64,000 bases of DNA, from IMG/VR virus record IMGVR_UViG_3300025872_000056, positions 1 to 64,000 of that record. The stretch is one strand, 5' to 3'. The number at the start of each line of letters is the position of its first letter. Within the stretch, counting starts at the first letter, position 1. The DNA is from a virus. Below are positions 1 through 64,000 of the stretch, one piece after another. The notes under the pieces were generated by a model. It was not told the DNA's origin, did no database searches, and worked only from the letters and a program-made list of their open reading frames with translations. A program made the translations under genes and the position numbers.

Positions 1-2
1 TT

Positions 3-2066
3 ATGCAACAATTTACAGGCACTGGAAGTTCCGACAATTATGTATCTGTTGCTCCCGTTAGCATGGTGAATATTCCAGAAATAGCAAATACTTCTTATAG
101 CATTCCTCACGTATACCAGTGGTCTGATAATATTTATTGGATTTTTGTTGCTCAAAATGCTTCGGCTGCACAAACAAGAACTGTTGGATTATTTGAATTT
201 AATTCTCAAGCACTTACTATTACTTGGAAAGGCTTTATTACCATGAACAGTGGTATAGCTGGTAATAAAACTGTAAGAGCTTTGAGGGCCTTTGTCTATA
301 AACATTATGATGGAACTGTTGCGGTAAGTGGAACTGGTGTAACTGGGTCTGGGACTTCTTTTTCTACTGATAGAATTGCTGCAGCAAACGCTGGTGTTGG
401 TGGAGCAAGAATAGGGTTTGGTTCTACTGCTCCTTCGGAAATTAGTAATTGGTACGAAATTTCAAGCATTGCAAGCGACACGGCTTTGACTTTAAAAACC
501 GCAGTTCCTACTGCAATCACTGGTGGTACTCCATATGTTATAGAAGAAATAAGAATTTTACTTGCTTGTACGAATGCAACTACTACTAACGCCGGGTTGC
601 ACTTAATGAAGGGTTTAAATTATGGTACTTTTGATTTAGCAGGAACTTCTATTTCGGATGCTGTAAGTACAGACAATCTATGTGCAACGTATACTTTACG
701 CGATACCACTTCCCCAATAGGAATACAGACTATGACAGGGGTTGCATCTGATGATATGGCCGGGGTTACTTTGCATGATGTATATGCAATTAACATGGGT
801 TCACCCGATGCATCTACAGCAGTAAGAGTATATAAATTTAATATCCGGGCTGCTCTTACTGTATCATCTGGAATTTCAACTAGTGCATTTGTGCACAGAA
901 CAAATACTCAAACTGTAACAGGAACAATAACGCAATCCAATAATGGAAGAATATTTACTGTAAATCATGGAACTGCATCTGGAGTTAATAGTGTTTGGTT
1001 TGTAACTACTACAAGAATGTATAGAATACCAGTAACAAATATAACAAATGCTGCAACCAATTTTATTTCAGATTTTATGTTGGAAATTGCCCCGGGAGGG
1101 AACAACATAACATATGCACTGACAAATGCTATGGCTCAATTAGATTATAGTTCCGTACTGGATAGAATTTATGTACCAACATCTAACAATAGATTTGGAA
1201 TTTATATTGGTGATTATGATACAACCAATACAGTTCCTTTTGAAAAACTATTTGGAGCACATCTAAATCGTTATAAAGTTGCGTCTACAAACGTAGGTGC
1301 AATGAATGGATTGTTTCCGTCAACAACTACAACTATTTGGTCTGAAAGCGGATGGTTATTTGTTATTCCGAATACGACAACAAGCGGATTGAATTGGTTG
1401 GCAGCAATTCCCGCTGCTGCTGATGGATTTTATGCATCTACAACAAATCAAAGAATAATTTCTCCAAAACTTGCAACAACAAATGCTACTAAGTTGTACA
1501 GAGCATATCTTGAAACAGATGAATACAGCGGCTCTTATCCTCTAGGATTCCCCACAGAATCATATAAAGTTTATTACAGAACTAGTGGAATTGATGACAA
1601 CAGTGGTTCTTGGACAGAATTGCCTTTGAGTGGAAATATTACTGGCGTTTCACCGGGTACACATATTCAATTTATGTTCGAAATGGACATTTTGGGAGAA
1701 TCGTGTGTTCCTGCAAAAATTTATTCAATTGCTTGTGTTTATGAAGACGGTTCGCAAGATTCGCATTATCAACCATCTCTTACTAAATCATCTGCATCCA
1801 GCAGAATATTTGCATGGAAACAAGTAGAATCTTGGGGCGGAACAATACCCAATCTTCAAATAAGATTGTACAATGCTGATACTGGATTCTTGGTATTGGA
1901 TGATAATGTAACTTCTTCTTCATCTGGAACGTTCCAATATTCTACGGATGGAAGTACTTGGAATTCATGGAGTTCTAGCGCAGATACCGTTGGCAATTAC
2001 ATTAGATATACGGCAACAAGTCTTCCAAGCAGTATAACAATACGAGCACTCTTAACTCAGGCTTAA
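3..2066 (+). CDS. Phage structural/fibre-like protein, possibly 5'-truncated
   Basis: An open frame of 687 residues runs from the first ATG of the window; only two bases precede it, so the true start may lie outside. The protein is rich in Thr, Ser, Asn, Gly and aromatic residues, has no obvious catalytic motif and has short beta-strand-like stretches ending in a Ser-rich C-terminus, as in phage tail or fibre proteins. It leads directly into a run of fibre-type genes: its stop lies three bases before the ATG of the next small gene. The structural role is inferred from composition and position; I do not recognise a named family. Confidence 0.7.
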   Translation: MQQFTGTGSSDNYVSVAPVSMVNIPEIANTSYSIPHVYQWSDNIYWIFVAQNASAAQTRTVGLFEFNSQALTITWKGFITMNSGIAGNKTVRALRAFVYKHYDGTVAVSGTGVTGSGTSFSTDRIAAANAGVGGARIGFGSTAPSEISNWYEISSIASDTALTLKTAVPTAITGGTPYVIEEIRILLACTNATTTNAGLHLMKGLNYGTFDLAGTSISDAVSTDNLCATYTLRDTTSPIGIQTMTGVASDDMAGVTLHDVYAINMGSPDASTAVRVYKFNIRAALTVSSGISTSAFVHRTNTQTVTGTITQSNNGRIFTVNHGTASGVNSVWFVTTTRMYRIPVTNITNAATNFISDFMLEIAPGGNNITYALTNAMAQLDYSSVLDRIYVPTSNNRFGIYIGDYDTTNTVPFEKLFGAHLNRYKVASTNVGAMNGLFPSTTTTIWSESGWLFVIPNTTTSGLNWLAAIPAAADGFYASTTNQRIISPKLATTNATKLYRAYLETDEYSGSYPLGFPTESYKVYYRTSGIDDNSGSWTELPLSGNITGVSPGTHIQFMFEMDILGESCVPAKIYSIACVYEDGSQDSHYQPSLTKSSASSRIFAWKQVESWGGTIPNLQIRLYNADTGFLVLDDNVTSSSSGTFQYSTDGSTWNSWSSSADTVGNYIRYTATSLPSSITIRALLTQA

Positions 2067-2069
2067 TAG

Positions 2070-2213
2070 ATGCCAGATGATATTATTTTTTATTCAAACT
2101 ATTTTTTTCTTGAGCTAGGAGATTTTGGCTCGGGAGATATTCTTGGAATAGAAGCACAGACTGAGTGGTTTGTTTTAAGAATTAATAATCCAGAAAGTGT
2201 GACAATTTTTTAA
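2070..2213 (+). CDS. Small acidic protein between fibre genes (47 aa)
   Basis: A 47-residue frame starts ATG CCA GAT GAT three bases after the upstream stop and ends in TAATG, sharing bases with the ATG of the collagen-like gene at 2213. Tight packing on both sides and fibre-like composition ([21 protein letters not shown]) support a real gene. It could be a short linker or chaperone for the adjacent fibres. No family recognised. Confidence 0.6.
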
Positions 2214-2779
2214 TGGCTGAAATTGATTTCCCAGATTCACCAAATCCAAATGATACATATAGCTTCAATGGAAAAACTTGGAGATGGAATGGTTCTAATT
2301 GGTCATTAATTGCAACATTAACAGGGCCTACAGGAGCGCAAGGTCCAATGGGCCTTATGGGGCCAACTGGACCAACAGGGCCACAGGGAAATACCGGACC
2401 AACAGGACCTCAAGGAAACACTGGTAATGTTGGGCCCATGGGTCCAACTGGAAGCCCTTCTGATCCATTGACTACGGTTACACAAACTGGAGATTTTACC
2501 TTTGGGCTTACTGATTCGGGCAAATTGATTGAAATAAACAGTGGAACAGGAGTTACTGCATATGTTCCAGCAAATTCAAGTGTGGCGTTTCCCAATGGAA
2601 CACAGATTCTTTTGCTCCAGACGGGAACGGGAAAAACCACTGTAAGATCTGGGTCTCCGGGAACAGTTGTTATCGATTCTAAAGGTGGATGGCTGTCTTT
2701 GAACGGTCAATGGTCTTCAGCAACTTTAATAAAACGATCAACAGATAATTGGGTTATGATTGGGGATACTATTGCATGA
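2213..2779 (+). CDS. Collagen-like fibre protein A
   Basis: The 188-residue protein has three parts. Residues 1-35 form a small Trp-rich head ([11 protein letters not shown]) common at the start of phage appendage proteins. Residues about 40-80 are Gly-X-Y collagen repeats ([10 protein letters not shown]). The C-terminal about 100 residues are a beta-rich domain ending [10 protein letters not shown]. The repeats should trimerise into a rod. The gene is a paralogue of the one at 3552, and each is followed by a LamG-like gene. Start and stop overlap neighbours (TAATG upstream, ATGA downstream), indicating translational coupling. Surface fibre function is inferred. Confidence 0.85.
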
Positions 2780-3540
2780 GTCTTGCAAGAACCGCAATAA
2801 TTGACTCTACTCTTGGAGTTATAAGTTCTAATTTGGTTATGCAAATAGATCCCGGAAACACCTATTCATATTCTGGGAGTGGTGTAACATGCTTTAATAT
2901 AGCAGCAAATCCAAGTGATGATAACCAACTTTTTAATGGCGTAGGATTTACTGGAGTTGATGGGTGGACATCCTTTATATTTGATGGAACTAATGATCAT
3001 TTAGATGTGTTTATTCCAAATCTTGCAAATGTATGCACAGTTGAACTTTGGGCAAGAATAACTTCTTTTTCTACAAGAATGTTGTTTTCATGGGATTATT
3101 ATAGTGTTTATTTGTCAGGAGCAATGGGATTTAATACTGGTAATTCTGATTTATATGGAATAAGTAGTGCTACTGTGTCGAGTTTGGGATTGTTGAATAA
3201 CTGGAAGCAATACGTTTTTATCATGTATGCAGATTTCATTTCTCCTACTTATATGAATAATTCAATATATGTAAACGGTCAATACCAAACATTTAATACG
3301 GGTCCAGGAGGATTTGGTATGGCATCTCAAAACATTAATTTTAGCACAGAAAGAGGAACTGCCAATTCAAAAGGTTGGGGAAGTGCTAATATAGGTTGTT
3401 GGAAAAATTCTTCAAATACCTCCGGAGCCTTATTTACACCAATGCGACTTGGATTATTTCGTTTTTACAATAGAGCGTTAACTTCGGAAGAAATATTACA
3501 AAATTTTAATTCCACAAAATCCCGCTTTAACATTGCATAA
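2776..3540 (+). CDS. LamG/concanavalin-like fibre protein A
   Basis: 254 residues starting at the ATG that overlaps the preceding stop (ATGA), preferred over an in-frame ATG at 2749 that would overlap the collagen-like gene by 31 bases. The sequence has the pattern of laminin-G/ConA-like jelly rolls: an N-terminal [21 protein letters not shown] in the middle, and the C-terminal [20 protein letters not shown] typical of this fold in phage adhesins. It probably binds carbohydrate at the fibre tip together with the collagen-like partner. It pairs with the related gene at 4130. Confidence 0.8.
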
Positions 3541-3543
3541 ATA
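3536..3543 (+). promoter_or_regulatory. T4-like late promoter (CATAAATA)
   Basis: CATAAATA, one mismatch from the T4 late consensus TATAAATA, overlaps the stop codon of the preceding gene and ends 8 bases before the ATG at 3552. By T4 geometry transcription would start about 3 bases before the ATG. Confidence 0.6.
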
Positions 3544-3551
3544 TTTTTAAC

Positions 3552-4133
3552 ATGGCTATTGATTTCCCACCAACCCCATCAACCGATCAAATCTATATTT
3601 ACGAAGGAAAAACTTGGAGATATAGTGGTACATTTTGGTATTTAATTGGGAATGCTATTGAGGGGCCGCAAGGGGCAACCGGAGCAACAGGACCTCAAGG
3701 AAATACGGGATCAATTGGAAATACCGGAGCACATGGAAACACGGGGGCGACAGGACCACAAGGAAATACTGGAAATATGGGACCCACGGGCCCCGCTGGT
3801 GCAACTGGAAGTCCCTCTTCCCCTCTTACAATTAGTACTAAAACAGGTAATTTTACTTTTGGATTGGGCGATGAAGGAACAGTTGTAGAAATTAACAGTG
3901 TTTCAGGAATAACAGCAAGTATTCCACAAGATAGTGATGTTAATTTTAGTGTAGGAACCCAGATATTAGTTGTTTCCACTGGTGCAGGGGCAGTTACTCT
4001 AGCTTCATCTCCAGTTGGGGCAGTCACTTTAAATTCTAAAGGTGGATTGTTAAATTTAAATGGTCAATGGGCAACAGCTACGTTAATTAAACGTAGCTCA
4101 AATAACTGGCTCATAGCGGGTGACATGATATGA
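3552..4133 (+). CDS. Collagen-like fibre protein B
   Basis: 193 residues with the same architecture as the gene at 2213: Trp-rich head ([15 protein letters not shown]), about 45 residues of collagen repeats ([10 protein letters not shown]), and a beta-rich C-terminal domain ending NWLIAGDMI. Most changes relative to copy A are conservative, so the two arose by duplication. It has its own late-type promoter at 3536-3543 and overlaps the next lectin gene by ATGA. Predicted trimeric surface fibre. Confidence 0.85.
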
Positions 4134-5014
4134 TAATGGGTGGAGTTGGAATTCGTGACTCTAAAAAATACATAGTCACCGCTGGTCTTACTTTACATTT
4201 GGATAACTCATCTACTTCTTATTCTGGATTAACTGGTATAACCTGGTCTGATATAAGCGGAAACGGTAGAAGATTTTATTCTAGACATTCAAATAATGCG
4301 GCAGGAAAACTTCCAATTTATACACGAAGCCCAACTGGTCATTATGGTTTTGAATTTAATGGATTTTCTGCCGAGTATGGTGGAATGCCAGAACAATTCA
4401 GACTAGGAACTTATTATTTCCAAGAGGTAACAACTGCTATTAATTTTGACACAAGTTGGACGATTGAAATATTATGTTATCCGAATGGCGCAGGAAGATT
4501 AGAAAGTGGTTGCGGTGCTAAAGTTAGCACATTATGGCAAAAAATGGGCAGTGGTGCAAATAACACGACTCAATATGTTTATGGTGGTCATAGAGTAAAT
4601 TTTCAACCAATAAATGGAGAAAATTTATCTCAATCCATTGAGTCAACCCTAATAAATTGTGGACCAATAATAGAAGGAATTTGTTCTAATACAGTAAGTT
4701 ATAGAGCATCCGTCGCTACTTCCTATTTTACTGTTAATGTTCCTTTTTATATTTCTTTTTGTTTCAATAAACAAAGTTCTACAGTATTTAATTTTTTGTA
4801 TTATATAAATGGAAATTTATTTCATACTAGCGCCAACCAAACGTATTCAAACGCACCACAGGGAGATTTTTTAATTGGAGGAAGAGATAATAACTGTGGT
4901 CCAACGGAAACGTGGAGAGGTTGGATTTATGACGTTAGGATGTATGATCGCGTATTGACTGCCGCTGAAATAAAACAAAACTTTGAAGCGATCAGAGGAA
5001 AAGGCGGAGTCTGA
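4130..5014 (+). CDS. LamG/concanavalin-like fibre protein B
   Basis: 294 residues beginning in an ATGA overlap with collagen-like gene B. It has the same jelly-roll signature as 2776-3540: [14 protein letters not shown] near the start, TIEILCYP in the middle, and [23 protein letters not shown] at the end. The sequence between these anchors differs strongly from copy A, consistent with diversifying receptor specificity. Last gene of the left fibre cluster; the dUTPase promoter follows. Confidence 0.8.
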
Positions 5015-5026
5015 CAGTTTTTTCAT

Positions 5027-5054
5027 TTGACTTATTTTTTATTTATGGTATGAT
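5027..5054 (+). promoter_or_regulatory. Sigma70-like promoter of dut
   Basis: TTGACT, 16-base spacer, TATGAT. The -10 box ends 6 bases before the ATG at 5061, so the predicted first transcribed base is the A of that ATG (leaderless). Confidence 0.75.
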
Positions 5055-5060
5055 TTGCAT

Positions 5061-5576
5061 ATGATTTTAAAAATATATAAAATTGAACCAACCGTAAAAC
5101 TTCCAAATTACGAAACAAAAAATGCTGCATGTTTTGATCTCGCAGCATTTGTAAACAAAGACCCAATTGTTGCTTATTCTGGAAAAGAAAAGATAGAAAT
5201 TCAAACAGAATTTGACAGTGAAAATCAAAAACATTATGTAAATATTGCCCCTCAAGAAAGGGCAATGATTCGTACCGGACTTATTTTTGATATTCCGCCA
5301 AATTATTCAATTCGTATTCATCCACGATCAGGGATGGCCCTTAAGTATGGATTGGTTCTCGCAAATTGTGAAGGTGTAATTGATGAAGATTATATTCATG
5401 AAACAAAACTAATAATGCTAAACACTACTAGCGAAATGATAAAAATCTATCACGGTGATAGAATCGCCCAAGGTGAAATAGTCAAGTATGAACAGGCCGA
5501 AATAGAAGAAACAATCTATGAACCAACCCAAAAATCAAACAGAGTCGGTGGGTTTGGGAGTACTGGTAGATTCTGA
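5061..5576 (+). CDS. dut: dUTP diphosphatase (dUTPase)
   Basis: Hydrolyses dUTP to dUMP and diphosphate, keeping uracil out of phage DNA and feeding thymidylate synthesis (thyX lies downstream at 14024). All five trimeric dUTPase motifs are visible: ACFDLAA, PRSGMALKYGL, GVIDEDY, GDRIAQGE and the C-terminal RVGGFGSTG. The 171-residue length is normal apart from an insertion of about 30 residues after motif 1. I chose ATG 5061 over an in-frame TTG at 5055 because promoter geometry puts the transcript start on this ATG. The last 42 bases overlap the convergent lipoprotein gene at 5535. Confidence 0.95.
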   Translation: MILKIYKIEPTVKLPNYETKNAACFDLAAFVNKDPIVAYSGKEKIEIQTEFDSENQKHYVNIAPQERAMIRTGLIFDIPPNYSIRIHPRSGMALKYGLVLANCEGVIDEDYIHETKLIMLNTTSEMIKIYHGDRIAQGEIVKYEQAEIEETIYEPTQKSNRVGGFGSTGRF

Positions 5577-5801
5577 TTTCTTTTTGGGCCACTTTATTGA
5601 TTTAAATTCTTTCCAAACCAACCATAAAGTTAAAACACAGATAATAACATACCAAAAGCTCCATTCAGAGGCTTGGCTTGGTGCTCCGAAGAATGGCTCT
5701 TTTAATACGCTATGAATTGGATTTCCTTGTTTGTCAAGAGGAGATACAATCTGTGGACTTGTGCAAGCAGATAGAAATAGCAGTGGTAAAAGATATTTCA
5801 T
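5535..5801 (-). CDS. Small lipoprotein with C-terminal membrane helix (spanin-like?)
   Basis: 88 residues. The N-terminus is a lipoprotein signal (MKYLLPLLFLSAC, lipobox cysteine at 13), followed by about 33 periplasmic residues, a membrane helix at about 47-65 (FWYVIICVLTLWLVW) and a basic, Ser/Thr/Pro-rich tail. An outer-membrane lipid anchor plus a C-terminal inner-membrane helix is the topology of unimolecular spanins, which disrupt the outer membrane at lysis, but the periplasmic part is shorter than known examples. It overlaps the membrane gene upstream by ATGA and the convergent dut gene by 42 bases. Lysis function is inferred from topology and neighbours. Confidence 0.75.
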   Translation of the reverse strand: MKYLLPLLFLSACTSPQIVSPLDKQGNPIHSVLKEPFFGAPSQASEWSFWYVIICVLTLWLVWKEFKSIKWPKKKSESTSTPKPTDSV

Positions 5802-6232
5802 GACTTGTTTCCTCCTGCTGCTGTACCAAAGTAGAAGCCTACTACGGCCAATAGAACCTGTCTGTTTTCCTCTGCAAAAAGATATCCCGGGATTTCAACA
5901 AAGTATTTACGGGTTGTTTCAGGGATCAATCCAAAGAAACTTGGAGGTTGATTTTGTGTAAATTCAGCAAAGGTTGAAATTCCAAAGAATGGAAGAACAA
6001 AGGGAGCTGCAACTACAGCAAATAGGCAGGCAAGAACGATCAATTGACGAACTCCCTTGCCCACGTCCAAGGGAACACGCTTGACTGCGGCATCTTGATT
6101 TTCTGTTGTTTGTTTGTTGGCTTCCATGGCCATCTCAAACATTTCTTTGCGGTCTTGAGCCTGTTGAGCCCAATAGCGGAACAAAAATCCTGTTATTCCG
6201 CCTCCTAATAGTGATATCAATTCTGTTGGCAT
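5798..6232 (-). CDS. Holin-like membrane protein
   Basis: 144 residues with a weakly hydrophobic N-terminus (LISLLGGGITGFLFRYW), a charged segment, and two clear membrane helices at about 83-103 (LIVLACLFAVVAAPFVLPFFG) and 126-140 (VLLAVVGFYFG). This resembles three-helix phage holins, which form the inner-membrane lesion at lysis. A good ribosome site (GAGG) lies 6 bases before the ATG. It sits between a membrane-anchored GAF-like protein and a spanin-like lipoprotein, giving a plausible lysis cassette. No endolysin is seen nearby. Confidence 0.75.
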   Translation of the reverse strand: MPTELISLLGGGITGFLFRYWAQQAQDRKEMFEMAMEANKQTTENQDAAVKRVPLDVGKGVRQLIVLACLFAVVAAPFVLPFFGISTFAEFTQNQPPSFFGLIPETTRKYFVEIPGYLFAEENRQVLLAVVGFYFGTAAGGNKS

Positions 6233-6239
6233 ATTTACC

Positions 6240-6848
6240 TCAATTCTTTTGGTGTGAAAGTTGTATCTCTATTGAATCTTTTATAGATTCAAAGTGTTTC
6301 ATCATTGAATCTTGTTCTTCTGTTTTTGGCATGAAATCATGATGCCATTGAACCAAAACAAAACCAACATTTACACCTTTGTTTCTTAAAGGCAAGCATG
6401 CATATTGTGAAATATTTTCATCTTCAAAAAAAGATTTGACAAAACTGTCTGGAAGAGCAAAAGTTTGATGTACAAGACTTTTATTATCCACTACATGATG
6501 AAGGAGTGGTATAAACATGGAACAAAGATTTGCCTTTAATTTATTTACTTGAGATGTATACCCTCGGTGGGTTGATTCGTGTGTCACGGAAAATTTACGC
6601 ATGGAGATGCCATCCATCGTATACTCTCCATTGTGAAATTGAATTATTGTGGCTCGTATGGATTTGGTCGTTATTCTCAATTCTGTAAGCAACTCATGGA
6701 TTTCATTATGAATGGTCAAAAAATTATCAACTTTGGGTCTCCCCTGCCAAAATTTTATAAATCCCCATATTACGCCTGCTCCGGCTGCAATAATTATTGA
6801 AATTGTTTCTAAAAATTTTGTATAGTCTATGAGGGCTATTAAATGCAT
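6240..6848 (-). CDS. Membrane-anchored GAF-like protein
   Basis: 202 residues: a membrane helix at about 14-34 (TISIIIAAGAGVIWGFIKFW), a linker, then a soluble domain of about 150 residues with the alternating pattern of GAF-like sensor folds (RATIIQFHNGEYT near the start, NISQYACLPLRNKGVNVGFVLVQW near the end). I chose ATG 6848 because CGGAG lies 6 bases upstream and a late promoter (6870-6877) precedes it; an in-frame TTG at 6869 would fall inside the leader. First gene of the minus-strand cassette. A lysis-timing or membrane-sensing role is possible but unproven. Confidence 0.75.
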   Translation of the reverse strand: MHLIALIDYTKFLETISIIIAAGAGVIWGFIKFWQGRPKVDNFLTIHNEIHELLTELRITTKSIRATIIQFHNGEYTMDGISMRKFSVTHESTHRGYTSQVNKLKANLCSMFIPLLHHVVDNKSLVHQTFALPDSFVKSFFEDENISQYACLPLRNKGVNVGFVLVQWHHDFMPKTEEQDSMMKHFESIKDSIEIQLSHQKN

Positions 6849-6869
6849 GAAAAACTCCGGGCGACTCAA

Positions 6870-6877
6870 TATTTATA
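6870..6877 (-). promoter_or_regulatory. T4-like late promoter (TATAAATA)
   Basis: Exact TATAAATA on the minus strand, 21 bases before the ATG at 6848, with a Shine-Dalgarno site (CGGAG) in the short leader. It would drive the 6848-5535 cassette late. It lies within 3 bases of the divergent -35 box at 6880. Confidence 0.7.
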
Positions 6878-6879
6878 AC

Positions 6880-6908
6880 TTGACATTCTACCAAAAACAT
6901 AATAAAAT
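6880..6908 (+). promoter_or_regulatory. Sigma70-like promoter of the MazG-like gene
   Basis: TTGACA, 17-base spacer, TAAAAT, ending 8 bases before the ATG at 6917. Predicted leader of 0-2 bases. Confidence 0.75.
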
Positions 6909-6916
6909 ATGGCTCT

Positions 6917-7234
6917 ATGACAAGAGAAGACCTATTCAACCTACATCAATCAATTTCTCAGGAAGCCCTTGAATTAATGCGTAAAAAGAACAATGATTAC
7001 GCATGCGGAGAGGACCCATTTTTAAATTTTAGACGAGCCGAATATTTGGGCTTTAGCACGGCGGAATTGGGAGTTCTTATTCGAATGACAGACAAAATGT
7101 CAAGAATTTCCACATTTTTGAATCGTGGCGAGCTTTCAATTGAAAACGAAAGCGTTTATGACGCTATCGTGGATATGATCAATTATTCAGTTATTCTTGC
7201 AGGGCTATTGAAAGATCGCAAGAAAGTGATATAA
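6917..7234 (+). CDS. MazG-like/DUF1599 (Nmad1-type) protein
   Basis: 105 residues, mostly helical, with the signature of the DUF1599 group in the all-alpha NTP pyrophosphohydrolase superfamily: ALELMRKKNNDYACGEDPFLNFRRAE, then acidic helices (VLIRMTDKMSRI, DAIVDMINYSVI). Relatives are thought to act on nucleotides or modified bases; the exact substrate is unknown. Its position between dut and the DNA polymerase fits nucleotide-pool management. Own promoter at 6880-6908 with virtually no leader. Confidence 0.75.
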   Translation: MTREDLFNLHQSISQEALELMRKKNNDYACGEDPFLNFRRAEYLGFSTAELGVLIRMTDKMSRISTFLNRGELSIENESVYDAIVDMINYSVILAGLLKDRKKVI

Positions 7235-7235
7235 T
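7208..7235 (+). promoter_or_regulatory. Sigma70-like promoter of the DNA polymerase operon
   Basis: TTGAAA, 16-base spacer, TATAAT, lying in the end of the preceding gene. The -10 box ends 7 bases before the polymerase ATG at 7243. Confidence 0.75.
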
Positions 7236-7242
7236 ATACTAC

Positions 7243-9741
7243 ATGCAATTCTATACAAGCATTGTTGCCCGTGGTAACAATATTCTTTACCGAGGCTACA
7301 ACAATGGCCTAAGAGAGACGCGAAAGGAAGCTTTCGCGCCTTCTTTTTTTGTGGCAGAACCAAGCGGAGATCATGAATCTCTTACCGGAATAAAACTCAA
7401 AAAAATTGATTTTCCGGATATCGGTGAGGCAAGAAGCTTTGTGGATGAATACCGAGACATGGATAATTTCAAGATATATGGAACTGCAGACTATACTGCA
7501 CAATACATGTATGAAACTTATCCAAATGCAATCTCCTATGACTTCAGTCGATTAAAGGTAATGTATATTGACATTGAGACTGAATGTGAACATGGATTTC
7601 CAAATATTGCCACAGCAAATGAAAAAATTATTCTCATCACCATAAAGGTGGGCGAGGAGATCCATAGCTTTACTGTGACTCCTTGTTCTTCTGAAACCGT
7701 ATTTGTTCATAAATATGATTCAGAAGAAGCAATGCTTGCTGGATTTTTTGACATGGTTAAAAAGTTTGATCCGGACATCTTCACCGGATGGAACATAAAA
7801 AACTTTGACTTGCCTTATATTGTCAATCGGGCCGAGAGAATCTGTTCCGAGTCCTTTGCAAACAAGTTAAGTCCTTGGGGGTTCTTGAGAAAGAGAGAAC
7901 ATGCTGCAAATGGAAGAGTCTATTACAGCGTGGACATCCCGGGTTACATGACCTTGGATTACATCGAACTTTATAAGAAGTTTTCCGGTACAAATCAGGA
8001 AAGCTATGCTCTGGCTTATATCTCAGAAGTTGAGCTTGGCGAGACAAAGGTGGACTATTCGGATTATGGTTCTTTGAGGGAATTCTATAAGAAGAATTAT
8101 CAGAAGTTTTTTGAGTATAACGTTCAAGACACTTTGCTGGTAGAGAAGCTTGAAAAGAAGTTGAGACTCATTGAATTGGCAGTTTCAATTTCCTATGAAG
8201 CTAAAATTAACTTCGATGGGGTTTTCTTTTCAACAAGAATTTGGGAAAGCATTTGTTATGATTACTTAAAAGATTACAAGATAGTGCCAGCCTTGAAGCA
8301 GTTCTATGAAAAGGACGAACAATTCATAGGCGCATATGTGAAGGAAGTTGTTCCTGGATTTTACCATAATATTGTGAGCTTTGATGCTACCAGCCTGTAT
8401 CCAAGCATCATAATGCAGTTCAATATCAGTCCGGATTCACTTGTTTTGCATAATGGAAAATGGTCTGCAGATGATTACCTGAATCAACCGGAAGATTTAA
8501 GGCAGTTCATTCAGGAGAATGCCTCAAAGGGCCATTGCGTAGCTGCAAGTGGTGGAGTCTTCAGAATGGATAAAAAGGGATTCATTCCAATTTTGATTGA
8601 AAGAACATTTAATCAACGACAGGAAGCAAAGAAAACAATGATTGCCCTTGAAAAGGAAAGAGAAAAAAATGGAGATTCCGATGGCTCCTTGGCACAAAGA
8701 ATTGCGGCTCTTTCCATCAAACAGTCGGTAAAAAAGATTTTGGCAAATAGCCTTTATGGATGTCTTGGAACGCCCGGATTTGTTTATTCTTCTCCGGAAT
8801 TGGCAATCGCCGTCACTACTACTGGACAGTTAGCTATCAGAACAGCAGAGACAAAAATCAATCAATACTTTGAGAAGATAACCAAAAAGAAGAATATTGA
8901 TGTGGTCATTGCTGCCGACACCGATTCTTTGTATATTAATATGGCCCCAATAGTTGACCAAATTGGTGTTGAACCAGGAGACTTGATTAATTTTCTTGAT
9001 AACTCTGCCAAAAAAGCAATCCAACCCGTTCTTTCAAAAGCAATGAAAGAACTTGGGGAATCTCTTGGCTGCAAAGAGCAAAGGCTAGATTTCAAGAGAG
9101 AGGTAATTGCCACTACCGGAATCTTTAAAGCAAAGAAGAGATATGCATTGTGTGTTTACGATAAAGAAGGTGTTAGGTTTACTGAACCGAAGGTAAAAAT
9201 TATGGGCATGGAAACGGCAAGGTCCAGCACACCACATCTGGTGAGAGAAAGTCTGAAAGTAGCCCTTAAAATCATGCTTACCAAGGACAATAATTCTTTA
9301 CTTGAATTCGTTTCAGACTTCAAGGATGAATTTTTTTCACAATCAATTGAGAAGATATCTTCTCCAAGAAAAATTGCAGGCATGAATACCTATAATGATG
9401 CGGAAAAAATATATAAAAAATCAACTCCTATTGCAACCAAATCGGCTTTGCTGTATAATTACCAGATAAAGAAGATGCAGCTTGAAGAAAAATATGCACG
9501 ATTGGGTGAAGGCGATAAGATCAAATTTATTCATCTCAAGGTCCCCAATCCATATGGCATCGATGGAAGGGAAAAGGTAATTGGGTTCAGCAATGTTCCG
9601 CCAAAAGAGTTTGGATTGGAAAAATACGCAGACCTTGAGATGCAATTTGAGAAGACTTTTCTTGAACCATTGCGAAACGTAACCGACGCAATTGGCTGGA
9701 CTGTAAACACTCATACAACATTGGAGTCATATTTTGAATAA
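7243..9741 (+). CDS. 43: Family B DNA polymerase (T4 gp43-like)
   Basis: 832 residues (T4 gp43 has 898). The N-terminal 3'-5' proofreading exonuclease shows Exo I DIETE (D110, E112), Exo II GWNIKNFDLPY (D189) and Exo III YNVQD (D296). The polymerase shows motif A FDATSLYPSI (D381), motif B around KKILANSLYG (497-506) and motif C ADTDS (558-562). All catalytic residues look intact. It is the replicative enzyme, expected to work with the UvsX, helicase and primase encoded just downstream. The start codon lies at the predicted transcript start. Confidence 0.97.
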   Translation: MQFYTSIVARGNNILYRGYNNGLRETRKEAFAPSFFVAEPSGDHESLTGIKLKKIDFPDIGEARSFVDEYRDMDNFKIYGTADYTAQYMYETYPNAISYDFSRLKVMYIDIETECEHGFPNIATANEKIILITIKVGEEIHSFTVTPCSSETVFVHKYDSEEAMLAGFFDMVKKFDPDIFTGWNIKNFDLPYIVNRAERICSESFANKLSPWGFLRKREHAANGRVYYSVDIPGYMTLDYIELYKKFSGTNQESYALAYISEVELGETKVDYSDYGSLREFYKKNYQKFFEYNVQDTLLVEKLEKKLRLIELAVSISYEAKINFDGVFFSTRIWESICYDYLKDYKIVPALKQFYEKDEQFIGAYVKEVVPGFYHNIVSFDATSLYPSIIMQFNISPDSLVLHNGKWSADDYLNQPEDLRQFIQENASKGHCVAASGGVFRMDKKGFIPILIERTFNQRQEAKKTMIALEKEREKNGDSDGSLAQRIAALSIKQSVKKILANSLYGCLGTPGFVYSSPELAIAVTTTGQLAIRTAETKINQYFEKITKKKNIDVVIAADTDSLYINMAPIVDQIGVEPGDLINFLDNSAKKAIQPVLSKAMKELGESLGCKEQRLDFKREVIATTGIFKAKKRYALCVYDKEGVRFTEPKVKIMGMETARSSTPHLVRESLKVALKIMLTKDNNSLLEFVSDFKDEFFSQSIEKISSPRKIAGMNTYNDAEKIYKKSTPIATKSALLYNYQIKKMQLEEKYARLGEGDKIKFIHLKVPNPYGIDGREKVIGFSNVPPKEFGLEKYADLEMQFEKTFLEPLRNVTDAIGWTVNTHTTLESYFE

Positions 9742-10039
9742 CATTTATAAGCAATATACAGCGGACAATTCTGAAAAAAAGATTAAAATTTTAAAAGATA
9801 AAAATATTTTTAAAATGAATACAAAACTCTATCAAAAACTTAAGAAAAAAGAACTTCATGACGAATGTTTTATTTCAGACTTTCCGACCCCATCTAATGT
9901 TCCTTCTTCTTATGATCTGATGAAAAAGTATCAGAAAGAAGCTGAAGAACTTCAAGTAAAACTTCAAGAGGCTCTTGAAGAGATTGAAATGCTAAAAGAA
10001 GAAATAAAAGATTTGAATAATATGTTAGATCAAGGATAA
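9734..10039 (+). CDS. Coiled-coil protein between polymerase and uvsX
   Basis: 101 residues from a TTG start that overlaps the polymerase end by 8 bases and has GGAG about 8 bases upstream; an ATG at 9815 is a possible shorter start. The N-terminal half is Lys-rich and residues about 58-101 form a strong coiled coil (EEALEEIEMLKEEIKDLNNML). It is embedded in the replication operon, so an accessory role in replication or recombination is likely, but no family is recognised. Confidence 0.6.
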   Translation: MNNIYKQYTADNSEKKIKILKDKNIFKMNTKLYQKLKKKELHDECFISDFPTPSNVPSSYDLMKKYQKEAEELQVKLQEALEEIEMLKEEIKDLNNMLDQG

Positions 10040-10053
10040 ATAAAAGGTAAAAT

Positions 10054-11082
10054 ATGTCGAAATATCTAGAAAATTTATTGAGTAAAATTGATAACCAAGA
10101 TGCAGCAATTGCGTCAGATGGAATCAAGGGATCAGATGTCACAAATTTTATTGACACAGGATCTTATGTTCTGAATGCACTTCTTTCAGGGTCTATCTAT
10201 GGTGGTCTTCCCGGAAACAAGATTTCTTGTCTAGCAGGCGATCCGGCAACAGGGAAAACCTTCTATGCAATTGGAATCTCGCGGCAATTCCTTGAGGACA
10301 ACAAAGATGGTGTTGTGGTCTACTTCGACACCGAACAAGCAGTAACCAGATCAATGTTTGAGGAAAGAGGTCTTGATACAAAACGAATTGCAGTAGTTCC
10401 TGTTTCTACTATTGAAGAGTTCAAGACACAGGCTCTAAAAATTGTAAACGATGTAATTGAAACACCAGAGGAAGATCGAAAACCAATTTTTATGGTTCTT
10501 GATTCTTTGGGAATGTTGTCCACTGAAAAGGAAATGACAGACTCTGCAGAAGGCAAGAATGTAAGGGACATGACCAAAGCACAGCAAAACAAAGCTGCCT
10601 TCCGGGTTCTCACGATGAAGCTTGGGAAGGCACAGATTCCAATGCTCCTCACCAATCACACTTATCAGGTTATTGGTTCCTATGTTCCAACCAAGGATCT
10701 TGGTGGTGGCGTTGGTCTTAAGTATGCAGCAAGCACTATCATCATGCTTTCTAAGAGCAAAGATAAGACAGAAGAAGGAGTAGTCGGTAATTTCATAAAA
10801 TGCACAAATTACAAGAATAGATTCACAAAGGAAAATATGCATGTTGAGACAAGATTGAATTATAGTTCAGGTCTCAGCAGATATTATGGGTTAACTGATT
10901 TAGCAATTAAATATAATGTATTCAAGAAGGTTTCAACCCGTATTGAGTTACCAGATGGAAGCAAAGTATTTGAAAAAAATATAGATGAAGATCCGGAAAA
11001 ATATTTTACCAAAGATATCTTAAATAAAATAGATGCAGAAGTACAAAAGGATTTTAAGTATGGAACACCCTCCCAAGATTAA
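10054..11082 (+). CDS. uvsX: UvsX/RecA-type recombinase
   Basis: 342 residues, ATP-dependent strand-exchange protein. Walker A is GDPATGKT (62-69) and Walker B IFMVLDSLG (D150); the adjacent VVVYFDTEQA matches the RecA/UvsX core. The length is shorter than T4 UvsX (391). It follows the polymerase with a ribosome site AAAGG 7 bases before the ATG. T4-type phages use this protein for recombination-dependent replication and repair. Its last 23 bases overlap the next gene. Confidence 0.93.
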   Translation: MSKYLENLLSKIDNQDAAIASDGIKGSDVTNFIDTGSYVLNALLSGSIYGGLPGNKISCLAGDPATGKTFYAIGISRQFLEDNKDGVVVYFDTEQAVTRSMFEERGLDTKRIAVVPVSTIEEFKTQALKIVNDVIETPEEDRKPIFMVLDSLGMLSTEKEMTDSAEGKNVRDMTKAQQNKAAFRVLTMKLGKAQIPMLLTNHTYQVIGSYVPTKDLGGGVGLKYAASTIIMLSKSKDKTEEGVVGNFIKCTNYKNRFTKENMHVETRLNYSSGLSRYYGLTDLAIKYNVFKKVSTRIELPDGSKVFEKNIDEDPEKYFTKDILNKIDAEVQKDFKYGTPSQD

Positions 11083-11437
11083 TTCTTATATATTTCTTGA
11101 TGAAGCAGAAGAGTATAAAAACACAGATACTCTACCTATAAGAATTTTAGACGAGCCTTTTAAAAATGTTGAATTTAGATTTCAGCGTGTGAGTTTTGAC
11201 ACAATTGGCGATAATTTAAAAATTAATTTTGATATGGAGATAATGAAAACTCCAAAAAATAAAGATATTGACGTTAATAATCAAGAGTTCGTTGACTTTG
11301 TAGGTGAGATCCTGTATGATATAATCGTCAACAGAAAAGACATCGACATGACAACCGCATACGACCCAAGTGAGGTTGATGTAGCGGATCTAGAGGACGA
11401 TGTTCACCAAGAGCCATATGGAAAAGATCATTCTTAA
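11060..11437 (+). CDS. Unknown acidic protein between uvsX and helicase
   Basis: 125 residues. I chose ATG 11060 because AAAGGA lies about 8 bases upstream; it overlaps the uvsX end by 23 bases. Predicted beta strands in the middle (FRFQRVSFDTIGDNLKIN) and an acidic C-terminus (EVDVADLEDDV). In T4-like phages acidic tails often dock single-strand binding or mediator proteins, so this may be a recombination or helicase-loading accessory. It does not look like UvsY, which is helical. Function not recognised. Confidence 0.65.
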   Translation: MEHPPKINSYIFLDEAEEYKNTDTLPIRILDEPFKNVEFRFQRVSFDTIGDNLKINFDMEIMKTPKNKDIDVNNQEFVDFVGEILYDIIVNRKDIDMTTAYDPSEVDVADLEDDVHQEPYGKDHS

Positions 11438-12821
11438 GAATCTAGCAAAGAACGAAGAGTTTTCTCGTAAAGTACTCCCTTTTATTAAGAGGGAGTATTT
11501 TCAATCTGTTCCCGAGCAGATTATCTTTAATCAGATTAATAACTTTGTCAGTACATATTCTGCCCTTCCTACGAAGGATGCACTTTCTTTGATGGTTGAG
11601 GGTGAGAATGGACTTAGTGAGGATCAGTACAAGACTTCTCAGAAGATAATTACTGAAATCTACAATAATACAGATAGAGAAGAATACAAGTGGCTTCTTG
11701 AGAAAACCGAGAAGTTTTGCAAGGATAGAGCTCTTCATCTTGCAATAATGGAATCTATTTCTATTATTGGTGATAAGGAAAATGGTATTAGTGAAAACGC
11801 CATTCCTGAAATTCTTTCTGAAGCTCTTGCAGTCAGCTTTGATACCAGAGTCGGACATGACTTTATTGAAGACTCTGAAAATAGATATGATTTTTACAGC
11901 AAGACTGAAAGAAGAATTCCATTTGATTTGGAATATTTTAATACTATTACTGGTGGCGGGACTCCTTCCAAGACTCTTAATATCATAATGGCTGGAACTG
12001 GATGTGGCAAGAGTCTCTTTCTGTGCCATCATGCAGCTGCTTGTTTGATGCAAAATCTCAATGTTCTTTATATTACTCTTGAAATGGCAGAAGAAAGGAT
12101 TGCGGAAAGAATTGATGCAAATCTGCTTGATACGCCAATCCAAGACTTGAAGAACATGCCTAGAGCAGCATATAAGAAGAAGATTGAAAATCTTCGTAAT
12201 TCGTGCAATGGTAGGCTTATAATTAAGGAATATCCTACTGGTTCAGCCAATGTTAATCATTTTAAGGTTTTGCTGAAAGAATTGAAAACTAAGAAAAAGT
12301 TTACTCCTGATATAATTTTTATTGATTACTTGAATATTTGCTCTTCTGCTAGAATCAAGAATACAGCCAACACAAACAGTTATCATTATATTAAGGCTAT
12401 TGCGGAAGAACTTCGCGGATTGGCAGTAGAGTTTGATGTTCCTATTTTCAGCGCCACACAGGTCAATCGTACTGGATTTGTCAGCACTGATATTGGCCTT
12501 GAGGACACTTCTGAATCTTTTGGTCTTCCAGCAACTGCAGATTTCTTTGCTGCTTTGATTCGAACGGACGATCTTGATGATGTCAATCAATTGATGGTTA
12601 AGCAGCTTAAGAATAGATACAACACTACAGCAGTAAATAGAAAGTTTGTTATCGGTGTCTCATTTAGTAAGATGAAGCTTGCTGATGTTGAGCAGGAAGA
12701 TCAGCCCGTATTGGTTAGTGCAAATCAAACCGATAATAGTAAGCAGAGAAGTGAAGAAGAACAGTATTACAATGCTGTTTCTAAGGCTGCACAAAAAGCA
12801 AGTCTTGATTGGCAGATGTAA
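11418..12821 (+). CDS. 41: Replicative DNA helicase (DnaB/T4 gp41-like)
   Basis: 467 residues from ATG 11418, chosen because the following MEKIILKNL resembles the T4 gp41 N-terminus; an in-frame ATG at 11400 is also possible. The RecA-like motor shows Walker A AGTGCGKS (about 192-199) and a Walker B-like DIIFIDYLN, with SATQVNR further on as in DnaB motif H4. It unwinds DNA at the fork and forms the primosome with the primase in the next gene. The genes overlap by one base (TAATG). Confidence 0.92.
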   Translation: MEKIILKNLAKNEEFSRKVLPFIKREYFQSVPEQIIFNQINNFVSTYSALPTKDALSLMVEGENGLSEDQYKTSQKIITEIYNNTDREEYKWLLEKTEKFCKDRALHLAIMESISIIGDKENGISENAIPEILSEALAVSFDTRVGHDFIEDSENRYDFYSKTERRIPFDLEYFNTITGGGTPSKTLNIIMAGTGCGKSLFLCHHAAACLMQNLNVLYITLEMAEERIAERIDANLLDTPIQDLKNMPRAAYKKKIENLRNSCNGRLIIKEYPTGSANVNHFKVLLKELKTKKKFTPDIIFIDYLNICSSARIKNTANTNSYHYIKAIAEELRGLAVEFDVPIFSATQVNRTGFVSTDIGLEDTSESFGLPATADFFAALIRTDDLDDVNQLMVKQLKNRYNTTAVNRKFVIGVSFSKMKLADVEQEDQPVLVSANQTDNSKQRSEEEQYYNAVSKAAQKASLDWQM

Positions 12822-13801
12822 TGAATACTGCAATTGAGAAAAAGTTCATTAATATGGTATCACCTTCTTTGACCAAGTTTAAATGGAAGAAGGATGGGCT
12901 TGCCACTTGTCGGTGTTTCAAATGCGGAGATTCGCAAAGAAACAAATCTAAGACAAGAGGTTATTTTTACATAAACAAAGACCATTATTATTATAAGTGT
13001 CATAATTGTGGGTTTTCTTGCACAATAAAAACTGTGCTTGAGAATATTTCTCCAAATCTTGCTAAAGAATATGCATTTGAATGCTACCAATCTAGAATTG
13101 GCGGTGTTACTTTTCAGGAACAGTTTTTTGCTCCTACTGAAAGAGTAATTCCTGATTATATCGGAACCAGTATAATTGATCTGCCGGAGAATCATTACGC
13201 AAGAAAGTACGTAAATGAAAGAAAAATTCCAGAAGATAAACAACATCTTCTTTATTTTGTAGATGATTTTTCAAAAATTGCAACAAAGTTTTTCAAAACA
13301 TCTATTCGTGAACCTAGATTGGTAATTCCTTTCTTCGATGATGAAGGAAAGGTTATTGGTGTTCAAGGAAGATCATTTGACAAGAACGCCAAAATAAGGT
13401 ATATTACATATAAGTCACCTCATGTCGAAAGACTGTGGTATGGTTTGGATAGAGTCAATGCTCTGAACAAAGTTTATGTAGTGGAAGGACCTCTTGATTC
13501 TTTGTTTCTCCCAAATGCAATTGCAATGGTTGGATCAAGTTATGCAGTTCCTCCCAAACTTAAAAGAAAAGATTTAGTGTTTGCGTTTGATAATGAGCCA
13601 AGAAATCAAGCTTTGCACAATATGATGAAAGAAGCAATTGATGACAATTACAAAATTGTTGTTTGGCCAAAAATTGAAGAAAAGGATATAAACGAAATGT
13701 TTGTAAATTATGGTAAAGACAAGCTAATGGAGCTTATAGATACTAATACGTATTCTGGTGGCGTTGCACTTTTAAATTTTTTAACTTGGAGAAAAGTATG
13801 A
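12821..13801 (+). CDS. 61: DNA primase (T4 gp61-like, zinc finger + Toprim)
   Basis: 326 residues (T4 gp61 has 342), started at the ATG overlapping the helicase stop. An N-terminal zinc-binding module has cysteines in CRCFKC and CHNC (C32, C35, C60, C63). A Toprim core carries the acidic motif VYVVEGPLDS and the later FAFDNE. It makes RNA primers for lagging-strand synthesis. Helicase, primase and the next small gene are linked by overlaps, indicating coupled translation. Confidence 0.92.
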   Translation: MNTAIEKKFINMVSPSLTKFKWKKDGLATCRCFKCGDSQRNKSKTRGYFYINKDHYYYKCHNCGFSCTIKTVLENISPNLAKEYAFECYQSRIGGVTFQEQFFAPTERVIPDYIGTSIIDLPENHYARKYVNERKIPEDKQHLLYFVDDFSKIATKFFKTSIREPRLVIPFFDDEGKVIGVQGRSFDKNAKIRYITYKSPHVERLWYGLDRVNALNKVYVVEGPLDSLFLPNAIAMVGSSYAVPPKLKRKDLVFAFDNEPRNQALHNMMKEAIDDNYKIVVWPKIEEKDINEMFVNYGKDKLMELIDTNTYSGGVALLNFLTWRKV

Positions 13802-14022
13802 TATTTGACGAAGATTCAGATGAAGAGTTTCAGGAAATGAATGAAGAAAATCAAATGAAAGTTTGTCAGGCTTTTCTTCAATTTAATTCTTATTTCAGCC
13901 AGTATATCAAGGAAATGAATCCTGATTTATGGAAAAAGGCTGTTGATTTTGCAAAAGACAGTGTTGACATCCCTGGTGTCGAATTGAAGTTTTTGGATGA
14001 CGATAAACAAATAGAGGAATGA
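13798..14022 (+). CDS. Small acidic protein downstream of primase (74 aa)
   Basis: 74 residues starting at an ATG overlapping the primase stop (ATGA), with GGAG 7 bases upstream. Very acidic first third (MIFDEDSDEEFQEMNEE), then a helical segment. ThyX starts two bases after its stop. Possibly a small regulator or binding partner in the replication operon; no family recognised. Confidence 0.65.
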   Translation: MIFDEDSDEEFQEMNEENQMKVCQAFLQFNSYFSQYIKEMNPDLWKKAVDFAKDSVDIPGVELKFLDDDKQIEE

Positions 14023-14023
14023 T

Positions 14024-14746
14024 ATGTTACAGAGGGTTCCTGTTTTAAACAGCGGCCATGTCGATCTCATTGATCACATGGGTAGTGATTTAATGGTTGT
14101 TAATGCTGCTCGTGTTTCTTTCAACAAAGAAAGCGATTGGGATGGTGAACGTCATTGGTCTGGAAGAATTGATAATAAAAGGCTTTCAGAAAAAGATGTC
14201 AAATTAATATCTTATTTGGCAAGACACAAGCATTGGACTCCCTTTGCTCATCCACAAATTACTTTGAGAATAAAGGCTCCTATTTTTGTTCGCACACAGT
14301 TATTCAAACACAAAGTCGGGATGGTTGAAAATGAAGTTAGTAGAAGATATGTTACAGATACACCGGATTTTTATATTCCAACTTGGAGATCTGCTCCTAC
14401 GGACGGAGCCAAGCAAGGAAGCTCTGACTTTATCACTGATTCTTCTATTGAAATAAATTTAAATTCGCAGTATAATAGTATACTCAAAGAGGCATTGATT
14501 ACATATGAAAATCTTTTGGAACAAGGTGTCGCCCCGGAACAAGCAAGAGCGGTTCTCCCACAAGGAACATACACCGAGTGGTGGTGGACTGGTTCTCTCG
14601 CAGCGTATGCCAGAATCTACGCTCAACGGATTGATGCTCATGCCCAATGGGAAGTTCGCCAATACGCAAAGGCTATCGGGGATTGTATATCGCCAATTTT
14701 CCCAATTTCATGGGAAGCCTTGACAAAAAATTCAGATAATAAATAA
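14024..14746 (+). CDS. thyX: FAD-dependent thymidylate synthase ThyX
   Basis: 240 residues. Converts dUMP to dTMP using methylene-tetrahydrofolate and FADH2. The ThyX signature region is visible as RTQLFKHKVGMVENEVSRRY, with the variant spacing seen in many phage enzymes; VNAARVSFN near the start and HAQWEVRQYA near the end are typical of the family. Ribosome site GAGGAA before the ATG. With dut and nrdJ it forms a complete route from ribonucleotides to dTTP precursors. Confidence 0.93.
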   Translation: MLQRVPVLNSGHVDLIDHMGSDLMVVNAARVSFNKESDWDGERHWSGRIDNKRLSEKDVKLISYLARHKHWTPFAHPQITLRIKAPIFVRTQLFKHKVGMVENEVSRRYVTDTPDFYIPTWRSAPTDGAKQGSSDFITDSSIEINLNSQYNSILKEALITYENLLEQGVAPEQARAVLPQGTYTEWWWTGSLAAYARIYAQRIDAHAQWEVRQYAKAIGDCISPIFPISWEALTKNSDNK

Positions 14747-14765
14747 AGACACCAAAGGAAATACT

Positions 14766-16652
14766 ATGCAAAATTTATCAGCTTTTCAAGAATTCATTTT
14801 TATTTCTCGTTACTCTCGCTGGCTGAATGCGGAAAATCGCAGAGAAACCTGGGAAGAGTGTGTTGAGAGATGGTGGAGATATTTCACCGCAAAGACTCCT
14901 CAACTTTTAGAGCGTCCTGATGTAAAACAGGCAATTCTAAATCTTGAGGTTCTTCCCTCAATGAGAAGCTTGATGACCGCTGGTCCTGCTGTTGATCATG
15001 ACAATACATGCATCTACAATTGCTCATATCTTCCTATCGATTCACTGCAATCATTTGCTGAACTGTTTGTTGTTCTGATGAATGGCACTGGTGTTGGTTA
15101 CAGCGTTGAGCATCAGTATACAGACAAGCTTCCTGTGGTTGCAAGCAAAATCGAAAAGGATTTCAACATTGTAGTTAAGGTAGAAGATTCAAAGGAAGGA
15201 TGGGGGAATGCACTTAAGACCATTCTTTATCATCTTTATGAAGGTCGTCACGTCAAATGGGATCTTTCTTCTATTCGTGCCGCTGGTGCCAGATTGAAGA
15301 CTTTCGGTGGAAGAGCAAGCGGTCCTGCGCCTCTTGACAATCTTTTCAAGTTTGTGGTAAAGGTTTTTTACAATGCACAGGGAAGAAGACTCACGGCTCT
15401 TGAGTGTCATGACATCTGCTGTGCAATTGCAAATGCGGTTATCGTTGGTGGGGTTCGTCGCTCTGCTATGATTTCTTTGAGTGACCTTTCCGACAGAGAG
15501 ATGGCAATGTGCAAGAGCGGTGCTTGGTGGGATGGTGCTGGTTTCCGTTCTTATGCAAATAACTCTGCTGTGTATCGTGGAAGACCTCCAATGGGACAAT
15601 TCCTTGAGGAATGGACTTCATTATACAACAGCCACAGCGGTGAAAGAGGAATGATTAATAGAAAAGCACTTCAGGAACAGGCTGCAAGGTCTGGCCGCGA
15701 TGAAACCGCAGAGTATGGAACAAACCCCTGTTCCGAGATTATCCTCAAGCCATTTGAATTCTGCAATCTTTCTACAGTTGTTGTCAAACCAACTGATACT
15801 GCAGCTTCACTAAAGAAGAAGATAGAAATTGCCACTATTATTGGAACCGTGCAATCCACATTTACGAATTTCCCATATCTTCGTCCGGAATGGAAAAAGA
15901 ATTGTGAAGATGAAAGATTGCTTGGAGTTTCCATGACAGGTATCTTTGACAACAAGCTTACAAGCGGTCTTGACGGCAAGCCAAAGTTGGTCAAGCTCCT
16001 TGAAACACTCAGAGATCATGCAACTGCAACAAATCTAACATGGGCCGAGAAACTTGGAATAAATCCAAGCAAGTCCATCACTTGCGTCAAGCCTGAAGGA
16101 ACGACTTCTTGCTTGGTCGATTCGGCTTCCGGATTGCATCCAAGATATGCAGATTATTACTACCGAAGAATTCGGTTGGACAAAAAGGATCCATTGTATC
16201 AACTCATGAAGGATCAAGGTGTTCCATGTGAGGATGATGTGATAAATCCAGGATCCACGGCTGTCCTTACCTTTGCGATGAAAGCTCCAAAGGGAACAAT
16301 GACTACGGAAGATCTTCGTGCGATTGCGCACTTGGATCTTTGGAAAATCTACCAAGAGCATTACTGCCACCACAAGCCTTCAATCACGGTAAATTATACC
16401 GATGCTGAATTCCTTGAAGTTGGCCAGTGGCTTTGGGAAAACTTTGATTGTGCAACAGGAATTTCTTTCCTTCCCGGAGGAGATTCGCACACTTATGCTC
16501 AGGCACCATTTGAAAGAATAGATCAAGCAGTGTATAATGAGCATCCGAAGATCAAAGTGGACTTCAAGAAACTTTCTCAATATGAAAAAGAAGACAACAC
16601 GGAATCCGCGAAAGAGTACGCCTGCCAAGGTGGAGCATGCCAAATCATGTAA
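14766..16652 (+). CDS. nrdJ: Class II (B12-dependent) ribonucleotide reductase
   Basis: 628 residues, shorter than the well-studied monomeric Lactobacillus enzyme (739). Reduces ribonucleotides to deoxyribonucleotides with adenosylcobalamin as radical source. Key residues are present: C86 (YNCSY), the active-site pair C322/E324 in NPCSEI, C333 (FCNL) and the C-terminal redox pair C620/C625 (ACQGGACQIM). VKPEGTTSCLVDSASGLHP is also conserved. No second subunit is needed. Ribosome site AAAGGA before the ATG. It needs no oxygen but does need host cobalamin. Confidence 0.93.
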   Translation: MQNLSAFQEFIFISRYSRWLNAENRRETWEECVERWWRYFTAKTPQLLERPDVKQAILNLEVLPSMRSLMTAGPAVDHDNTCIYNCSYLPIDSLQSFAELFVVLMNGTGVGYSVEHQYTDKLPVVASKIEKDFNIVVKVEDSKEGWGNALKTILYHLYEGRHVKWDLSSIRAAGARLKTFGGRASGPAPLDNLFKFVVKVFYNAQGRRLTALECHDICCAIANAVIVGGVRRSAMISLSDLSDREMAMCKSGAWWDGAGFRSYANNSAVYRGRPPMGQFLEEWTSLYNSHSGERGMINRKALQEQAARSGRDETAEYGTNPCSEIILKPFEFCNLSTVVVKPTDTAASLKKKIEIATIIGTVQSTFTNFPYLRPEWKKNCEDERLLGVSMTGIFDNKLTSGLDGKPKLVKLLETLRDHATATNLTWAEKLGINPSKSITCVKPEGTTSCLVDSASGLHPRYADYYYRRIRLDKKDPLYQLMKDQGVPCEDDVINPGSTAVLTFAMKAPKGTMTTEDLRAIAHLDLWKIYQEHYCHHKPSITVNYTDAEFLEVGQWLWENFDCATGISFLPGGDSHTYAQAPFERIDQAVYNEHPKIKVDFKKLSQYEKEDNTESAKEYACQGGACQIM

Positions 16653-16671
16653 GAAAAATATTGTCAGCGAT

Positions 16672-16953
16672 ATGTTGAAATATGCCAAGTACAGGGCAAA
16701 GCTAAAGAAGTTGGATTTTGATCTTACGGCGAAAGACATAATCATACCAAAGCGTTGCCCTGTACTTGGCATACCAATATATCCATATGGCCTCTCAAAT
16801 TCGCCATCAATAGACAGAATTGATAATAAAAGAGGTTACACCAAAGACAATGTAGTGATTGTTTCCTTCAAGGCAAATAGAATGAAGGGCGCTGCTACTC
16901 TTGATGAACTTTCGCGATTGGTAAAATTTTATAAAAAATTAATGACCAAGTGA
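16672..16953 (+). CDS. HNH-like small nuclease
   Basis: 93 residues from ATG 16672, 19 bases after the nrdJ stop. The core CPVLGIPI...SIDRIDNKRGY...NVVIVSFKANRMKG matches a compact family of phage HNH-type endonucleases in which SxDRID supplies the first metal-site residues and the Asn-rich strand follows. It may process DNA structures or be a free-standing homing endonuclease; the placement between nrdJ and a RuvC-like resolvase fits DNA junction processing. The start has no clear ribosome site, so an upstream non-ATG start inside nrdJ is possible. Confidence 0.75.
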   Translation: MLKYAKYRAKLKKLDFDLTAKDIIIPKRCPVLGIPIYPYGLSNSPSIDRIDNKRGYTKDNVVIVSFKANRMKGAATLDELSRLVKFYKKLMTK

Positions 16954-16959
16954 AACGCC

Positions 16960-16967
16960 TATAAATA
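16960..16967 (+). promoter_or_regulatory. T4-like late promoter (TATAAATA)
   Basis: Exact TATAAATA ending 5 bases before the ATG at 16973. By T4 late-promoter geometry the first transcribed base would be the A of the start codon. Confidence 0.75.
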
Positions 16968-16972
16968 ATAGG

Positions 16973-17533
16973 ATGTTTCATACTGTTATTGGTATTGATT
17001 ATTCTATGACTTCACCTTGCGTTTGTTTGTTTGACATGCGTCAAACTTTTTGTTTTGAAAATTGCCATTTTTATTTTTTGACAGATACCAAGAAATACGC
17101 AAATAAATTTTTAAACAATATCACAGGGGAATTATTTCCGGACTATGATTGTGACACCGAAAGATTTGATACTATTTCTACGTGGGCATTGAATCTTTGT
17201 ATCGGTGCTGCAGAGGTATCTCTTGAAGGTTATGCATATAACTCAACTGGAAGGGTATTCCATTTGGCAGAAAATGTTGGAATATTAAAACATAAACTGT
17301 ACAAAAATGCTATTCCTCTCAGTGTGATAGAACCAAGCCGAATAAAAAAGATTGCATCCGGAAAGGGAAATGCGGATAAGCAAGCAATGTATGAAGCTTT
17401 TGAAAAAGAAAGTTTTGTTGACCTAAAAAGCATACTAGGTCAAAAGACACTGTCGAATCCTGTTACGGATATTATCGACAGTTTTTATATTACTAAAATT
17501 TTAGTGGATACAAAACTCAGTCAAGAGATCTGA
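16973..17533 (+). CDS. RuvC-like Holliday junction resolvase
   Basis: 186 residues with an RNase H-like fold: first strand VIGIDYSMTSP (D9), second acidic site SLEGYAY (E85), and the C-terminal DIIDSFYI (D166/D169). This is the acidic set of RuvC-type resolvases, which resolve branched DNA before packaging. Expression from a late promoter (16960-16967) fits that role, as for endonuclease VII in T4. The 3' end overlaps the convergent gene at 17517 by 17 bases. Confidence 0.85.
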   Translation: MFHTVIGIDYSMTSPCVCLFDMRQTFCFENCHFYFLTDTKKYANKFLNNITGELFPDYDCDTERFDTISTWALNLCIGAAEVSLEGYAYNSTGRVFHLAENVGILKHKLYKNAIPLSVIEPSRIKKIASGKGNADKQAMYEAFEKESFVDLKSILGQKTLSNPVTDIIDSFYITKILVDTKLSQEI

Positions 17534-17900
17534 CTATAAAGCTTTCAACGATTGGTGCTGGTATTGATTTGAGAATTTCATAATTTTCCCAATTTTCCCT
17601 CAATACACCATCCCTTACCATACTGGCTAAAGTGTCATCTAGCTTTTTGTCTTTTTTGCTAAATTTGATATATTTTTTGCCATTATCAACAGCAAGCTTG
17701 ACAGCCGTAGCTACCGAATCTCCATAAGGATAATCTTCCAAGCTTTTCTTTTCCACATCAGGTAAGATGTAATAAAGGAAACCAGCAATATCTCTTTTTG
17801 GGACAATAGCCGAATGTCTTATGGAAGATTTTGAAACTCCCATGTTATAGACATCCTGGTCTTCAGAAAAATATTTTTCAATAACAAATTTTGTCGCCAT
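17517..17900 (-). CDS. Unknown late protein (127 aa)
   Basis: 127 residues starting MATKFVIEKYF. I chose ATG 17900 because a late promoter (CATAAATA, 17909-17916) lies 8 bases upstream; a longer frame would start inside or before the promoter. It carries a Lys-rich central stretch (NGKKYIKFSKKDKKLDDT) and no recognised motif. Convergent with the resolvase gene. Confidence 0.65.
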   Translation of the reverse strand: MATKFVIEKYFSEDQDVYNMGVSKSSIRHSAIVPKRDIAGFLYYILPDVEKKSLEDYPYGDSVATAVKLAVDNGKKYIKFSKKDKKLDDTLASMVRDGVLRENWENYEILKSIPAPIVESFIVRSLD

Positions 17901-17908
17901 GTTACAAA

Positions 17909-17916
17909 TATTTATG
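17909..17916 (-). promoter_or_regulatory. T4-like late promoter (CATAAATA)
   Basis: CATAAATA on the minus strand, 8 bases before the ATG at 17900. It decides the start of that gene. Confidence 0.65.
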
Positions 17917-17919
17917 TTA

Positions 17920-18210
17920 TTATCCACCGCCACGAAGTTCTGAGGCAGCGTCCAATTTTCTTTGATGGCGTGGGGGCAGACCCTTCTTCATCTTCGCCAT
18001 AAGTTCATTCCAGGCCCCGCCAGTTGCCTTATTAGGGCTTAGAGTGGTATCCATAGCCATTCCCACCGTTTCACTCATAAAGTCCCGTATAACGCTTTTC
18101 TTATGGCATTTAGGGCATGGATTTTTGAGGGGTTGATCGTTGTTTTTCATAGATAAACTTTCCTCAAATTTATGTTTACATTTTTCACACGAAAAAGCAT
18201 ATATTGGCAT
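17920..18210 (-). CDS. FmdB-type zinc-ribbon protein
   Basis: 96 residues. The N-terminus MPIYAFSCEKCKHKFEE followed by CPKC is the FmdB-type zinc ribbon (two CxxC pairs, C8/C11 and C32/C35). The rest is basic and probably disordered, ending in ELRGGG. Such ribbons bind nucleic acid or protein partners. Translationally coupled to the HNH gene (TAATG overlap). Confidence 0.8.
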   Translation of the reverse strand: MPIYAFSCEKCKHKFEESLSMKNNDQPLKNPCPKCHKKSVIRDFMSETVGMAMDTTLSPNKATGGAWNELMAKMKKGLPPRHQRKLDAASELRGGG

Positions 18211-18701
18211 TATTTTTTCCTCAAGAAAAATTTTAAAATATCATCAAATATCAAATTATAAGAGGGTTCTTTTGGTTTATTTAAAAGATTCATTCCTGCT
18301 TCTTTAGGAGTTTTATTGCCTTTAAATAAATTGCAATCACGGCAAGCAGCAACCATATTAACCCAACTATTACTTCCACCTCTTTGTCTTGGCACAATAT
18401 GGTCCACTGTAGCATTATGTTCTGTCAATTCAATACTGCAATATTGGCAGATATATTTATCACGTCTTAAAATATTTTTTTTGCTAGGATAAGTTTTACG
18501 TAAAGGAACTTTTACGTAATATTTCAAAATCATAACTTTTGGAATTTTAATAGTTCCATTAAGACATTGAATATTAATAGAATCGTCAGTTTCTTCATAA
18601 TAAACTTTATTCTTCGACATTAAATCCAATGCTCTTCGCATTGTAATTACATTTAATGGGCTTTGGTCAAAATTCAGAAGAAGAACTGAATTTTCAAGCA
18701 T
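18210..18701 (-). CDS. HNH endonuclease
   Basis: 163 residues from ATG 18701, which overlaps the end of the preceding small gene (ATGCTTGA). The C-terminal half is a classic HNH nuclease: CQYC, then HNATVDHIVPRQRGGSNSWVNM and CRDCN, giving two zinc-binding CxxC knuckles and the catalytic DH. The N-terminal half (LLLNFDQSPLNVITMRRALDL) is the usual companion region of this family. Could be a free-standing homing nuclease or a DNA-processing enzyme. Longer frames upstream lie in another gene. Confidence 0.88.
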   Translation of the reverse strand: MLENSVLLLNFDQSPLNVITMRRALDLMSKNKVYYEETDDSINIQCLNGTIKIPKVMILKYYVKVPLRKTYPSKKNILRRDKYICQYCSIELTEHNATVDHIVPRQRGGSNSWVNMVAACRDCNLFKGNKTPKEAGMNLLNKPKEPSYNLIFDDILKFFLRKK

Positions 18702-18882
18702 TTTCTTTGATAAACGCCGAGAATGACAAGATTCGGGATTCGTTTTGCGGTTCCCGTTTTTTCTTGGATATTTCGATGGCTTGCAACTGTTTAATTGCTT
18801 GTTCTTCGGACTCATGCGTACCTAAAATTTTTTCACCTGAAGAGTCTGTGACGATAAATTTGTCGCCGGATTTCTTTATCAT
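18694..18882 (-). CDS. Conserved small phage protein (62 aa)
   Basis: 62 residues. The pattern KFIVTDSSGEKILGTHESEEQAIKQLQAIEISK resembles short proteins found in many phages of aquatic bacteria, with the HxSExxAIxQLxAI core; their function is unknown. Expressed from an exact TATAAATA late promoter (18890-18897) 7 bases upstream and coupled to the HNH gene. Confidence 0.75.
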   Translation of the reverse strand: MIKKSGDKFIVTDSSGEKILGTHESEEQAIKQLQAIEISKKKREPQNESRILSFSAFIKENA

Positions 18883-18889
18883 TCAATAT

Positions 18890-18897
18890 TATTTATA
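18890..18897 (-). promoter_or_regulatory. T4-like late promoter, divergent pair (minus)
   Basis: Exact TATAAATA on the minus strand, 7 bases before the ATG at 18882. It lies back to back with the plus-strand late promoter at 18901-18908. Confidence 0.75.
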
Positions 18898-18900
18898 GAT

Positions 18901-18908
18901 CCTAAATA
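18901..18908 (+). promoter_or_regulatory. T4-like late promoter, divergent pair (plus)
   Basis: CCTAAATA ending 8 bases before the ATG at 18917. Same variant as at 23689 and 34299. Confidence 0.55.
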
Positions 18909-18916
18909 ATTTCAGT

Positions 18917-19114
18917 ATGAATAAAGCAATTTTAGCCCACTTAACATCCCTTTGCGAAAAGGCTGAAAAGTTACACACCCATAAAATTTCTACTTACAAA
19001 CCACTTTCTCCGTTTTGCACAAATAAAGTTAAAAAAATTGATGAAAAGGTTGTTGGTTTCAATTTAAGCAATTTAAATGAAAGTAAATATTATACAGATG
19101 AAAAACTTTCATGA
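18917..19114 (+). CDS. Small basic late protein (65 aa)
   Basis: 65 residues, MNKAILAHLTSLCEKAEKLHTHK at the start and mixed-charge afterwards. It is the first gene behind the plus-strand late promoter at 18901-18908 and overlaps the start of the 1088-residue protein by 17 bases. Function unknown. Confidence 0.55.
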   Translation: MNKAILAHLTSLCEKAEKLHTHKISTYKPLSPFCTNKVKKIDEKVVGFNLSNLNESKYYTDEKLS

Positions 19115-22100
19115 ACTAACCGACCAAGCTTTGTCCACAAAGCTTAATGCAGATTATACCAGACTCGCTGAGGGTCGGCAACAGTTTATCTTTGAAAAAA
19201 CTTTGGAAATTTTAAATGAAAGTGATGTAGAAATGCGTTCCCTAAAAAGGGAAGAGCAAATGATTCGGGATCAGCTTAAAGAAAGAGAATTTTCTCAGAA
19301 AGCAAGACCAGGTCCACATGAAGAAGGTGGACTAATTGATATGATTGCAAGAGGCATCCGAGAATTACCTAGATTTGGGGCAAAAGTATCAGAAACAAGT
19401 AAAGGTTTAGAACCTGTAGATAGATGGTTAAGAAGTATGGGCGTTTTTGGCCCAGATACTAAACCTTCTGGTCAATCGTTTCAAGAAAGGGACGAAAAGG
19501 TCAAGGCAAAAATTCAACAAATTGAAGATTATTCTAAACAAATAGAAAAACAAGGATATAAAAGTTGGGAAGATGTTCCCGTTCCAGAAGAAGAAATAAA
19601 AGAATTAGAAGCATGGAAACAGAGAACAGAACCATCAAGACCAGGTCAAGAACCAAAAATTCCAACTTTAAGATTAAAAAGAGATTTAAAAGCATATAGA
19701 GAATTCCAAAATACAGTAAGAGGAAAAAGCGTACAACAATTAAGAGATCTATATGAAAAAGATCCAGATTTATATTCAAGACATGAAGAATTCATGCCAA
19801 ATACAGTTGCTATAGATCTTAAACCAGCAAATCTAGCAGACGAAACATTAGAGCGAGGATTGCCAAAAGGTGTGTCTGCAAGAACCGCCAGAACAATGAG
19901 AGATTTTGGTGAAAATTTACCAGAAATTACTGCCATTGCTGCCGCAGCTTCTATGGCCCCAGGTTTAGTTACTACTTTTACAAGAGCAGCTGGCGCTGCT
20001 GTTCCTGCTATAGGAAGAAATGTATCTCCATCTGCAGCTGGACAATTGACATCACAAGCATTGACAACAGGATTTGGTATGCAGGGGGCAGCTGGTTTAG
20101 CCAGATCTCAAGATGTAGGAGAAGCAGGCTTGAATGCCATGTTGGCTCTGCCAGCAGCCAAAACAATTGCAGGGTCTGCAAGATTGGGTGCGGGTGGCGC
20201 AGATACCAGTGCATCAGGATTTAGAAGTGTATTTAATGATGCACTGGCAAAAGCAAGAGAACGAGAATTAGAAATTTTAGATAGACAAAGAGCAAAAGCG
20301 GAAGCAAGAGCTGGCGCAAAAGAAGGAAGGCTTGAGGGTGGTAGAAGAAAGGAAGAAAGAAGAACATCAAATATAGAAAAAGATGAAGCAGTTTTTAAAG
20401 CTTTACCTTGGCTTCGAATATTCGATAGAAAACGAAAAGTAGAACCATTGGCTCAAGGACAAAGTGAAACCACAAAACCAGAAAGAGCTGAAATTGCCGC
20501 AGAGACTTCAGCACAGGCTAGAAAACTACCATCTGAACTTGCTTATGATGTGGCAAAGGATTTTACTTTGGCTCGCATTGAAGCTCAAGCCAGAGGAGCC
20601 GAAAGACCAGAAATACCTTCTTTTGAGAAACAAACACCAAAATTAACAGTTCAAAGTGTTCAACCAGAAAAAGAAAAAGAAGCAAAAAAAATTAATCCTG
20701 AAAAACTTGGCGAAAGAGAAGCAGTTGAAGGACCATCTAGTTTATCACAAGCAGTTGGGGTTGCTAGGGACGTTGCAGATATTCCAAAAAATGTTGCCAC
20801 AAATATATCAGATTGGATAAAGGGAAAGATAAAAGAAATAGGTGCAATAGGAAAGCCATCATTAAGTTCACCAAAACCATCTCCATCTATTCGTGGTCGT
20901 TTATTTTCATGGGAAAAAGCAATAGAAGGTGCAATAAAAAGAGCAAAAGAGACTGTTGGAGAAATAAAAAGAGTAGGTGCTAAAGAGGCAGCAGCTACTG
21001 CTTTGGCTGCATCGGCTATGATTCTCCCAGAACCAGCAGGAAGACCAATTGCTGCTCATACACCAAAAACAGTAGAAGTTATTAGAATCAATGAGCCTGG
21101 AAAATTACCATCCGCATCAAGGCCAACTGCTTCTGGTCAACCATCAGTTCCAGAAACAAAAATAGAACCCACTCTACCAAATGAAGGTGGAATGAATAAA
21201 CCAGTTTCACTTCCTGAATATGAACCAACTACGCCAGGTGAAGGTGGAATGAATAAACCAGTTTCACTTCCTGAATATGAACCAATAACACCAAAGAAAA
21301 CTCCTTCTACTTGGGATCAAATGATTAAAGATCTTCAAAAGGAATTTGAAACTATTAAAACTGCTGAACCGGCCCCAGCACCAGATCTGCCACCACCTCC
21401 AGCAGCAGAACCAGAACCAGCTCCAGCACCAGATCTGCCACCACCTCCAGCAGCAGAACCAGAACCAGCTCCAGCACCAGATCCGGAACCACCTCCAGCT
21501 GTGTCACAATTAACTTGGGATGAAATATTAAACAAGATTAAAAGCCAAGAAAAAAATATTGAGCCAAAACCACAATATGTATCTGATGCTGAACCAGTTG
21601 CCTCCCCTGAAACAAGACAAGCTCCACCTCCAGAGAAATTGGAAGAACCAACTCGTAGAGAACCATTGCCACCACCTTCGGACAACATTGCAAGAAATGT
21701 TCCACCAATTATTCCAATAACACCAGCAAATAGACCACCACAAAGACAACAGCCAAATATTCCAGAACCACCAAAAGGTGTTCCTTCGGGGCCTCCTCCT
21801 GTCGGAAAACGGCAACAAGAAAGAGAATATTCACCAGCTCCAGTTAAAGCACCTTCGACTAAAACTAAAACAGAAACACCACCAGTTGCTCCGGTGACTC
21901 AGGAAAAACAAGTTTCCGGAGCTCCTGCAGTAGTTGTAACAACAATACCATCAAAAGATACTGAAATTGAACAGCAAAAACAAGAAACACAAACAAAACA
22001 ACAAGATAAGAATGTTGATCAAAATGTAAATCAAATAGATACTTCAAAAATAGAAACTAAAAAAATTGAAACACAAAATACTATAAATGCAATAGCTCCA

Positions 22101-22364
22101 GTAGCAATCCCTGCTGCAACTGCTCTTACTGCTTGGTTATTAAATAATTTGCAAAGTACCACATCGTCTGCTGGAGATAGTTCAGGAAAGTTGAGATCAA
22201 ATAAGACAACAACAACTGGTTCCGCAAATGTACCAGCACTTCCCGGTACTGCTCAAGAAACTGAAGAAGAAGAAATTGATACTGAAACAACCAAGAAATT
22301 AAAAGATTGGAATCTTGATTGGACTGAAATCTATAGTAAATACGCCAAGACTCTGTCTAAATAG
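19098..22364 (+). CDS. Large repeat- and proline-rich virion-like protein
   Basis: 1088 residues from ATG 19098, preferred because MKNFHELTDQAL resembles the start of the small late proteins at 46783-48182; ATG 19077 is an alternative. Regions: helical charged N-terminus; an Ala/Gly-rich hydrophobic stretch at about 280-360 (ITAIAAAASMAPGL); a long charged region; repeats of EGGMNKPVSLPEYEP and of a PAPAPDLPPPPAAEPE type; a Gln/Lys-rich segment; and a hydrophobic stretch near the end (APVAIPAATALTAWLL). The composition suggests a flexible virion, ejection or internal head protein. No catalytic domain seen. Confidence 0.8.
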   Translation: MKNFHELTDQALSTKLNADYTRLAEGRQQFIFEKTLEILNESDVEMRSLKREEQMIRDQLKEREFSQKARPGPHEEGGLIDMIARGIRELPRFGAKVSETSKGLEPVDRWLRSMGVFGPDTKPSGQSFQERDEKVKAKIQQIEDYSKQIEKQGYKSWEDVPVPEEEIKELEAWKQRTEPSRPGQEPKIPTLRLKRDLKAYREFQNTVRGKSVQQLRDLYEKDPDLYSRHEEFMPNTVAIDLKPANLADETLERGLPKGVSARTARTMRDFGENLPEITAIAAAASMAPGLVTTFTRAAGAAVPAIGRNVSPSAAGQLTSQALTTGFGMQGAAGLARSQDVGEAGLNAMLALPAAKTIAGSARLGAGGADTSASGFRSVFNDALAKARERELEILDRQRAKAEARAGAKEGRLEGGRRKEERRTSNIEKDEAVFKALPWLRIFDRKRKVEPLAQGQSETTKPERAEIAAETSAQARKLPSELAYDVAKDFTLARIEAQARGAERPEIPSFEKQTPKLTVQSVQPEKEKEAKKINPEKLGEREAVEGPSSLSQAVGVARDVADIPKNVATNISDWIKGKIKEIGAIGKPSLSSPKPSPSIRGRLFSWEKAIEGAIKRAKETVGEIKRVGAKEAAATALAASAMILPEPAGRPIAAHTPKTVEVIRINEPGKLPSASRPTASGQPSVPETKIEPTLPNEGGMNKPVSLPEYEPTTPGEGGMNKPVSLPEYEPITPKKTPSTWDQMIKDLQKEFETIKTAEPAPAPDLPPPPAAEPEPAPAPDLPPPPAAEPEPAPAPDPEPPPAVSQLTWDEILNKIKSQEKNIEPKPQYVSDAEPVASPETRQAPPPEKLEEPTRREPLPPPSDNIARNVPPIIPITPANRPPQRQQPNIPEPPKGVPSGPPPVGKRQQEREYSPAPVKAPSTKTKTETPPVAPVTQEKQVSGAPAVVVTTIPSKDTEIEQQKQETQTKQQDKNVDQNVNQIDTSKIETKKIETQNTINAIAPVAIPAATALTAWLLNNLQSTTSSAGDSSGKLRSNKTTTTGSANVPALPGTAQETEEEEIDTETTKKLKDWNLDWTEIYSKYAKTLSK
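21183..21287 (+). repeat. 57-bp tandem repeat (about 2 copies)
   Basis: Two near-identical copies of a 57-base unit starting at 21183 and 21240, encoding EGGMNKPVSLPEYEP(T/I)TP. In frame within the 1088-residue protein. Confidence 0.85.
21375..21500 (+). repeat. 48-bp tandem repeat (about 2.6 copies)
   Basis: Units start at 21375, 21423 and 21471 and encode a Pro/Ala/Glu-rich 16-residue repeat (PAPDLPPPPAAEPEPA). In-frame expansion in a linker region. Confidence 0.85.
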
Positions 22365-22365
22365 T

Positions 22366-22394
22366 TTGAAGTAATTTATATTTTTTGGTATAAT
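22366..22394 (+). promoter_or_regulatory. Sigma70-like promoter of the nuclease gene
   Basis: TTGAAG, 17-base spacer, TATAAT with extended -10 (TGG before TATAAT). It begins directly after the previous stop codon and ends 8 bases before the ATG at 22403. Confidence 0.8.
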
Positions 22395-22402
22395 ATATTT
22401 GT

Positions 22403-23083
22403 ATGACTTTGTTGCCCATAAAAACCTTTATCCATAAAACCGTTGATGTTTCTGGTTCTCTACAAGAACAAACAACAGATACTGGTAGATCATATTCAAC
22501 CCCAGATGGTGTATTTCCATCTGTTACAACTGTTGTTGGTTTTGAAAAACAAAAATTTTTCGCAGAATGGCGTAAAAAGAATGGCAAAGAAAGCGCCAGA
22601 GTAACAAAACGCGGTACGGATTTTCATTCATTGATTGAATCATATTTGAAAAATGAAAGTATTGATTTTGAATCCTTAATGCCAAATATGTTGGATATCT
22701 TTATAAGAATCCAGCCATTATTGCATAAGATAGACAATATCGCAATGATTGAAGCTCCTTTATGGTCTTCATTGCTGGGACTTGCCGGGAGAACAGATTG
22801 CATTGCAGAATATGATGGAGAATTATCAATCATTGATTTTAAGGCAAGCACCAAGGAAAAAAGAAAGCAAGATATTGAAAATTATTTCATGCAGGCTACT
22901 GCTTATGCAATGATGCTCCAAGAAAGAACAGGAATTAAGGTAACTCAATTTGTAATCTTAATTTCTTGTGAAGATGGAACAAGTCAGGTTTTTATAGATA
23001 AGCCAATAAATTATGTCAAAAAATTAAGTGACATAATTCAAAAATATAAGGATCATACCAATGCACAAAGAGAGAATAGTTGA
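22403..23083 (+). CDS. Cas4/RecB/MGME1-like PD-(D/E)XK exonuclease
   Basis: 226 residues. Motifs of the PD-(D/E)XK exonuclease group: PSVTTVVG and RGTDFHSLIE in the N-terminal part, then LAGRTDCIAEYDGELSIIDFKAST (Asp of GRTD and D-FK catalytic core) and the QATAYAMMLQ helix. Relatives degrade single-stranded or flapped DNA. Read from its own sigma70-like promoter rather than a late promoter, so it is probably made before virion genes. Its last 23 bases overlap the next gene. Confidence 0.85.
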   Translation: MTLLPIKTFIHKTVDVSGSLQEQTTDTGRSYSTPDGVFPSVTTVVGFEKQKFFAEWRKKNGKESARVTKRGTDFHSLIESYLKNESIDFESLMPNMLDIFIRIQPLLHKIDNIAMIEAPLWSSLLGLAGRTDCIAEYDGELSIIDFKASTKEKRKQDIENYFMQATAYAMMLQERTGIKVTQFVILISCEDGTSQVFIDKPINYVKKLSDIIQKYKDHTNAQRENS

Positions 23084-23693
23084 TTTAGAGGAAAGAGTAA
23101 ATCGTCGTAATACCAAATTATGGTTTATGATGAATGAAAATTCTAGATCTAATTCACATAGGGAACAATTTGTAAAAGATAATGGGGGAATGTTTTATCA
23201 AAATGATCGCGGTGAATGGTTGTGGAAGAATGATTATGTAGTTAAAAATGGTTATTGGTTGAAAAGAAAAGATACAGGAGAAAAAGTATTCTTTGAAAAT
23301 ATGAGCGAATTTTGTAGAAAGAATGATCTTTCAATAGTAAAAATTTGCGAAATCATGAATGGAAAAAGAAAAAGTTACAAGGGATGGGAGCCAGTAGAAC
23401 TTAGAGCAGTTAAAGAAGGTCCTGGTAGTCACAAAAATATTGGCACAAATCCCGCTAATAATAAAAAATATGAAGTTATAACCGAAACTGCTATTTTTAA
23501 AAACTGGTTAACAAATGAAATAGTTTTGGTTACCAATATTCCAGAATTTGCCAAAAAAATCAATGGTCAACGCAAAGAATTATATCAAGTAGCTAAAGGA
23601 AAGAAAAAATCATATAAAGAGTGGACTTTAGCCTCATCTGCCAATCCTCCTGAAAGTTTAAAGAAAAAAAATCACCCAAAGAATGAAACCTAA
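23061..23693 (+). CDS. Protein with two NUMOD-like DNA-binding repeats
   Basis: 210 basic residues. Two copies of a motif resembling the helix-turn-helix modules of homing endonucleases (NUMOD type): MSEFCRKNDLSIVKICEIMN followed by GKRKSYKGW, and IPEFAKKINGQRKELYQVA followed by KGKKKSYKEW. No nuclease motif is visible, so it may be a DNA-binding remnant of a homing enzyme or a regulator. Overlaps the nuclease gene by 23 bases and is probably co-expressed with it. Confidence 0.7.
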   Translation: MHKERIVDLEERVNRRNTKLWFMMNENSRSNSHREQFVKDNGGMFYQNDRGEWLWKNDYVVKNGYWLKRKDTGEKVFFENMSEFCRKNDLSIVKICEIMNGKRKSYKGWEPVELRAVKEGPGSHKNIGTNPANNKKYEVITETAIFKNWLTNEIVLVTNIPEFAKKINGQRKELYQVAKGKKKSYKEWTLASSANPPESLKKKNHPKNET

Positions 23694-23696
23694 ATA
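23689..23696 (+). promoter_or_regulatory. T4-like late promoter variant (CCTAAATA)
   Basis: CCTAAATA overlapping the preceding stop codon, ending 9 bases before the ATG at 23706. Confidence 0.5.
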
Positions 23697-23705
23697 TTAG
23701 GACCA

Positions 23706-26087
23706 ATGGAATATGCTAAAAATTTCATAAAATATTTAATTGAAGCGGAAGAAAGCGAAACCGTAAAAACTGCTACTTCGCTCAAAAAAGAGCAAAGTAT
23801 GAGTGGTGCTAGCAGCGAAAAGGCCAGAGATGCAGCCCGCAAAAGAGCAGAACGTGCCAGCAAGCCAAAAAAATCTCAGCTAGGCAAGTCTGAACTTTTA
23901 AAACAAATTTTACCAGTAAAAACTGCACAGGGTGCAGTGGAATTAATATATAAAGATTCATATAATTCAAAATATCATCAAATTATTGATCCAAATACAG
24001 AGACTACCTTAGAAAAAGCTCAATCAATAACAAAAGAACAAAATTTCGTTCAGACACAGGCTTCTCAACACTTATTTGGAAAAATAGAGAAGAAAGCTGC
24101 TGCCCAAGAAAAGAAAAGAGCAAAAGAGTCAGAAATGGCAAACGCACAAGGAGCAGAAGAACAAGGACCAGCCCCAGTTCAACAAAAATTCACAAAACCA
24201 AAGAAAATGAGGATTGAAGATCTTCTTGCAAGCTTTGGAAAAATGGATCCTGTTCAAATGGGAGCTTTGCCATTCGATCTTCGCCAGCAATATTTTCTCA
24301 ATAATCGTGATCCTATGTCCGATAAGGAATTCGATCATTTATCGTATGAAACTATTGCCAATCAATTTGGTATAACTGGTGTAGATTTGTCATTCAACGA
24401 ACAAATAACAAATGCGCTTGTAACACTTGCAAGAATTAAGGCCGGAGCAGGCGATTCGGAACTTTCATTTTTAACTAACATTAAAAATGGTACTTATACT
24501 CAATTCGGTAAAGAAGCATTTGATCAAGCAAAGAAAATGCTTGCCAGCTTTGGTGATGCCTGCATTCAATTGATGGTAACTGCTTCTGAAGCTGGTTTGG
24601 GTTCACCAAATGTAGACGGAAAAGTTGACTTTGCATGTGATAAGAATAGATTTACGGTTAATGCTCAGGGTGAAATTTCAATTTCTACAAATGATCTGTC
24701 GCAATCTGGAAAACATTCAAAACAAACTATTCAGAAAAACTTAGTACAAACTGTTCAAAATTTTGCATCATCTGGGCAGGATCCTTTATTCAATCAAGCA
24801 ATTGGGGGAATGCAGCAAACATTAGCTGGCATGGCTCCTGCTTTGATGAGTGATGAATCATTCAAAGAGATTTCTAAAGATCCTGCTATGGCAGCATTCA
24901 TGCAATCCGAGCCAGTTATAACTGCATCTGGACAAAATATGGGTCCAATGATGATGCCTTCCGGGGAAATGAATCCTGCTATTTCTTATAAAGTATTTGA
25001 AAAAACAACTAAAAAGACTTTGGAAAAGTTCATTGCTCTTCAAAAGGGAACAAAGGGAACATTTGCAAAAACATTAATGCAGGCTACTCTTGCCACAAGA
25101 CTGCGTGGTGATAATAGTGTAATGCCAGAACAAGCTCCAACACATTTGGTTACAATTGAAGGATTGTTCCCATTAAGTAATGAATATTTTGCTGCAGCAG
25201 CTGCAAACAGTGACATTTCCATAAAAAATAATGAAAAAGAATTTGGTTTAAAGAAAAGCAGAATGAATAAATTCAAAGTTGTTGTTGAACAGGTTCAGCC
25301 GCAGCAGATGATGGCACCGATGGATCCTTATGCACAGATGCGTCAAACCATAGCTTCTTTGCTCACACCCGTTCAAAATGATCCTGTTCAATTGATTACT
25401 ACATCATTGATTCAAGATTATAACATAGACATGAATTTTAGCCTTCTTCCCGGGATGAAACCCAAGGAATTACATGGTGTAGAATACAATAAAATTAAAA
25501 TTCATGGTAAAAATTTTAAAATTCCAGTTGCAAGAGATCAAGAATTAGTCGCTGCATCGTTTGCAGAAAATTATGTAACTGCAAATAATCTTTTGTTGGA
25601 ATGCCTAGAAAATGATGATGTGATCAGAGCATTATATGAAACAAAAATGATTTCTTTTGAGGATGCAGAAAGAATAGTTGCAACAAGATATGAAGGAATC
25701 AATGAAAATATAAACAATGTTAGATTTGTTCTAGAAAAACTTACTAATACTTTAAATGAAACTCCTCATATTCTTTTGACTTGTATTGAAAATCTACAAG
25801 AAGCAAAGAAAAAAAGAAAAAGAAATTATAAAAGAGAATACAAACTATTTCACGGAAAACCATCTCAAATAAAGAAAAGAGCAGCTAGAGTAAAGGCGCG
25901 AAGAAAGATGGAGAAAAGGGGATTAGTTCGTAAAGGGGACGGAAAAGATGTTGATCATAAAAAACCATTGAGAAATGGAGGAACCAGTGCAACTGGTAAC
26001 TTGAGAGTAAGAAGTAGAAGCGAAAATCGCTCAGACAATGGTAAATATAAAGGCCAACCCGCCGATAAGCCAAGGACTGACAAATGA
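23706..26087 (+). CDS. Virion-like protein with C-terminal HNH-like domain
   Basis: 793 residues. The N-terminus MEYAKNFIKYLIEAEES resembles T4 capsid-targeting peptides (cleavage-type motif LIE followed by A). After a Lys-rich stretch comes a Met/Gln-rich body of about 550 residues without a recognised fold. The last about 85 residues are very basic and contain DVDHKKPLRNGGTSATGNLR, an HNH-type nuclease motif (DH plus Asn). Expression from a late-type promoter and this architecture suggest a packaged protein carrying a nuclease or DNA-binding tail. Overlaps the next gene by ATGA. Confidence 0.8.
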   Translation: MEYAKNFIKYLIEAEESETVKTATSLKKEQSMSGASSEKARDAARKRAERASKPKKSQLGKSELLKQILPVKTAQGAVELIYKDSYNSKYHQIIDPNTETTLEKAQSITKEQNFVQTQASQHLFGKIEKKAAAQEKKRAKESEMANAQGAEEQGPAPVQQKFTKPKKMRIEDLLASFGKMDPVQMGALPFDLRQQYFLNNRDPMSDKEFDHLSYETIANQFGITGVDLSFNEQITNALVTLARIKAGAGDSELSFLTNIKNGTYTQFGKEAFDQAKKMLASFGDACIQLMVTASEAGLGSPNVDGKVDFACDKNRFTVNAQGEISISTNDLSQSGKHSKQTIQKNLVQTVQNFASSGQDPLFNQAIGGMQQTLAGMAPALMSDESFKEISKDPAMAAFMQSEPVITASGQNMGPMMMPSGEMNPAISYKVFEKTTKKTLEKFIALQKGTKGTFAKTLMQATLATRLRGDNSVMPEQAPTHLVTIEGLFPLSNEYFAAAAANSDISIKNNEKEFGLKKSRMNKFKVVVEQVQPQQMMAPMDPYAQMRQTIASLLTPVQNDPVQLITTSLIQDYNIDMNFSLLPGMKPKELHGVEYNKIKIHGKNFKIPVARDQELVAASFAENYVTANNLLLECLENDDVIRALYETKMISFEDAERIVATRYEGINENINNVRFVLEKLTNTLNETPHILLTCIENLQEAKKKRKRNYKREYKLFHGKPSQIKKRAARVKARRKMEKRGLVRKGDGKDVDHKKPLRNGGTSATGNLRVRSRSENRSDNGKYKGQPADKPRTDK

Positions 26088-27313
26088 ATATGAAGGAAAG
26101 ATTATATAGAGAACTTTCAGAAAAAGTTTATAGTGATTCTGGTCTTGGCAAATGGTTTAATCGTGAATCTGCAGGGGGTGGGCCTGGTTGGGATCGTTAT
26201 GACAGCACCGGAAAAAGAGTAGGAAAATGTGGCGATGCAAAAGAAGGAACTGCATACGCAGCTTGCCTTAGCAAACAAAAAGCACAAAAATTAGGTAAGA
26301 AGGGCATTTCTAAGTTTGTAAAAAGAAAAAGAGCTGCACAATCCAAGCGCGGCAGAGGTAAAAAGGGTGCTGGTGGAAAAGGAATGAAACCTATCTTTGT
26401 TGAGACTGGGGCAGCAAAAAAGAAACAAAATGTAGAGGAAACATTTATGCCAGAAAAATTTATTGTAGAATCTGTCGGAGGATTAAAAAGTTCATATCCA
26501 TTGATTGAAGCAAGTGAACTTGAGGCTTATGATATTTTTATAGACAAATCAGGAAATTTATTTGAAGTAAATGACATCGAAGAAAAAGATGGACTTATTC
26601 AACTTGATTTAAAATGGCATAATGGTATAAACGAAGGATGTGAATCAGTTGTAACTGTAAAATTAAATGAATCTTTCGGTCTCTACGGAGAAGGGCTGTC
26701 TAATATCATCAATGAATGGGGAGAGCTTGAGGAAAGTGCAGAAAGCGGTGGCAAAAAGGTCAAGCTCAATAAAATAATGAAAGGTGATGTTAAAAAATAC
26801 AAGGTTTATGTGAAAAATGACAAAGGAAATGTCGTAAAAGTAAATTTTGGCGACCCGAACATGGAAATTAAAAGAGATGATCCTGCTCGTAGAAAAAACT
26901 TCAGAGCAAGACATAATTGCGACACCCCAGGCCCTAGATGGAAAGCCAGATATTGGGCCTGCAAAACATGGAGCAGGCAATCAGTTACATCCATGTTAAA
27001 AGAAGAAACTGAAGATCTAAACGAAGCAAAGAATAAACCAAAAAATTCAAAAAAATGGTCATCTTGTATTGCTCAGGCAAAACAAAAATTTGATGTTTAT
27101 CCTTCCGCATACGCGAATGCATGGGCTGCAAAATGTTACAAGAAAAAGAAAGGTAAATGGAAAAAAGTTGCCGAAAGCTTCACTCAAAATGTATTAAATA
27201 ATAGTATATTAAAGGAAGAGGCCAGTATTAAACAGATAGAATCTGCCATAGATAATAATAAAAACGGAGTAAGGCAGGCAGTATCTTATCTCAAGCAATT
27301 TTTTAACAAATAA
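26084..27313 (+). CDS. Multi-module virion-associated protein
   Basis: 409 residues with three Cys/Trp-containing modules. Residues about 20-90: KWFNRESAGGGPGWDRYDSTGKR-type segment with CGDAKEG and AACLSKQKAQ. Residues about 265-300: FRARHNCDTPGPRWKARYW, a segment I associate with large phages. Residues about 320-360: WSSCIAQAKQKFDVYPSAYA with AAKCYKKKKG. The modules are basic and may bind nucleic acid or metal. The role is unknown; a head-core or packaged protein is a reasonable guess. Start overlaps the previous stop (ATGA). Confidence 0.75.
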   Translation: MNMKERLYRELSEKVYSDSGLGKWFNRESAGGGPGWDRYDSTGKRVGKCGDAKEGTAYAACLSKQKAQKLGKKGISKFVKRKRAAQSKRGRGKKGAGGKGMKPIFVETGAAKKKQNVEETFMPEKFIVESVGGLKSSYPLIEASELEAYDIFIDKSGNLFEVNDIEEKDGLIQLDLKWHNGINEGCESVVTVKLNESFGLYGEGLSNIINEWGELEESAESGGKKVKLNKIMKGDVKKYKVYVKNDKGNVVKVNFGDPNMEIKRDDPARRKNFRARHNCDTPGPRWKARYWACKTWSRQSVTSMLKEETEDLNEAKNKPKNSKKWSSCIAQAKQKFDVYPSAYANAWAAKCYKKKKGKWKKVAESFTQNVLNNSILKEEASIKQIESAIDNNKNGVRQAVSYLKQFFNK

Positions 27314-27332
27314 ATAAACATAGGAAAAATTC

Positions 27333-27860
27333 ATGAAATTCAAAGACCTGAACAAAAAACTACAATCTCTAATGGAAATGGGTGGGGGCGAACACACCGA
27401 AGGCGGAAGCTTGCAGGGTGGCGACCCAAGAAATTCCGGAAAAAGTGCTTTATCTGATTTTGGTACACATCGTCTTGGCAATGATGCCATGTTAGATCGT
27501 ATCAATGCATTTCTTCATGCTTACAGCGGAAAAGAATTCTTAGATCCAGATGGAGCATTGGCTGCAATCAAAAATAAATTAAACATAATTGGTTTGGATT
27601 TTAGACCAGTAAAAATGGATCTTGGGTCAAACCTTATAAAGCTTTACCAATATGGAGCCCCCGGTTTGGGTGTATTTGGTGTAGCAAAAGATCTTAAGAC
27701 AGATTTGACAAAAGAACCTTTTTCCAAAACTCCAGGATTAGATGATAGCTTTAATTACGATTTAGTAATTGATGTAGAAAAAACTCCGAGTCATTTGATT
27801 CGTTTCAATATGAAAGTTGTTCGTAATGGTGAAGAGACTGATTGTGGATGTCAGCACTGA
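27333..27860 (+). CDS. Unknown late-region protein (175 aa)
   Basis: 175 residues, MKFKDLNKKLQSLMEMGGGEH at the N-terminus, then a Gly-rich linker and a mixed alpha/beta domain ending in DCGCQH. A ribosome site (AGGA) precedes the ATG; an AATAAATA upstream could be a weak late promoter. Followed after 4 bases by the next gene. No family recognised; position suggests a virion or assembly protein. Confidence 0.7.
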   Translation: MKFKDLNKKLQSLMEMGGGEHTEGGSLQGGDPRNSGKSALSDFGTHRLGNDAMLDRINAFLHAYSGKEFLDPDGALAAIKNKLNIIGLDFRPVKMDLGSNLIKLYQYGAPGLGVFGVAKDLKTDLTKEPFSKTPGLDDSFNYDLVIDVEKTPSHLIRFNMKVVRNGEETDCGCQH

Positions 27861-27864
27861 AACA

Positions 27865-28263
27865 ATGAAGAAACTTGATGCAGATGATGATAAATTTTTA
27901 TCATTTGCCAAAAAGCACTACTTTAATGCTAGTTGCTCGTCAAGTTATGAATTTTTAGAAGATTTGAAAAGAATCAAATATGTAAAAAGATTAATCTTTC
28001 GATTTCATAAGGCTAGAACTTTAAAATCAATCAAGGAAAGATTAATAATAAATCACTTGATTGTTTTAAGAAATGTTTTTGGTGATCAAGCTGCAGCAGA
28101 ATTACTTTTTATGAAACATGAAATAAAATTTCATAGCTATCTAAAAAGTTTTTTATTGTTTTTAAAGTTTGATGTAAAAAATATTTCAAACATTGATTAT
28201 GTAAAATTAGCAACAGATCCAAGAATAGATAGAAAACTATTACAAATCCAGGACTTACAATGA
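27865..28263 (+). CDS. Unknown helical protein (132 aa)
   Basis: 132 residues from ATG 27865, four bases after the previous stop; a longer TTG/GTG-started frame would overlap that gene. Predominantly helical with basic hydrophobic segments (FHSYLKSFLLFLKF). Overlaps the next gene by ATGA. No family recognised. Confidence 0.7.
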   Translation: MKKLDADDDKFLSFAKKHYFNASCSSSYEFLEDLKRIKYVKRLIFRFHKARTLKSIKERLIINHLIVLRNVFGDQAAAELLFMKHEIKFHSYLKSFLLFLKFDVKNISNIDYVKLATDPRIDRKLLQIQDLQ

Positions 28264-29054
28264 ATCCACTAAATTTGATAATCAAGCCAGCAAGTGTTTA
28301 TCGTTTTGCAGAACTGCTTCAAATGCCGTATAACCAATACGATGCATATAGTTCAAAAATAATAAATGAAAAAGGTAAAATTATCAATGAACAGGGATCT
28401 ATGGATGGTCTTGAATATATTGCAATTAGATTAAGATCCATGTTTAAGGAATTAATGCCAGGATCGACACAATATTTTTTAGGTTCTCTTGCTGGAACTT
28501 TAAAACTTTTTAATGAAGAATTTGCACAAATGGGCCTGTCAATAAGTGATGTAAATGTTGTAATTGAGAAACATTTATTATCTGAAAGCAAAGGCAAAAT
28601 CAGTTATTTGGATTATCTGATAGAAGAAGCCACACAAAGATATATTACTGAAGAAATGACTTCTGGTGTCGTTGGAAACGTAGGAACTGCAGCAACACCA
28701 GATAAACAAGGTGGTATTGCAGGGTTGGATCTTCCTCTTGTCGGCAAGAAAAAGAAGAAAAAACTAAAAGATATAATGATTGAAGCAAATGTGGCTATGA
28801 CAGAACCAAAACAAGAGCAAAAAGTAGTTGGATTATTTGTTGATCCTGTTCAAAAAGATGAACTTTCACGAGCCGTCACACCAAATGGAACTTTTGATTG
28901 GAGTCAGTTATCAGATTCAAAGTCCAAAAATTATTGGAAAAAATTTATTGAAAGAACTCCCGAGGAAACAATAGTCTATGTGGCAGACGAAAGTCAAAAT
29001 CCACCGCATAGAATAATGCTTCCTGGAAAAAAAACTAAGAGAAGATCAGTCTGA
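28260..29054 (+). CDS. Unknown protein with Lys-rich linker (264 aa)
   Basis: 264 residues: a helical N-terminal domain (MNPLNLIIKPASVYRFAELL), a Gly-rich segment with GKKKKKKLKDIM, and a C-terminal domain (FDWSQLSDSKSKNYWKKFIE). Last plus-strand gene of this late block; its end overlaps the convergent minus-strand gene by 9 bases. A head or neck assembly role is possible from context only. Confidence 0.7.
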   Translation: MNPLNLIIKPASVYRFAELLQMPYNQYDAYSSKIINEKGKIINEQGSMDGLEYIAIRLRSMFKELMPGSTQYFLGSLAGTLKLFNEEFAQMGLSISDVNVVIEKHLLSESKGKISYLDYLIEEATQRYITEEMTSGVVGNVGTAATPDKQGGIAGLDLPLVGKKKKKKLKDIMIEANVAMTEPKQEQKVVGLFVDPVQKDELSRAVTPNGTFDWSQLSDSKSKNYWKKFIERTPEETIVYVADESQNPPHRIMLPGKKTKRRSV

Positions 29055-29291
29055 CAGAAATACTTGACCCTTTGATTCATTTGCTTCCTTATAAAAAGGA
29101 TGGCCATCAAGGGGTGAATTTACATTATTTTTTAATTTAGAATTTTTAAGAATTTCTTGATGGCAATTGTCATAACCAGACTGGTATTCTTCTTTTAGAA
29201 TATCAGGACAATTGCCAGGACGAGCTGGACGGCCTTCAAGACGATCCCTCCACCCCATATCATACATTTTACCAGGGCTATAATCTATCAT
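29046..29291 (-). CDS. Small unknown protein (81 aa)
   Basis: 81 residues beginning MIDYSPGKMYDMGWRDRLEG; the segment DMGWRDRLEGRPARP followed by YQSGYDN resembles short phage proteins sharing a GWxD...GY core. Overlaps the upstream gene by 4 bases (ATGA). Last gene of the operon driven from 30153-30181. Confidence 0.65.
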   Translation of the reverse strand: MIDYSPGKMYDMGWRDRLEGRPARPGNCPDILKEEYQSGYDNCHQEILKNSKLKNNVNSPLDGHPFYKEANESKGQVFLSD

Positions 29292-29653
29292 GACATATCC
29301 TTTGGAACAAGAGTATTGATAATTTTATTAATGGTTTCAACATAATTAGTCATGTTTGACATCTTAAAAAAGCCTCTCATTTCTAATAGGTTTTCGTAAT
29401 CTTCCTCAAACATAACAATCATTCCAGCATTTGCATTTCCTGCTTTTTGCCGAAACTCTTTCATGAGTTTCATGAATTCTTCTTTGGATAAATTCTTCTT
29501 GTTATTGTTTTGATGAAAATATTCATCAAAGCTTTCATAATTGTTCATATTCATTTCCTCAAAATAATTTGATAACCGATGCTTCGGTTTGTTAGATTTG
29601 TTAAGTTTAGAATTCATCCACCGTTTGAATAATTCTTTTTCTTTTTCATCCAT
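29288..29653 (-). CDS. Unknown charged helical protein (121 aa)
   Basis: 121 residues, rich in Lys, Glu, Asn and Met (MDEKEKELFKRWMNSKLNKS). Only one base separates it from the upstream stop, and it overlaps the downstream gene by ATGA. No family recognised. Confidence 0.65.
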   Translation of the reverse strand: MDEKEKELFKRWMNSKLNKSNKPKHRLSNYFEEMNMNNYESFDEYFHQNNNKKNLSKEEFMKLMKEFRQKAGNANAGMIVMFEEDYENLLEMRGFFKMSNMTNYVETINKIINTLVPKDMS

Positions 29654-29654
29654 G

Positions 29655-29963
29655 TTATTGTTTCTGAACTACGTCAAAAAAGTTTTCGTAAAGAACGGAT
29701 CCATCAGATGCAGTAGCAGAAAGATATTTTACGTGCTGTTTTAATGCCTCTTCAAGAGTCAAAGGGTGATTTGTCCCAAATGAAAATCCTTTGATCCAAT
29801 TTGGACATCCACCGATTGTTATTCTGATTTCCGTACCATCAAGAGAATTACCATAAAAATCAAAACTGTAATTATCTCCATCAAAATATGTAAAGAAACA
29901 TTCTACTTCACTGTATTTTACTCTGAGAGTCTGGAGATCAATTTTTTTAGACACTTTTTTCAT
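29655..29963 (-). CDS. Unknown small beta-rich protein (102 aa)
   Basis: 102 residues with alternating hydrophobic strands (VECFFTYFDGDNYSFDFYGN) and a helical C-terminus. Starts in an ATGA overlap with the upstream 54-residue gene. No family recognised. Confidence 0.65.
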   Translation of the reverse strand: MKKVSKKIDLQTLRVKYSEVECFFTYFDGDNYSFDFYGNSLDGTEIRITIGGCPNWIKGFSFGTNHPLTLEEALKQHVKYLSATASDGSVLYENFFDVVQKQ

Positions 29964-30124
29964 AAACGAGCTTTCTTAACGGATTTTGGAAGTTGACCAA
30001 TTTCCTCTAGTTTAACAAGAGTTGACTTCTTTGCATCCATCAAAGAAGCTGCTCTTTTTCTTTTAAGTCTTTCCTTTCGTCTCTTGTGACGACGAGCCGT
30101 AATTTTTTGTTTTGAATTTGGCAT
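29960..30124 (-). CDS. Very basic small protein (54 aa)
   Basis: 54 residues, MPNSKQKITARRHKRRKERL at the start, with 22 Lys/Arg overall. Likely nucleic-acid binding. It is the first gene behind the near-perfect promoter at 30153-30181 and is coupled to the next gene by ATGA. Too short for family assignment. Confidence 0.7.
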   Translation of the reverse strand: MPNSKQKITARRHKRRKERLKRKRAASLMDAKKSTLVKLEEIGQLPKSVKKARL

Positions 30125-30152
30125 ATACTCACTTTCTGTGAAGACTATGTCT

Positions 30153-30181
30153 ATTATACACTAAAGGATGCTTCCTGTCAA
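30153..30181 (-). promoter_or_regulatory. Consensus sigma70 promoter
   Basis: Exact TTGACA, 17-base spacer, exact TATAAT on the minus strand. A leader of about 20 bases precedes the ATG at 30124. Drives the 30124-29046 operon, probably early. Confidence 0.9.
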
Positions 30182-30322
30182 TTATTTATGAGACTTTCGC
30201 TTCTTTAATTTGTGTTTAAGTTCTTGATTTTCCATTGCAAGTTTACCAGCAGCCCGTGTGAGTTCAATCAATTGGGCTCGCAATTCATTTATTTGTTTGT
30301 CTTTGTCTTCTTTTTTGGGCAT
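30182..30322 (-). CDS. Small coiled-coil protein (46 aa)
   Basis: 46 residues from ATG 30322 (MPKKEDKDKQINELRAQLIE), a short coiled coil with a Lys-rich end. The ATG directly follows the T-run of the tmRNA terminator. Frames extending further upstream lie in the tmRNA and are not believed. No separate promoter seen, so expression would depend on read-through. Confidence 0.45.
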   Translation of the reverse strand: MPKKEDKDKQINELRAQLIELTRAAGKLAMENQELKHKLKKRKSHK

Positions 30323-30357
30323 AAAAAATCCACGGTTTTTCAGTCGCGGGAAAACCG
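30323..30357 (-). terminator. Terminator of the tmRNA
   Basis: Minus-strand hairpin with a 7-bp stem (CGGTTTT/AAAACCG) followed by TGGATTTTTT. Confidence 0.65.
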
Positions 30358-30561
30358 GGAAACCCCACTGCTTAAGCAGCCATCCGCATTGGTGCGGCTT
30401 TTGTTGTTGCAACTGTTTATTTACGACACTCGTTACCCGTGTCGGACATCTCCTTCTTCATTACTTTGCGCTGATCGATTCCTTTCGGACCCGTAAAGTG
30501 GATCCGGGGAGATTCGAACTCCCGTGTCATACGCATTTCAATTCGATATCAACAATGCCAT
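30330..30561 (-). ncRNA. ssrA: Circularly permuted (two-piece) tmRNA
   Basis: The acceptor piece comes first (about 30561-30499): T-arm GGGAG-TTCGAAT-CTCCC at 30523-30507, acceptor strand CGGATCC at 30506-30500 and unpaired A 30499; CCA is not encoded. After only six bases (30498-30493) the coding piece starts with GGGTCCG (30492-30486), which pairs with CGGATCC over 7 bp (one G-U). A D-arm-like GGAATCGA follows, then hairpin CGACAC/GTGTCG (30444-30424) and TAAATAAACAGTT. The tag frame GCA...GCT GCT TAA (30410-30372) encodes ATTKAAPMRMAA, ending in the usual Ala-Ala. A hairpin spans the stop codon. Rescues stalled ribosomes and tags their products for proteolysis. End positions are approximate. 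Confidence 0.82.
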
Positions 30562-30567
30562 ATGTAT

Positions 30568-30576
30568 ATTATACCA
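30568..30576 (-). promoter_or_regulatory. Extended -10 promoter of the tmRNA
   Basis: TGGTATAAT on the minus strand just beyond the stop of the protease/SGNH gene; no good -35 box. Predicted start near 30561, at the beginning of the acceptor piece. Confidence 0.6.
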
Positions 30577-30577
30577 A

Positions 30578-32764
30578 TTAATATGTTGGTTGTGGAGGCC
30601 AATTACTATTATTCCCATAAGAATTATCATATCCCCAAGTATTTGATGCAAATGTTATAAATCTTTCTGCAATTAATTTCATACCTGTATACCCCCAATG
30701 GTATATGTCATTGTTTTCTAATTGTGCATCAGAAGTTTTTATCCAATAAGTTGGTCTTGGGATTATTGCTTCTATATCTGGGTTTCTATAGAAAGAAGTT
30801 ATTTCTTGTAAAACAGTATTATATAGACTTATATTTTCACCATATGAAGTCTGATCACCCCCATCATTTAATAAAGTAAATATTTTAACGCTATTTCTAT
30901 AAAGATAATCCAAATTTTCTATCAAAGAACCAATATTTGTTCTAAAAGTTCCATCATCAACCCCCTCAATAGCATCATTCACACCAATCGATATGAATAC
31001 ATAAGTTTGTGGGGTCCTTCCAAATTTAGAAATCATGTCTTCAGATGCGATATCATAAGTATTGAACAATCTTGTTAAAGGTCTAAAGGGACCTTGTAAT
31101 TTTGCAGAACCTGAAGTTAATCCTTTTTGCCCAATTTTAATTATATGAATATCTTTATTTCCAAATAAATTTACCATTTCTTTTGTTTTTGCTATTCCTA
31201 ATTCAATTCCATGTGGTGGTCCAGTTTGACCTTCAAATTCCCAGAATTTGTCAGTAACATTAGTTACTCCGGGAATTCCAAGAATATTATTTCCAGTTGA
31301 ACCTATGTTTAGATTTTCAAAAAATCCTAAATCATTATTAAATATTTTTATATTAGATTTTATACCAAGTTCAGATTGTAATGCTTGATAATTTTTTGCC
31401 AATCCAACTGCGTTTTCATCTCCATATATAATTACTAAAGGATGATGATTTGGATCTGATTTAAATGAAATTGAATTTGGGGCCAGTGCTGCACTATATC
31501 CATTATTATTATAAGAAACAACAATATAAGAATAAGTTACTCCACTTAATAGTCCAGAAATATTAAATGTTGTATTTCCCACCAAATTTGAATTTTCTGA
31601 AATAGTAGTATTATATAAAGAATATGTTTCCCCGTTTTGATATATGGTTTCTGGGTATGGAGGTGGATCCAAATAATTTACTAAAGAGATTTCATACGAA
31701 GAGACATCAAAGATATATTCTTTTAATGCATCAAAAAATTGTCTTTCTTTTTGACTAGCAAGTGGACTGGACCATAAAGGGTCTCGTATTCCTTCACCTC
31801 CATAAAGTAAGGCAACGAAACAAGTCTCATTCAGGTGAGGTACATAACATAAGAGAGGTGTTCCGCTATCCCCCGCCCAAATTCCCACATTTGGATTTCT
31901 TATTGTTTGTTGTGTATTTGTAATTAAACCTTGATATGCAGCATTTGGTTTAATATTATGATCAAAATAATGAACTGGAGCATTGTGATTTTTTGTTACA
32001 ACTACTATTCCTTGAGGGGTGAGACGGAATAAAGGAACATCATCTGGTATTCCATAAGTATTTAAAAATTTATATGGTTTTACATATTGTAATTCTTGAT
32101 TTGTAAAAGCTTGATCCAATTCAAGTAAAGCCCAATCTTTTCCAAAATCATTAGGCCAATTATAGTTTGCAGGATATGTCGATCTATTATTAAAATTTAT
32201 AACTGTAGTTGCTGTTTTTGAATAAGTTACATTATTTGTTCCGAGAAAATAAAAAGTTCCACTTATTGGATAACCGATAAAATGCTTTGTGCAAATTAAA
32301 TGTTTTGGACTTATTAAAATAAAAGCAGGAATTGCATTATTCCAATAATTAAAATCAGATGCTATTGTAAAATTACCAGAAGGACATCCCGGATAATAAC
32401 ATTGTTTTGTGCTATTTGTTACATAATTTTCAGTATAAGACTGACCCCACCAAAAATTTTTATCTACAGCAGTTGGATAATAGACGACATCATTTACAAT
32501 TTTTACGCCAGAACTATTTACACCAGCTTGTCCAGCAAATGTATCAAAACTGTATGTTGGTGCTCCTCTTCCCCTTAAAGATATGCCAGAAAAGTTTACA
32601 GAAAATGTAAATCCATAAGAAGGATCATTGATGTATAAATTTGGATTAAGTCCACTAACTCCAACTTGTACATTGTTTGCATAATTAGTAGGATCTATTA
32701 TTGCAGTTCCTGTATATGTGTACAAAGAATGTAAATTTGAATTAAGATTTACTATAAATGCCAT
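30578..32764 (-). CDS. Trypsin-like protease fused to SGNH hydrolase-like domain
   Basis: 728 residues. Residues about 130-345 form a chymotrypsin-like serine protease: ISPKHLICTKHFIG (H161), KDWALLELDQ (D210) and WAGDSGTPLL (S300), the full triad in order. Residues about 375-435 are a fibronectin type III half (YQNGETYSL to VSYNNNGYS). Residues about 440-710 resemble an SGNH esterase: VIIYGDENAVG, ISIGVNDA (594-597) and DIYHWGYTG (D686, H689); the block I serine is replaced by Glu450, so esterase activity is doubtful. Sits downstream of a split-FN3 protein in a late operon, so it is probably a fibre or virion enzyme. Proteolysis of surface proteins or of phage proteins is inferred. Confidence 0.85.
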   Translation of the reverse strand: MAFIVNLNSNLHSLYTYTGTAIIDPTNYANNVQVGVSGLNPNLYINDPSYGFTFSVNFSGISLRGRGAPTYSFDTFAGQAGVNSSGVKIVNDVVYYPTAVDKNFWWGQSYTENYVTNSTKQCYYPGCPSGNFTIASDFNYWNNAIPAFILISPKHLICTKHFIGYPISGTFYFLGTNNVTYSKTATTVINFNNRSTYPANYNWPNDFGKDWALLELDQAFTNQELQYVKPYKFLNTYGIPDDVPLFRLTPQGIVVVTKNHNAPVHYFDHNIKPNAAYQGLITNTQQTIRNPNVGIWAGDSGTPLLCYVPHLNETCFVALLYGGEGIRDPLWSSPLASQKERQFFDALKEYIFDVSSYEISLVNYLDPPPYPETIYQNGETYSLYNTTISENSNLVGNTTFNISGLLSGVTYSYIVVSYNNNGYSAALAPNSISFKSDPNHHPLVIIYGDENAVGLAKNYQALQSELGIKSNIKIFNNDLGFFENLNIGSTGNNILGIPGVTNVTDKFWEFEGQTGPPHGIELGIAKTKEMVNLFGNKDIHIIKIGQKGLTSGSAKLQGPFRPLTRLFNTYDIASEDMISKFGRTPQTYVFISIGVNDAIEGVDDGTFRTNIGSLIENLDYLYRNSVKIFTLLNDGGDQTSYGENISLYNTVLQEITSFYRNPDIEAIIPRPTYWIKTSDAQLENNDIYHWGYTGMKLIAERFITFASNTWGYDNSYGNNSNWPPQPTY

Positions 32765-32775
32765 AGTTAACTTTC

Positions 32776-33105
32776 TTAAAATTTTATATTATAAAAAATT
32801 TTGAATCCTGTTTCTGTTTGAGAATTATCATACCAAAACAGAGTGGCACCTAAAGGCGACGACGATGCTGTTAATCCGCTTGGCATCAAAGAATAAGGTT
32901 CTTCAAAACCATCTATATAAACAGAAATCATGTTACTTTGACCGGAAAAACCTATTTCATTATAAGATGTAGTAATAAAATAATAAGTTGCCCCAGTTGG
33001 GGTTGAAGGAAAAAATCCATTTAAAGTAGAACCAGTTCCAGATTTTGCAGGAAATGCGGATGCTAAACTAAAAGTAACACCGTTAAATAGGTATTGTTCT
33101 GGCAT
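32776..33105 (-). CDS. Split-FN3 connector protein (109 aa)
   Basis: 109 residues. It begins with the second half of a fibronectin type III domain (YLFNGVTFSLASAF, SGTG, ATYYFITTSYNEIGFSG) and ends with the first half of another (ATLFWYDNSQTETGFKIFY). Both ends match the gene borders at 38509/38511 and 42362/42364. First gene behind a late promoter (33116-33123), so it is not just the trailing part of an upstream gene. Likely links fibre subunits; see findings. Confidence 0.8.
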   Translation of the reverse strand: MPEQYLFNGVTFSLASAFPAKSGTGSTLNGFFPSTPTGATYYFITTSYNEIGFSGQSNMISVYIDGFEEPYSLMPSGLTASSSPLGATLFWYDNSQTETGFKIFYNIKF

Positions 33106-33115
33106 GATACAATAC

Positions 33116-33123
33116 TATTTATG
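33116..33123 (-). promoter_or_regulatory. T4-like late promoter (CATAAATA)
   Basis: CATAAATA on the minus strand, 10 bases before the ATG at 33105, just downstream of tRNA-Tyr. Confidence 0.6.
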
Positions 33124-33138
33124 GCTAGCATAAAATAC

Positions 33139-33221
33139 TGCGAGCAGAGGGATTCGAACCCCCGTAGGCATAGGCCAGCAGATTTACAGTCTGCCCTCGT
33201 TGACCTCTTGAGTATACTCGC
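33139..33221 (-). tRNA. tRNA-Tyr (GTA)
   Basis: 83 nt with acceptor GCGAGTA/TGCTCGC, discriminator A, anticodon stem GCAGA/TCTGC around CTGTAAA (anticodon GTA), a class II long variable arm and T-loop TTCGAAT. CCA not encoded. Three bases downstream of tRNA-Asn. Confidence 0.95.
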
Positions 33222-33224
33222 CAA

Positions 33225-33297
33225 CTCCTTGGACTGGAATCGAACCAGTGACATGAAAGTTAACAGCTTTCCGCTCTACCTACTGAGCTACCAAGGA
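33225..33297 (-). tRNA. tRNA-Asn (GTT)
   Basis: 73 nt: acceptor TCCTTGG/CCAAGGA, discriminator G, anticodon stem GAAAG/CTTTC around CTGTTAA (GTT), T-loop TTCGATT. Its first 18 bases overlap the 3' end of the protein gene 33280-33636. Confidence 0.95.
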
Positions 33298-33636
33298 ATA
33301 CCAGTTTCCATTATGTTCAATAACATCATAATAATTGGATTCTAATATTTGTCTAATTTTATTATTTAAGTCAAAATTTTGTATGGTTAATACTATAGTC
33401 TGAATTTTAATTTTATTTTCAATAATATAATTTACAAAATTTAATGGACTTTCACCATCTCCCAAAACTTCTCCTATGATTACATAATCATATTGTCTAT
33501 AACCAAGACCGTTTACTGCGGCATTTAAGTTAATAGCCCAACCAGCATACCATTCTTTATGACGACAGAACTCACTGTAATTTTGCCAGTGTACTGTATT
33601 ATTATCTACAAATAATGTATTTGGTTTATCCGACAC
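33280..33636 (-). CDS. Unknown protein, possibly a degenerate cREC domain
   Basis: 118 residues. The pattern YDYVIIGEVLGDGESPLNFVNYIIEN followed by IQTIVLTIQNFDLNNKIRQIL resembles cyclic-phosphate processing receiver (cREC) domains, normally SLDHDLG...GYD then HSxN; the catalytic Asp/His positions are lost. This is a weak structural inference. The last codons WYSLVAQ and the TAG stop lie inside tRNA-Asn, so RNA processing would remove the end of the message. Overlaps the upstream gene by 11 bases. Confidence 0.6.
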   Translation of the reverse strand: MSDKPNTLFVDNNTVHWQNYSEFCRHKEWYAGWAINLNAAVNGLGYRQYDYVIIGEVLGDGESPLNFVNYIIENKIKIQTIVLTIQNFDLNNKIRQILESNYYDVIEHNGNWYSLVAQ

Positions 33637-33910
33637 GGACTTTTACTTTTCCGTAATTGTCTTTCTCGGGATCCATAAATTCAACAGAAATAATTTTTCT
33701 ATTATCAGGAATGTCGCTTACTCTTGCTGGATCGCCAGCTTGAATAAAAGGACCACCTTCAAAATCGGCCATAGTCCCATCAGTAGTTCCTCTCATATAA
33801 AGAGATTCACCCTCTACAATATAAGTCTTAGTATCAACCTTTCGGATGATTCTTTCGACATTGTATCGACTGATTGATCTTGCGATTATTGGAGCTTCTT
33901 CTTTGAACAT
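33626..33910 (-). CDS. Unknown small protein (94 aa)
   Basis: 94 residues with predicted beta strands (KTYIVEGESLYMRGTTDGTM; GKVKVRVG at the end). AAGGAT lies upstream of the ATG. Overlaps the next gene by 11 bases and the MHKGTG-type small gene upstream by 77 bases. No family recognised. Confidence 0.65.
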   Translation of the reverse strand: MFKEEAPIIARSISRYNVERIIRKVDTKTYIVEGESLYMRGTTDGTMADFEGGPFIQAGDPARVSDIPDNRKIISVEFMDPEKDNYGKVKVRVG

Positions 33911-34010
33911 TATTATCCTTATTAAAAATTAGATCCCAATTTTTGGACCATGCCGCATAATTAACTGGGCGATAGGAATCGCCCTTTCCAGCGCCTGTTC
34001 CTTTGTGCAT
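33834..34010 (-). CDS. Conserved small KGTGKGD/RPV-type phage protein
   Basis: 58 residues from ATG 34010. The first 32 (MHKGTGAGKGDSYRPVNYAA, then WSKNWDLIF) match a short protein seen in many phages with core KGTGxGDxxRPVxxxxxxxNWDxIF; function unknown. The remaining 26 residues run through the start of the next gene in another frame and look like a lost stop codon. A TATAAT box directly abuts the ATG (34011-34016), which is too close to be its promoter in the usual way. Confidence 0.55.
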   Translation of the reverse strand: MHKGTGAGKGDSYRPVNYAAWSKNWDLIFNKDNNVQRRSSNNRKINQSIQCRKNHPKG

Positions 34011-34041
34011 ATTATACCAAACTAAGAATTAAAAGCAACTA

Positions 34042-34278
34042 TTAATTGACTTCAAATGCCGAAACACCAGCAGTATTACTAGTCCATTTGCTAGTGTATA
34101 TTGGAAAAAAATAAGTAGTGCTAGCAGGAACATTTATTGAGACTTGTTGTTCCCCACCTGTAGGATTCATACAAAAACAAGTAATTCCTGCGGTTCCAGT
34201 CGCCGTAAATAAAACTCCTTTATTCATGGGCGAAACTGTATTTTGTGGTAAAGCATTTGTTCTTTTAAAGTTTAGCAT
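34042..34278 (-). CDS. Small late protein (78 aa), virion-like
   Basis: 78 residues, beta-rich (GVLFTATGTAGITCFCMNPT; INVPASTTYFFPIY). Behind a late-type promoter (34299-34306) with AGGA in a short leader. Composition like small capsid decoration or fibre-associated proteins; function inferred from promoter class only. Confidence 0.65.
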   Translation of the reverse strand: MLNFKRTNALPQNTVSPMNKGVLFTATGTAGITCFCMNPTGGEQQVSINVPASTTYFFPIYTSKWTSNTAGVSAFEVN

Positions 34279-34298
34279 AATTATTCCTGAATTTTAAA

Positions 34299-34306
34299 TA
34301 TTTAGG
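34299..34306 (-). promoter_or_regulatory. T4-like late promoter variant (CCTAAATA)
   Basis: CCTAAATA on the minus strand, about 20 bases before the ATG at 34278, leaving room for AGGA. Adjacent and divergent to the promoter at 34310. Confidence 0.55.
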
Positions 34307-34309
34307 TAT

Positions 34310-34317
34310 TATAAATA
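34310..34317 (+). promoter_or_regulatory. T4-like late promoter (TATAAATA)
   Basis: Exact TATAAATA ending 8 b before the ATG at 34326. Confidence 0.75.
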
Positions 34318-34325
34318 ATTTCACT

Positions 34326-34670
34326 ATGGACCCATTTATTCTACAATACAAACAGCGTATTCAGGAACTAACCGAACAGCTCGCAGAACTCAATGAAACT
34401 CTAGAAATTTATGATGAAATTTTTGAGTATGTTGAGCCTGCATTCGATCAATTCTTGACAGAAAATACAGAAGAACTTTCTGAAGCCAAGAAAGAAGAAG
34501 ATAAAAAAGATAAAAAATTACCACCTTTTATGAAGAAAAAGGCTGGCAATAAAATGAATGACAAAAAACTAAAAGAAAAAGAAAAGAAGGGCGGGAATGC
34601 TGGTAAAAAAGCAAAAATCGCCCGTCTTTTGAGAAAGAAAAAAGAAGAAGAAGAAAAGAAAAAGAAGTAA
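34326..34670 (+). CDS. Highly charged late protein (114 aa)
   Basis: 114 residues: an acidic coiled-coil N-terminal half (YKQRIQELTEQLAELNETLE) and an extremely Lys-rich C-terminal half ending EEEEKKKK. Late promoter immediately upstream. The acidic/basic two-part layout suggests a head-core or DNA-associated packaged protein; this is inference. Its stop abuts the convergent gene at 34671. Confidence 0.7.
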   Translation: MDPFILQYKQRIQELTEQLAELNETLEIYDEIFEYVEPAFDQFLTENTEELSEAKKEEDKKDKKLPPFMKKKAGNKMNDKKLKEKEKKGGNAGKKAKIARLLRKKKEEEEKKKK

Positions 34671-34880
34671 TTAAGAAATTTGCCGAACAGCTCTGCTCAA
34701 GGCAGAGGCTACCCTGGCAAGATCGTCTTTAGTTCCCGTAATGAATACTGCATTTCGACCTTCTCCCTCAAGGAGGAGGTCGAACATGTTTTTATGCTCT
34801 TCAGACTTTGCGATTGAGGTTACAAAAACTTCTCCGAGAGTAGTGTGCGTAGCGTTGCAGATGTTAAATGTTTTATTCAT
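34671..34880 (-). CDS. Unknown small protein (69 aa)
   Basis: 69 residues, small alpha/beta domain (EGRNAVFITGTKDDLARVAS). The ATG lies 15 bases downstream of tRNA-Gly with GGAG in between, so it is probably co-transcribed with the tRNA. No family recognised. Confidence 0.65.
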   Translation of the reverse strand: MNKTFNICNATHTTLGEVFVTSIAKSEEHKNMFDLLLEGEGRNAVFITGTKDDLARVASALSRAVRQIS

Positions 34881-34895
34881 ATAAATTTCTCCGAA

Positions 34896-34967
34896 TGCGG
34901 GTTAGGAGAATCGAACTCCTCTTTCCTGCTTGGAAGGCAGGAGTAATGGCCAATATACGAAACCCGC
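34896..34967 (-). tRNA. tRNA-Gly (TCC)
   Basis: 72 nt: acceptor GCGGGTT/AACCCGC, discriminator A, anticodon stem CCTGC/GCAGG around CTTCCAA (TCC), T-loop TTCGATT. CCA not encoded. Reads GGA, abundant in the AT-rich fibre genes. Confidence 0.94.
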
Positions 34968-35041
34968 TTTATTTGGTATAATAATCCTTATAGGAATCAA
35001 TAAGTATTGTAAAAAATAATCCAACGTTTAAAATTATTGAC

Positions 35042-35281
35042 TTAAATTTGCTCTTTAGAGTTTTCATGTGTTTTCCAAGCCTTTGATTCCCAAAATTTTG
35101 TCAAAGGAAGATCATAGAACAAAGAACAATTATGCCAAATGCAATGTTTACCCTTAAGAACTGTAACACACCAATTTTTTTCTCCGGGAACAAGAGTTAT
35201 GGTAACTTTGTAACCGTGCTTTTCGACAGCCTGTTTAAATTCTTGATATTCTGCAGGAATTTTGGTTTTCTTGCGAGGCAT
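35042..35281 (-). CDS. Unknown small protein (79 aa)
   Basis: 79 residues starting MPRKKTKIPAEYQEFKQAVE, a compact domain with YKVTITLVPGEKNWCVTVLK. I chose ATG 35281 over ATG 35287 because the promoter at 35288-35315 puts transcript start at 35281. Similar short beta-hairpin proteins occur in phages; function unknown. Confidence 0.7.
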   Translation of the reverse strand: MPRKKTKIPAEYQEFKQAVEKHGYKVTITLVPGEKNWCVTVLKGKHCIWHNCSLFYDLPLTKFWESKAWKTHENSKEQI

Positions 35282-35287
35282 ATGCAT

Positions 35288-35315
35288 ATTATATCATAAA
35301 AATTGCCTTAGTCAA
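35288..35315 (-). promoter_or_regulatory. Sigma70-like promoter
   Basis: TTGACT, 16-base spacer, TATAAT on the minus strand, ending 6 bases before ATG 35281; predicted leaderless. Overlaps the region of the divergent late promoter at 35319. Confidence 0.8.
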
Positions 35316-35318
35316 GTA

Positions 35319-35326
35319 TATAAATA
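35319..35326 (+). promoter_or_regulatory. T4-like late promoter (TATAAATA)
   Basis: Exact TATAAATA 18 bases before the ATG at 35345; the short leader contains GAGGA. Confidence 0.75.
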
Positions 35327-35344
35327 TATTACTGAGGACTATAA

Positions 35345-37432
35345 ATGGATTTTATTACCAGATACTATAAAACTTTGTCTGAAAATCTTCAAGCAAAAAA
35401 AGAAAATTTATTACTTGAAGTTAGAAGAAGACAAGCAGGAACTCCGGTTGCCACTGCAAGTCAATTTTTAAATCCAGGAATGTTTCCACAAATACCTCAA
35501 CAGGCTGTTCCAATTTCACAGCAAACAACAACAGTTCCGACTCCGTTGAATCCCGCAAGACTTCCTGGAATGGGATGGGCTAAACTGTCTCCTCAACAAA
35601 ATTTTAGTCCAATGCCTCAGCAAACAACAGCAGTTCCTGGTGTTAATACTTTTGGCCCACCATCTCCTGCAGTTCCTGGTGTTAATACTTTTGGCCCACC
35701 ATCTCCTGCAGTTCCTGGTGTTAATACTTTTGGCCCACCATCTCCTGCAGTTCCTGGTGTTGATACATTCGGACCTCCTTCGCCAGCAGTTCCTGGTGTT
35801 GATACATTCGGACCTTTTTCGCCAGCAGTTCCTGGTGTTGATACATTCGGACCTCCTTCGCCAACAGGTCAAGTTACTCCGGTTGTTCCACTAGCTCAAA
35901 CACCATCTTCTTCTTTAAGCAATATTCCTGGTATGGGATGGGTTCCACAACCCACTGTCAGTCCACAACCTTCATGGGTTTCACCTTCTTCTCCACCATC
36001 ATCAGCCGCTCCAACAACAGCCCCTGCCCCAGCTCCATTTGCAGGACGTGGTCCAATGATGAGCAAAAAAGATCAAGCTTCCTATGATAAAATGGTTGGT
36101 GATATGATGAAAGCAAGAGGAATGCCAGTTCCCATGTTAAGAACAGGTAAAGGTGGAAATTACCAAGAATGGAGATCTGCAGTAGATGCAAGAAATGCTG
36201 CAATGCGTGATGCAAATATAGCAATCACACTAAGACAAAATCAGCTCAGAGATCAACAAACTCTTGCTAGACAAAATAGAGATGCAGCAAAAGCAGCTGG
36301 TGATGATGCTGCAGTAGCTCGTTATCAGCAAGAACTCAATGATATTAACAGATCTAGAGGAAATCTCAATAAAGATACGGGAAGGTATTCTCTCGGTTCT
36401 GATACAACATCACAGGGAAGAATTGCAAACGACCAATTGCAGGCATCTTGGAAGAAAAAGCAAGAAGATTTCAAGGCTCGCACCGGAATGGATTATGACC
36501 CTTCAAATCCACAGCATACAAGAGTTATGCAGAACCCCAACATGAGTCCTGAAGCAATGCAAACTGCTTTGAGTGTTGGTCAATTTAATAAAAATTATGC
36601 AACTCAAAATGCGGATCAAGCAAAAAGAATGGGCGAAACAGAAAGAAATATAGATCAATTAACATATGAAACCGAAAGAGCAAAAAATGATCCAGCATTT
36701 AGAAAAGAAATAAATGCAAGAGATGCTGAAAAGGCAAAACAAGATATGTACGCTGCTGCTGGAGGAAAGGAAGCATGGGAAGCTAGAGAAAATGCTGCAC
36801 GGGATGGTCAGGTTAAAATCGTAACAGATATTATAGATGCTAAAAAAGCAGAATCAGATGAAATGAATAGAAAGGCAAGAGAAATAGGCGGGATGATGAC
36901 CAAGGCAGAATTTGAAGCTTCTCCAGCAGGACAACAGGCAGAATTAGATAGATTGCGAAATCTAAGTGGTGTTCCTCAAATGCAGGCAAAAAGGGCAGCA
37001 GAACAAAGAGAAAAAGATAAAGAAACATTGGCTACAAATTATCCCGCGTTAAACATGGTTGGGGATGCAATAAGGCAAACTAAAAATCTTCCAACCACTC
37101 AACCAGAACAATCACAACAAACTCCTGCTGAAACATTACCAGAGCCATCAGTAAATATGACTGGCAACAATATTTCACGCGCTAGAGCAAACAGTGCAAA
37201 TACAACACCAATTCAAAGAGCTACTGTTACTCCTCCTGCTCCCGGGGCAATTCCACCAGCTGGAAGACCAACACCGGCAGCACAGCCAACTGCGCCAATG
37301 AGTACTGGAGGAATGAACACTCCTGCTGACATAAATGATCCACAGGCAAATGCAAGAAGACCTAGAGGAAGAGTTGTAACCGCAGCAGCTAGAAGCATGG
37401 GACCTAACAGCTCTGCTCCCCGTTTATCTTAA
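35345..37432 (+). CDS. Repeat-rich late virion-like protein
   Basis: 695 residues. A helical N-terminus (MDFITRYYKTLSENLQAKKE), then a Pro/Thr/Gln-rich region with six tandem copies of AVPGVNTFGPPSP (residues 96-173), a Lys/Gln/Arg-rich helical middle (about 230-570) and a disordered Pro/Ala/Thr-rich end. Late promoter with a ribosome site. Probably a flexible virion or internal protein. The 3' end overlaps the convergent gene at 37404 by 29 bases. Confidence 0.8.
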   Translation: MDFITRYYKTLSENLQAKKENLLLEVRRRQAGTPVATASQFLNPGMFPQIPQQAVPISQQTTTVPTPLNPARLPGMGWAKLSPQQNFSPMPQQTTAVPGVNTFGPPSPAVPGVNTFGPPSPAVPGVNTFGPPSPAVPGVDTFGPPSPAVPGVDTFGPFSPAVPGVDTFGPPSPTGQVTPVVPLAQTPSSSLSNIPGMGWVPQPTVSPQPSWVSPSSPPSSAAPTTAPAPAPFAGRGPMMSKKDQASYDKMVGDMMKARGMPVPMLRTGKGGNYQEWRSAVDARNAAMRDANIAITLRQNQLRDQQTLARQNRDAAKAAGDDAAVARYQQELNDINRSRGNLNKDTGRYSLGSDTTSQGRIANDQLQASWKKKQEDFKARTGMDYDPSNPQHTRVMQNPNMSPEAMQTALSVGQFNKNYATQNADQAKRMGETERNIDQLTYETERAKNDPAFRKEINARDAEKAKQDMYAAAGGKEAWEARENAARDGQVKIVTDIIDAKKAESDEMNRKAREIGGMMTKAEFEASPAGQQAELDRLRNLSGVPQMQAKRAAEQREKDKETLATNYPALNMVGDAIRQTKNLPTTQPEQSQQTPAETLPEPSVNMTGNNISRARANSANTTPIQRATVTPPAPGAIPPAGRPTPAAQPTAPMSTGGMNTPADINDPQANARRPRGRVVTAAARSMGPNSSAPRLS
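35630..35863 (+). repeat. 39-bp tandem repeat, 6 copies
   Basis: Six in-frame 39-base units encoding AVPGV(N/D)TFGP(P/F)SP. Units 1-3 are nearly identical; units 4-6 form a second subfamily with GAT (Asp) and TTCGGACC codons. Confidence 0.92.
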
Positions 37433-37622
37433 TATATTTTTTTGAAGAAGCTTTTTCTGAAGAAAAGTATTCATCAAAAATTTTCTTTAATTCTTCTTTT
37501 CTTTTGTCCATTTTATTGTATTCTTTCGAAGAGTCTTTTCCATCAGTTTCATATCTCCCCAATTTATATGAAACATGGGCAAATTCGTAAATTAGTTCTT
37601 CAAGATCAAAATTATTTTTCAT
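37404..37622 (-). CDS. Unknown small helical protein (72 aa)
   Basis: 72 residues (MKNNFDLEELIYEFAHVSYK), helical and charged. Leaderless geometry: the extended -10 box ends 6 bases before its ATG. Convergent with the repeat-rich late gene. No family recognised. Confidence 0.65.
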   Translation of the reverse strand: MKNNFDLEELIYEFAHVSYKLGRYETDGKDSSKEYNKMDKRKEELKKIFDEYFSSEKASSKKYIKINGEQSC

Positions 37623-37628
37623 ATTGTT

Positions 37629-37637
37629 ATTATACCA
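37629..37637 (-). promoter_or_regulatory. Extended -10 promoter (TGGTATAAT)
   Basis: TGGTATAAT on the minus strand, 6 bases before the ATG at 37622; weak -35. Confidence 0.65.
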
Positions 37638-37659
37638 TTCCTGTACGATTTTGAGAAGG

Positions 37660-37667
37660 GATAAATA
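37660..37667 (+). promoter_or_regulatory. T4-like late promoter (GATAAATA)
   Basis: GATAAATA ending 5 bases before the ATG at 37673; predicted transcript start on the ATG. Confidence 0.6.
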
Positions 37668-37672
37668 TCTCT

Positions 37673-38509
37673 ATGGGCCGTCATATAAATGAAAATTTCT
37701 TAAATAAATTTCTTGGAAAGAATCTTCTTACCGAAGATCAAAAGCGTGCTGTTGCCCTAAAAAATAGAAAATCAAATTATTTAAAAAATTATTATAAAAA
37801 TCTTGAAGAAAAAAATTCTGGAAAACTTTCTAAAAATATTAATGAAGATGTAACTACAAGCATTAAAAAGATTTTCTATCGCACCAAAGATCAATTAAAT
37901 GAATCCAGATCTGGAATGCAAAATCTAATTCCATACTATACACCATATGGAATTATTTTCTTCAATAAAGATACTCAGGAATGGACAAATACATTTGGTC
38001 AAGTAGTAGACCCAATGGACTTCATGAATGATTTTTCTCATGATGACAGTTCCTCATCTGGAGATGGCGAAACCAGTCAAAACATAATAGTTCCACCACT
38101 TCCACCAGAATTATATCCAAATCCCCCAAAAGATTTACAAGTTGTATCTTTCAATAATACAGGAGCAACTTTATCGTGGATCGATGATTCTATAAACGAG
38201 GAAGGATTTAAACTTTTCTATTATCGGGCAAGGCCGGGGGATTATCTTCCAGATTCTTTACCACAGAATATTAATTCTTTTGTTACTGTAGGATCTTCAG
38301 ATACCGATGTATCACTACAATTTATAGATGAAAATTTATCCGAAACAGGATTTAGAATTTATTATAGAGAATATATAGATGGTTTAACTTCTCCAGCTCC
38401 ACCAGTTTCATTTTCAGCAGAAAGAATTAATACAAACACAATACAATTAAATTGGATAGATACTGCAACAGATGAAGATGGGTTTAAAGTTTTTTATTCA
38501 GAGCCTTAA
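37673..38509 (+). CDS. Fibre cluster protein ending in a half FN3 domain
   Basis: 278 residues. A basic helical N-terminal part (about 1-80), then a Gly/Pro linker and three first halves of fibronectin type III-like domains: GATLSWIDDSINEEGFKLFY, SLQFIDENLSETGFRIYY and, at the very end, IQLNWIDTATDEDGFKVFY. The matching second half starts the next gene, one base after this stop (TAATATG). First gene of the long late fibre cluster. See findings on split domains. Confidence 0.8.
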   Translation: MGRHINENFLNKFLGKNLLTEDQKRAVALKNRKSNYLKNYYKNLEEKNSGKLSKNINEDVTTSIKKIFYRTKDQLNESRSGMQNLIPYYTPYGIIFFNKDTQEWTNTFGQVVDPMDFMNDFSHDDSSSSGDGETSQNIIVPPLPPELYPNPPKDLQVVSFNNTGATLSWIDDSINEEGFKLFYYRARPGDYLPDSLPQNINSFVTVGSSDTDVSLQFIDENLSETGFRIYYREYIDGLTSPAPPVSFSAERINTNTIQLNWIDTATDEDGFKVFYSEP

Positions 38510-38510
38510 T

Positions 38511-41159
38511 ATGAGCGAAGAAAAATTATTTTATAACAATAAAGAATACATTTTGGGGGCAACAGTTTCATTTAAAAGTGGAACTGGAGGGATGACATAT
38601 TCTTTATCGGGATTATGTGGATACAAAAATTATAATTTAATTTTAGTTTCTTTTAAAAATGAAGGAATATCTTCTAATATTGTAGGTCCCTATTATTTGA
38701 ATTATTTTATTGATGAATACAGAGAGCCTATTTACACATTTTTGTGGAATCATCCTGCTGACTATAGGTTGGATAATTTACATCAAAGAACTTATAGCCA
38801 AAGAAACGTAGAAAATTTAATAAGCCCCAGCCAAGCAAGTCCAATTTCTAATTTAGAAAACTGGGAAAGAGAATATTATGATGGAGCTTGGGGAAATTAT
38901 GCAGCAAATTCTTATTTTACATCCCAAAAAGGATTTACAGCACCAGACGGATCAACTAGCGCAACAAGATTTAGAGTAAATGGATGGACTGGTTATATAT
39001 TACATCGACTAATAACAGAAGTTAATGGTAAAAATGAATATATTGAGCTTAAAAAGGGAATTACTTATTATCTTTCATTCTGGTTAGATATGAGTAGTGG
39101 AAGGACGCTTGGTGAAATTAGCCCAAGAACACATGATGGCCCAAATGGAATTTGGGCAACAAATCCCCCTTGGCCCCTATCTGTGAGTCAAATATCACCC
39201 GTTTATCGCCCCGAAGGACTTGGCAGTTATCCTTATTTGGCACCAGTTGGAACTACTGGTTGGACGAGATTTGTTTATGGGATAAGATCCACAACTGGGG
39301 GCACAAACTATGTAAACATATATTTATTATCAACTGGTAATCTTGATGGCTCAACATACGATTGGTATTTCTGGGGAGCCCAGTTGGAAGAAGAATCAGG
39401 CCCATCTGCAACCTCATATAAACCAAATATAATTTCTGATGTAAATTTAGTTGGTAGTGTTTATGACAGAGACACCGGAAATACTCTTTATGATAATTCA
39501 ATTGAAAATATTCCAACATGGTGTTCTAACAATGGAATAACATATTTTTGGCCATTAATACAACTATGGGATTCCACGAACTATGATATGCCAACATATA
39601 GCGCAAATGATTATTATGATTTTTATACTAAACGAGCAATAAACATATTTAAATTATTACCTAAAAAACAAAGAGCAATTAGACCCAGAGGGTTAGATCA
39701 TCCAATTATGTTTGAAATGTATGATGATGCTATAACTGGATTAACCTTTGGACCATATCCCGGAGTAACATATACTTATTGGGGAATAACAGAAGGATAC
39801 AAATATTACACAATCCCTTCTGCGACAGCATATATGGGACACGTATGGCCTGTAACAGGAATTTCTGCAGGAATAACAGCTTGGAATAAGTTTTTCAATA
39901 ACTTTCACTCTAGAGGGGCAACTATAGACTATGTATTCTTTGATTACGAATTTGTCCCATTCTCAACATTGTATGTTCAAAAAGATCAAACAGCTTTAGG
40001 TTGGACGGCTGCAAGAAAAATATTTGAAGATCCAAGATATTCACAACCTTGGAATGGAGTGACTGCTCTAAAAGATATAATGGATAATCTTGGTGCTACG
40101 CTTATTAATATGGAAGATGCTTATTATAATAACTACAATCATTTGGCTTGGTCTAGAACCATTGGTTATCAGACCCAAAAGGCATATGAATTAATTTTGA
40201 CACCAGGTTTAAGTGCTTATTTCCCAGAGGCAACAGTTTCAAATTACAATTATTTCCATCAACCTGATGGTATAACAAATGGTTCTTATGATCAGGCAAC
40301 CCATCAAATACCCGGGGACCTCAGAGCGGGCAATGCATCATCACCAGTATTATATGGTGATGTATGGTCATTTTATTCAGATATTCCTGGAGGAGGCCAA
40401 TCTCAAGCTAGACTTCCCCTTTCAGACCCAACTAGATTCGAAAAATTTATTAATACTGGAGGACCTACGGTTTCAACAGGAACGTTGACAAGGCCATGGA
40501 TTGCATTCATGTTGGCGATGCTGCAAATGAGATGCACAAAGGCTGCCGAACCAAATGTGCCAATTACTCCGTGGATCGGAAATGTAAGATGGCCGGGAGA
40601 AGCATATGGAGGAAGTTATGGGCGTCCTGTAAATGCTTGGTCGGATACTAAATTGGGGTATAATGAAAAATATGGAAGCACTTATCATATTGAAGGCGGT
40701 AATTCAGCTTATTATTATGAAATGATAAGGCATTGCATGTTAATGGGAACAAAAGCATTCCCTATGTTTAATGGTTCTTTGTATGATGATGTTAGAACTC
40801 CGGGGTGGACTTCAGGAAATCCTTCAGCGACAAACAGAAGACTATATTTCTTATCAGGCATGACCACCCACATGGAAGAAATTATTCCTGTTGATAACGT
40901 AATTCATGAAGTTCATAATCTGATTGGTGGGTTTACTTTAACAACAGCAGATACCAGCAGACCAAATTGGCTTGCTCCATATTTTGCTAGCGCAGCTCCC
41001 GGAATAAATGGAACAACATGGTGGTGGCGAGTTACTGTTGGTTCCACCTATACAATAAATGTTCAAGGAACAACTTTGTCTGGAATTTCTGGGCCTTGGG
41101 GTGCTTGGGTGTCAACTACTGGGCCAACCTTAGCAGGGGTAAACATTTCAATAGTTTAA
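38511..41159 (+). CDS. Large fibre protein with carbohydrate-binding and barrel-like domains
   Basis: 882 residues from ATG 38511. Residues 1-65: second half of an FN3 domain (LFYNNKEYIL, SGTG, ILVSFKNEGIS). Residues about 90-310: beta-sandwich of a carbohydrate-binding type (APDGSTSATRFR, YFWGAQLEEE). The remaining about 570 residues resemble a glycoside-hydrolase-like barrel (IDYVFFDYEFVPF, INMEDAYYNNYNHLAWSR) with a small C-terminal beta domain. Paralogue of 42364-46766, which has the same order in two genes. A polysaccharide-binding or degrading fibre is the best inference. Confidence 0.8.
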   Translation: MSEEKLFYNNKEYILGATVSFKSGTGGMTYSLSGLCGYKNYNLILVSFKNEGISSNIVGPYYLNYFIDEYREPIYTFLWNHPADYRLDNLHQRTYSQRNVENLISPSQASPISNLENWEREYYDGAWGNYAANSYFTSQKGFTAPDGSTSATRFRVNGWTGYILHRLITEVNGKNEYIELKKGITYYLSFWLDMSSGRTLGEISPRTHDGPNGIWATNPPWPLSVSQISPVYRPEGLGSYPYLAPVGTTGWTRFVYGIRSTTGGTNYVNIYLLSTGNLDGSTYDWYFWGAQLEEESGPSATSYKPNIISDVNLVGSVYDRDTGNTLYDNSIENIPTWCSNNGITYFWPLIQLWDSTNYDMPTYSANDYYDFYTKRAINIFKLLPKKQRAIRPRGLDHPIMFEMYDDAITGLTFGPYPGVTYTYWGITEGYKYYTIPSATAYMGHVWPVTGISAGITAWNKFFNNFHSRGATIDYVFFDYEFVPFSTLYVQKDQTALGWTAARKIFEDPRYSQPWNGVTALKDIMDNLGATLINMEDAYYNNYNHLAWSRTIGYQTQKAYELILTPGLSAYFPEATVSNYNYFHQPDGITNGSYDQATHQIPGDLRAGNASSPVLYGDVWSFYSDIPGGGQSQARLPLSDPTRFEKFINTGGPTVSTGTLTRPWIAFMLAMLQMRCTKAAEPNVPITPWIGNVRWPGEAYGGSYGRPVNAWSDTKLGYNEKYGSTYHIEGGNSAYYYEMIRHCMLMGTKAFPMFNGSLYDDVRTPGWTSGNPSATNRRLYFLSGMTTHMEEIIPVDNVIHEVHNLIGGFTLTTADTSRPNWLAPYFASAAPGINGTTWWWRVTVGSTYTINVQGTTLSGISGPWGAWVSTTGPTLAGVNISIV

Positions 41160-41165
41160 AGCAAA

Positions 41166-42362
41166 ATGACAGACAAATTAATATTTAACCAGTACGAATA
41201 TACACTAGCTCAAACTTTACCAGCATCTTCTGGTACAGGTGCTACAATACAAACAACCATAACTGGCTTAAGTGATACAAAACAATATGAATTTATAGTA
41301 GTAGCATTTAATAATTATGGTTCTACTGTATCTGGACCAATTACAGTTTATACTGCGCCACCACAAGATCCAAATTTATTAAAAGCATCTGTTGATACTT
41401 TAAACTGGACAGTCGTGCCAATTTCTTCAAATGGATTAAGAATCATATGGAATGATTATTTTGTTGAAGAATTAAATTATAATCTTTATATATCAACTGA
41501 TAACCAAAGCTTTGATTTTTTAAATTCTGTGTCGGAATATCTAGGATCATATGATGTAGAAGATTTAATTTTAGGAAATTCTTATTATATTTTGTTGAAT
41601 GCTTTTATTGGAACAGGACCAAATGAAGGTCAATTGTTCTTGACATCATCTACTGGCCCTGTTCAAGTTCTTGAAATTCCAAAACCTCCTATAAATTTTC
41701 AATATACTTATTTTGATAACGATGAAGTAACATTATCTTGGGACTACCAAGATGAAATGTTTAAACAAACTGAAATTTTTTATTCTGATGACGGATTAAA
41801 TTATTCTTTCATATATGATGCAAGCGCAGAACCTACAACAAAAGTAACCATATCTGGGTTAACTTCTGATATTACTTGGTGGTTTAAAATTAGAACTAAA
41901 AATTCCAATGGGAGTTCAGATTTTGCTGGTCCAGTTGTTATTGCAACTTTACCCGATCCTCCAGATAGCCCATTTGGTCTTACTGGTTTTGCTGGCATAT
42001 CTTCTTACATACAAATAAATTGGTCCACCGGAGCAACAAATGAAGATGGATATAATATTTTTAGATCTACAGATAATGTAAATTATACTAATATTCAAAC
42101 AATAGGGCGTGATAATCTTTCTTTTATTGATGTAGAAAAAAGCGAAAACACTCTTTACTATTACAAAATAAATGCATTTAATGAAGGTGGAACTTCGGGA
42201 TTTTCAAATATAGTTGGTATTACTTCTGCTATCCTGCCAATTGTTGCACCAACCGGACCAACAGGAATATCTGGATCTGTTTTTTACAATACAATAAATA
42301 TTTCTTGGATTGATCAATCGACAAATGAATTTGGTTATAAAATTTATGTAAAACAAGGATAA
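41166..42362 (+). CDS. Multi-FN3 connector fibre protein
   Basis: 398 residues built of fibronectin type III-like domains. Starts with a second half (LIFNQYEYTLAQTL, SGTG, FIVVAFNNYGS), continues with two or three complete domains (INWSTGATNEDGYNIFRSTD to YKINAFNEGGTSGFSN), and ends with a first half (INISWIDQSTNEFGYKIY). The complementary half begins the next gene after TAAAATG. It bridges the two large paralogous fibre proteins, consistent with an adaptor. Confidence 0.85.
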   Translation: MTDKLIFNQYEYTLAQTLPASSGTGATIQTTITGLSDTKQYEFIVVAFNNYGSTVSGPITVYTAPPQDPNLLKASVDTLNWTVVPISSNGLRIIWNDYFVEELNYNLYISTDNQSFDFLNSVSEYLGSYDVEDLILGNSYYILLNAFIGTGPNEGQLFLTSSTGPVQVLEIPKPPINFQYTYFDNDEVTLSWDYQDEMFKQTEIFYSDDGLNYSFIYDASAEPTTKVTISGLTSDITWWFKIRTKNSNGSSDFAGPVVIATLPDPPDSPFGLTGFAGISSYIQINWSTGATNEDGYNIFRSTDNVNYTNIQTIGRDNLSFIDVEKSENTLYYYKINAFNEGGTSGFSNIVGITSAILPIVAPTGPTGISGSVFYNTINISWIDQSTNEFGYKIYVKQG

Positions 42363-42363
42363 A

Positions 42364-43167
42364 ATGACAGATACTTTATTTTACGAAGGTTCAACATATT
42401 ATTTGCAAAAAACTTTAGGACCATTTTCTGGTACTGGGTTTATTTCTACATCATTAGAAAATTTAAATACAGGAACCACATATTCAATTCTTGTTGCCGC
42501 TTTCAATAACGTTGGCTTATCTGACATTTCTACACCAATTGTTTTCAAAACAGATTCCGCCGCGAATAGACCTCCAATAATTTGTACATGTTGGTTTTGG
42601 TATTATCCAGTTTTAAGAAATATGGTACTTTATCAAACCGGAAATACTGTAAACATGATTCATTCTTCAGAAGATATGACTAATTCTGTTGCATGGGTAG
42701 GCGCACAAAGATTTAACATTACTAGTGGCCATACAGCGCCTGATGGATCAACCGGAGCATTTGCAATCGTAGGTGCTAGTGGCTCCTGGGGAGCGGCTTT
42801 ATATCAAGAATTGGCGTTAGACTATGGAAATACTTACATTTATTCTTTTTATCATAAAGTGACAGATGGTGCTACTGGATTTAGAATTGGAGCTTACTAC
42901 AGATCAACTAGTGCTGTTCCTAGTGCTAATACAGTGTTCGGCACACATTCACTTCCATTCAGACAAATTTTACCAGTAACAGGTCCAATGGAAACACTCC
43001 CAACTGTACGATATCCTACTGGTGCAACAGGATGGCAAAGATTTGCTTTTGAGGTGTATGCATTTACTCCACATCGTTATGAGATAGTTTTTCAAGCTTG
43101 GTATAACAGCACAAATCGATATCCACAATATTTCTGGGGCCATCAGTTAGAGAAAGTAACACCATGA
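42364..43167 (+). CDS. Fibre protein: half FN3 plus carbohydrate-binding domain
   Basis: 267 residues: second-half FN3 (LFYEGSTYYLQKTL, SGTG, VAAFNNVGLS), then a carbohydrate-binding type beta-sandwich (APDGSTGAFAIV; YFWGHQLEK). It corresponds to residues 1-310 of the 38511 protein, while the following gene supplies the rest, so the second paralogue is split in two. Overlaps the next gene by ATGA. Confidence 0.82.
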   Translation: MTDTLFYEGSTYYLQKTLGPFSGTGFISTSLENLNTGTTYSILVAAFNNVGLSDISTPIVFKTDSAANRPPIICTCWFWYYPVLRNMVLYQTGNTVNMIHSSEDMTNSVAWVGAQRFNITSGHTAPDGSTGAFAIVGASGSWGAALYQELALDYGNTYIYSFYHKVTDGATGFRIGAYYRSTSAVPSANTVFGTHSLPFRQILPVTGPMETLPTVRYPTGATGWQRFAFEVYAFTPHRYEIVFQAWYNSTNRYPQYFWGHQLEKVTP

Positions 43168-46100
43168 CGTATCCTCGTCCATATCACCCGACTACTAAAA
43201 ATTTAATTCCTTATTATAAAAATATTCAACCAGCATATTATGATGTCAACGGAAATACTTTATATGAAGGAACTGTAGAAAAGCAATTGGCTTTAGCAAA
43301 TGGGTTGAGTTTTGTAGCACCAACTGTACATACTCTTCGGGGGTATGATACTGTTTCTGGTAATGCTGGATTTACCCTTTCAGTAAATAATATTGAAAGT
43401 TTAAATTTTTTGAAACAATTAGGTGAAGGAAAAAGAGCCATTCACCCCCCATCTTTTCCTACATGGTATTTTTATGATGATATACTTCCCCTATCTGGAC
43501 AGGGATTCAGAAATTGGATTACAAATGATTGGGGAAGATCTGGTGCAACAGGATATTACAACAATCCTTGGCCCAATACTGGGGTTGAAAGATGCAAAGA
43601 AACTTGGACTAGATGGATTAATTATGTGCATTCTCAAGGAATTACCATAGATGCAGTAAACTGGGACACCGAAGGAGATCCGTTTAGATATGCCCCTTCT
43701 TCAGCGCTACGAGAAATGATAAAATCCAATCCTCAATATAGTTCTCCGTGGAGAGGACATACTTCTTGGAAAAGTTTGTATGAGTATGAATTAGGAAGTA
43801 CTGCAGATGTTTACAATTCTTTTGCATGGTACGCTATGGCAGAACGTGGTCGTTCAAATATGTACGATGATACACATATAGAACCATATTTGTCAAAATA
43901 CCCCAAAGGAATTATGGGAAATTATAATAGCTACGAAAGTGAAAGAATTGTTGGTTTTACAATGATTCATGAAGTTAATGAAGATGGTTACATCCTTCCA
44001 GAAAGAGGAACAATTGGCAATGCACACGCTCCGGTATTATATGGAACATTTAGACAATATGATTGGGAATATTATAGCCCCGGATATGCAACAAGCAGAC
44101 CGGGCCCTCTTGCTAGATTTGATTATAAAATAATAGGAAACATTACAAGTCCATATGATTTGCCACCAACAACAGGCGCATGGTCTAGTTTTATGCATTC
44201 TATTGCTACCATGAGATCCGTAAAGAGAACTAATCCAAATGATTTCATTACTCCATATATTGGAGGACCAATGTTTATTGGCGAATATCATTTTAAGGGA
44301 GTTGGGTTTACACCCTTTGCCTCATACTTTGGTCAAGCACCAGCAGAAGTTCTTCATAATCGTTGGTACAGACAGAATGTAGATTTTAACAAAATAAGAA
44401 GCGGTATAACAGGGCCGGATGGTTCGACTACAGGATTGGCAATTAATTTTTCTAAAGATGCAGGATTATCAGCAGCATTGGAATTTTATTATACAGGACT
44501 TACAGCAGGATTAACTTATATTTTTTCATATTCATTGGATGTTACCAGAGGATTTACTGGAACATTATTTGGTATGAGACAATTTGTTCCAACAACTTAT
44601 AATTTACAAAGAGGATTAACATATCAGCAAATTCTTCCTGTAGTTGGGCCAGTACAAAATAGAATTCATGGAATTTCATATCCTCCAGAAAGTGTTGGAT
44701 GGACAAGATTTGCATGGAAATTCCACATTCCACCATCTTTTGATCCTTTAGATCCAGTTGAAAATAATTCATTCTCTGTATATGCAATGTTGACTGGCAC
44801 AGCTCAACCATATACGCAAATCTCAGGGACAACAACCTATATTTGGAATCCTAGTCTTGAAATAGAATCTTCTCCACAAAATATAAACATTCCAATTACA
44901 ACAATAAATTCTGAGGACAATATCTTAAGATGGCGCGAAGGTCCTCCCGGAGCAATGACGATAACAGAAAAAGGATACAACAAACGCCATGCAATATATT
45001 TTACAAGAAGAGGAGGCAACAGTGGTTATTATTATGAGTTAGCAAAGCATTGTTGTTTGCTTGGTTCCAAAATGTTGATCGCGTTCAATGCCGCAGAAAA
45101 TATAGATCACTCATACCCCGGGGTAAGAACTTTGCTTGGGAATAATTATTCAGAATTCGGCGGTGCTAAAACAACACCATACTATTTGTCTGGGGATACA
45201 TATCATGAAGTTTTTCCAATTAATTTGAACAATGCTTTAAAGGAGTTTCATGATAGAGTTGGAGGGTTTACGCTTGCCACAGCAGACATGTCTCCAATTG
45301 ACTACAGTTTACCATATGTGTTAAATGGAGCGCCGGATATAAATGGAATAACTTGGTGGTGGAGACTTACAGTTAAACCCGGTTATACTTTCTATTGTAA
45401 TGGTGAAACTTTAGCAGCGCCTAACAAATTAGGAACATGGATTCCTACAAGTACAAAAGAGTTTACAGGAGTAACTTTAGCTTGGGATGAATGGTCATAT
45501 CCTCCAGAACCAACTTTACCTACTCCAGTTAAGGAAATAAATTTCCTTACAATGTCTAGTCTTAATGATTTGGTTGCTTCTGGTTGCACGTTCTCACGCG
45601 GTAGTACTGCATCCTTTATTGGATCAAGTGGTTATTTAAATTATGCCTCAATAAATCAACCAAGATTCCATTATGATCCAGATACTCTGCAGCCCAGAGG
45701 TTTGATGATTGAAGATTCTGCTACAAACATTTTGAACTGGAGCGAAAGCTTTGCTTCAACAGGTGGGTCGGTAAATAATTGGTCTGATACTAACATTACA
45801 AGATCACAAGGTTCGATTTCTCCATCTGGGGAAACATACGCAATCAAATTTACTGCGGATATAGCAAACGGAACTTTGGTTTCTACAAATCCTCCCGGAG
45901 GAAATGTATTGAGAACTTTCAGCTTCTGGTTGAAAGGAATTACTGGAAACGAAACAGTTCAATATACTTTTAACGGAGGAACATCGTGGCATGGCATAAC
46001 AGGAATTAAAACTTCTTGGAAGAGATTCGTTGCTGGACCAATTTATCCAGATGGAACAACGGCATTCAATCATCACGTTGGGTGGCGCATTGCAAATACA

Positions 46101-46766
46101 GGAAGCTCTGTTGAAATCTGGGGAGCACAATTAGAACACAGAGTTGGAAGCGTAAACAATCTCGGCTGGAATTCTACGTTCCATGTAAAAGAAACTTCAT
46201 ATATTCCAACGAATGGGCTTACAGCTTCAAGATCATTTGATCTTTGCTACATGCAAGGAAGCTCCTTTACTTCTTGGTTTGGCCATACTTATGGAACAAT
46301 AGTTTATGAAACTGAAGGATACCCAACTTTGTTTATACGACAGGGTTTGGGTGGAGGAGACTATACTAATTCTTTTAACAGTTTTGCCTATGGACTTCAA
46401 CTTAGAAAATCGGGTTTGGCGGCACAAAATTGTACAACTAGAAATCCATATAAAAACAGATATTTTCCAGCTTTAGATGATCCTTCAAAAGCAATATTTT
46501 GTTATTCTCCAATTGGAATGAAATATGCCCAGTGCGATTCATTTAACAGCAATGCATACGGTATAACACATACAACATTTACTCTAGCACCAATGGATAC
46601 AATGATTTTTGCAGGAACACCGGGGCAAACTCCAAGGCCAACTGTAAGCAGTTTTTCGTTAAGAAAATTTAGATTCTGGGATAGAGTTTTTGATGATACA
46701 ACTATTAAACAAATTTCTAATGGCAATGTAAACTACAATAAGTTTAGATTTAACCCTTGGGATTAA
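43164..46766 (+). CDS. Giant fibre protein, paralogue of 38511-41159
   Basis: 1200 residues, the longest protein here. Residues about 1-420 resemble the barrel-like part of the 38511 protein (IDAVNWDTEGDPFRYAPS, YNSFAWYAMAERGRS). Residues about 410-590 contain an inserted carbohydrate-binding domain (GPDGSTTGLAINF). Residues about 600-790 resume the barrel-like end (GGNSGYYYELAKH, GGFTLATADMS). The last about 400 residues are the phage domain starting FSRGSTASFIGSSG with INQPRFHYDPDTLQPRGLM, followed by another sandwich (EIWGAQLEHR) and a jelly-roll-like end (LRKFRFWDRVFDD). Receptor or surface glycan recognition is likely. Confidence 0.82.
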   Translation: MTYPRPYHPTTKNLIPYYKNIQPAYYDVNGNTLYEGTVEKQLALANGLSFVAPTVHTLRGYDTVSGNAGFTLSVNNIESLNFLKQLGEGKRAIHPPSFPTWYFYDDILPLSGQGFRNWITNDWGRSGATGYYNNPWPNTGVERCKETWTRWINYVHSQGITIDAVNWDTEGDPFRYAPSSALREMIKSNPQYSSPWRGHTSWKSLYEYELGSTADVYNSFAWYAMAERGRSNMYDDTHIEPYLSKYPKGIMGNYNSYESERIVGFTMIHEVNEDGYILPERGTIGNAHAPVLYGTFRQYDWEYYSPGYATSRPGPLARFDYKIIGNITSPYDLPPTTGAWSSFMHSIATMRSVKRTNPNDFITPYIGGPMFIGEYHFKGVGFTPFASYFGQAPAEVLHNRWYRQNVDFNKIRSGITGPDGSTTGLAINFSKDAGLSAALEFYYTGLTAGLTYIFSYSLDVTRGFTGTLFGMRQFVPTTYNLQRGLTYQQILPVVGPVQNRIHGISYPPESVGWTRFAWKFHIPPSFDPLDPVENNSFSVYAMLTGTAQPYTQISGTTTYIWNPSLEIESSPQNINIPITTINSEDNILRWREGPPGAMTITEKGYNKRHAIYFTRRGGNSGYYYELAKHCCLLGSKMLIAFNAAENIDHSYPGVRTLLGNNYSEFGGAKTTPYYLSGDTYHEVFPINLNNALKEFHDRVGGFTLATADMSPIDYSLPYVLNGAPDINGITWWWRLTVKPGYTFYCNGETLAAPNKLGTWIPTSTKEFTGVTLAWDEWSYPPEPTLPTPVKEINFLTMSSLNDLVASGCTFSRGSTASFIGSSGYLNYASINQPRFHYDPDTLQPRGLMIEDSATNILNWSESFASTGGSVNNWSDTNITRSQGSISPSGETYAIKFTADIANGTLVSTNPPGGNVLRTFSFWLKGITGNETVQYTFNGGTSWHGITGIKTSWKRFVAGPIYPDGTTAFNHHVGWRIANTGSSVEIWGAQLEHRVGSVNNLGWNSTFHVKETSYIPTNGLTASRSFDLCYMQGSSFTSWFGHTYGTIVYETEGYPTLFIRQGLGGGDYTNSFNSFAYGLQLRKSGLAAQNCTTRNPYKNRYFPALDDPSKAIFCYSPIGMKYAQCDSFNSNAYGITHTTFTLAPMDTMIFAGTPGQTPRPTVSSFSLRKFRFWDRVFDDTTIKQISNGNVNYNKFRFNPWD

Positions 46767-46769
46767 ATT

Positions 46770-46777
46770 TATAAATA
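46770..46777 (+). promoter_or_regulatory. T4-like late promoter (TATAAATA)
   Basis: Exact TATAAATA ending 5 bases before the ATG at 46783. Predicted transcript start is the A of ATG. Confidence 0.8.
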
Positions 46778-46782
46778 TTACT

Positions 46783-46959
46783 ATGAAAAGCTTTCATCAA
46801 TTTTTAATCGAAGAAGAAAAACTGACATCCGAACAGGAAGCACAACTTGATAAATTAATTGATAATCATTCACAAAGAATGACTATGGAAGCTGCGGTAG
46901 ATGAAGCAAGAAAGCAAATGGGATTAAAGCCATTAAATAGAAAGAAATCAAAGAAATGA
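46783..46959 (+). CDS. Small late protein with capsid-targeting-like N-terminus (58 aa)
   Basis: 58 residues, MKSFHQFLIEEEKLTSEQEA at the start. The first ten residues match the T4 internal-protein targeting peptide (MKTYQEFIAE) and the processing motif L-I-E followed by E fits the T4 prohead protease preference. The remainder is a short charged helix ending in RKKSKK. Exact late promoter; ATGA overlap with the next gene, which has the same N-terminal peptide. Packaged internal head protein is inferred. Confidence 0.75.
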   Translation: MKSFHQFLIEEEKLTSEQEAQLDKLIDNHSQRMTMEAAVDEARKQMGLKPLNRKKSKK

Positions 46960-47768
46960 AATCTTTCAAACAATTTTTATTAGAAGTTTCTTTAGGAGAT
47001 CCAATAATGGATTCCCAAATGGCAGAACTTGACAGAAGAGCCAAGGCAAGAGAAGAAAATCAAGTCCTTCAAACACAATTGGATCAATCGATTGATCAAA
47101 TGAATAAAAAAGATTATGGAATGTATAATATTCCAGGAATGCCAAATTTATCAGCTAATATAGAATTTTCAAGTCAAAGTCGTGCTAGATCGGGTTCAGG
47201 AATAGCGACACCAACAAGTGAATTGGATGCATTCTATACCTTGGGGAATGAAAGACAGCAAACTGTTGCCCAGGGCTTGCCAACAGATACTTTAAATCGT
47301 ATGCAACAGGCACAATATGATCGTTCACAGGGAATACAAACTGGAGCTCCAGGATCCAGGATGGCTCCAAGAATGAGTGCTTCCTCGGCACAGGCTCAAA
47401 ACACAATTTCAAGAACTCTGGAAGATAGAGGGGGACCACTTGGTGGTCAGGCTGGAGCCAGAAGTTATGCCGAAAGATTAAATAAAAATTCTCAGACACA
47501 AGTAAATGCTTCAAGTGCAACTCAGAGAGCACTCGGAATGGCTAATCCTGTTGTTGGAGCAGCAAATGCTGCCCGCCAGCAAGCATCACAAGCAGATACA
47601 GAAACCGCCTTAGCAGGAAAGAATTATGCAGAGCTTTCAGCTATGAGAGATGCTTTGGATAAGGAAATCAAAGCAGATTTTGCTTCAGGAAAAAAAACCA
47701 TGGATCCAGCAAAATACAAAACTTATACTGCCTTGAACAGACAAATAGACTCCACAATGAAGGGATAA
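46956..47768 (+). CDS. Late protein with capsid-targeting-like N-terminus (270 aa)
   Basis: 270 residues, MKSFKQFLLEVSLGDP at the start, cleavage-type site LLE followed by V. The rest is Gln/Ala/Ser-rich and probably helical or disordered (RTLEDRGGPLGGQAGARSYA), without enzyme motifs. The middle member of three consecutive genes sharing this N-terminus. Candidate internal head or ejected protein. Confidence 0.75.
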   Translation: MKSFKQFLLEVSLGDPIMDSQMAELDRRAKAREENQVLQTQLDQSIDQMNKKDYGMYNIPGMPNLSANIEFSSQSRARSGSGIATPTSELDAFYTLGNERQQTVAQGLPTDTLNRMQQAQYDRSQGIQTGAPGSRMAPRMSASSAQAQNTISRTLEDRGGPLGGQAGARSYAERLNKNSQTQVNASSATQRALGMANPVVGAANAARQQASQADTETALAGKNYAELSAMRDALDKEIKADFASGKKTMDPAKYKTYTALNRQIDSTMKG

Positions 47769-47771
47769 ATT

Positions 47772-48182
47772 ATGAAATCATTTAAGCAATATCTAATAAA
47801 CGAAGAATCGGAAACCCCAGCAAAAAAAGATTATGATGGAGATGGAGTAATAGAACCTGGAAGCAAAGAATGGAAAGATTCCAGGGATAACGCCATAAAG
47901 CAATCAATCGCTGAACGTGATAGAGGCGATTATGCTGCTTTGGAAAAAAGATTTGCAGAAATCAGTGATGCCGATTTAACTAGATTACTCCCGGGGCCAG
48001 TAAAAAAGTTTGGAATTAGTGGAGTTAGAAAAAATCTTGGTCAATTTGTCGATAATACGGGAAAACCAAGAACTGCTGCCGCTGCAATGGCACAACACTT
48101 TAAATCTGGTGAAGGTGGCAAATCTCTTGGGAAAATATTAGATCCTGTAAAAGCAGACCGAGCACGCCCACAGGAAGATTAA
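47772..48182 (+). CDS. Late protein with capsid-targeting-like N-terminus and DxDGDG motif
   Basis: 136 residues: MKSFKQYLINEESETPAKKD, then DYDGDGVIEPGSKEWKDSRD, a short acidic calcium-binding-like motif common in virion proteins of T4-like phages, and a helical rest. Cleavage-type site I-N-E followed by E. Its stop abuts the convergent tRNA-Glu. Confidence 0.75.
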   Translation: MKSFKQYLINEESETPAKKDYDGDGVIEPGSKEWKDSRDNAIKQSIAERDRGDYAALEKRFAEISDADLTRLLPGPVKKFGISGVRKNLGQFVDNTGKPRTAAAAMAQHFKSGEGGKSLGKILDPVKADRARPQED

Positions 48183-48256
48183 TGATCCTGACGGGATTCG
48201 AACCCGTGTTATGGCCTTGAAAGGGCCGTGTCCTAGACCGACTAGACGACAGGACC
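48183..48256 (-). tRNA. tRNA-Glu (TTC)
   Basis: 74 nt: acceptor GGTCCTG/CAGGATC, discriminator A, anticodon stem GGCC/GGCC around CTTTCAA (TTC), T-loop TTCGAAT. It marks the border between the AT-rich late block and the GC-richer small-gene arm. Confidence 0.94.
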
Positions 48257-48262
48257 AGAGTT

Positions 48263-48436
48263 TCAGTTATCTGTTGTTCGTCGGACTTTGATCGAAGCCA
48301 GAATCATTCCGATCATTGTTCCGACGCAGGAACCAACCACGGCACCGTCATAGTTCTTGTGGTACAGATAACCAATTAAGTTCAAGGCGATCAAGATTAC
48401 CAATGCAGTAATTAAATTTGGGATGTACTTTTTCAT
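48263..48436 (-). CDS. Small membrane protein (57 aa)
   Basis: 57 residues with two membrane helices (LITALVILIALNLIGYLY and GAVVGSCVGTMIGMILA) and a basic end. Ribosome site AAAGGA; ATGA overlap with the upstream gene. Unknown function. Confidence 0.65.
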   Translation of the reverse strand: MKKYIPNLITALVILIALNLIGYLYHKNYDGAVVGSCVGTMIGMILASIKVRRTTDN

Positions 48437-48876
48437 TGCTTTCCTTTTTTAGTTTCCAAAATCTTATAATTCTTCTTTATTCTTTCCTCTTCACAAAGAG
48501 TTTTAAGCCAGTTACCGCTTACGCAGATCTGCCCAGGCTGTCCCGTGATCTCACAAATTCTACTTGACTTTAGTTCTGCTTCTCCAATTATCGAAGCTAC
48601 TTTATCATATAGATGCGGATCATCACTGTCACAGGAAAAATAGAATCTAAGACTTCCAAATTTTTCCTTGATCTGCATTACTCTGAAACCACATTGAAAA
48701 TCTTCCAATGAATACTTTCCATAGGATTCTTTAAGAATGCCGTCCAGCTTTTGGCAGAGTTCATCGACAAGCCCATACCATCCACTGGGAATAAAAGAGT
48801 ACCCCCCTGACTCCATGTGATTGAATACAAGTGGATATTTCTTCTGAAGAAGATCTATGTAGTCAATCTCGTCCAT
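48433..48876 (-). CDS. Conserved phage protein with degenerate Cys motif (147 aa)
   Basis: 147 residues from ATG 48876, which overlaps the upstream stop (TAATG). The pattern GWYGLVDELCQKLDGIL, IKEKFGSLRFYFSCD, CEITGQPG and WLKTLCEE matches a phage family that usually carries two Cys pairs; here part of the pairs is lost. Function unknown. Confidence 0.75.
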   Translation of the reverse strand: MDEIDYIDLLQKKYPLVFNHMESGGYSFIPSGWYGLVDELCQKLDGILKESYGKYSLEDFQCGFRVMQIKEKFGSLRFYFSCDSDDPHLYDKVASIIGEAELKSSRICEITGQPGQICVSGNWLKTLCEEERIKKNYKILETKKGKQ

Positions 48877-49118
48877 TACTCGTCTTTTCCTTTTCCCCAA
48901 CCATTCTCATATTTGTATTCCGTGAGAATTGATTTCCCCTTGGAAACATCCTTATATCTCTCGTCTATGGAATGATTCATGGGATAATGCTTTAGAATTC
49001 TTCGTGCTCTCTCCCTGACTTGGGGAGATACATCAGGATAGACAGTTTCATTTAGAAGATCATAGAGAAACTGTTTTGCACTCATTAAACTGTTGTATTC
49101 TTCATTTGGTAATGTCAT
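48876..49118 (-). CDS. Small BPSL0761-like phage protein (80 aa)
   Basis: 80 residues from ATG 49118, preceded by AAGGAGAACACCA. The segment SAKQFLYDLLNETVYPDVSP followed by VRERARRILKHYP resembles short prophage proteins (BPSL0761-type) of unknown function. Overlaps the upstream gene by 17 bases; the ribosome site lies inside that gene's last codons. Confidence 0.7.
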   Translation of the reverse strand: MTLPNEEYNSLMSAKQFLYDLLNETVYPDVSPQVRERARRILKHYPMNHSIDERYKDVSKGKSILTEYKYENGWGKGKDE

Positions 49119-49338
49119 TGGTGTTCTCCTTAAAGAAACCCCATCCCATATCTTTGGCAATCTGTTCCGGTGTCTTTCTCAAGTGTACGACATATGTTGC
49201 AGTAACATTCGACATTGTGTTGCAATACAAACGCCTAGCCTCATCACGCTGCTTTCTGAATTCCAAGACTTCCTTGAACAAAACTTCTGCTGGAGGAAGT
49301 GTATCGCCGTGATCATTGTCACCCACAAAATCAGTCAT
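49102..49338 (-). CDS. Small paralogue family member 1 (KENTND tail, 78 aa)
   Basis: 78 residues from ATG 49338, again behind AAGGAGAACACCA. C-terminal half RKQRDEARRLYC...GWGFFKENTNDITK is similar to the genes at 49331 and 62246. The codons for KENTND are also the ribosome site and start of the next gene. Function unknown. Confidence 0.65.
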   Translation of the reverse strand: MTDFVGDNDHGDTLPPAEVLFKEVLEFRKQRDEARRLYCNTMSNVTATYVVHLRKTPEQIAKDMGWGFFKENTNDITK

Positions 49339-49645
49339 TGGTGTTCTCCTTAAAGCAGTCCCATCCACGCCGATCCGCAACTTGGTTTGCCGTACATGGC
49401 GGCGATGGGGAAGGACGGTATGCCTCATCCCTACACACCTCACGCCTTGCCTCGTCACGCTCAATGGTCAATTCAATAATTTTTTCTGAACGCATATCAA
49501 ACATGGCAATGCTGGTATCTAGTTCCCTCCGCAGATGCATAATCTCCGCATAAGCCTCACCAATGTCCCGCAGAACATCCGCAGGGAGATCGGCGCGCTT
49601 GGTATGGCAGCGTAGGCGGTAATCTATGGGCTGGTAGTCAGGCAT
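49331..49645 (-). CDS. Small paralogue family member 2 (KENTND tail, 104 aa)
   Basis: 104 residues with a helical heptad-like middle (DIGEAYAEIMHLRRELDTSI), ERDEARREVC and the end GWDCFKENTND. The last 8 bases overlap the next gene, and the tail encodes its ribosome site. The start shares one base with the upstream stop (TAATG-type). Confidence 0.7.
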   Translation of the reverse strand: MPDYQPIDYRLRCHTKRADLPADVLRDIGEAYAEIMHLRRELDTSIAMFDMRSEKIIELTIERDEARREVCRDEAYRPSPSPPCTANQVADRRGWDCFKENTND

Positions 49646-50091
49646 TACTTTCTCCTTCTTACACCAAGTATAGCAGCGATTCCAAGGACTGCAAGGACTC
49701 CGGGAGCAGGAACATCGGGAATCTCGGTGTCAATGTCGTCCCCATCCAACTCTGTTGCCATACAAACGCTATAGACTGTATCATGGGGGACAGGGATGAA
49801 CATATCCTGATCCACGGTCTGAATCGTCATCACATGCCTGCCGTTTGAGTAGACCTTGTGAATCCAAAAGCCATCGAATGATCCCATGAAATATTTGTTG
49901 TTGTTCACGGGATAATTGGAGATGGTGTTGTTGGTCAGAGCCTCGCCAAGAGGTTCGGTGATCGTGAACTGATTGTCCCACATCAATGGGCTCGCAAAGG
50001 TTACCTCTTGATAAGTGGAACCCTGATACTCGGAGCGAGTGAAGAACTGACCGTTCGAATTGAACAAAGTTGAAGTATTAATGGTAATCAC
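49645..50091 (-). CDS. Protein with PEP-CTERM-like sorting tail
   Basis: 148 residues from GTG 50091 (AAGGAA 8 bases upstream; TTG 50097 is an alternative). The body is beta-rich with many Asn/Thr residues (NTISNYPVNNNKYFMGSFDG). The C-terminus is VPAPGVLAVLGIAAILG then VRRRK: Pro motif, one membrane helix and Arg cluster, the layout of PEP-CTERM/exosortase signals (VPAPG variant). No N-terminal signal peptide is visible, which is odd for an exported protein. May be acquired from the host. Confidence 0.75.
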   Translation of the reverse strand: MITINTSTLFNSNGQFFTRSEYQGSTYQEVTFASPLMWDNQFTITEPLGEALTNNTISNYPVNNNKYFMGSFDGFWIHKVYSNGRHVMTIQTVDQDMFIPVPHDTVYSVCMATELDGDDIDTEIPDVPAPGVLAVLGIAAILGVRRRK

Positions 50092-50093
50092 AA

Positions 50094-50498
50094 TCAAAGT
50101 TCCTTGTAATTTTTTGAAATAAAGTTTGCAATCTCATCAAACGACTTTCCGCTGTCATTCATGTCCGCAAGACTGACGAACTTATCAATATCACTATAAT
50201 GGAAACCTGTAGAACTTCTAACTCCTGCCCACTTTCTTACGGCAACAGGAAGAACATCTCCTTCCCGTCCATACTTACGAACCTGGATCGGTTTGCCGTG
50301 GGTGGTCATGCCAACAATGGTAGGGAGGACTTTTTGCTTGTTCCGCTTTCTATGTTCCTGATACAATTCGGTAAGAACACCCAAGCAACAATACTTGCAT
50401 CCTCCACGGGAATCAACCCGGCACAGCGCATGCTTTCCCTGCTTGTACTTCTTGGAACGCAGAGCCTTGATCCAACGCATAGCAATTTCTTTATTCAT
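50094..50498 (-). CDS. Conserved phage protein (134 aa)
   Basis: 134 residues: W-x2-ALRSKKYKQGKHALC near the start, CCLGVLTELYQEH, a central LPVAVRKWAGV and C-terminal SLADMNDSGKSFDEIANFI. This set defines a widespread phage family of unknown function. Own promoter (50517-50544) with a short leader containing TAGGA. Confidence 0.8.
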   Translation of the reverse strand: MNKEIAMRWIKALRSKKYKQGKHALCRVDSRGGCKYCCLGVLTELYQEHRKRNKQKVLPTIVGMTTHGKPIQVRKYGREGDVLPVAVRKWAGVRSSTGFHYSDIDKFVSLADMNDSGKSFDEIANFISKNYKEL

Positions 50499-50516
50499 CG
50501 TAAGTTCCTAAAGGAT

Positions 50517-50544
50517 ATTATACATCAAGAAGGTTATTTGTCAA
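50517..50544 (-). promoter_or_regulatory. Sigma70-like promoter
   Basis: TTGACA, 16-base spacer, TATAAT on the minus strand, partly inside the end of the upstream gene; 18-base leader with TAGGA before ATG 50498. Confidence 0.85.
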
Positions 50545-50842
50545 GCGTACCGTCCGGATTCTGCTTGCCGTCCGGATTATTTCGAAATTTTTCCATATGG
50601 GGACAGTTACAACACTCAAACTCTATATCCTTTGGATGGACAAGCAGATCGTCCCAATCTAGACACCAATGCCATCCTTCCTTCATTTCTTCCTCGGTTA
50701 GCCGAACGCAAGGCCCGGTGCCATTCTGAAGAAAGTCATATCTCTCGGGATTCATTCCGTGGAATTCATACTGTCCGGATTCTGAATCCCGTCCGGGGTC
50801 TGAAGGCCATCCGAAGTCGTATGTCTTTTTGTCGTCGGTCAT
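50534..50842 (-). CDS. Unknown small acidic protein (102 aa)
   Basis: 102 residues, Trp- and Cys-containing (WHWCLDWDDLLVHPKDIEFE, CCNCPHMEKF). The CxxC-like cluster could bind metal. ATGA overlap with the upstream membrane gene. No family recognised. Confidence 0.65.
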   Translation of the reverse strand: MTDDKKTYDFGWPSDPGRDSESGQYEFHGMNPERYDFLQNGTGPCVRLTEEEMKEGWHWCLDWDDLLVHPKDIEFECCNCPHMEKFRNNPDGKQNPDGTLDK

Positions 50843-51000
50843 TTGTCTATGATAATCGTGATTTTGTCGAACAATGATAGGACGCAGGCCACCATAAATA
50901 CGGCGGTTCCGGCGAGGATCAAAGCCATTGAAACATCAACAATTGAACTGAACACATCGCGCATAGAACTAGTATTTTTTGAAGTGGGTTTCTTTGACAT
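50839..51000 (-). CDS. Small membrane protein (53 aa)
   Basis: 53 residues, one membrane helix (VSMALILAGTAVFMVACVLSLF). Overlaps the downstream gene by ATGA and the upstream 41-residue frame by 32 bases. Unknown function. Confidence 0.6.
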   Translation of the reverse strand: MSKKPTSKNTSSMRDVFSSIVDVSMALILAGTAVFMVACVLSLFDKITIIIDK

Positions 51001-51094
51001 AAATTATTATCTCCGCAATAGTTAACATGATTGTTGGCATGAATACGGCCAACATAAACAAAGTAAAAGGAATTGTATGTGGATCGTAAACCAT
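50969..51094 (-). CDS. Possible very small membrane protein (41 aa)
   Basis: 41 residues, MVYDPHTIPFTLFMLAVFMP at the start and a single membrane helix. Ten bases after the upstream stop, no clear ribosome site. Plausible because of tight packing, but short. Confidence 0.45.
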   Translation of the reverse strand: MVYDPHTIPFTLFMLAVFMPTIMLTIAEIIIYVKETHFKKY

Positions 51095-51103
51095 GCAGAT
51101 TAT

Positions 51104-51421
51104 TTATTGTGCTTCTCTGTCTGTATCTGCAAGTTTGCGTAGAACATTGGAGAACTTGTTGTTGATTCTCTCAATGGATTCCAGCAATTCTTTTGCTGGT
51201 ATCTCTGCGTCCGGGTCTTGCTTGCCGTCCGCCTTTATGTCGAATGTCCCGTTCTTCCAAACGCGAATCTGGTCTGTACGGAAGTGCAGCAGCCGCCCTC
51301 CATCCTCCAGCGCGACGCACCAGACATCGTTCTCGTATGTCCCTCCGTCGCGGACATAGATGGCATAGCCGGGGCCAAGGGGCGTGATGACGGGCATTGG
51401 GTTGGTGAACTCGTGGAACAT
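51104..51421 (-). CDS. Unknown small protein, SH3-like (105 aa)
   Basis: 105 residues from ATG 51421 (a TTG at 51436 is possible). Strand-rich N-terminal half (GPGYAIYVRDGGTYENDVWC; LLHFRTDQIRVW) resembling small barrel folds, then a helical C-terminus (ELLESIERINNKFSNVLRKL). Unknown function. Confidence 0.7.
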   Translation of the reverse strand: MFHEFTNPMPVITPLGPGYAIYVRDGGTYENDVWCVALEDGGRLLHFRTDQIRVWKNGTFDIKADGKQDPDAEIPAKELLESIERINNKFSNVLRKLADTDREAQ

Positions 51422-51432
51422 GGGGTGGCCTA

Positions 51433-51651
51433 TCAAAACGCCGCCCCCGACGGGCCTGGTTTGCTTCCCTTCCCCGACACAGGGAATGAACGAACATAGG
51501 GAAGGGATAACCGGCTTGCAACTGCGATTGCAAGTGGCCCGTTGGGGGAGCGCATGGGGAGGAAAATAACTTTTAGGTATGCTAAAATGCGTCCGATAAA
51601 CAGTCGGGCATGGCCGGGAGATGGCTTGGTATGCTGTGTCCTATAACGCAT
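51433..51651 (-). CDS. Doubtful small frame (72 aa)
   Basis: 72-residue frame behind a good promoter (51664-51692), MRYRTQHTKPSPGHARLFIG at the start, basic and Pro/Ser-rich. Composition is unlike the neighbours, so it may be a leader region of the downstream gene rather than a real protein. Its stop overlaps the TTG start candidate of the next gene. Confidence 0.3.
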   Translation of the reverse strand: MRYRTQHTKPSPGHARLFIGRILAYLKVIFLPMRSPNGPLAIAVASRLSLPYVRSFPVSGKGSKPGPSGAAF

Positions 51652-51663
51652 TTGTTATGGGAC

Positions 51664-51692
51664 ATTGTACCACATAGCAATGCTAAAGTCAA
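51664..51692 (-). promoter_or_regulatory. Sigma70-like promoter
   Basis: TTGACT, 17-base spacer, TACAAT on the minus strand, upstream of 51651. Confidence 0.7.
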
Positions 51693-51779
51693 GCGTCAAG
51701 TTCCAAATGAAAGTTATTGCAGAATTTTTGCACCGACGAACTTAAAATAAATTTGTCCAAAGTGCTGCCCAATAAAAAA

Positions 51780-51809
51780 CTCCCCACAAGTTTTTAGGCT
51801 TGTGGGGAG
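51780..51809 (-). terminator. Rho-independent terminator after the VWA gene
   Basis: Perfect 11-bp stem (CTCCCCACAAG/CTTGTGGGGAG) with an 8-base loop, followed on the minus strand by GTTTTTTATT. Located 28 bases after the VWA gene stop. The rest of 51693-51836 holds A/T-tracts but no gene. Confidence 0.9.
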
Positions 51810-51836
51810 CAACCCTCTCTACCTGACTCGCCGCAG

Positions 51837-54005
51837 TCAGGTTAGTTTAAACTTCTGCAACTTGCGTCCCGCGATCAAGTCGATGAACCTAGACAGGAAC
51901 ACGCGAGAGTGCTTGCGCCCGGTCAGAGCCTTCAGGAAGTTATTCCTGATACGGACGAGCGTAGCCCCGGTCGGGATCTCATCGATGTCGGTCTTGGGCT
52001 TGACCGGACGAACAATGTAATACTCGTCAAACCCCGGAGTCAGATCCGGGTTGGACGGGATGAAGTTCTCCCGCTTGTAGTAGGCGTTGTACGCTGCCGT
52101 CACCTTGTTCTCAAGAGCAGCGATCTCCATGCTGTTCTTTCCACTACTGCGGGCTTCCCGAATGCGCTCCCAACTGTTCCTGTCGATAAACTTGTTGACA
52201 AGATCAGTCGCAAGATTGCCCATGCCGCCGATGCTGAATCCAACCGTAGTTGCACCCAACTTGCGAATCTCGTCCACCAAGAAGTATTGGATGGAACTAT
52301 TGAGACTTGCAACATAGCCTTCCTTGTCGCCGGGAACCATGATCGTGCGGCCCGTGGCTGCGTGTTGCACCCGGACTCCCTTGACCGGACGGTAGTAATA
52401 CTTTCCGTTGGGAGTCATCCCGGTCGGATCACCGTCCGTAATCAACATGAAGTTAACAATGTCGATCCCGGTGATTGCCTTATACTTGGGAAGGAAATCG
52501 TGCAAGACCAACAGGGCTTCATTGGTTGGAGTACCGTGAAGATCCATGATTGCCGGAATCGTCCGACGAACAAGATAAGAATTATTAATCTTGCCCCAAC
52601 TCTCACGGTCATTCATCATCGCTGCCGTCCACAGAAGATTCTCAATCCTCCGCTGCTCCTCCTCATTCATCTGCGAGGAAAGCACCTGACGCAGAGCAAC
52701 ATTGGACAGATCGAATCCATTGGGCATATTCTTCTTGGGGAAGATTCGATCATGCCGCTCCTTCATCTTTTCGTATCCCTCCGAACCCAAGGGAGCATCC
52801 TCCGTAAAGAGGAACACCTCGTAGGGAACACCAATCTTCCTACAGAACCAAGTCATAATCATCACCTGACGGATAACACCGTCAAGGCAACAGGCCATGC
52901 TTCCTGACCAATCGATTAGCATGACCATGCCATGCTTCTTGCCCTCGTACTTCACCAAGTTTCGCAGGAAGATATCGTCATGGGTCTTGTATTGGAACAA
53001 CTTGTCCGGGTTGATTACCCCGGTGTTCTTCATGCGCTCCTTCTTGATTTCCTCTGCTGCCTTGCGCCGCTCAAACTGCATGGCAAGTTCCCGCACCATG
53101 CCATTCGTATCCTTGCGGAACTGCTCAAGAGATTGGCTGATCATATACAGATCGCCCTTCAGGGTATCCGTCCCATCGGGATGATCCTTGCGGATCTTCT
53201 CCAAAACAAAATCCATTTCAGTCAGGATCTTCTTGTATGGGATGATTGCTTCACCGCTGTTGGCCTTGGGCAGAAGATAAGAAGCGTAGGGGAAATCAAT
53301 GTAGTTCTCCTGCCCCCTTCCCGGATCTTCCTTGCCCTCGCGGTCAAACTTCTGCATGGCATCGTCCATGCTAGTGCGGACTTCCAACTCATCGTCCCCA
53401 AGGCCAGGATTCTTCTTCTTCTTCTGCTTGGCCTCATCCTCCGCAAGAGCATAGAGATCCGTAGCAATCTCAACAACATCCTCGTAAGACTTGGCCCGAT
53501 TCACCCGGTCGATGATCTGCTGCTCCTGTGGAGACAGAGGAACCGTCATCAGGTTCAGGATGCCAACCTTGAAGTGAAGATTGATCTTGTCGATGATGGA
53601 CAACTGCGTGACATCAACATCGTTGATGCCAAAGATATCCTTGTCCAAGATTTCCTTGTAGCCCTCGTAGAAGTCGCGGCGACAGCCGGGGAACTTCTCC
53701 TTGATCATTCGTTCGATACGGGCATCCTCAATCACATTGAGGCAGGAACAAAACCCCTTGATCTTGAGTTTGTTTTCCTTGGCCTTGTTGACTGCCTCCG
53801 CATGAACATCCGGGGGAGTGAACAGGGCATGGGCAACCTCATGCGCGACGATCATATCGCGCAGGGAATCGGATGCCTTCCAATCGGGGATCGTAAGAGT
53901 ACGAGAATCCAAGTCAAACGACGCTGACGGTGCAGCAGTATCGAAATTGACAAAGATGTTCTCTGTGGCAAGCGCACGGGCAAAGAGAGAGGTTGAGGTT
54001 TTCAT
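51837..54005 (-). CDS. HExxH metallopeptidase-like + VWA protein (CobT-like)
   Basis: 722 residues. N-terminal zinc-peptidase motif MIVAHEVAHALFTPP (HEVAH at about 52-56), an acidic linker region (about 200-260), and a C-terminal von Willebrand A domain with the metal-site motif MVMLIDWSGSMACC (DxSxS) and LITDGDPTG. The match is to CobT-like proteins, which work with MoxR/CobS-type AAA+ ATPases such as the one at 54348. In phages such pairs probably act as chaperone-like remodelling machines rather than cobalt chelatases. Leaderless promoter 6 bases upstream; strong terminator downstream. Confidence 0.88.
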   Translation of the reverse strand: MKTSTSLFARALATENIFVNFDTAAPSASFDLDSRTLTIPDWKASDSLRDMIVAHEVAHALFTPPDVHAEAVNKAKENKLKIKGFCSCLNVIEDARIERMIKEKFPGCRRDFYEGYKEILDKDIFGINDVDVTQLSIIDKINLHFKVGILNLMTVPLSPQEQQIIDRVNRAKSYEDVVEIATDLYALAEDEAKQKKKKNPGLGDDELEVRTSMDDAMQKFDREGKEDPGRGQENYIDFPYASYLLPKANSGEAIIPYKKILTEMDFVLEKIRKDHPDGTDTLKGDLYMISQSLEQFRKDTNGMVRELAMQFERRKAAEEIKKERMKNTGVINPDKLFQYKTHDDIFLRNLVKYEGKKHGMVMLIDWSGSMACCLDGVIRQVMIMTWFCRKIGVPYEVFLFTEDAPLGSEGYEKMKERHDRIFPKKNMPNGFDLSNVALRQVLSSQMNEEEQRRIENLLWTAAMMNDRESWGKINNSYLVRRTIPAIMDLHGTPTNEALLVLHDFLPKYKAITGIDIVNFMLITDGDPTGMTPNGKYYYRPVKGVRVQHAATGRTIMVPGDKEGYVASLNSSIQYFLVDEIRKLGATTVGFSIGGMGNLATDLVNKFIDRNSWERIREARSSGKNSMEIAALENKVTAAYNAYYKRENFIPSNPDLTPGFDEYYIVRPVKPKTDIDEIPTGATLVRIRNNFLKALTGRKHSRVFLSRFIDLIAGRKLQKFKLT

Positions 54006-54011
54006 GGCTAT

Positions 54012-54040
54012 ATCCTACCCTGTCGGCGTTGGGCTGTCAA
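54012..54040 (-). promoter_or_regulatory. Promoter of the VWA gene
   Basis: TTGACA, 17-base spacer, TAGGAT on the minus strand, ending 6 bases before ATG 54005; predicted leaderless. Confidence 0.75.
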
Positions 54041-54106
54041 GGGGGGAGAGAGAAACATTCACAAAAAAGTTCTCTCTCCCCCCAACAAACATCAGGCAAA
54101 ACAAAC

Positions 54107-54337
54107 TCAAGAATTCACGGGAACCGCATTGATGAGCGAGGTCAGGTCAAAGATGCCCTTGCTGACCGCACTCTTGCATTCCTTCATAACCCAAGTGGGA
54201 ATGCCCTTCATGTTGATCGACTGCGCGACCATCACCAAGTCAGACTTCTTGAAATTACTGAAGTCTCCATTGAGGTTGGCCTCTGCGTAAATCTTTGCGG
54301 CTTGGACAAAACGATTTCTCTTATTCATGTATGGCAT
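54107..54337 (-). CDS. Small protein between AAA+ and VWA genes (76 aa)
   Basis: 76 residues, helical (MPYMNKRNRFVQAAKIYAEA; MKECKSAVSKGIFDLTSLIN). AAAGGA before the ATG, 10 bases after the AAA+ stop. Perhaps an adaptor of the AAA+/VWA pair; no family recognised. Confidence 0.65.
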   Translation of the reverse strand: MPYMNKRNRFVQAAKIYAEANLNGDFSNFKKSDLVMVAQSINMKGIPTWVMKECKSAVSKGIFDLTSLINAVPVNS

Positions 54338-54347
54338 GACTTTCCTT

Positions 54348-55310
54348 TCAAATTGTGATTGTAACCGGATCGGTGTTCTGAATCACGGGCTGCTCCGGTG
54401 CAGGCGGCGTGATCTGTTCGTTGGCAGGAGGATTGATCGTCGGATCAATCTTGGTGTAGAGATTCCAAAACGCCTCCTGCGTTTCCTTGTCAAACCGATT
54501 CAGGGCAAGCCGAATCGACTTCTCCTTGTCGGAGAAGATGCTGAACGCCCGGACGATATCGACCAAACGACGAGTCGAAATGATCTTGTCCAATGCGCCC
54601 TCCGCAAACCCCTTGCGGATGGTTTCAGCCCATCGCGTCAGGTAGTTGGCAAAGTCATCGTCGCGGCAATTCCTCTCCATCATCTGACGAATCAGGATGC
54701 GAGTCTCCACCGCCTTGGGAGCATACTCCTGCTCGTAGGTAAATCCAAAGCGATCAAGGAACGCCTCGTTCTGAATGCGGGTTCCGACGAATCTGTCATC
54801 GCCCATGCCGTCACCCTTGGTGTTGGCCGTAGCGACAACCATGAAGCCGGGAGCCGGAACGACAAATTCCGAAATCTTCTTGAGGAAGATTCCCTTGCCT
54901 TCAAGCACGGGCTGAAGGCACATAATCCGGTCAGACGCAAGGTCAACCTCGTCAAGCAGCAGCACCGCACCGCGCTTCATGGCCTCAATGACAGGGCCGT
55001 AGACAAAGACGGTAGTGCCGTTGTGCAGCCGGAAGCCACCAAGCAGATCGTCCTCGTCAGTCTCCGCAGTAATGTTTGCACGAATCAATTCGCGCTTGGC
55101 CTTGGCACAAGCCTGCTCAACCATCGTAGTCTTGCCGTTGCCCGACAGACCCGTGATGTAGACGGTGTTGAAGTCGGTGCGACTGACAAACTTCTCAATG
55201 TCCTCGTAGTGGCCCCACGCAACATAGGACGAATCCTTGGCCGGGACGAGCGTACCAATGTCGCTCGTCATGTTGCTCCCCAACATCATGTTAACCTTGT
55301 TCTCACTCAT
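54348..55310 (-). CDS. MoxR/CobS-like AAA+ ATPase
   Basis: 320 residues. Walker A GLSGNGKTT (about 54-62), Walker B GAVLLLDEVDLAS, sensor 1 FMVVATANTKGDG and an arginine-rich sensor 2 region. The layout is that of the MoxR/CobS group, which forms rings and acts on VWA-domain partners; the partner gene lies just downstream. Expressed from a consensus promoter with a leader of about 50 bases containing a small hairpin. Confidence 0.9.
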   Translation of the reverse strand: MSENKVNMMLGSNMTSDIGTLVPAKDSSYVAWGHYEDIEKFVSRTDFNTVYITGLSGNGKTTMVEQACAKAKRELIRANITAETDEDDLLGGFRLHNGTTVFVYGPVIEAMKRGAVLLLDEVDLASDRIMCLQPVLEGKGIFLKKISEFVVPAPGFMVVATANTKGDGMGDDRFVGTRIQNEAFLDRFGFTYEQEYAPKAVETRILIRQMMERNCRDDDFANYLTRWAETIRKGFAEGALDKIISTRRLVDIVRAFSIFSDKEKSIRLALNRFDKETQEAFWNLYTKIDPTINPPANEQITPPAPEQPVIQNTDPVTITI

Positions 55311-55363
55311 GTTCGTATCCTGTGTCTTGAGTTTGTACCGGAGTTCGCTCCGATGATTGCACC

Positions 55364-55392
55364 ATGATACACCAATCTTCCACCCCTGTCAA
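55364..55392 (-). promoter_or_regulatory. Promoter of the AAA+ gene
   Basis: TTGACA, 17-base spacer, TATCAT on the minus strand. The leader to ATG 55310 contains hairpin CGGAG/CTCCG and AGGA. Confidence 0.8.
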
Positions 55393-55450
55393 GATTGCTA
55401 GTCACATTTTTTTGAGATTTTTTGTTGGACAAATTCACCCCAAAAGAACA

Positions 55451-55477
55451 TGACCCGTCCTAATAAGGAACGGGTCA
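55451..55477 (-). terminator. Terminator-like hairpin (GACCCGT)
   Basis: TGACCCGT/ACGGGTCA with an inner CCT/AGG stem; followed on the minus strand by TGTTCTTTT. Third of three hairpins after the gene at 55589. Confidence 0.6.
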
Positions 55478-55510
55478 GAGGTTTTGAAAGAACCCTTGAT
55501 AAACTTTCTT

Positions 55511-55571
55511 CACTTGGGTTGATATCGGCCCAAGTGTTTGCTACTAGCAGAGGCGCGCTATTGCGTAGCAA
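55511..55571 (-). other. Two further intergenic hairpins
   Basis: CACTTGGG/CCCAAGTG (55511-55518 with 55529-55536) and TTGCTAC/GTAGCAA (55538-55544 with 55565-55571). Together with the 55451 hairpin they fill the gene-free stretch 55440-55588. Could be a small RNA or stacked transcription/processing signals. Confidence 0.55.
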
Positions 55572-55588
55572 GGGCTTTTAAGGTTCGT

Positions 55589-55831
55589 TCAAGAATTGCT
55601 GTTGTAGTAATTCTTCTCCTTGCAGCAATCCTTGTTCATGTTTCGCTCAATCTCGTTGATGCGACGGTTCGTTGACTCAATCGCCTCATCGGTAGTCTGA
55701 TAAATTCCACGCATGGAATCGTCAACATGACGCTGCATGGCCTCCATCTTGGAGCGCATATACAGATGGTAGATGCTGACTCCAAAGAACCCTGCGAGAA
55801 CCCAACCGATAAGAGTGCTGTCAATTTCCAT
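55589..55831 (-). CDS. Small membrane-anchored coiled-coil protein (80 aa)
   Basis: 80 residues: membrane helix (LIGWVLAGFFGVSIYHLYM) then a coiled coil (DEAIESTNRRINEIERNMNK) and CCKEKNYYNSNS. Same layout as 56198-56398. AAGGA before the ATG and own promoter at 55867-55895. Unknown function. Confidence 0.7.
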   Translation of the reverse strand: MEIDSTLIGWVLAGFFGVSIYHLYMRSKMEAMQRHVDDSMRGIYQTTDEAIESTNRRINEIERNMNKDCCKEKNYYNSNS

Positions 55832-55866
55832 TTTGTTTCCTTTTTGTTGTTCGCCGTCGATGCACT

Positions 55867-55895
55867 ATGGTATCACGCCTTGGCCGCTGTGTCAA
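55867..55895 (-). promoter_or_regulatory. Sigma70-like promoter
   Basis: TTGACA, 17-base spacer, TACCAT on the minus strand; about 35-base leader with AAGGA before ATG 55831. Overlaps the end of the upstream gene. Confidence 0.75.
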
Positions 55896-56193
55896 GCCCC
55901 TCGCTCAACATTTTTCGGAAATGTTCAAACAAAGAATCGGCGTAGTAAACATAATCATCACACAAATCAAAAACCTCGCCATCATTTGCAAGAATCTCTG
56001 AACAAATGATTACATTGTTCTGAATGTCATTGAAATCTAGCCCATTCAGATTGCACATACCTATCTCAAGATCATTCCCGGTTTCTCTGAAGAAACTTTT
56101 CTTGAGAATTAAGATGGAATTATCCGATTCAAAAGACCATTCAAAATCATCAAAAGAACCTTTGGACGGGATTTTGTTCAGGGACTTATCCAT
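55873..56193 (-). CDS. Unknown small acidic protein (106 aa)
   Basis: 106 residues from ATG 56193, overlapping the upstream stop by a few bases. AT-rich coding compared with neighbours (FDDFEWSFESDNSILILKKS; FDLCDDYVYYADSLFEHFRK). No family recognised. Confidence 0.65.
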   Translation of the reverse strand: MDKSLNKIPSKGSFDDFEWSFESDNSILILKKSFFRETGNDLEIGMCNLNGLDFNDIQNNVIICSEILANDGEVFDLCDDYVYYADSLFEHFRKMLSEGLDTAAKA

Positions 56194-56197
56194 TGAA

Positions 56198-56398
56198 TTA
56201 CTTCTTGAGATTGTCCTCAATCTTGTTGACATCCCGCTCAAGTGCGGTAATGTCATCACGAATCCAACGGTACTCCGTATCCATGAACTTCCGGCACTCA
56301 TCGAATTTTGTATCGACATAGTGCTTCATCAGGTGGAAGCAGAATCCAAGCAAAGTAATCGCAAACAAAATCCAAGCAAAGTAAGTGTACCAATTCAT
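56198..56398 (-). CDS. Small membrane-anchored coiled-coil protein (66 aa)
   Basis: 66 residues: membrane helix (YFAWILFAITLLGFCFHLM) and coiled coil (IRDDITALERDVNKIEDNLK). Resembles the gene at 55589 in layout. Ribosome site AAAGGA; follows tRNA-Ile on the same transcript. Confidence 0.7.
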   Translation of the reverse strand: MNWYTYFAWILFAITLLGFCFHLMKHYVDTKFDECRKFMDTEYRWIRDDITALERDVNKIEDNLKK

Positions 56399-56426
56399 TT
56401 TGTTTCCTTTCTGTAAGACAAAACAA

Positions 56427-56502
56427 TGGGAAGGGTGGGAGTTGCACCCACATACTCGCGCTTATAGGGCGCGCGCTCTAACTACTTTTCAGCCACCTTC
56501 CC
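56427..56502 (-). tRNA. tRNA-Ile (TAT), structurally unusual
   Basis: 76 nt with acceptor GGGAAGG/CCTTCCC, discriminator A and a perfect GC anticodon stem (CGCGC/GCGCG) around CCTATAA, anticodon TAT (reads AUA). Odd points: position 33 is C instead of the near-universal U; the D-loop lacks the GG pair; the T-loop is TGCAACT. These lose normal elbow contacts, so function may be altered. Confidence 0.8.
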
Positions 56503-56592
56503 GAATGGGAAACTAATTTTACGGCTAGTCCCCAACCGGGCAATTTCGTATTGCCTGACGAAAGGGAGTTTTGGTGTGTCCCCATGAAACAC

Positions 56593-56946
56593 TTATAAAG
56601 TATTCGTTCCATACTTGGGCTGAACCATGTAATGATCGCACAAAGCCCGTTCGACTTCATCGTAAACCCTGTCACGATTGTCCTCGCGCTTGGCCCACTC
56701 ATCATCATCCAAGTCTGCATCAAGAGTCTCATCGACCGCAGGAATTTGGTCAATGTAGACCTCGCTCACGAAAGTATTGTGATTCCCGCCCTCCTCCATC
56801 GTGAGGGTGAGGAAATAGATTACCTCGTAGTTCTTGCCGTCCACCTCAACGCAAGTAGTACGCTCAATGGTAGTCTTGGTATCGCTCTTGTTCTTTGCCA
56901 TTGGGTGATCGAAATGAATCCGGGTTGAGGGGTCGGGCCTGTCCAT
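56593..56946 (-). CDS. Unknown early protein (117 aa)
   Basis: 117 residues from ATG 56946 (MDRPDPSTRIHFDHPMAKNK), chosen because the promoter at 56956-56984 lies inside the longer frame. Beta-rich middle (TCVEVDGKNYEVIYFLTLTM), acidic C-terminal half (DETLDADLDDDEWAK). Unknown function. Confidence 0.7.
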   Translation of the reverse strand: MDRPDPSTRIHFDHPMAKNKSDTKTTIERTTCVEVDGKNYEVIYFLTLTMEEGGNHNTFVSEVYIDQIPAVDETLDADLDDDEWAKREDNRDRVYDEVERALCDHYMVQPKYGTNTL

Positions 56947-56955
56947 GTTATGCAT

Positions 56956-56984
56956 ATTGTAGGGCATTGAAGTCTCCTTGTCAA
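56956..56984 (-). promoter_or_regulatory. Sigma70-like promoter
   Basis: TTGACA, 17-base spacer, TACAAT on the minus strand, ending 9 bases before ATG 56946. Confidence 0.75.
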
Positions 56985-56998
56985 GCATTTTTTTCAAG

Positions 56999-57072
56999 CG
57001 TTCCCGGTTGGATTTGAACCAACAACCAACGGATTAGAAATCCGTTGCGCTATCCAATTGCGCCACGGGAAC
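56999..57072 (-). tRNA. tRNA-Arg (TCT)
   Basis: 74 nt: acceptor GTTCCCG/CGGGAAC, discriminator G, anticodon stem ACGGA/TCCGT around TTTCTAA (TCT), T-loop TTCAAAT. Reads AGA, frequent in the AT-rich genes. Confidence 0.94.
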
Positions 57073-57136
57073 AAATCGGAAGGGTACTCTATTTTGGGCT
57101 AGGCATCCTCAATTTCGCCTTCCTTGTCGGATGGAG

Positions 57137-57310
57137 TTAATAAACTTCCATCACGGTATATAGTCGATTGAGCAGCGGGACTCCCATACCCGCATCTTCA
57201 GGAAGAATTCGGAATTCAAGGATCGTCAACGATCCGGCAACCATAGCCGTAGAATGTTTAGCATACGGACTATTCCTGATAACTTCTATTAAGTCTATGC
57301 TCTCTCTCAA
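57137..57310 (-). CDS. Possible small protein between tRNAs (57 aa)
   Basis: Open frame from a TTG at 57310 to TAA at 57137 (RESIDLIEVIRNSPYAKHST; LEFRILPEDAGMGVPLLNRL). The amino-acid pattern looks protein-like, but there is no ATG and no ribosome site. An internal ATG at about 57244 would give 35 residues. Confidence 0.35.
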   Translation of the reverse strand: MRESIDLIEVIRNSPYAKHSTAMVAGSLTILEFRILPEDAGMGVPLLNRLYTVMEVY

Positions 57311-57347
57311 CTTGGGCGGTCTTGATAAAGATTCGCCTCACTTTTAA

Positions 57348-57432
57348 TGGGATTGGTGGGACTTGAACCCACAAGACTTTAAGGGTCGGCAGATTTTGAG
57401 TCTGCTGCGTATGCCGATTCCGCCACAATCCC
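57348..57432 (-). tRNA. tRNA-Leu (CAA)
   Basis: 85 nt class II tRNA: acceptor GGGATTG/CAATCCC, discriminator A, anticodon stem GCAGA/TCTGC around CTCAAAA (CAA), long variable arm, T-loop TTCAAGT. Reads UUG. Confidence 0.94.
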
Positions 57433-57437
57433 GTTGC

Positions 57438-57680
57438 TCACTCCTCCTCGTCATCCTCATCTATGATGACATAACCCTTTCCAAGTTTCTCCTCCAATTC
57501 CTCAAGCATCGCAGCATTAAGAGTTTCCTCTGTATATCCCGATCCACGAATGGCGATATTTAATCTCTTGAGTGCCATTGAAAAAGTTGGATCTGTCTTG
57601 CAGGCAACTTCCACAGCCATAAGAAGATCAGATACATAAAGCGGACTCATGCTAAATTCGATTCGACGGCGATTGCTCAT
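57438..57680 (-). CDS. Unknown small protein with acidic tail (80 aa)
   Basis: 80 residues, helical (YVSDLLMAVEVACKTDPTFS; EETLNAAMLEELEEKLGKGY) with IDEDDEEE at the end. Leaderless geometry from the promoter at 57687-57715. Six bases upstream of tRNA-Leu in the transcript. Unknown function. Confidence 0.7.
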   Translation of the reverse strand: MSNRRRIEFSMSPLYVSDLLMAVEVACKTDPTFSMALKRLNIAIRGSGYTEETLNAAMLEELEEKLGKGYVIIDEDDEEE

Positions 57681-57686
57681 GGGTGT

Positions 57687-57715
57687 ATTGTATCAGGTTG
57701 GAGTGAGGTTGTCTA
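57687..57715 (-). promoter_or_regulatory. Promoter with TACAATACACCCATG module
   Basis: TAGACA, 17-base spacer, TACAAT on the minus strand; -10 box ends 6 bases before ATG 57680. The 15-base -10-to-ATG string is identical to that at 63769. Confidence 0.7.
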
Positions 57716-57955
57716 CTCAATTACCTTCCACTCCTTGATGGAGGAGAGGATGACGCTGCGCCATTCTCCGATATCAAGGTCGTAGATTCGCTGAACGCCG
57801 GGGGAGTCAGCCTTGCCCGTGGAGCGAGGGTGATCGACCTTGGGAATCTGATTGAGGTCAGTAGTTCCCTTGAGGACGCGCTTCTCGCCGTCCTTCTTGA
57901 CGAACACGACTTGGACGATTGCTCCCTGCTTGAGAGCCTTCCTGAAGTCACTCAT
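57713..57955 (-). CDS. SH3-barrel (DUF2693-like) protein (80 aa)
   Basis: 80 residues from ATG 57955, overlapping the upstream stop by 8 bases. FRKALKQGAIVQVVFVKKDG then KRVLKGTTDLNQIPK and YDLDIGEWRSVIL match the small SH3-like family annotated as DUF2693 in phages and phage-like elements. Possibly RNA or DNA binding; function unknown. Confidence 0.75.
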   Translation of the reverse strand: MSDFRKALKQGAIVQVVFVKKDGEKRVLKGTTDLNQIPKVDHPRSTGKADSPGVQRIYDLDIGEWRSVILSSIKEWKVIE

Positions 57956-58226
57956 CGATCTCCTCCTCGCAGGCGTAGGCTTCCGCCCACTTGGCCTGCT
58001 GCTTGTTGATGAATTCTTCCGCTTCTTCTTCCGTATCAAAGAGTTTGACATTCTCAATGTCTCCGTTCAGGTTGTTCTGAAAGATCACGATGCACTTGTC
58101 GCAATTCATCGTACCTTCAGGGAAGAAGGCCGCAAATTGATCGCCCAAGTCAGTCTCCCAATCCGGCTCAATGTCGGAGTCGGTGAGAATTGCATCGGCA
58201 AGATCGTAAAGTTCGTCGTTGTTCAA
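57948..58226 (-). CDS. Unknown acidic protein (92 aa)
   Basis: 92 residues, strongly acidic at both ends (DELYDLADAILTDSDIEPDW; ACEEEIDE), with CDKC in the middle and DTEEEAEEFINKQQAKWAE. ATGA overlap with the upstream zinc-finger gene. Confidence 0.7.
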   Translation of the reverse strand: MNNDELYDLADAILTDSDIEPDWETDLGDQFAAFFPEGTMNCDKCIVIFQNNLNGDIENVKLFDTEEEAEEFINKQQAKWAEAYACEEEIDE

Positions 58227-58414
58227 TTGTGAATCTCCTCAAGAAGAATGTTGATTGCGGTCTTGACTTCCAAGTCACTCATGGATTGCGACTCGCCGCA
58301 AGCCTCACAGTACCATTCCCAATCAGACGATTCGCTGATGAGATTGTACGGAAAAGAGATGCGACGGGTTCCACCGCAAGCACATTTGTCATTCATGGTC
58401 GGGAGGGGTGTCAT
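58223..58414 (-). CDS. Small zinc-finger-like protein (63 aa)
   Basis: 63 residues from ATG 58414 (second in-frame ATG at 58396). Cys pairs CACG and CEAC enclose a Trp-rich stretch (SDWEWYCEACGESQSM), a likely zinc ribbon. The promoter at 58424-58452 ends 9 bases before the ATG. Longer frames run through the promoter and were not used. Confidence 0.75.
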   Translation of the reverse strand: MTPLPTMNDKCACGGTRRISFPYNLISESSDWEWYCEACGESQSMSDLEVKTAINILLEEIHN

Positions 58415-58423
58415 TGTGGGTGT

Positions 58424-58452
58424 ATTGTAGGGTAGAGGTTTGGGCTTGTCAA
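58424..58452 (-). promoter_or_regulatory. Sigma70-like promoter
   Basis: TTGACA, 17-base spacer, TACAAT on the minus strand, then ACACCCACA and ATG 58414. Confidence 0.8.
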
Positions 58453-58673
58453 GCCCCGGCTGAATGGTAACGAGAAAGTTTTTCACCGAACTTTGCCGAA
58501 TCATCGACAGATTCAGCCAAAAAGACTTCCTCAATCTCCTTGACCACATACATCCCTGTGGTCTTGGTGGACTCGTAAAACTTCTTGAAGTGAAACAACT
58601 GTGCATCTTCAAGATTCTTGAAGAAGTAGTATTTCAAGTTTGGGTAGCAGACCTTGACAATGAAGATTTGCAT
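58449..58673 (-). CDS. Unknown small protein behind tRNA-Lys (74 aa)
   Basis: 74 residues from ATG 58673 (MQIFIVKVCYPNLKYYFFKN), a compact alpha/beta protein. The ribosome site GGAGG is the 3' acceptor strand of tRNA-Lys, whose end lies 4 bases before the ATG. Unknown function. Confidence 0.7.
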   Translation of the reverse strand: MQIFIVKVCYPNLKYYFFKNLEDAQLFHFKKFYESTKTTGMYVVKEIEEVFLAESVDDSAKFGEKLSRYHSAGA

Positions 58674-58677
58674 GAAT

Positions 58678-58750
58678 GCCTCCGGTGGGAATCGAACCCA
58701 CAACCAATAGATTAAAAGTCTACTGCGCTGCCAATTGCGCTACAGAGGCA
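58678..58750 (-). tRNA. tRNA-Lys (TTT)
   Basis: 73 nt: acceptor GCCTCTG/CGGAGGC, discriminator A, anticodon stem TAGA/TCTA around CTTTTAA (TTT), T-loop TTCGATT. Reads AAA/AAG. Confidence 0.95.
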
Positions 58751-58756
58751 GGATTG

Positions 58757-58787
58757 GGGGGCGGGGGAACTACATCCCCGCCCCCCC
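58757..58787 (-). terminator. GC-rich terminator-like hairpin
   Basis: 11-bp perfect stem GGGGGGCGGGG/CCCCGCCCCCC between the gene at 58799 and tRNA-Lys. No T-run follows, so it may pause or protect RNA rather than terminate. Confidence 0.6.
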
Positions 58788-58798
58788 GGCAGGAGCAA

Positions 58799-59188
58799 TC
58801 AGATTTCCTCGTCATCCCCCATGCTGCGGTCGAAATCCGCCATGAAGGAGTCATCGCCGTCATCCTCGTCCTGATCGCTTTCATCCACCTTCATCTCGTA
58901 GAGGAAGGCAGTCTGAAGGATGCTGAACATTAGAGCCTTCTCCATCGGAGAAAACTCGCTTGGCTGATGGTCGTTCATCAACTTCTTGACAGACGAAACA
59001 AGAAGATTACGAATCTTGTTGTCGTTGAACCACATCTTGCCCTTCTCGTTGAGGGGAAGGCTGATGCCGTACTGAAGGCTCATCAGGACGGAACTGATTT
59101 GCGGCTTGCAGCCCTTGGCTGCGCGGCCCTGTTCGTATTCCATCACCTTGTTGTATTCCGCAATCTCCGCATCGCTGAAAACTGACAT
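58799..59188 (-). CDS. Unknown protein with acidic tail (129 aa)
   Basis: 129 residues from ATG 59188 (AGGAG upstream). Helical body (DAEIAEYNKVMEYEQGRAAK; LLVSSVKKLMNDHQPSEFSP) and very acidic end (DESDQDEDDGDDS). Acidic tails suggest interaction with nucleic-acid-binding proteins. Unknown family. Confidence 0.7.
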   Translation of the reverse strand: MSVFSDAEIAEYNKVMEYEQGRAAKGCKPQISSVLMSLQYGISLPLNEKGKMWFNDNKIRNLLVSSVKKLMNDHQPSEFSPMEKALMFSILQTAFLYEMKVDESDQDEDDGDDSFMADFDRSMGDDEEI

Positions 59189-59219
59189 TGTGTTGCTCCT
59201 GTTTGAAGTGAAAGTTAGA

Positions 59220-59417
59220 TCAATCTCCGTCGCCGCCATCGCAGTCATCGATCAGATCCTCAAGAGGATCATCTTCAGGACTCCACCTGTTTGCATCGCG
59301 CAACTCGTCCTCATCGTCGCCGTCAAAATCGGCATTGGTGAAGTCATCGTCGCCGTTGTCAAGATCGATGATCCGCTTCTCGTACATCGGGCCGTCATAA
59401 AGGGGAAAACTGCTCAT
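59220..59417 (-). CDS. Small very acidic protein (65 aa)
   Basis: 65 residues from ATG 59417 (AAGGAG upstream); more than a third Asp/Glu (IIDLDNGDDDFTNADFDGDD). Could mimic DNA or bind cations; inference only. Confidence 0.65.
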   Translation of the reverse strand: MSSFPLYDGPMYEKRIIDLDNGDDDFTNADFDGDDEDELRDANRWSPEDDPLEDLIDDCDGGDGD

Positions 59418-59434
59418 CTGTTGCTCCTTGTGAA

Positions 59435-59707
59435 TCAATCTTCCATGTTGCCCATCACAACACTAGAACATTCACGGTGAATGTCCGCAGTAGTGTTCTC
59501 CTTGAACCACTTGACGAAACCATCATAGTCATCGCCTACCAAGAGAATGTTGCCGTCAAAGAAGGCCATCATCTCCTTGTGAATAGCCGCAGCCATAGCC
59601 TTGGCATCGTAGGCATTGTCAGTCAGAATGTTCCTCATCACCATCGAATGCCGCACGGCATGGAGGGAGTAGAGGGTGTTGAGTGCCATGCGTTCTGCGT
59701 CAGTCAT
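59435..59707 (-). CDS. Unknown small protein (90 aa)
   Basis: 90 residues, helical N-terminus (DAERMALNTLYSLHAVRHSM) and FVKWFKENTTADIHREC. Overlaps the upstream gene by 8 bases, but also has its own promoter (59728-59755) inside that gene, with CAGGAG in the leader. Confidence 0.7.
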   Translation of the reverse strand: MTDAERMALNTLYSLHAVRHSMVMRNILTDNAYDAKAMAAAIHKEMMAFFDGNILLVGDDYDGFVKWFKENTTADIHRECSSVVMGNMED

Positions 59708-60056
59708 CGTCGTTCTCCTGTATCACCATTGTAGCAGAGGCAGGGAGCGGGTCAAGGGGTGCAACGAACTTTTTTTCAGAATTTTTTGCTGCAATTTTGG
59801 CGAACTGTTGGTTGGACTGATAACCTTCAACCAACTTTGCCATAACTTGCCTGCGTAGTTCTGCCTGATCTTCAGGTGAAAGGAAATCCAATGCCTTGTC
59901 ATTGAATGAGAACAAGTCAGGATCTTCAACCAAATTAAGGTTGCCATTCCTGTATTGGAACCAACATGAATTTGTCTGCTCGTTCAATTCTCCGTAATTG
60001 AACACAACATACATCTCATGGGTTTTTGGAAAGACATCTAGTTTCTCAATCAGCAT
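59700..60056 (-). CDS. Unknown small protein (118 aa)
   Basis: 118 residues: strand-rich start (EMYVVFNYGELNEQTNSCWF) and helical end (SPEDQAELRRQVMAKLVEGY). Shares TGATG with the upstream stop. Unknown family. Confidence 0.7.
   Translation of the reverse strand: MLIEKLDVFPKTHEMYVVFNYGELNEQTNSCWFQYRNGNLNLVEDPDLFSFNDKALDFLSPEDQAELRRQVMAKLVEGYQSNQQFAKIAAKNSEKKFVAPLDPLPASATMVIQENDDD
59728..59755 (-). promoter_or_regulatory. Internal sigma70-like promoter
   Basis: TTGACC, 16-base spacer, TACAAT on the minus strand inside the gene at 59700; preceded by GAAAAAAAGTTC as at 61146. Confidence 0.7.
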
Positions 60057-60448
60057 CAGAGGCCCAACTCCTCGTCAAGTGCGGCAAGTTTGTCAAGACT
60101 TTCCTGCTGCTTCATGTTGCTTGATTCGTAGTCATCTTCAGCCGAATCAAGAATGTGTTGCGGCATATCGGTATCAACAAGATCGACAAGATCATCGACA
60201 ACCTTGAAGGGAAGATCCTTGGCCTTCCAAGTTTGAGAAGTCCCATCGCGGAAGATTTCCACAACTTCCGTAATGTTGATCGAATCTATCTCATAACGGG
60301 TGAGGGGAAACCCTGCAAGCGGCTCCGGGGAAACGCGAGTCCACTTGATTTGGAATGCAATCTCCAAGAGATCGCAGCCCTCCAACGCATTCCTCACGGC
60401 AGGCGTAAAGTTCTTTGCGAAAATGTACCGGGTGTAGACCTTGTTCAT
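60056..60448 (-). CDS. Unknown protein (130 aa)
   Basis: 130 residues (MNKVYTRYIFAKNFTPAVRN; DLVDLVDTDMPQHILDSAED). Overlaps upstream by ATGA and downstream by TGATG, so it is inside a tightly coupled operon starting at 61112. Unknown family. Confidence 0.7.
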   Translation of the reverse strand: MNKVYTRYIFAKNFTPAVRNALEGCDLLEIAFQIKWTRVSPEPLAGFPLTRYEIDSINITEVVEIFRDGTSQTWKAKDLPFKVVDDLVDLVDTDMPQHILDSAEDDYESSNMKQQESLDKLAALDEELGL

Positions 60449-60753
60449 GCCTTTACCATTCCGTTCGTTGTTACCATCACAGAAAGAGCGTTCAGGAAGT
60501 CAAGAACCTGTTGCGGGGAAAGAGAAGGAAGAACCTTGTCATCCTGATAATCAAATCCCGGAACATGGACAAAATCACCAAGAGCATCCAAGGCCGCGAC
60601 TTCCGCAGTCATCGCAGCGGAGAAATCCTTTGGATCTTTCCTCACGCAGTAATGCCCCATTCCCCATCGGACACTTGCCTTGAGGCCATTCGGGAAAACA
60701 ATCGTAAACCCGTTCGGGTACAGAGTGAAGTTTTGCAGATCAGAGGGGTTCAT
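60445..60753 (-). CDS. Conserved phage protein (102 aa)
   Basis: 102 residues. FTLYPNGFTIVFPNG then ASVRWGMGHYC and AEVAALDALGDFV resemble a small phage family with a PNG...VQWGxGxYC core seen in several phage groups; function unknown. Coupled by ATGA overlaps on both sides. Confidence 0.75.
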   Translation of the reverse strand: MNPSDLQNFTLYPNGFTIVFPNGLKASVRWGMGHYCVRKDPKDFSAAMTAEVAALDALGDFVHVPGFDYQDDKVLPSLSPQQVLDFLNALSVMVTTNGMVKA

Positions 60754-61112
60754 ACTGTAATCTCCTTGTTCTTCAGATTGTCGAACATTCGTTCAACCTC
60801 GCTGACTTTCTTCTTGTTCTGTCTCTTTGCAAGATCAATCACGGTTATGAGAGATTCATGCTTGCGGCCAATCTTATTGTGCTTTGTTAGAAACTCACCG
60901 TACTCTTTGCTAGTGATCAAACCAACTTGCACATACGCAAACATCACTCCATAGGAACGATCTTCTGATTTTGCGGCATCCCTGATCAAATCTTCCATGC
61001 GGGTATCAATGTTGTCGGCCTTTGAGAGAAATTCAACCTTTCCCTCGTAGATGGAAAGAGCAGACTCAATCTCAATCTTTGCGGCGGTCGCCATATGCTG
61101 TTTCGTTGCCAT
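60750..61112 (-). CDS. Unknown helical protein, first of operon (120 aa)
   Basis: 120 residues from ATG 61112 rather than ATG 61118, because the -10 box ends 6 bases before 61112. Helical throughout (AKIEIESALSIYEGKVEFLS; VSEVERMFDNLKNKEITV). Heads the operon 61112-59435. Unknown family. Confidence 0.72.
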   Translation of the reverse strand: MATKQHMATAAKIEIESALSIYEGKVEFLSKADNIDTRMEDLIRDAAKSEDRSYGVMFAYVQVGLITSKEYGEFLTKHNKIGRKHESLITVIDLAKRQNKKKVSEVERMFDNLKNKEITV

Positions 61113-61118
61113 GTTCAT

Positions 61119-61146
61119 ATGGTAGCAGGGGCTACCGGGGAGTCAA
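61119..61146 (-). promoter_or_regulatory. Sigma70-like promoter with upstream A-tract
   Basis: TTGACT, 16-base spacer, TACCAT on the minus strand, ending 6 bases before ATG 61112. GAAAAAAAGTTC lies about 20 bases upstream of the -35 box. Confidence 0.8.
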
Positions 61147-61194
61147 GGGGGGAAGTGAACTTTTTTTCGGAATTTTTTTCGGACAGATTTAACG

Positions 61195-61568
61195 AAAGCC
61201 CCCCGGAGTCTTGCAAAACTCCGGGGGGTTCGCTCCATGCACTCAAGGAGTATCCATTAGATTATGAAGTTTGTGAGGCATCTACCACAAACTTCCGCAC
61301 AAATCAGGGGGATATCCTATTGCCCTGATATTTTTCGCCCGACAAGTTTGTACGAACTTGGTCGAACGCCATGCGTAGATGCGGGGTGGATCGGTCGCGG
61401 TTTCTCCCCAACTAGGGAAGGTATTGGCCTCTTGAGCCACCAACCGTCTTACTTCCGATCCGGTGCGCCAATCAACCGATTGGCTCCCCGCCGCTTTGGG
61501 CCTAACTACACTATTTTAACTCGCCCAAACGAGCAGTATGAAGAAGCGCATTCGCCTCGTTGTCGTAT
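61195..61568 (-). ncRNA. Highly structured noncoding RNA candidate
   Basis: Gene-free stretch between a promoter (61575-61602) and a GC-rich terminator hairpin (61199-61228), read on the minus strand. Perfect or near-perfect helices: 61495-61501/61523-61529; 61467-61473/61478-61484; 61388-61394/61455-61461 enclosing two hairpins; 61340-61348/61355-61364; 61303-61309/61323-61329; 61266-61275/61286-61295 (10 bp). The loop of the last (61278-61285) is exactly complementary to 61375-61382, a possible pseudoknot. One inner hairpin (61404-61409/61415-61420) pairs fully only in minus-strand RNA, supporting the strand. Not recognised as a known RNA; ends approximate. Confidence 0.65.
61199..61228 (-). 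terminator. Terminator-like hairpin ending the RNA candidate
   Basis: 11-bp perfect stem CCCCCCGGAGT/ACTCCGGGGGG; followed on the minus strand by CTTTCGTT, a weak U-tract. Confidence 0.65.
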
Positions 61569-61574
61569 ACGCAT

Positions 61575-61602
61575 ATGGTATCAGGTGCGTATCGCCTGTC
61601 AA
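61575..61602 (-). promoter_or_regulatory. Promoter of the structured RNA candidate
   Basis: TTGACA, 16-base spacer, TACCAT on the minus strand; upstream AT-rich palindrome CTCACA/TGTGAG. No start codon at the usual +1 position, unlike the protein-coding promoters. Confidence 0.75.
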
Positions 61603-61644
61603 GCCCTGTTCACGCTTTTTCTCACATTTTTTTGTGAGAGAGAT

Positions 61645-61857
61645 TTAGCGGGATTCCTTGCCCGTCAGGATATAGGGCAAGATATCCAAGGTCATGGTTC
61701 CGATAAAGAGAAGGGCAAACAGGGCAAACATCCCTGCAATTCCCCGCATCATCGGATCGTTGTCTGAATCAAGGGCAATCCAAAGTTGGAAGCCGATGAT
61801 CGACCAACAGAAAATAATAGAAGCAGCCGTCAGGACGCGCTCAAGAGTCTTTTTCAT
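61645..61857 (-). CDS. Small two-helix membrane protein (70 aa)
   Basis: 70 residues with two membrane helices (AASIIFCWSIIGFQLWIAL; MFALFALLFIGTMTLDILPY) and a short tail. The end ILPYILTGK resembles ILPYVFKN of the protein at 62816, suggesting duplication. ATGA overlap upstream. Confidence 0.7.
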   Translation of the reverse strand: MKKTLERVLTAASIIFCWSIIGFQLWIALDSDNDPMMRGIAGMFALFALLFIGTMTLDILPYILTGKESR

Positions 61858-62030
61858 TTCTTTCTCTTTTTGAAGGAGGACTTTTTCAGAGATTTTTCTT
61901 CCGCAGTTTCAGGCAGTTCGTTCAAAACTATGTCTGCTGCCTCTGCCACGGTAAGATTGGGGAATCTCTGTCGAACCAATCTTATCAATGCAATTGCATT
62001 TGAAAATGCCTTTGGGTCGTGTTCGATCAT
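61854..62030 (-). CDS. Small helical basic protein (58 aa)
   Basis: 58 residues (MIEHDPKAFSNAIALIRLVR; VAEAADIVLNELP; end KKSSFKKRKK). The body resembles small helical DNA-interaction domains, but the similarity is weak. Overlaps the downstream gene by ATGA. Confidence 0.62.
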   Translation of the reverse strand: MIEHDPKAFSNAIALIRLVRQRFPNLTVAEAADIVLNELPETAEEKSLKKSSFKKRKK

Positions 62031-62031
62031 T

Positions 62032-62253
62032 TCAGATCGTTCTCAACAGTTCGTTGCATTTTGCAAACTTTTCAGTAAGCATCTGCAAAGTTTCGTATGA
62101 AGGATCGTCAGATTCCACCAAATCGTGAATGGAAACTTTCAGAACTTCACAGTAATCCAACAGAAGATCGTACAGATCGTCGTACTGCTGTTGGGAAAGA
62201 TTGATTCTAGCCGGGGCAGGATCAATCGTCGTAAATTTTTCGGGATCAGCCAT
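62032..62253 (-). CDS. Unknown small protein (73 aa)
   Basis: 73 residues from ATG 62253 (MADPEKFTTIDPAPARINLS), helical (DDLYDLLLDYCEVLKVSIHD). The ribosome site GAGGAAACCAACG lies in the last codons of the upstream gene. Confidence 0.68.
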   Translation of the reverse strand: MADPEKFTTIDPAPARINLSQQQYDDLYDLLLDYCEVLKVSIHDLVESDDPSYETLQMLTEKFAKCNELLRTI

Positions 62254-62476
62254 CGTTGGTTTCCTCGAAATCCTTCTGATCCCCGTAGAGATCGGGCCAA
62301 TTCCTCTCAACCGCAATCATCTGCGGACAGGAGAGGCCATTCTCTGCGCCGTTCAGGGTAGAGGAAAGTTCACAAATTTCCCTACGCAGATCGTCACGCT
62401 CACGAATGAGTTGGGCGATTCGCTCCTCGTAGATCATCTTCTGTTCCACAAGCACGGTTCGGATCATATCAGGCAT
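62246..62476 (-). CDS. Small paralogue family member 3 (76 aa)
   Basis: 76 residues, coiled coil (YEERIAQLIRERDDLRREIC) with RNWPDLYGDQKDFEETNDG at the end, related to the genes at 49102 and 49331. The FEETND codons double as the next gene's ribosome site. Confidence 0.7.
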   Translation of the reverse strand: MPDMIRTVLVEQKMIYEERIAQLIRERDDLRREICELSSTLNGAENGLSCPQMIAVERNWPDLYGDQKDFEETNDG

Positions 62477-62750
62477 CGTTCTGCTTTCTTTGGGCGTAGC
62501 GTTCTACCTTGATTCCGTACTCAATCATGTTCAGCATCTCGTAAACCTTACGAGAAGGGTATCCACCGAAAGTGACGCATTCAACGCCAAGTTCCGGCGA
62601 ATCAGGAATTTCAATCAAGCGGCCCAACCCGTAGGCTCTGCCACTCCTTGAGAGAAAGAAGGTTCCGGGGAATCCGGGCTTGAGGTTTAGAGTCTGATTG
62701 ACTCTCTCAACCACATCGATCAGGACTTGCTCTGTGATTCGTATTGGCAT
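62469..62750 (-). CDS. Unknown early protein (93 aa)
   Basis: 93 residues from ATG 62750 (MPIRITEQVLIDVVERVNQT), chosen by promoter geometry. The core FFLSRSGRAYGLGRLIEIPD with FGGYPSRKVYEMLNMIEYGI resembles the gene at 63488 (AYGGFQLQRT, EVYDAMNFMVLGVK), indicating paralogues. Unknown function. Confidence 0.72.
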   Translation of the reverse strand: MPIRITEQVLIDVVERVNQTLNLKPGFPGTFFLSRSGRAYGLGRLIEIPDSPELGVECVTFGGYPSRKVYEMLNMIEYGIKVERYAQRKQNDA

Positions 62751-62756
62751 GGCTGA

Positions 62757-62784
62757 ATGATACCCCATGAGGGGAGGGAGTCAA
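62757..62784 (-). promoter_or_regulatory. Sigma70-like promoter
   Basis: TTGACT, 16-base spacer, TATCAT on the minus strand, ending 6 bases before ATG 62750; A-tract GTGAAAAAAATTTCAC upstream. Confidence 0.8.
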
Positions 62785-62815
62785 CCCTGAAAGTGTCCCG
62801 AATGTGAAATTTTTT

Positions 62816-63046
62816 TCACAGAGGACGATTCTTGAACACATACGGCAAAATTCCAAGACCGAATGTGAACATCCACGATGCGTAGATTGCTCCAACCCCG
62901 ACAACCGACAGGGAGAGAAAATCACCCCAAGTCTCTCCCTTGAAGATTGCGAGGTAGAGAAGGACAAATCCACAGCACCACATCGTCAGGGTGGCAGCAC
63001 CCATGAAAATTCTATCTGAAATCGTTCCGGGTTGCAGAAACTTCAT
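62816..63046 (-). CDS. Small two-helix membrane protein (76 aa)
   Basis: 76 residues from ATG 63046 (GAGGAG upstream): helices MGAATLTMWCCGFVLLYLAI and LSVVGVGAIYASWMFTFGLG, end ILPYVFKNRPL. Likely paralogue of 61645-61857. Unknown function. Confidence 0.7.
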   Translation of the reverse strand: MKFLQPGTISDRIFMGAATLTMWCCGFVLLYLAIFKGETWGDFLSLSVVGVGAIYASWMFTFGLGILPYVFKNRPL

Positions 63047-63068
63047 TTCGTTTCTCCTCAATTTTTTT

Positions 63069-63491
63069 TCAGGAAGTTTTCCAATAGCCGTAGACGCACC
63101 GCTTCCCGGCCCGTGAGCAGTCATGGTTGTCGTGAATTACCCCGTCAACCATAGCGACGAGGTGCTTGCTTACCCGCACGACAAGTCTGCCGGAAGGAAG
63201 TTCAGAGGGATTCAGGTGAACCCGGCATCCGCTTCCCCGGCACATCGTCGCAGTCCACAGAAAACCATGATCTTCCATGTACCGCTTGAACCAATTTTCC
63301 CGCACCTGAACCCCGCTGTCAGGGTTGGAGCCGGAAAGATTCCACAGATCAGCGTGAACTTCTGCGTAATTTCTACGCATGGCGATAGCCAAGGCCCGGA
63401 CTACGCAGTCGCCCACCCGCTTTCGGCCAAACTTGCCGGAAGCACTCCTCCCCCCATCGTCAAAGATGAAAGGAATTTTTTCAACTTTCAT
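63069..63491 (-). CDS. Papain-like fold phage protein (140 aa)
   Basis: 140 residues. IFDDGGRSASGKFG, GDCVVRALAIAMRRNYAEVH (candidate nucleophile C in GDC), GSGCRVHLNPSELPSGRLVV, SKHLVAMVDGVIHDNHD (candidate His) and CVYGYWK. This is a conserved phage family with a cysteine-protease/transglutaminase-like order Cys...His...Asp/Asn; activity is not established. ATGA overlap with the upstream gene. Confidence 0.78.
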   Translation of the reverse strand: MKVEKIPFIFDDGGRSASGKFGRKRVGDCVVRALAIAMRRNYAEVHADLWNLSGSNPDSGVQVRENWFKRYMEDHGFLWTATMCRGSGCRVHLNPSELPSGRLVVRVSKHLVAMVDGVIHDNHDCSRAGKRCVYGYWKTS

Positions 63492-63769
63492 TGAAACAGC
63501 CTTTCCTGTTCGGTTGCGGCAAACTTCTTTTCTTCTTCCTTGTCTTGGAGCAACTTCACACCAAGTACCATGAAGTTCATGGCATCGTAAACTTCCTTCT
63601 TTGGCCTGAAGCCCATCGTGATGGTTTCCTTGCCTTTGCCACGGGTGCGCTGCAACTGAAAGCCCCCGTAGGCCATCTGAAGGGTGAAATCATCCTGATC
63701 CTTGGTCGTGCCAAGGGCAGCATTCAAGCGGGAAAGACCGTGATAGAGGATTCGTGTGGTGACTCGCAT
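63488..63769 (-). CDS. Unknown early protein (93 aa)
   Basis: 93 residues (MRVTTRILYHGLSRLNAALG; LQMAYGGFQLQRTRGKG), paralogue-like to 62469-62750. Leaderless from the promoter at 63776-63802 using the TACAATACACCCATG module. Heads the 63769-62816 operon. Confidence 0.72.
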   Translation of the reverse strand: MRVTTRILYHGLSRLNAALGTTKDQDDFTLQMAYGGFQLQRTRGKGKETITMGFRPKKEVYDAMNFMVLGVKLLQDKEEEKKFAATEQERLFQ

Positions 63770-63775
63770 GGGTGT

Positions 63776-63802
63776 ATTGTACCAACGCTAGGCCGGGGTC
63801 AA
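63776..63802 (-). promoter_or_regulatory. Promoter with TACAATACACCCATG module
   Basis: TTGACC, 15-base spacer, TACAAT on the minus strand; -10 box ends 6 bases before ATG 63769. Confidence 0.7.
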
Positions 63803-63822
63803 CCCCCAAAGTTCCCACTTTC

Positions 63823-64000
63823 TCACATTTTTTGGTTCAGGTCAAATTTGTCAAGAATATTGAACAATTCTATTTCTTGATCAAGATTGAAGTTTGGATC
63901 AATCTGCCTGCAAATGGTAAAGATTCTGTCAAATTTCTTTGACAAATCAATATTGTAATTTCTCACGAAATCTATCTTGTCTTTCTGCAATCTTCCATTC
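63823..64000 (-). CDS. C-terminal end of an unknown gene (partial)
   Basis: Open frame entering from the right edge and ending at TGA 63823-63825. Visible residues (DFVRNYNIDLSKKFDRIFTI; FNLDQEIELFNILDKFDLNQ) are helical and AT-rich in coding. Start lies outside the window. Function not recognisable. Confidence 0.65.
   Translation of the reverse strand, partial: NGRLQKDKIDFVRNYNIDLSKKFDRIFTICRQIDPNFNLDQEIELFNILDKFDLNQKM

Follow-up and report, generated by a model that had tools for sequence, protein, structure and literature searches.

Does the minus strand of an uncultivated T4-like phage encode a working, circularly permuted tmRNA, and which tag would this RNA add? The question is raised by positions of about 30323-30559 of a 64,000-base stretch of viral DNA, hereafter the window, from an IMG/VR record of 64,012 bases (IMGVR_UViG_3300025872_000056). 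Phage-encoded permuted tmRNAs are a known kind and have been published for Melnitz and the pelagimyophages. Melnitz, a methylophage, and the pelagimyophages carry two-piece ssrA genes, and a set of phage genomes from 2021 was found to contain 53 two-piece tmRNA structures (PMC9004378, 2022). In PMC9004378, the Melnitz ssrA is placed among those of Alphaproteobacteria, and a glutamine riboswitch is linked to it. Counting every form, 79 phage tmRNAs are listed in a 2025 database (PMC11915505). New in this study are a divergent phage clade of permuted tmRNAs, its very short spacers, and conserved RNA structures within the spacers of sister phages. No paper on this tmRNA lineage was found in the open-access literature, outside which most subscription journals lie.

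ARAGORN called a permuted tmRNA at 30281-30589. The Rfam model RF04321 (tmRNA_permuted) matched 30372-30559 over its full length; the score, 52.1 bits, exceeds the gathering score of 47 (E 2.6e-7, computed over the whole 64-kb window). A chance match is ruled out by this E-value and by the covariation described below. An assembly artefact is unlikely because the identical gene is present in a second record (IMGVR_UViG_3300006641_000084; 100% identity over 35,749 bases including the tmRNA gene). The window tmRNA is divergent, since it scored below the cut-offs of the alpha (RF01849, 15.6 bits vs 50), beta (RF01850, 32 bits vs 84), and cyano (RF01851, 28.8 bits vs 70) models. In all sequence tests the gene is a member of the permuted tmRNA family, and by these cut-offs it lies outside the three named clades; one relative, L225, passes RF01849 with 58.5. 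The sequence-only reading had proposed a permuted tmRNA from the letters of the window and had suggested a check with ARAGORN and the clade models. Its main claim is borne out by ARAGORN, by RF04321 and by covariation in relatives; the alpha, beta, and cyano models gave no support. The cyanobacterial likeness it had noted in the tag is not supported, given the low RF01851 score. A cyanobacterial origin was rejected, as the cyano model was far under its cut-off and no psbA-type gene was found in 28 records searched.

On the minus strand, the acceptor (3') half comes first, followed by the spacer and the 5' coding half (Table 1). The acceptor half runs from its conserved start through a P2 strand, the T-arm, and the 3' acceptor strand to A73. 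The coding half comprises the 5' acceptor strand, the D-loop motif GGAATCGA, the other P2 strand, PK1, the tag, the stop hairpin, and a terminator-like end. The order of the halves, the G3-U70 acceptor stem, T-arm, D-loop motif, P2, PK1, and Ala-Ala-stop are shared with the RF04321 type, whereas the 6-nt spacer, the lack of an encoded CCA, and the 8-residue tag are not. Several details of the sequence-only reading were confirmed or refined. The acceptor strands pair over 7 bp as described, one pair being G3-U70. The six bases placed between them correspond to the spacer; the discriminator A (30499) additionally lies there. The T-arm, the D-loop motif, and the helix CGACAC/GTGTCG are all present, and the helix is now assigned to PK1 as its stem 1.

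Table 1. Positions of the tmRNA gene features in the window and of spacer elements in related loci.
Feature	Position	Strand	Basis or remark
-35-like TCCACA	30596-30591	minus	sequence
-10 box TATAAT, TGG directly before (extended -10)	30568..30573	minus	10/12 matches; about 2.3 chance sites per 600 bases, weak alone
Conserved 5' start of acceptor half, GGCATTGTTGAT	30548..30559	minus	kept across 17 short-spacer family members
P2 helix, acceptor-half strand TGCGT (partner 30467-30471)	30531..30535	minus	3/5 pairs changed on both sides
T-arm GGGAG TTCGAAT CTCCC	30507..30523	minus	RF04321 match; 100% paired, 17 distinct sequences
3' acceptor strand CGGATCC (30506-30500) and discriminator A73 (30499); CCA not encoded	30499..30506	minus	comparison
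Spacer between halves, CTTTAC, 6 nt	30493..30498	minus	sequence
5' acceptor strand GGGTCCG; G3 pairs with U70	30486..30492	minus	7 bp, 100% paired, 17 distinct sequences
D-loop region AAAGGAATCGATCAG	30471..30485	minus	covariance model; TCGA invariant
P2 helix, 5' strand GCGCA	30467..30471	minus	comparison
PK1 stem 1, CGACAC (30444-30439) with GTGTCG (30429-30424)	30409..30444 (whole PK1)	minus	48 sequences
PK1 stem 2, GTAAC with GTTGC	30436-30432 with 30413-30409	minus	48 sequences
Longer tag frame, ATTKAAPMRMAA*	30372..30410	minus	ARAGORN and sequence-only reading; start judged too early
Preferred tag frame, GCC GCA CCA ATG CGG ATG GCT GCT TAA (AAPMRMAA*)	30372..30398	minus	comparison
Stop-codon hairpin CTGC TTAA GCAG (H5-like)	30368..30379	minus	invariant in 48 sequences, neither for nor against pairing
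3' stem TGGG/CCCG, with CGGTTTT/AAAACCG overlapping it; perhaps a terminator hairpin or a terminal pseudoknot	30333..30367	minus	pseudoknot by inspection
T run 3' of hairpin, intrinsic terminator-like end	30323..30328	minus	sequence
Type X element in spacer	L190:5323-5489, L193:3978-4106, L236:6704-6825, L254:1766-1938, and nine more loci		
Type X element, free-standing	L192:5712-5839, L220:1968-2096, L197:1437-1564, L179:86-214, L196:1506-1607		
Type Y element in spacer	L220:2772-2868, L197:1629-1723, L204:344-440, L194:268-366, and others		36 distinct

The structure was tested by comparison with relatives. Among 17 distinct short-spacer sequences, 96.8% of the positions expected to pair in the acceptor stem, T-stem, and P2 formed standard pairs, against at most 60.4% when the strands were slid; double changes were counted in 45 cells vs 13.1 ± 3.4 in shuffles. 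Three acceptor-stem pairs showed double changes, and the U-G pair equivalent to G3-U70 was invariant (17/17). For PK1, the stop hairpin, and the next stem, 95.6% pairing was found in 48 sequences vs at most 47.2% in slid controls, with 55 double-change cells vs 15.0 ± 2.8 in shuffles. The stop hairpin and the next stem hardly vary and contribute no evidence. Shuffles ignore the relatedness of the sequences and slid controls keep it; both controls agreed. PK1 stem 2 was counted on alignment A2 only, because the 17-sequence alignment A3 misaligns this stem between subgroups. The terminal pseudoknot is an inspection-level claim, as the subgroups are offset by one column and its pairs are not countable. 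Judged from these alignments, the compensatory changes support the predicted acceptor stem, P2, and PK1. Minimum-free-energy folding of the tmRNA region was ordinary (z -0.92). Structural support is drawn from the covariance model and the relatives.

The same comparison bears on the resume codon and the tag. Both ARAGORN and the sequence-only reading start the tag at GCA (30410-30408), which would give the 12-residue ATTKAAPMRMAA. Since this GCA overlaps PK1 stem 2, with its G and C forming the last two bases of that covarying stem, translation probably resumes at GCC (30398-30396). The most likely tag is AAPMRMAA, with 8 residues instead of 12, because codon counts, in-frame stops, and the A at -4 across relatives favour it. 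Among the matches listed, 53 distinct relatives were compared. The codon eight back from the stop is GCC in 38 of them, while 13 have GCT and 2 have GGC. Position -4 relative to this codon is occupied by A (44 sequences) or G (9), and position -5 by T (45) or C (8). A86, which corresponds to -4, is nearly universal in tmRNAs, and its mutation has strong effects in E. coli, where A86G is partially active and U85C is tolerated (PMC2481249). At the position 12 nt upstream, the window and 25 of the 53 relatives have an in-frame GCA, as a start there would predict; the other 28 lack one. A tag begun at this position would run into an in-frame stop in L110, L172, and L207. The base at -4 from the codon there is most often G (33 sequences, against 19 with A and 1 with T), vs mostly A before GCC or GCT. 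ARAGORN gave no tmRNA call for L097, L119, and L131, in which GCA is out of frame. Resumption at GCA in an otherwise identical gene is accordingly given little probability. The proposed end of the tag has stood: Ala-Ala-stop is found in the window and in all family tags. Every family tag found has 8 residues (e.g., ANQLAMAA and ANELAMAA) and follows the form x-x-x-[ML]-[RA]-[MLV]-A-A. Automatic tmRNA calls can start a tag inside PK1.

The family was then defined by two patterns, which yielded at least 120 related IMG/VR viral loci, several of them one sequence from different samples. With 53 two-piece structures already counted in phages, this number contradicts the expectation that such a gene is rare in a phage. 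The short-spacer permuted-tmRNA pattern matched 38 viral loci, 28 of which group with the window; the remainder are mostly ordinary CCA-encoding permuted tmRNAs. The conserved stop-hairpin pattern matched at least 119 stretches, and its matches in L171 and L213 were rejected as chance matches. Two viral-contig patterns on the window's acceptor gave no match even though the same virus is in the collection, so the nearest records may have been left out. In cultured phages (blastn with short queries against INPHARED), only short matches such as T-arms were obtained, a search by which distant relatives could be missed. An exact pattern of the acceptor region had no match in 84,980 bacterial and archaeal genomes; the stop-hairpin motif had five matches in the same genomes, and ARAGORN found a tmRNA in none of the five. 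A host origin is disfavoured by both scans within the sensitivity of such strict patterns, by which a diverged host gene could be missed. Other T4-like contigs carry permuted tmRNAs at G005:97782-98034 (tag ANDDVYGGYALAA), G045:78885-79132, and G046:127201-127476 (both tag ANDAFYGEERLAA). These phages have DNA polymerases related to that of the window; unlike the window gene, their tmRNAs score 117-150 bits with RF04321, have ordinary AND... tags, and form a separate lineage. Like Melnitz and the pelagimyophages, the window phage would be a large aquatic myophage with a permuted tmRNA; unlike in Melnitz, no riboswitch family was matched near the gene, and nucleotide searches connect it to neither.

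The window encodes a gp43-type DNA polymerase, a UvsX-like recombinase, and a DnaB-like helicase, which place it among T4-like myophages, and also a primase, a thymidylate synthase, and a ribonucleotide reductase. The polymerase is about 42% identical to cyanophage polymerases, and the peptidase and CobS-like ATPase genes also suggest cyanophage-like relatives; the ribonucleotide reductase is closest (about 53%) to those of Roseobacter-group and other phages. Nine tRNA genes were called. The absence of an encoded CCA in the tmRNA fits the tRNAs of this phage, because none of the eight minus-strand tRNA genes examined encodes CCA. The tmRNA and its counterparts in related contigs share about 91-93% identity across some 240 bases, in contrast to mostly 64-79% for alignable gene stretches. 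In both the window and G060, the tmRNA adjoins the 728-aa gene. In G059, G061, and G082, the tmRNA lies between ribonucleotide reductase and RuvC-like genes, a place without tmRNA in the window; the tmRNA gene moved or was regained. The 728-aa neighbour (30578-32764, minus strand) has a weak GDSL-lipase match below cut-off (residues 583-666, E 2.3e-4), and a partial relative of it stands beside the tmRNA of G060. Elsewhere, the G+C content steps up at 48 kb, from about 36% to about 48%, and the coding strand apparently also switches there; the stretch from 48000 to 64000 contains numerous short ORFs along with several tRNAs.

Both the -10 box and the terminator of the sequence-only reading were recovered, namely TATAAT and a hairpin followed by a T run, as in a terminator. 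Of 73 distinct relatives, 40 have TAAATA at most 40 bases upstream of the tmRNA start and 8 have TATAAATA upstream; in randomly drawn stretches from these loci, the frequencies are 2.4% and 0.27%, respectively. Both motifs resemble a T4 late promoter. The window carries TGGTATAAT in place of TAAATA. A T4-late promoter was rejected for the window, where TATAAATA is not clearly enriched (6 vs about 3.9 expected) and the gene has TATAAT.

Two alternatives concern function. The RNA could be a decoy or inhibitor, which would occupy host SmpB, AlaRS, or stalled ribosomes and block trans-translation as reported for mycobacteriophage DS6A, whose tag-less tmRNA inhibits the endogenous tmRNA in E. coli according to the passage of PMC11915505 that cites this work. 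The search for SmpB was negative in the window and in four related records, all of them fragments, which would suit a decoy; host enzymes and host SmpB are probably needed. The DS6A and window RNAs are both phage-encoded; DS6A is described in that passage as lacking a tag, whereas the window gene keeps its tag frame. The tag frame, stop, PK1, and -4 position are kept across the family and would be superfluous in a pure decoy, which makes this alternative improbable. A decaying, functionless fragment of host ssrA acquired by chance is very improbable: host-derived ssrA pieces are known in phages (discussed in PMC9004378) and the gene diverges from the clade models, but its structure is complete with compensatory changes, it is more conserved than the flanking genes, and its family is wide and phage-only, with no matching bacterial gene by the patterns used.

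We therefore consider it very likely that the gene in the window works and provides the phage with a circularly permuted tmRNA, which would be processed, charged, and used for tagging as follows. A minus-strand precursor would be transcribed with the acceptor half first. Host RNase P would cleave immediately 5' of G1 in the coding half and a 3' nuclease of the host would cleave after A73, which would remove the 6-nt spacer; a host nucleotidyltransferase would then add CCA. The two halves would be held together by the acceptor stem and P2, the pairing of which is backed by covariation. Host alanyl-tRNA synthetase would charge the RNA through G3-U70, an element observed in the gene. Host SmpB and EF-Tu would deliver it to stalled ribosomes, where translation would resume at the GCC after PK1 and add AAPMRMAA, in a frame strongly supported by comparison. 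The C-terminal Met-Ala-Ala may serve as a signal for degradation by host proteases. The presumed benefit would be that ribosomes are freed and truncated peptides cleared during mRNA breakdown in infection. That the RNA supplements host ribosome rescue, as the sequence-only reading had offered, is plausible.

The 6-nt spacer is very short for the processing enzymes. Among the matches listed, 18 distinct spacers measured 5-13 nt, two measured 39 nt, and 49 exceeded this length. These 49 each contained one of two elements: type Y (71-99 nt) in 36 and type X (103-173 nt) in 13. Type X has a tRNA-like layout and 31 predicted pairs, 18 with compensatory changes; type Y mostly begins TTAGCCTAA and has 23 predicted pairs, 10 with compensatory changes. 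When 96 sources were searched, all 38 matches of type Y lay inside tmRNA spacers by coordinates, and 5 of the 18 matches of type X lay outside. Rfam gave no family for either type, matching only the tmRNA itself, and neither was found in the window. Possibly, as a tentative and rather doubtful reading, this is a phage-only permuted tmRNA lineage in which the spacer is a nesting site, the cuts of tRNA processing would also release a second phage RNA, and the window spacer represents the empty state. Further observations were made around the tmRNAs of this family. Upstream of the tmRNA in L201, L225, and L248, an apparent opposite-strand ORF, perhaps a homing endonuclease, is inserted by sequence in an acceptor half, and a second, different acceptor half follows it. 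By eye, a compact, perhaps tRNA-like element ending like GGGTGCAAGTCCCTCGCTACGC directly precedes tRNA-Tyr in L189 and L190, and its 3' tail is seen upstream of several tmRNAs (L096 and L102).

The very short spacer of the window and the inserts of its relatives raise the question of how closely the two halves of a permuted tmRNA can lie while processing enzymes still separate them. That phages carry a ribosome-rescue RNA of their own suggests that infection bears a real cost from stalled ribosomes, which the at least 120 natural variants of this tmRNA family may help to test.
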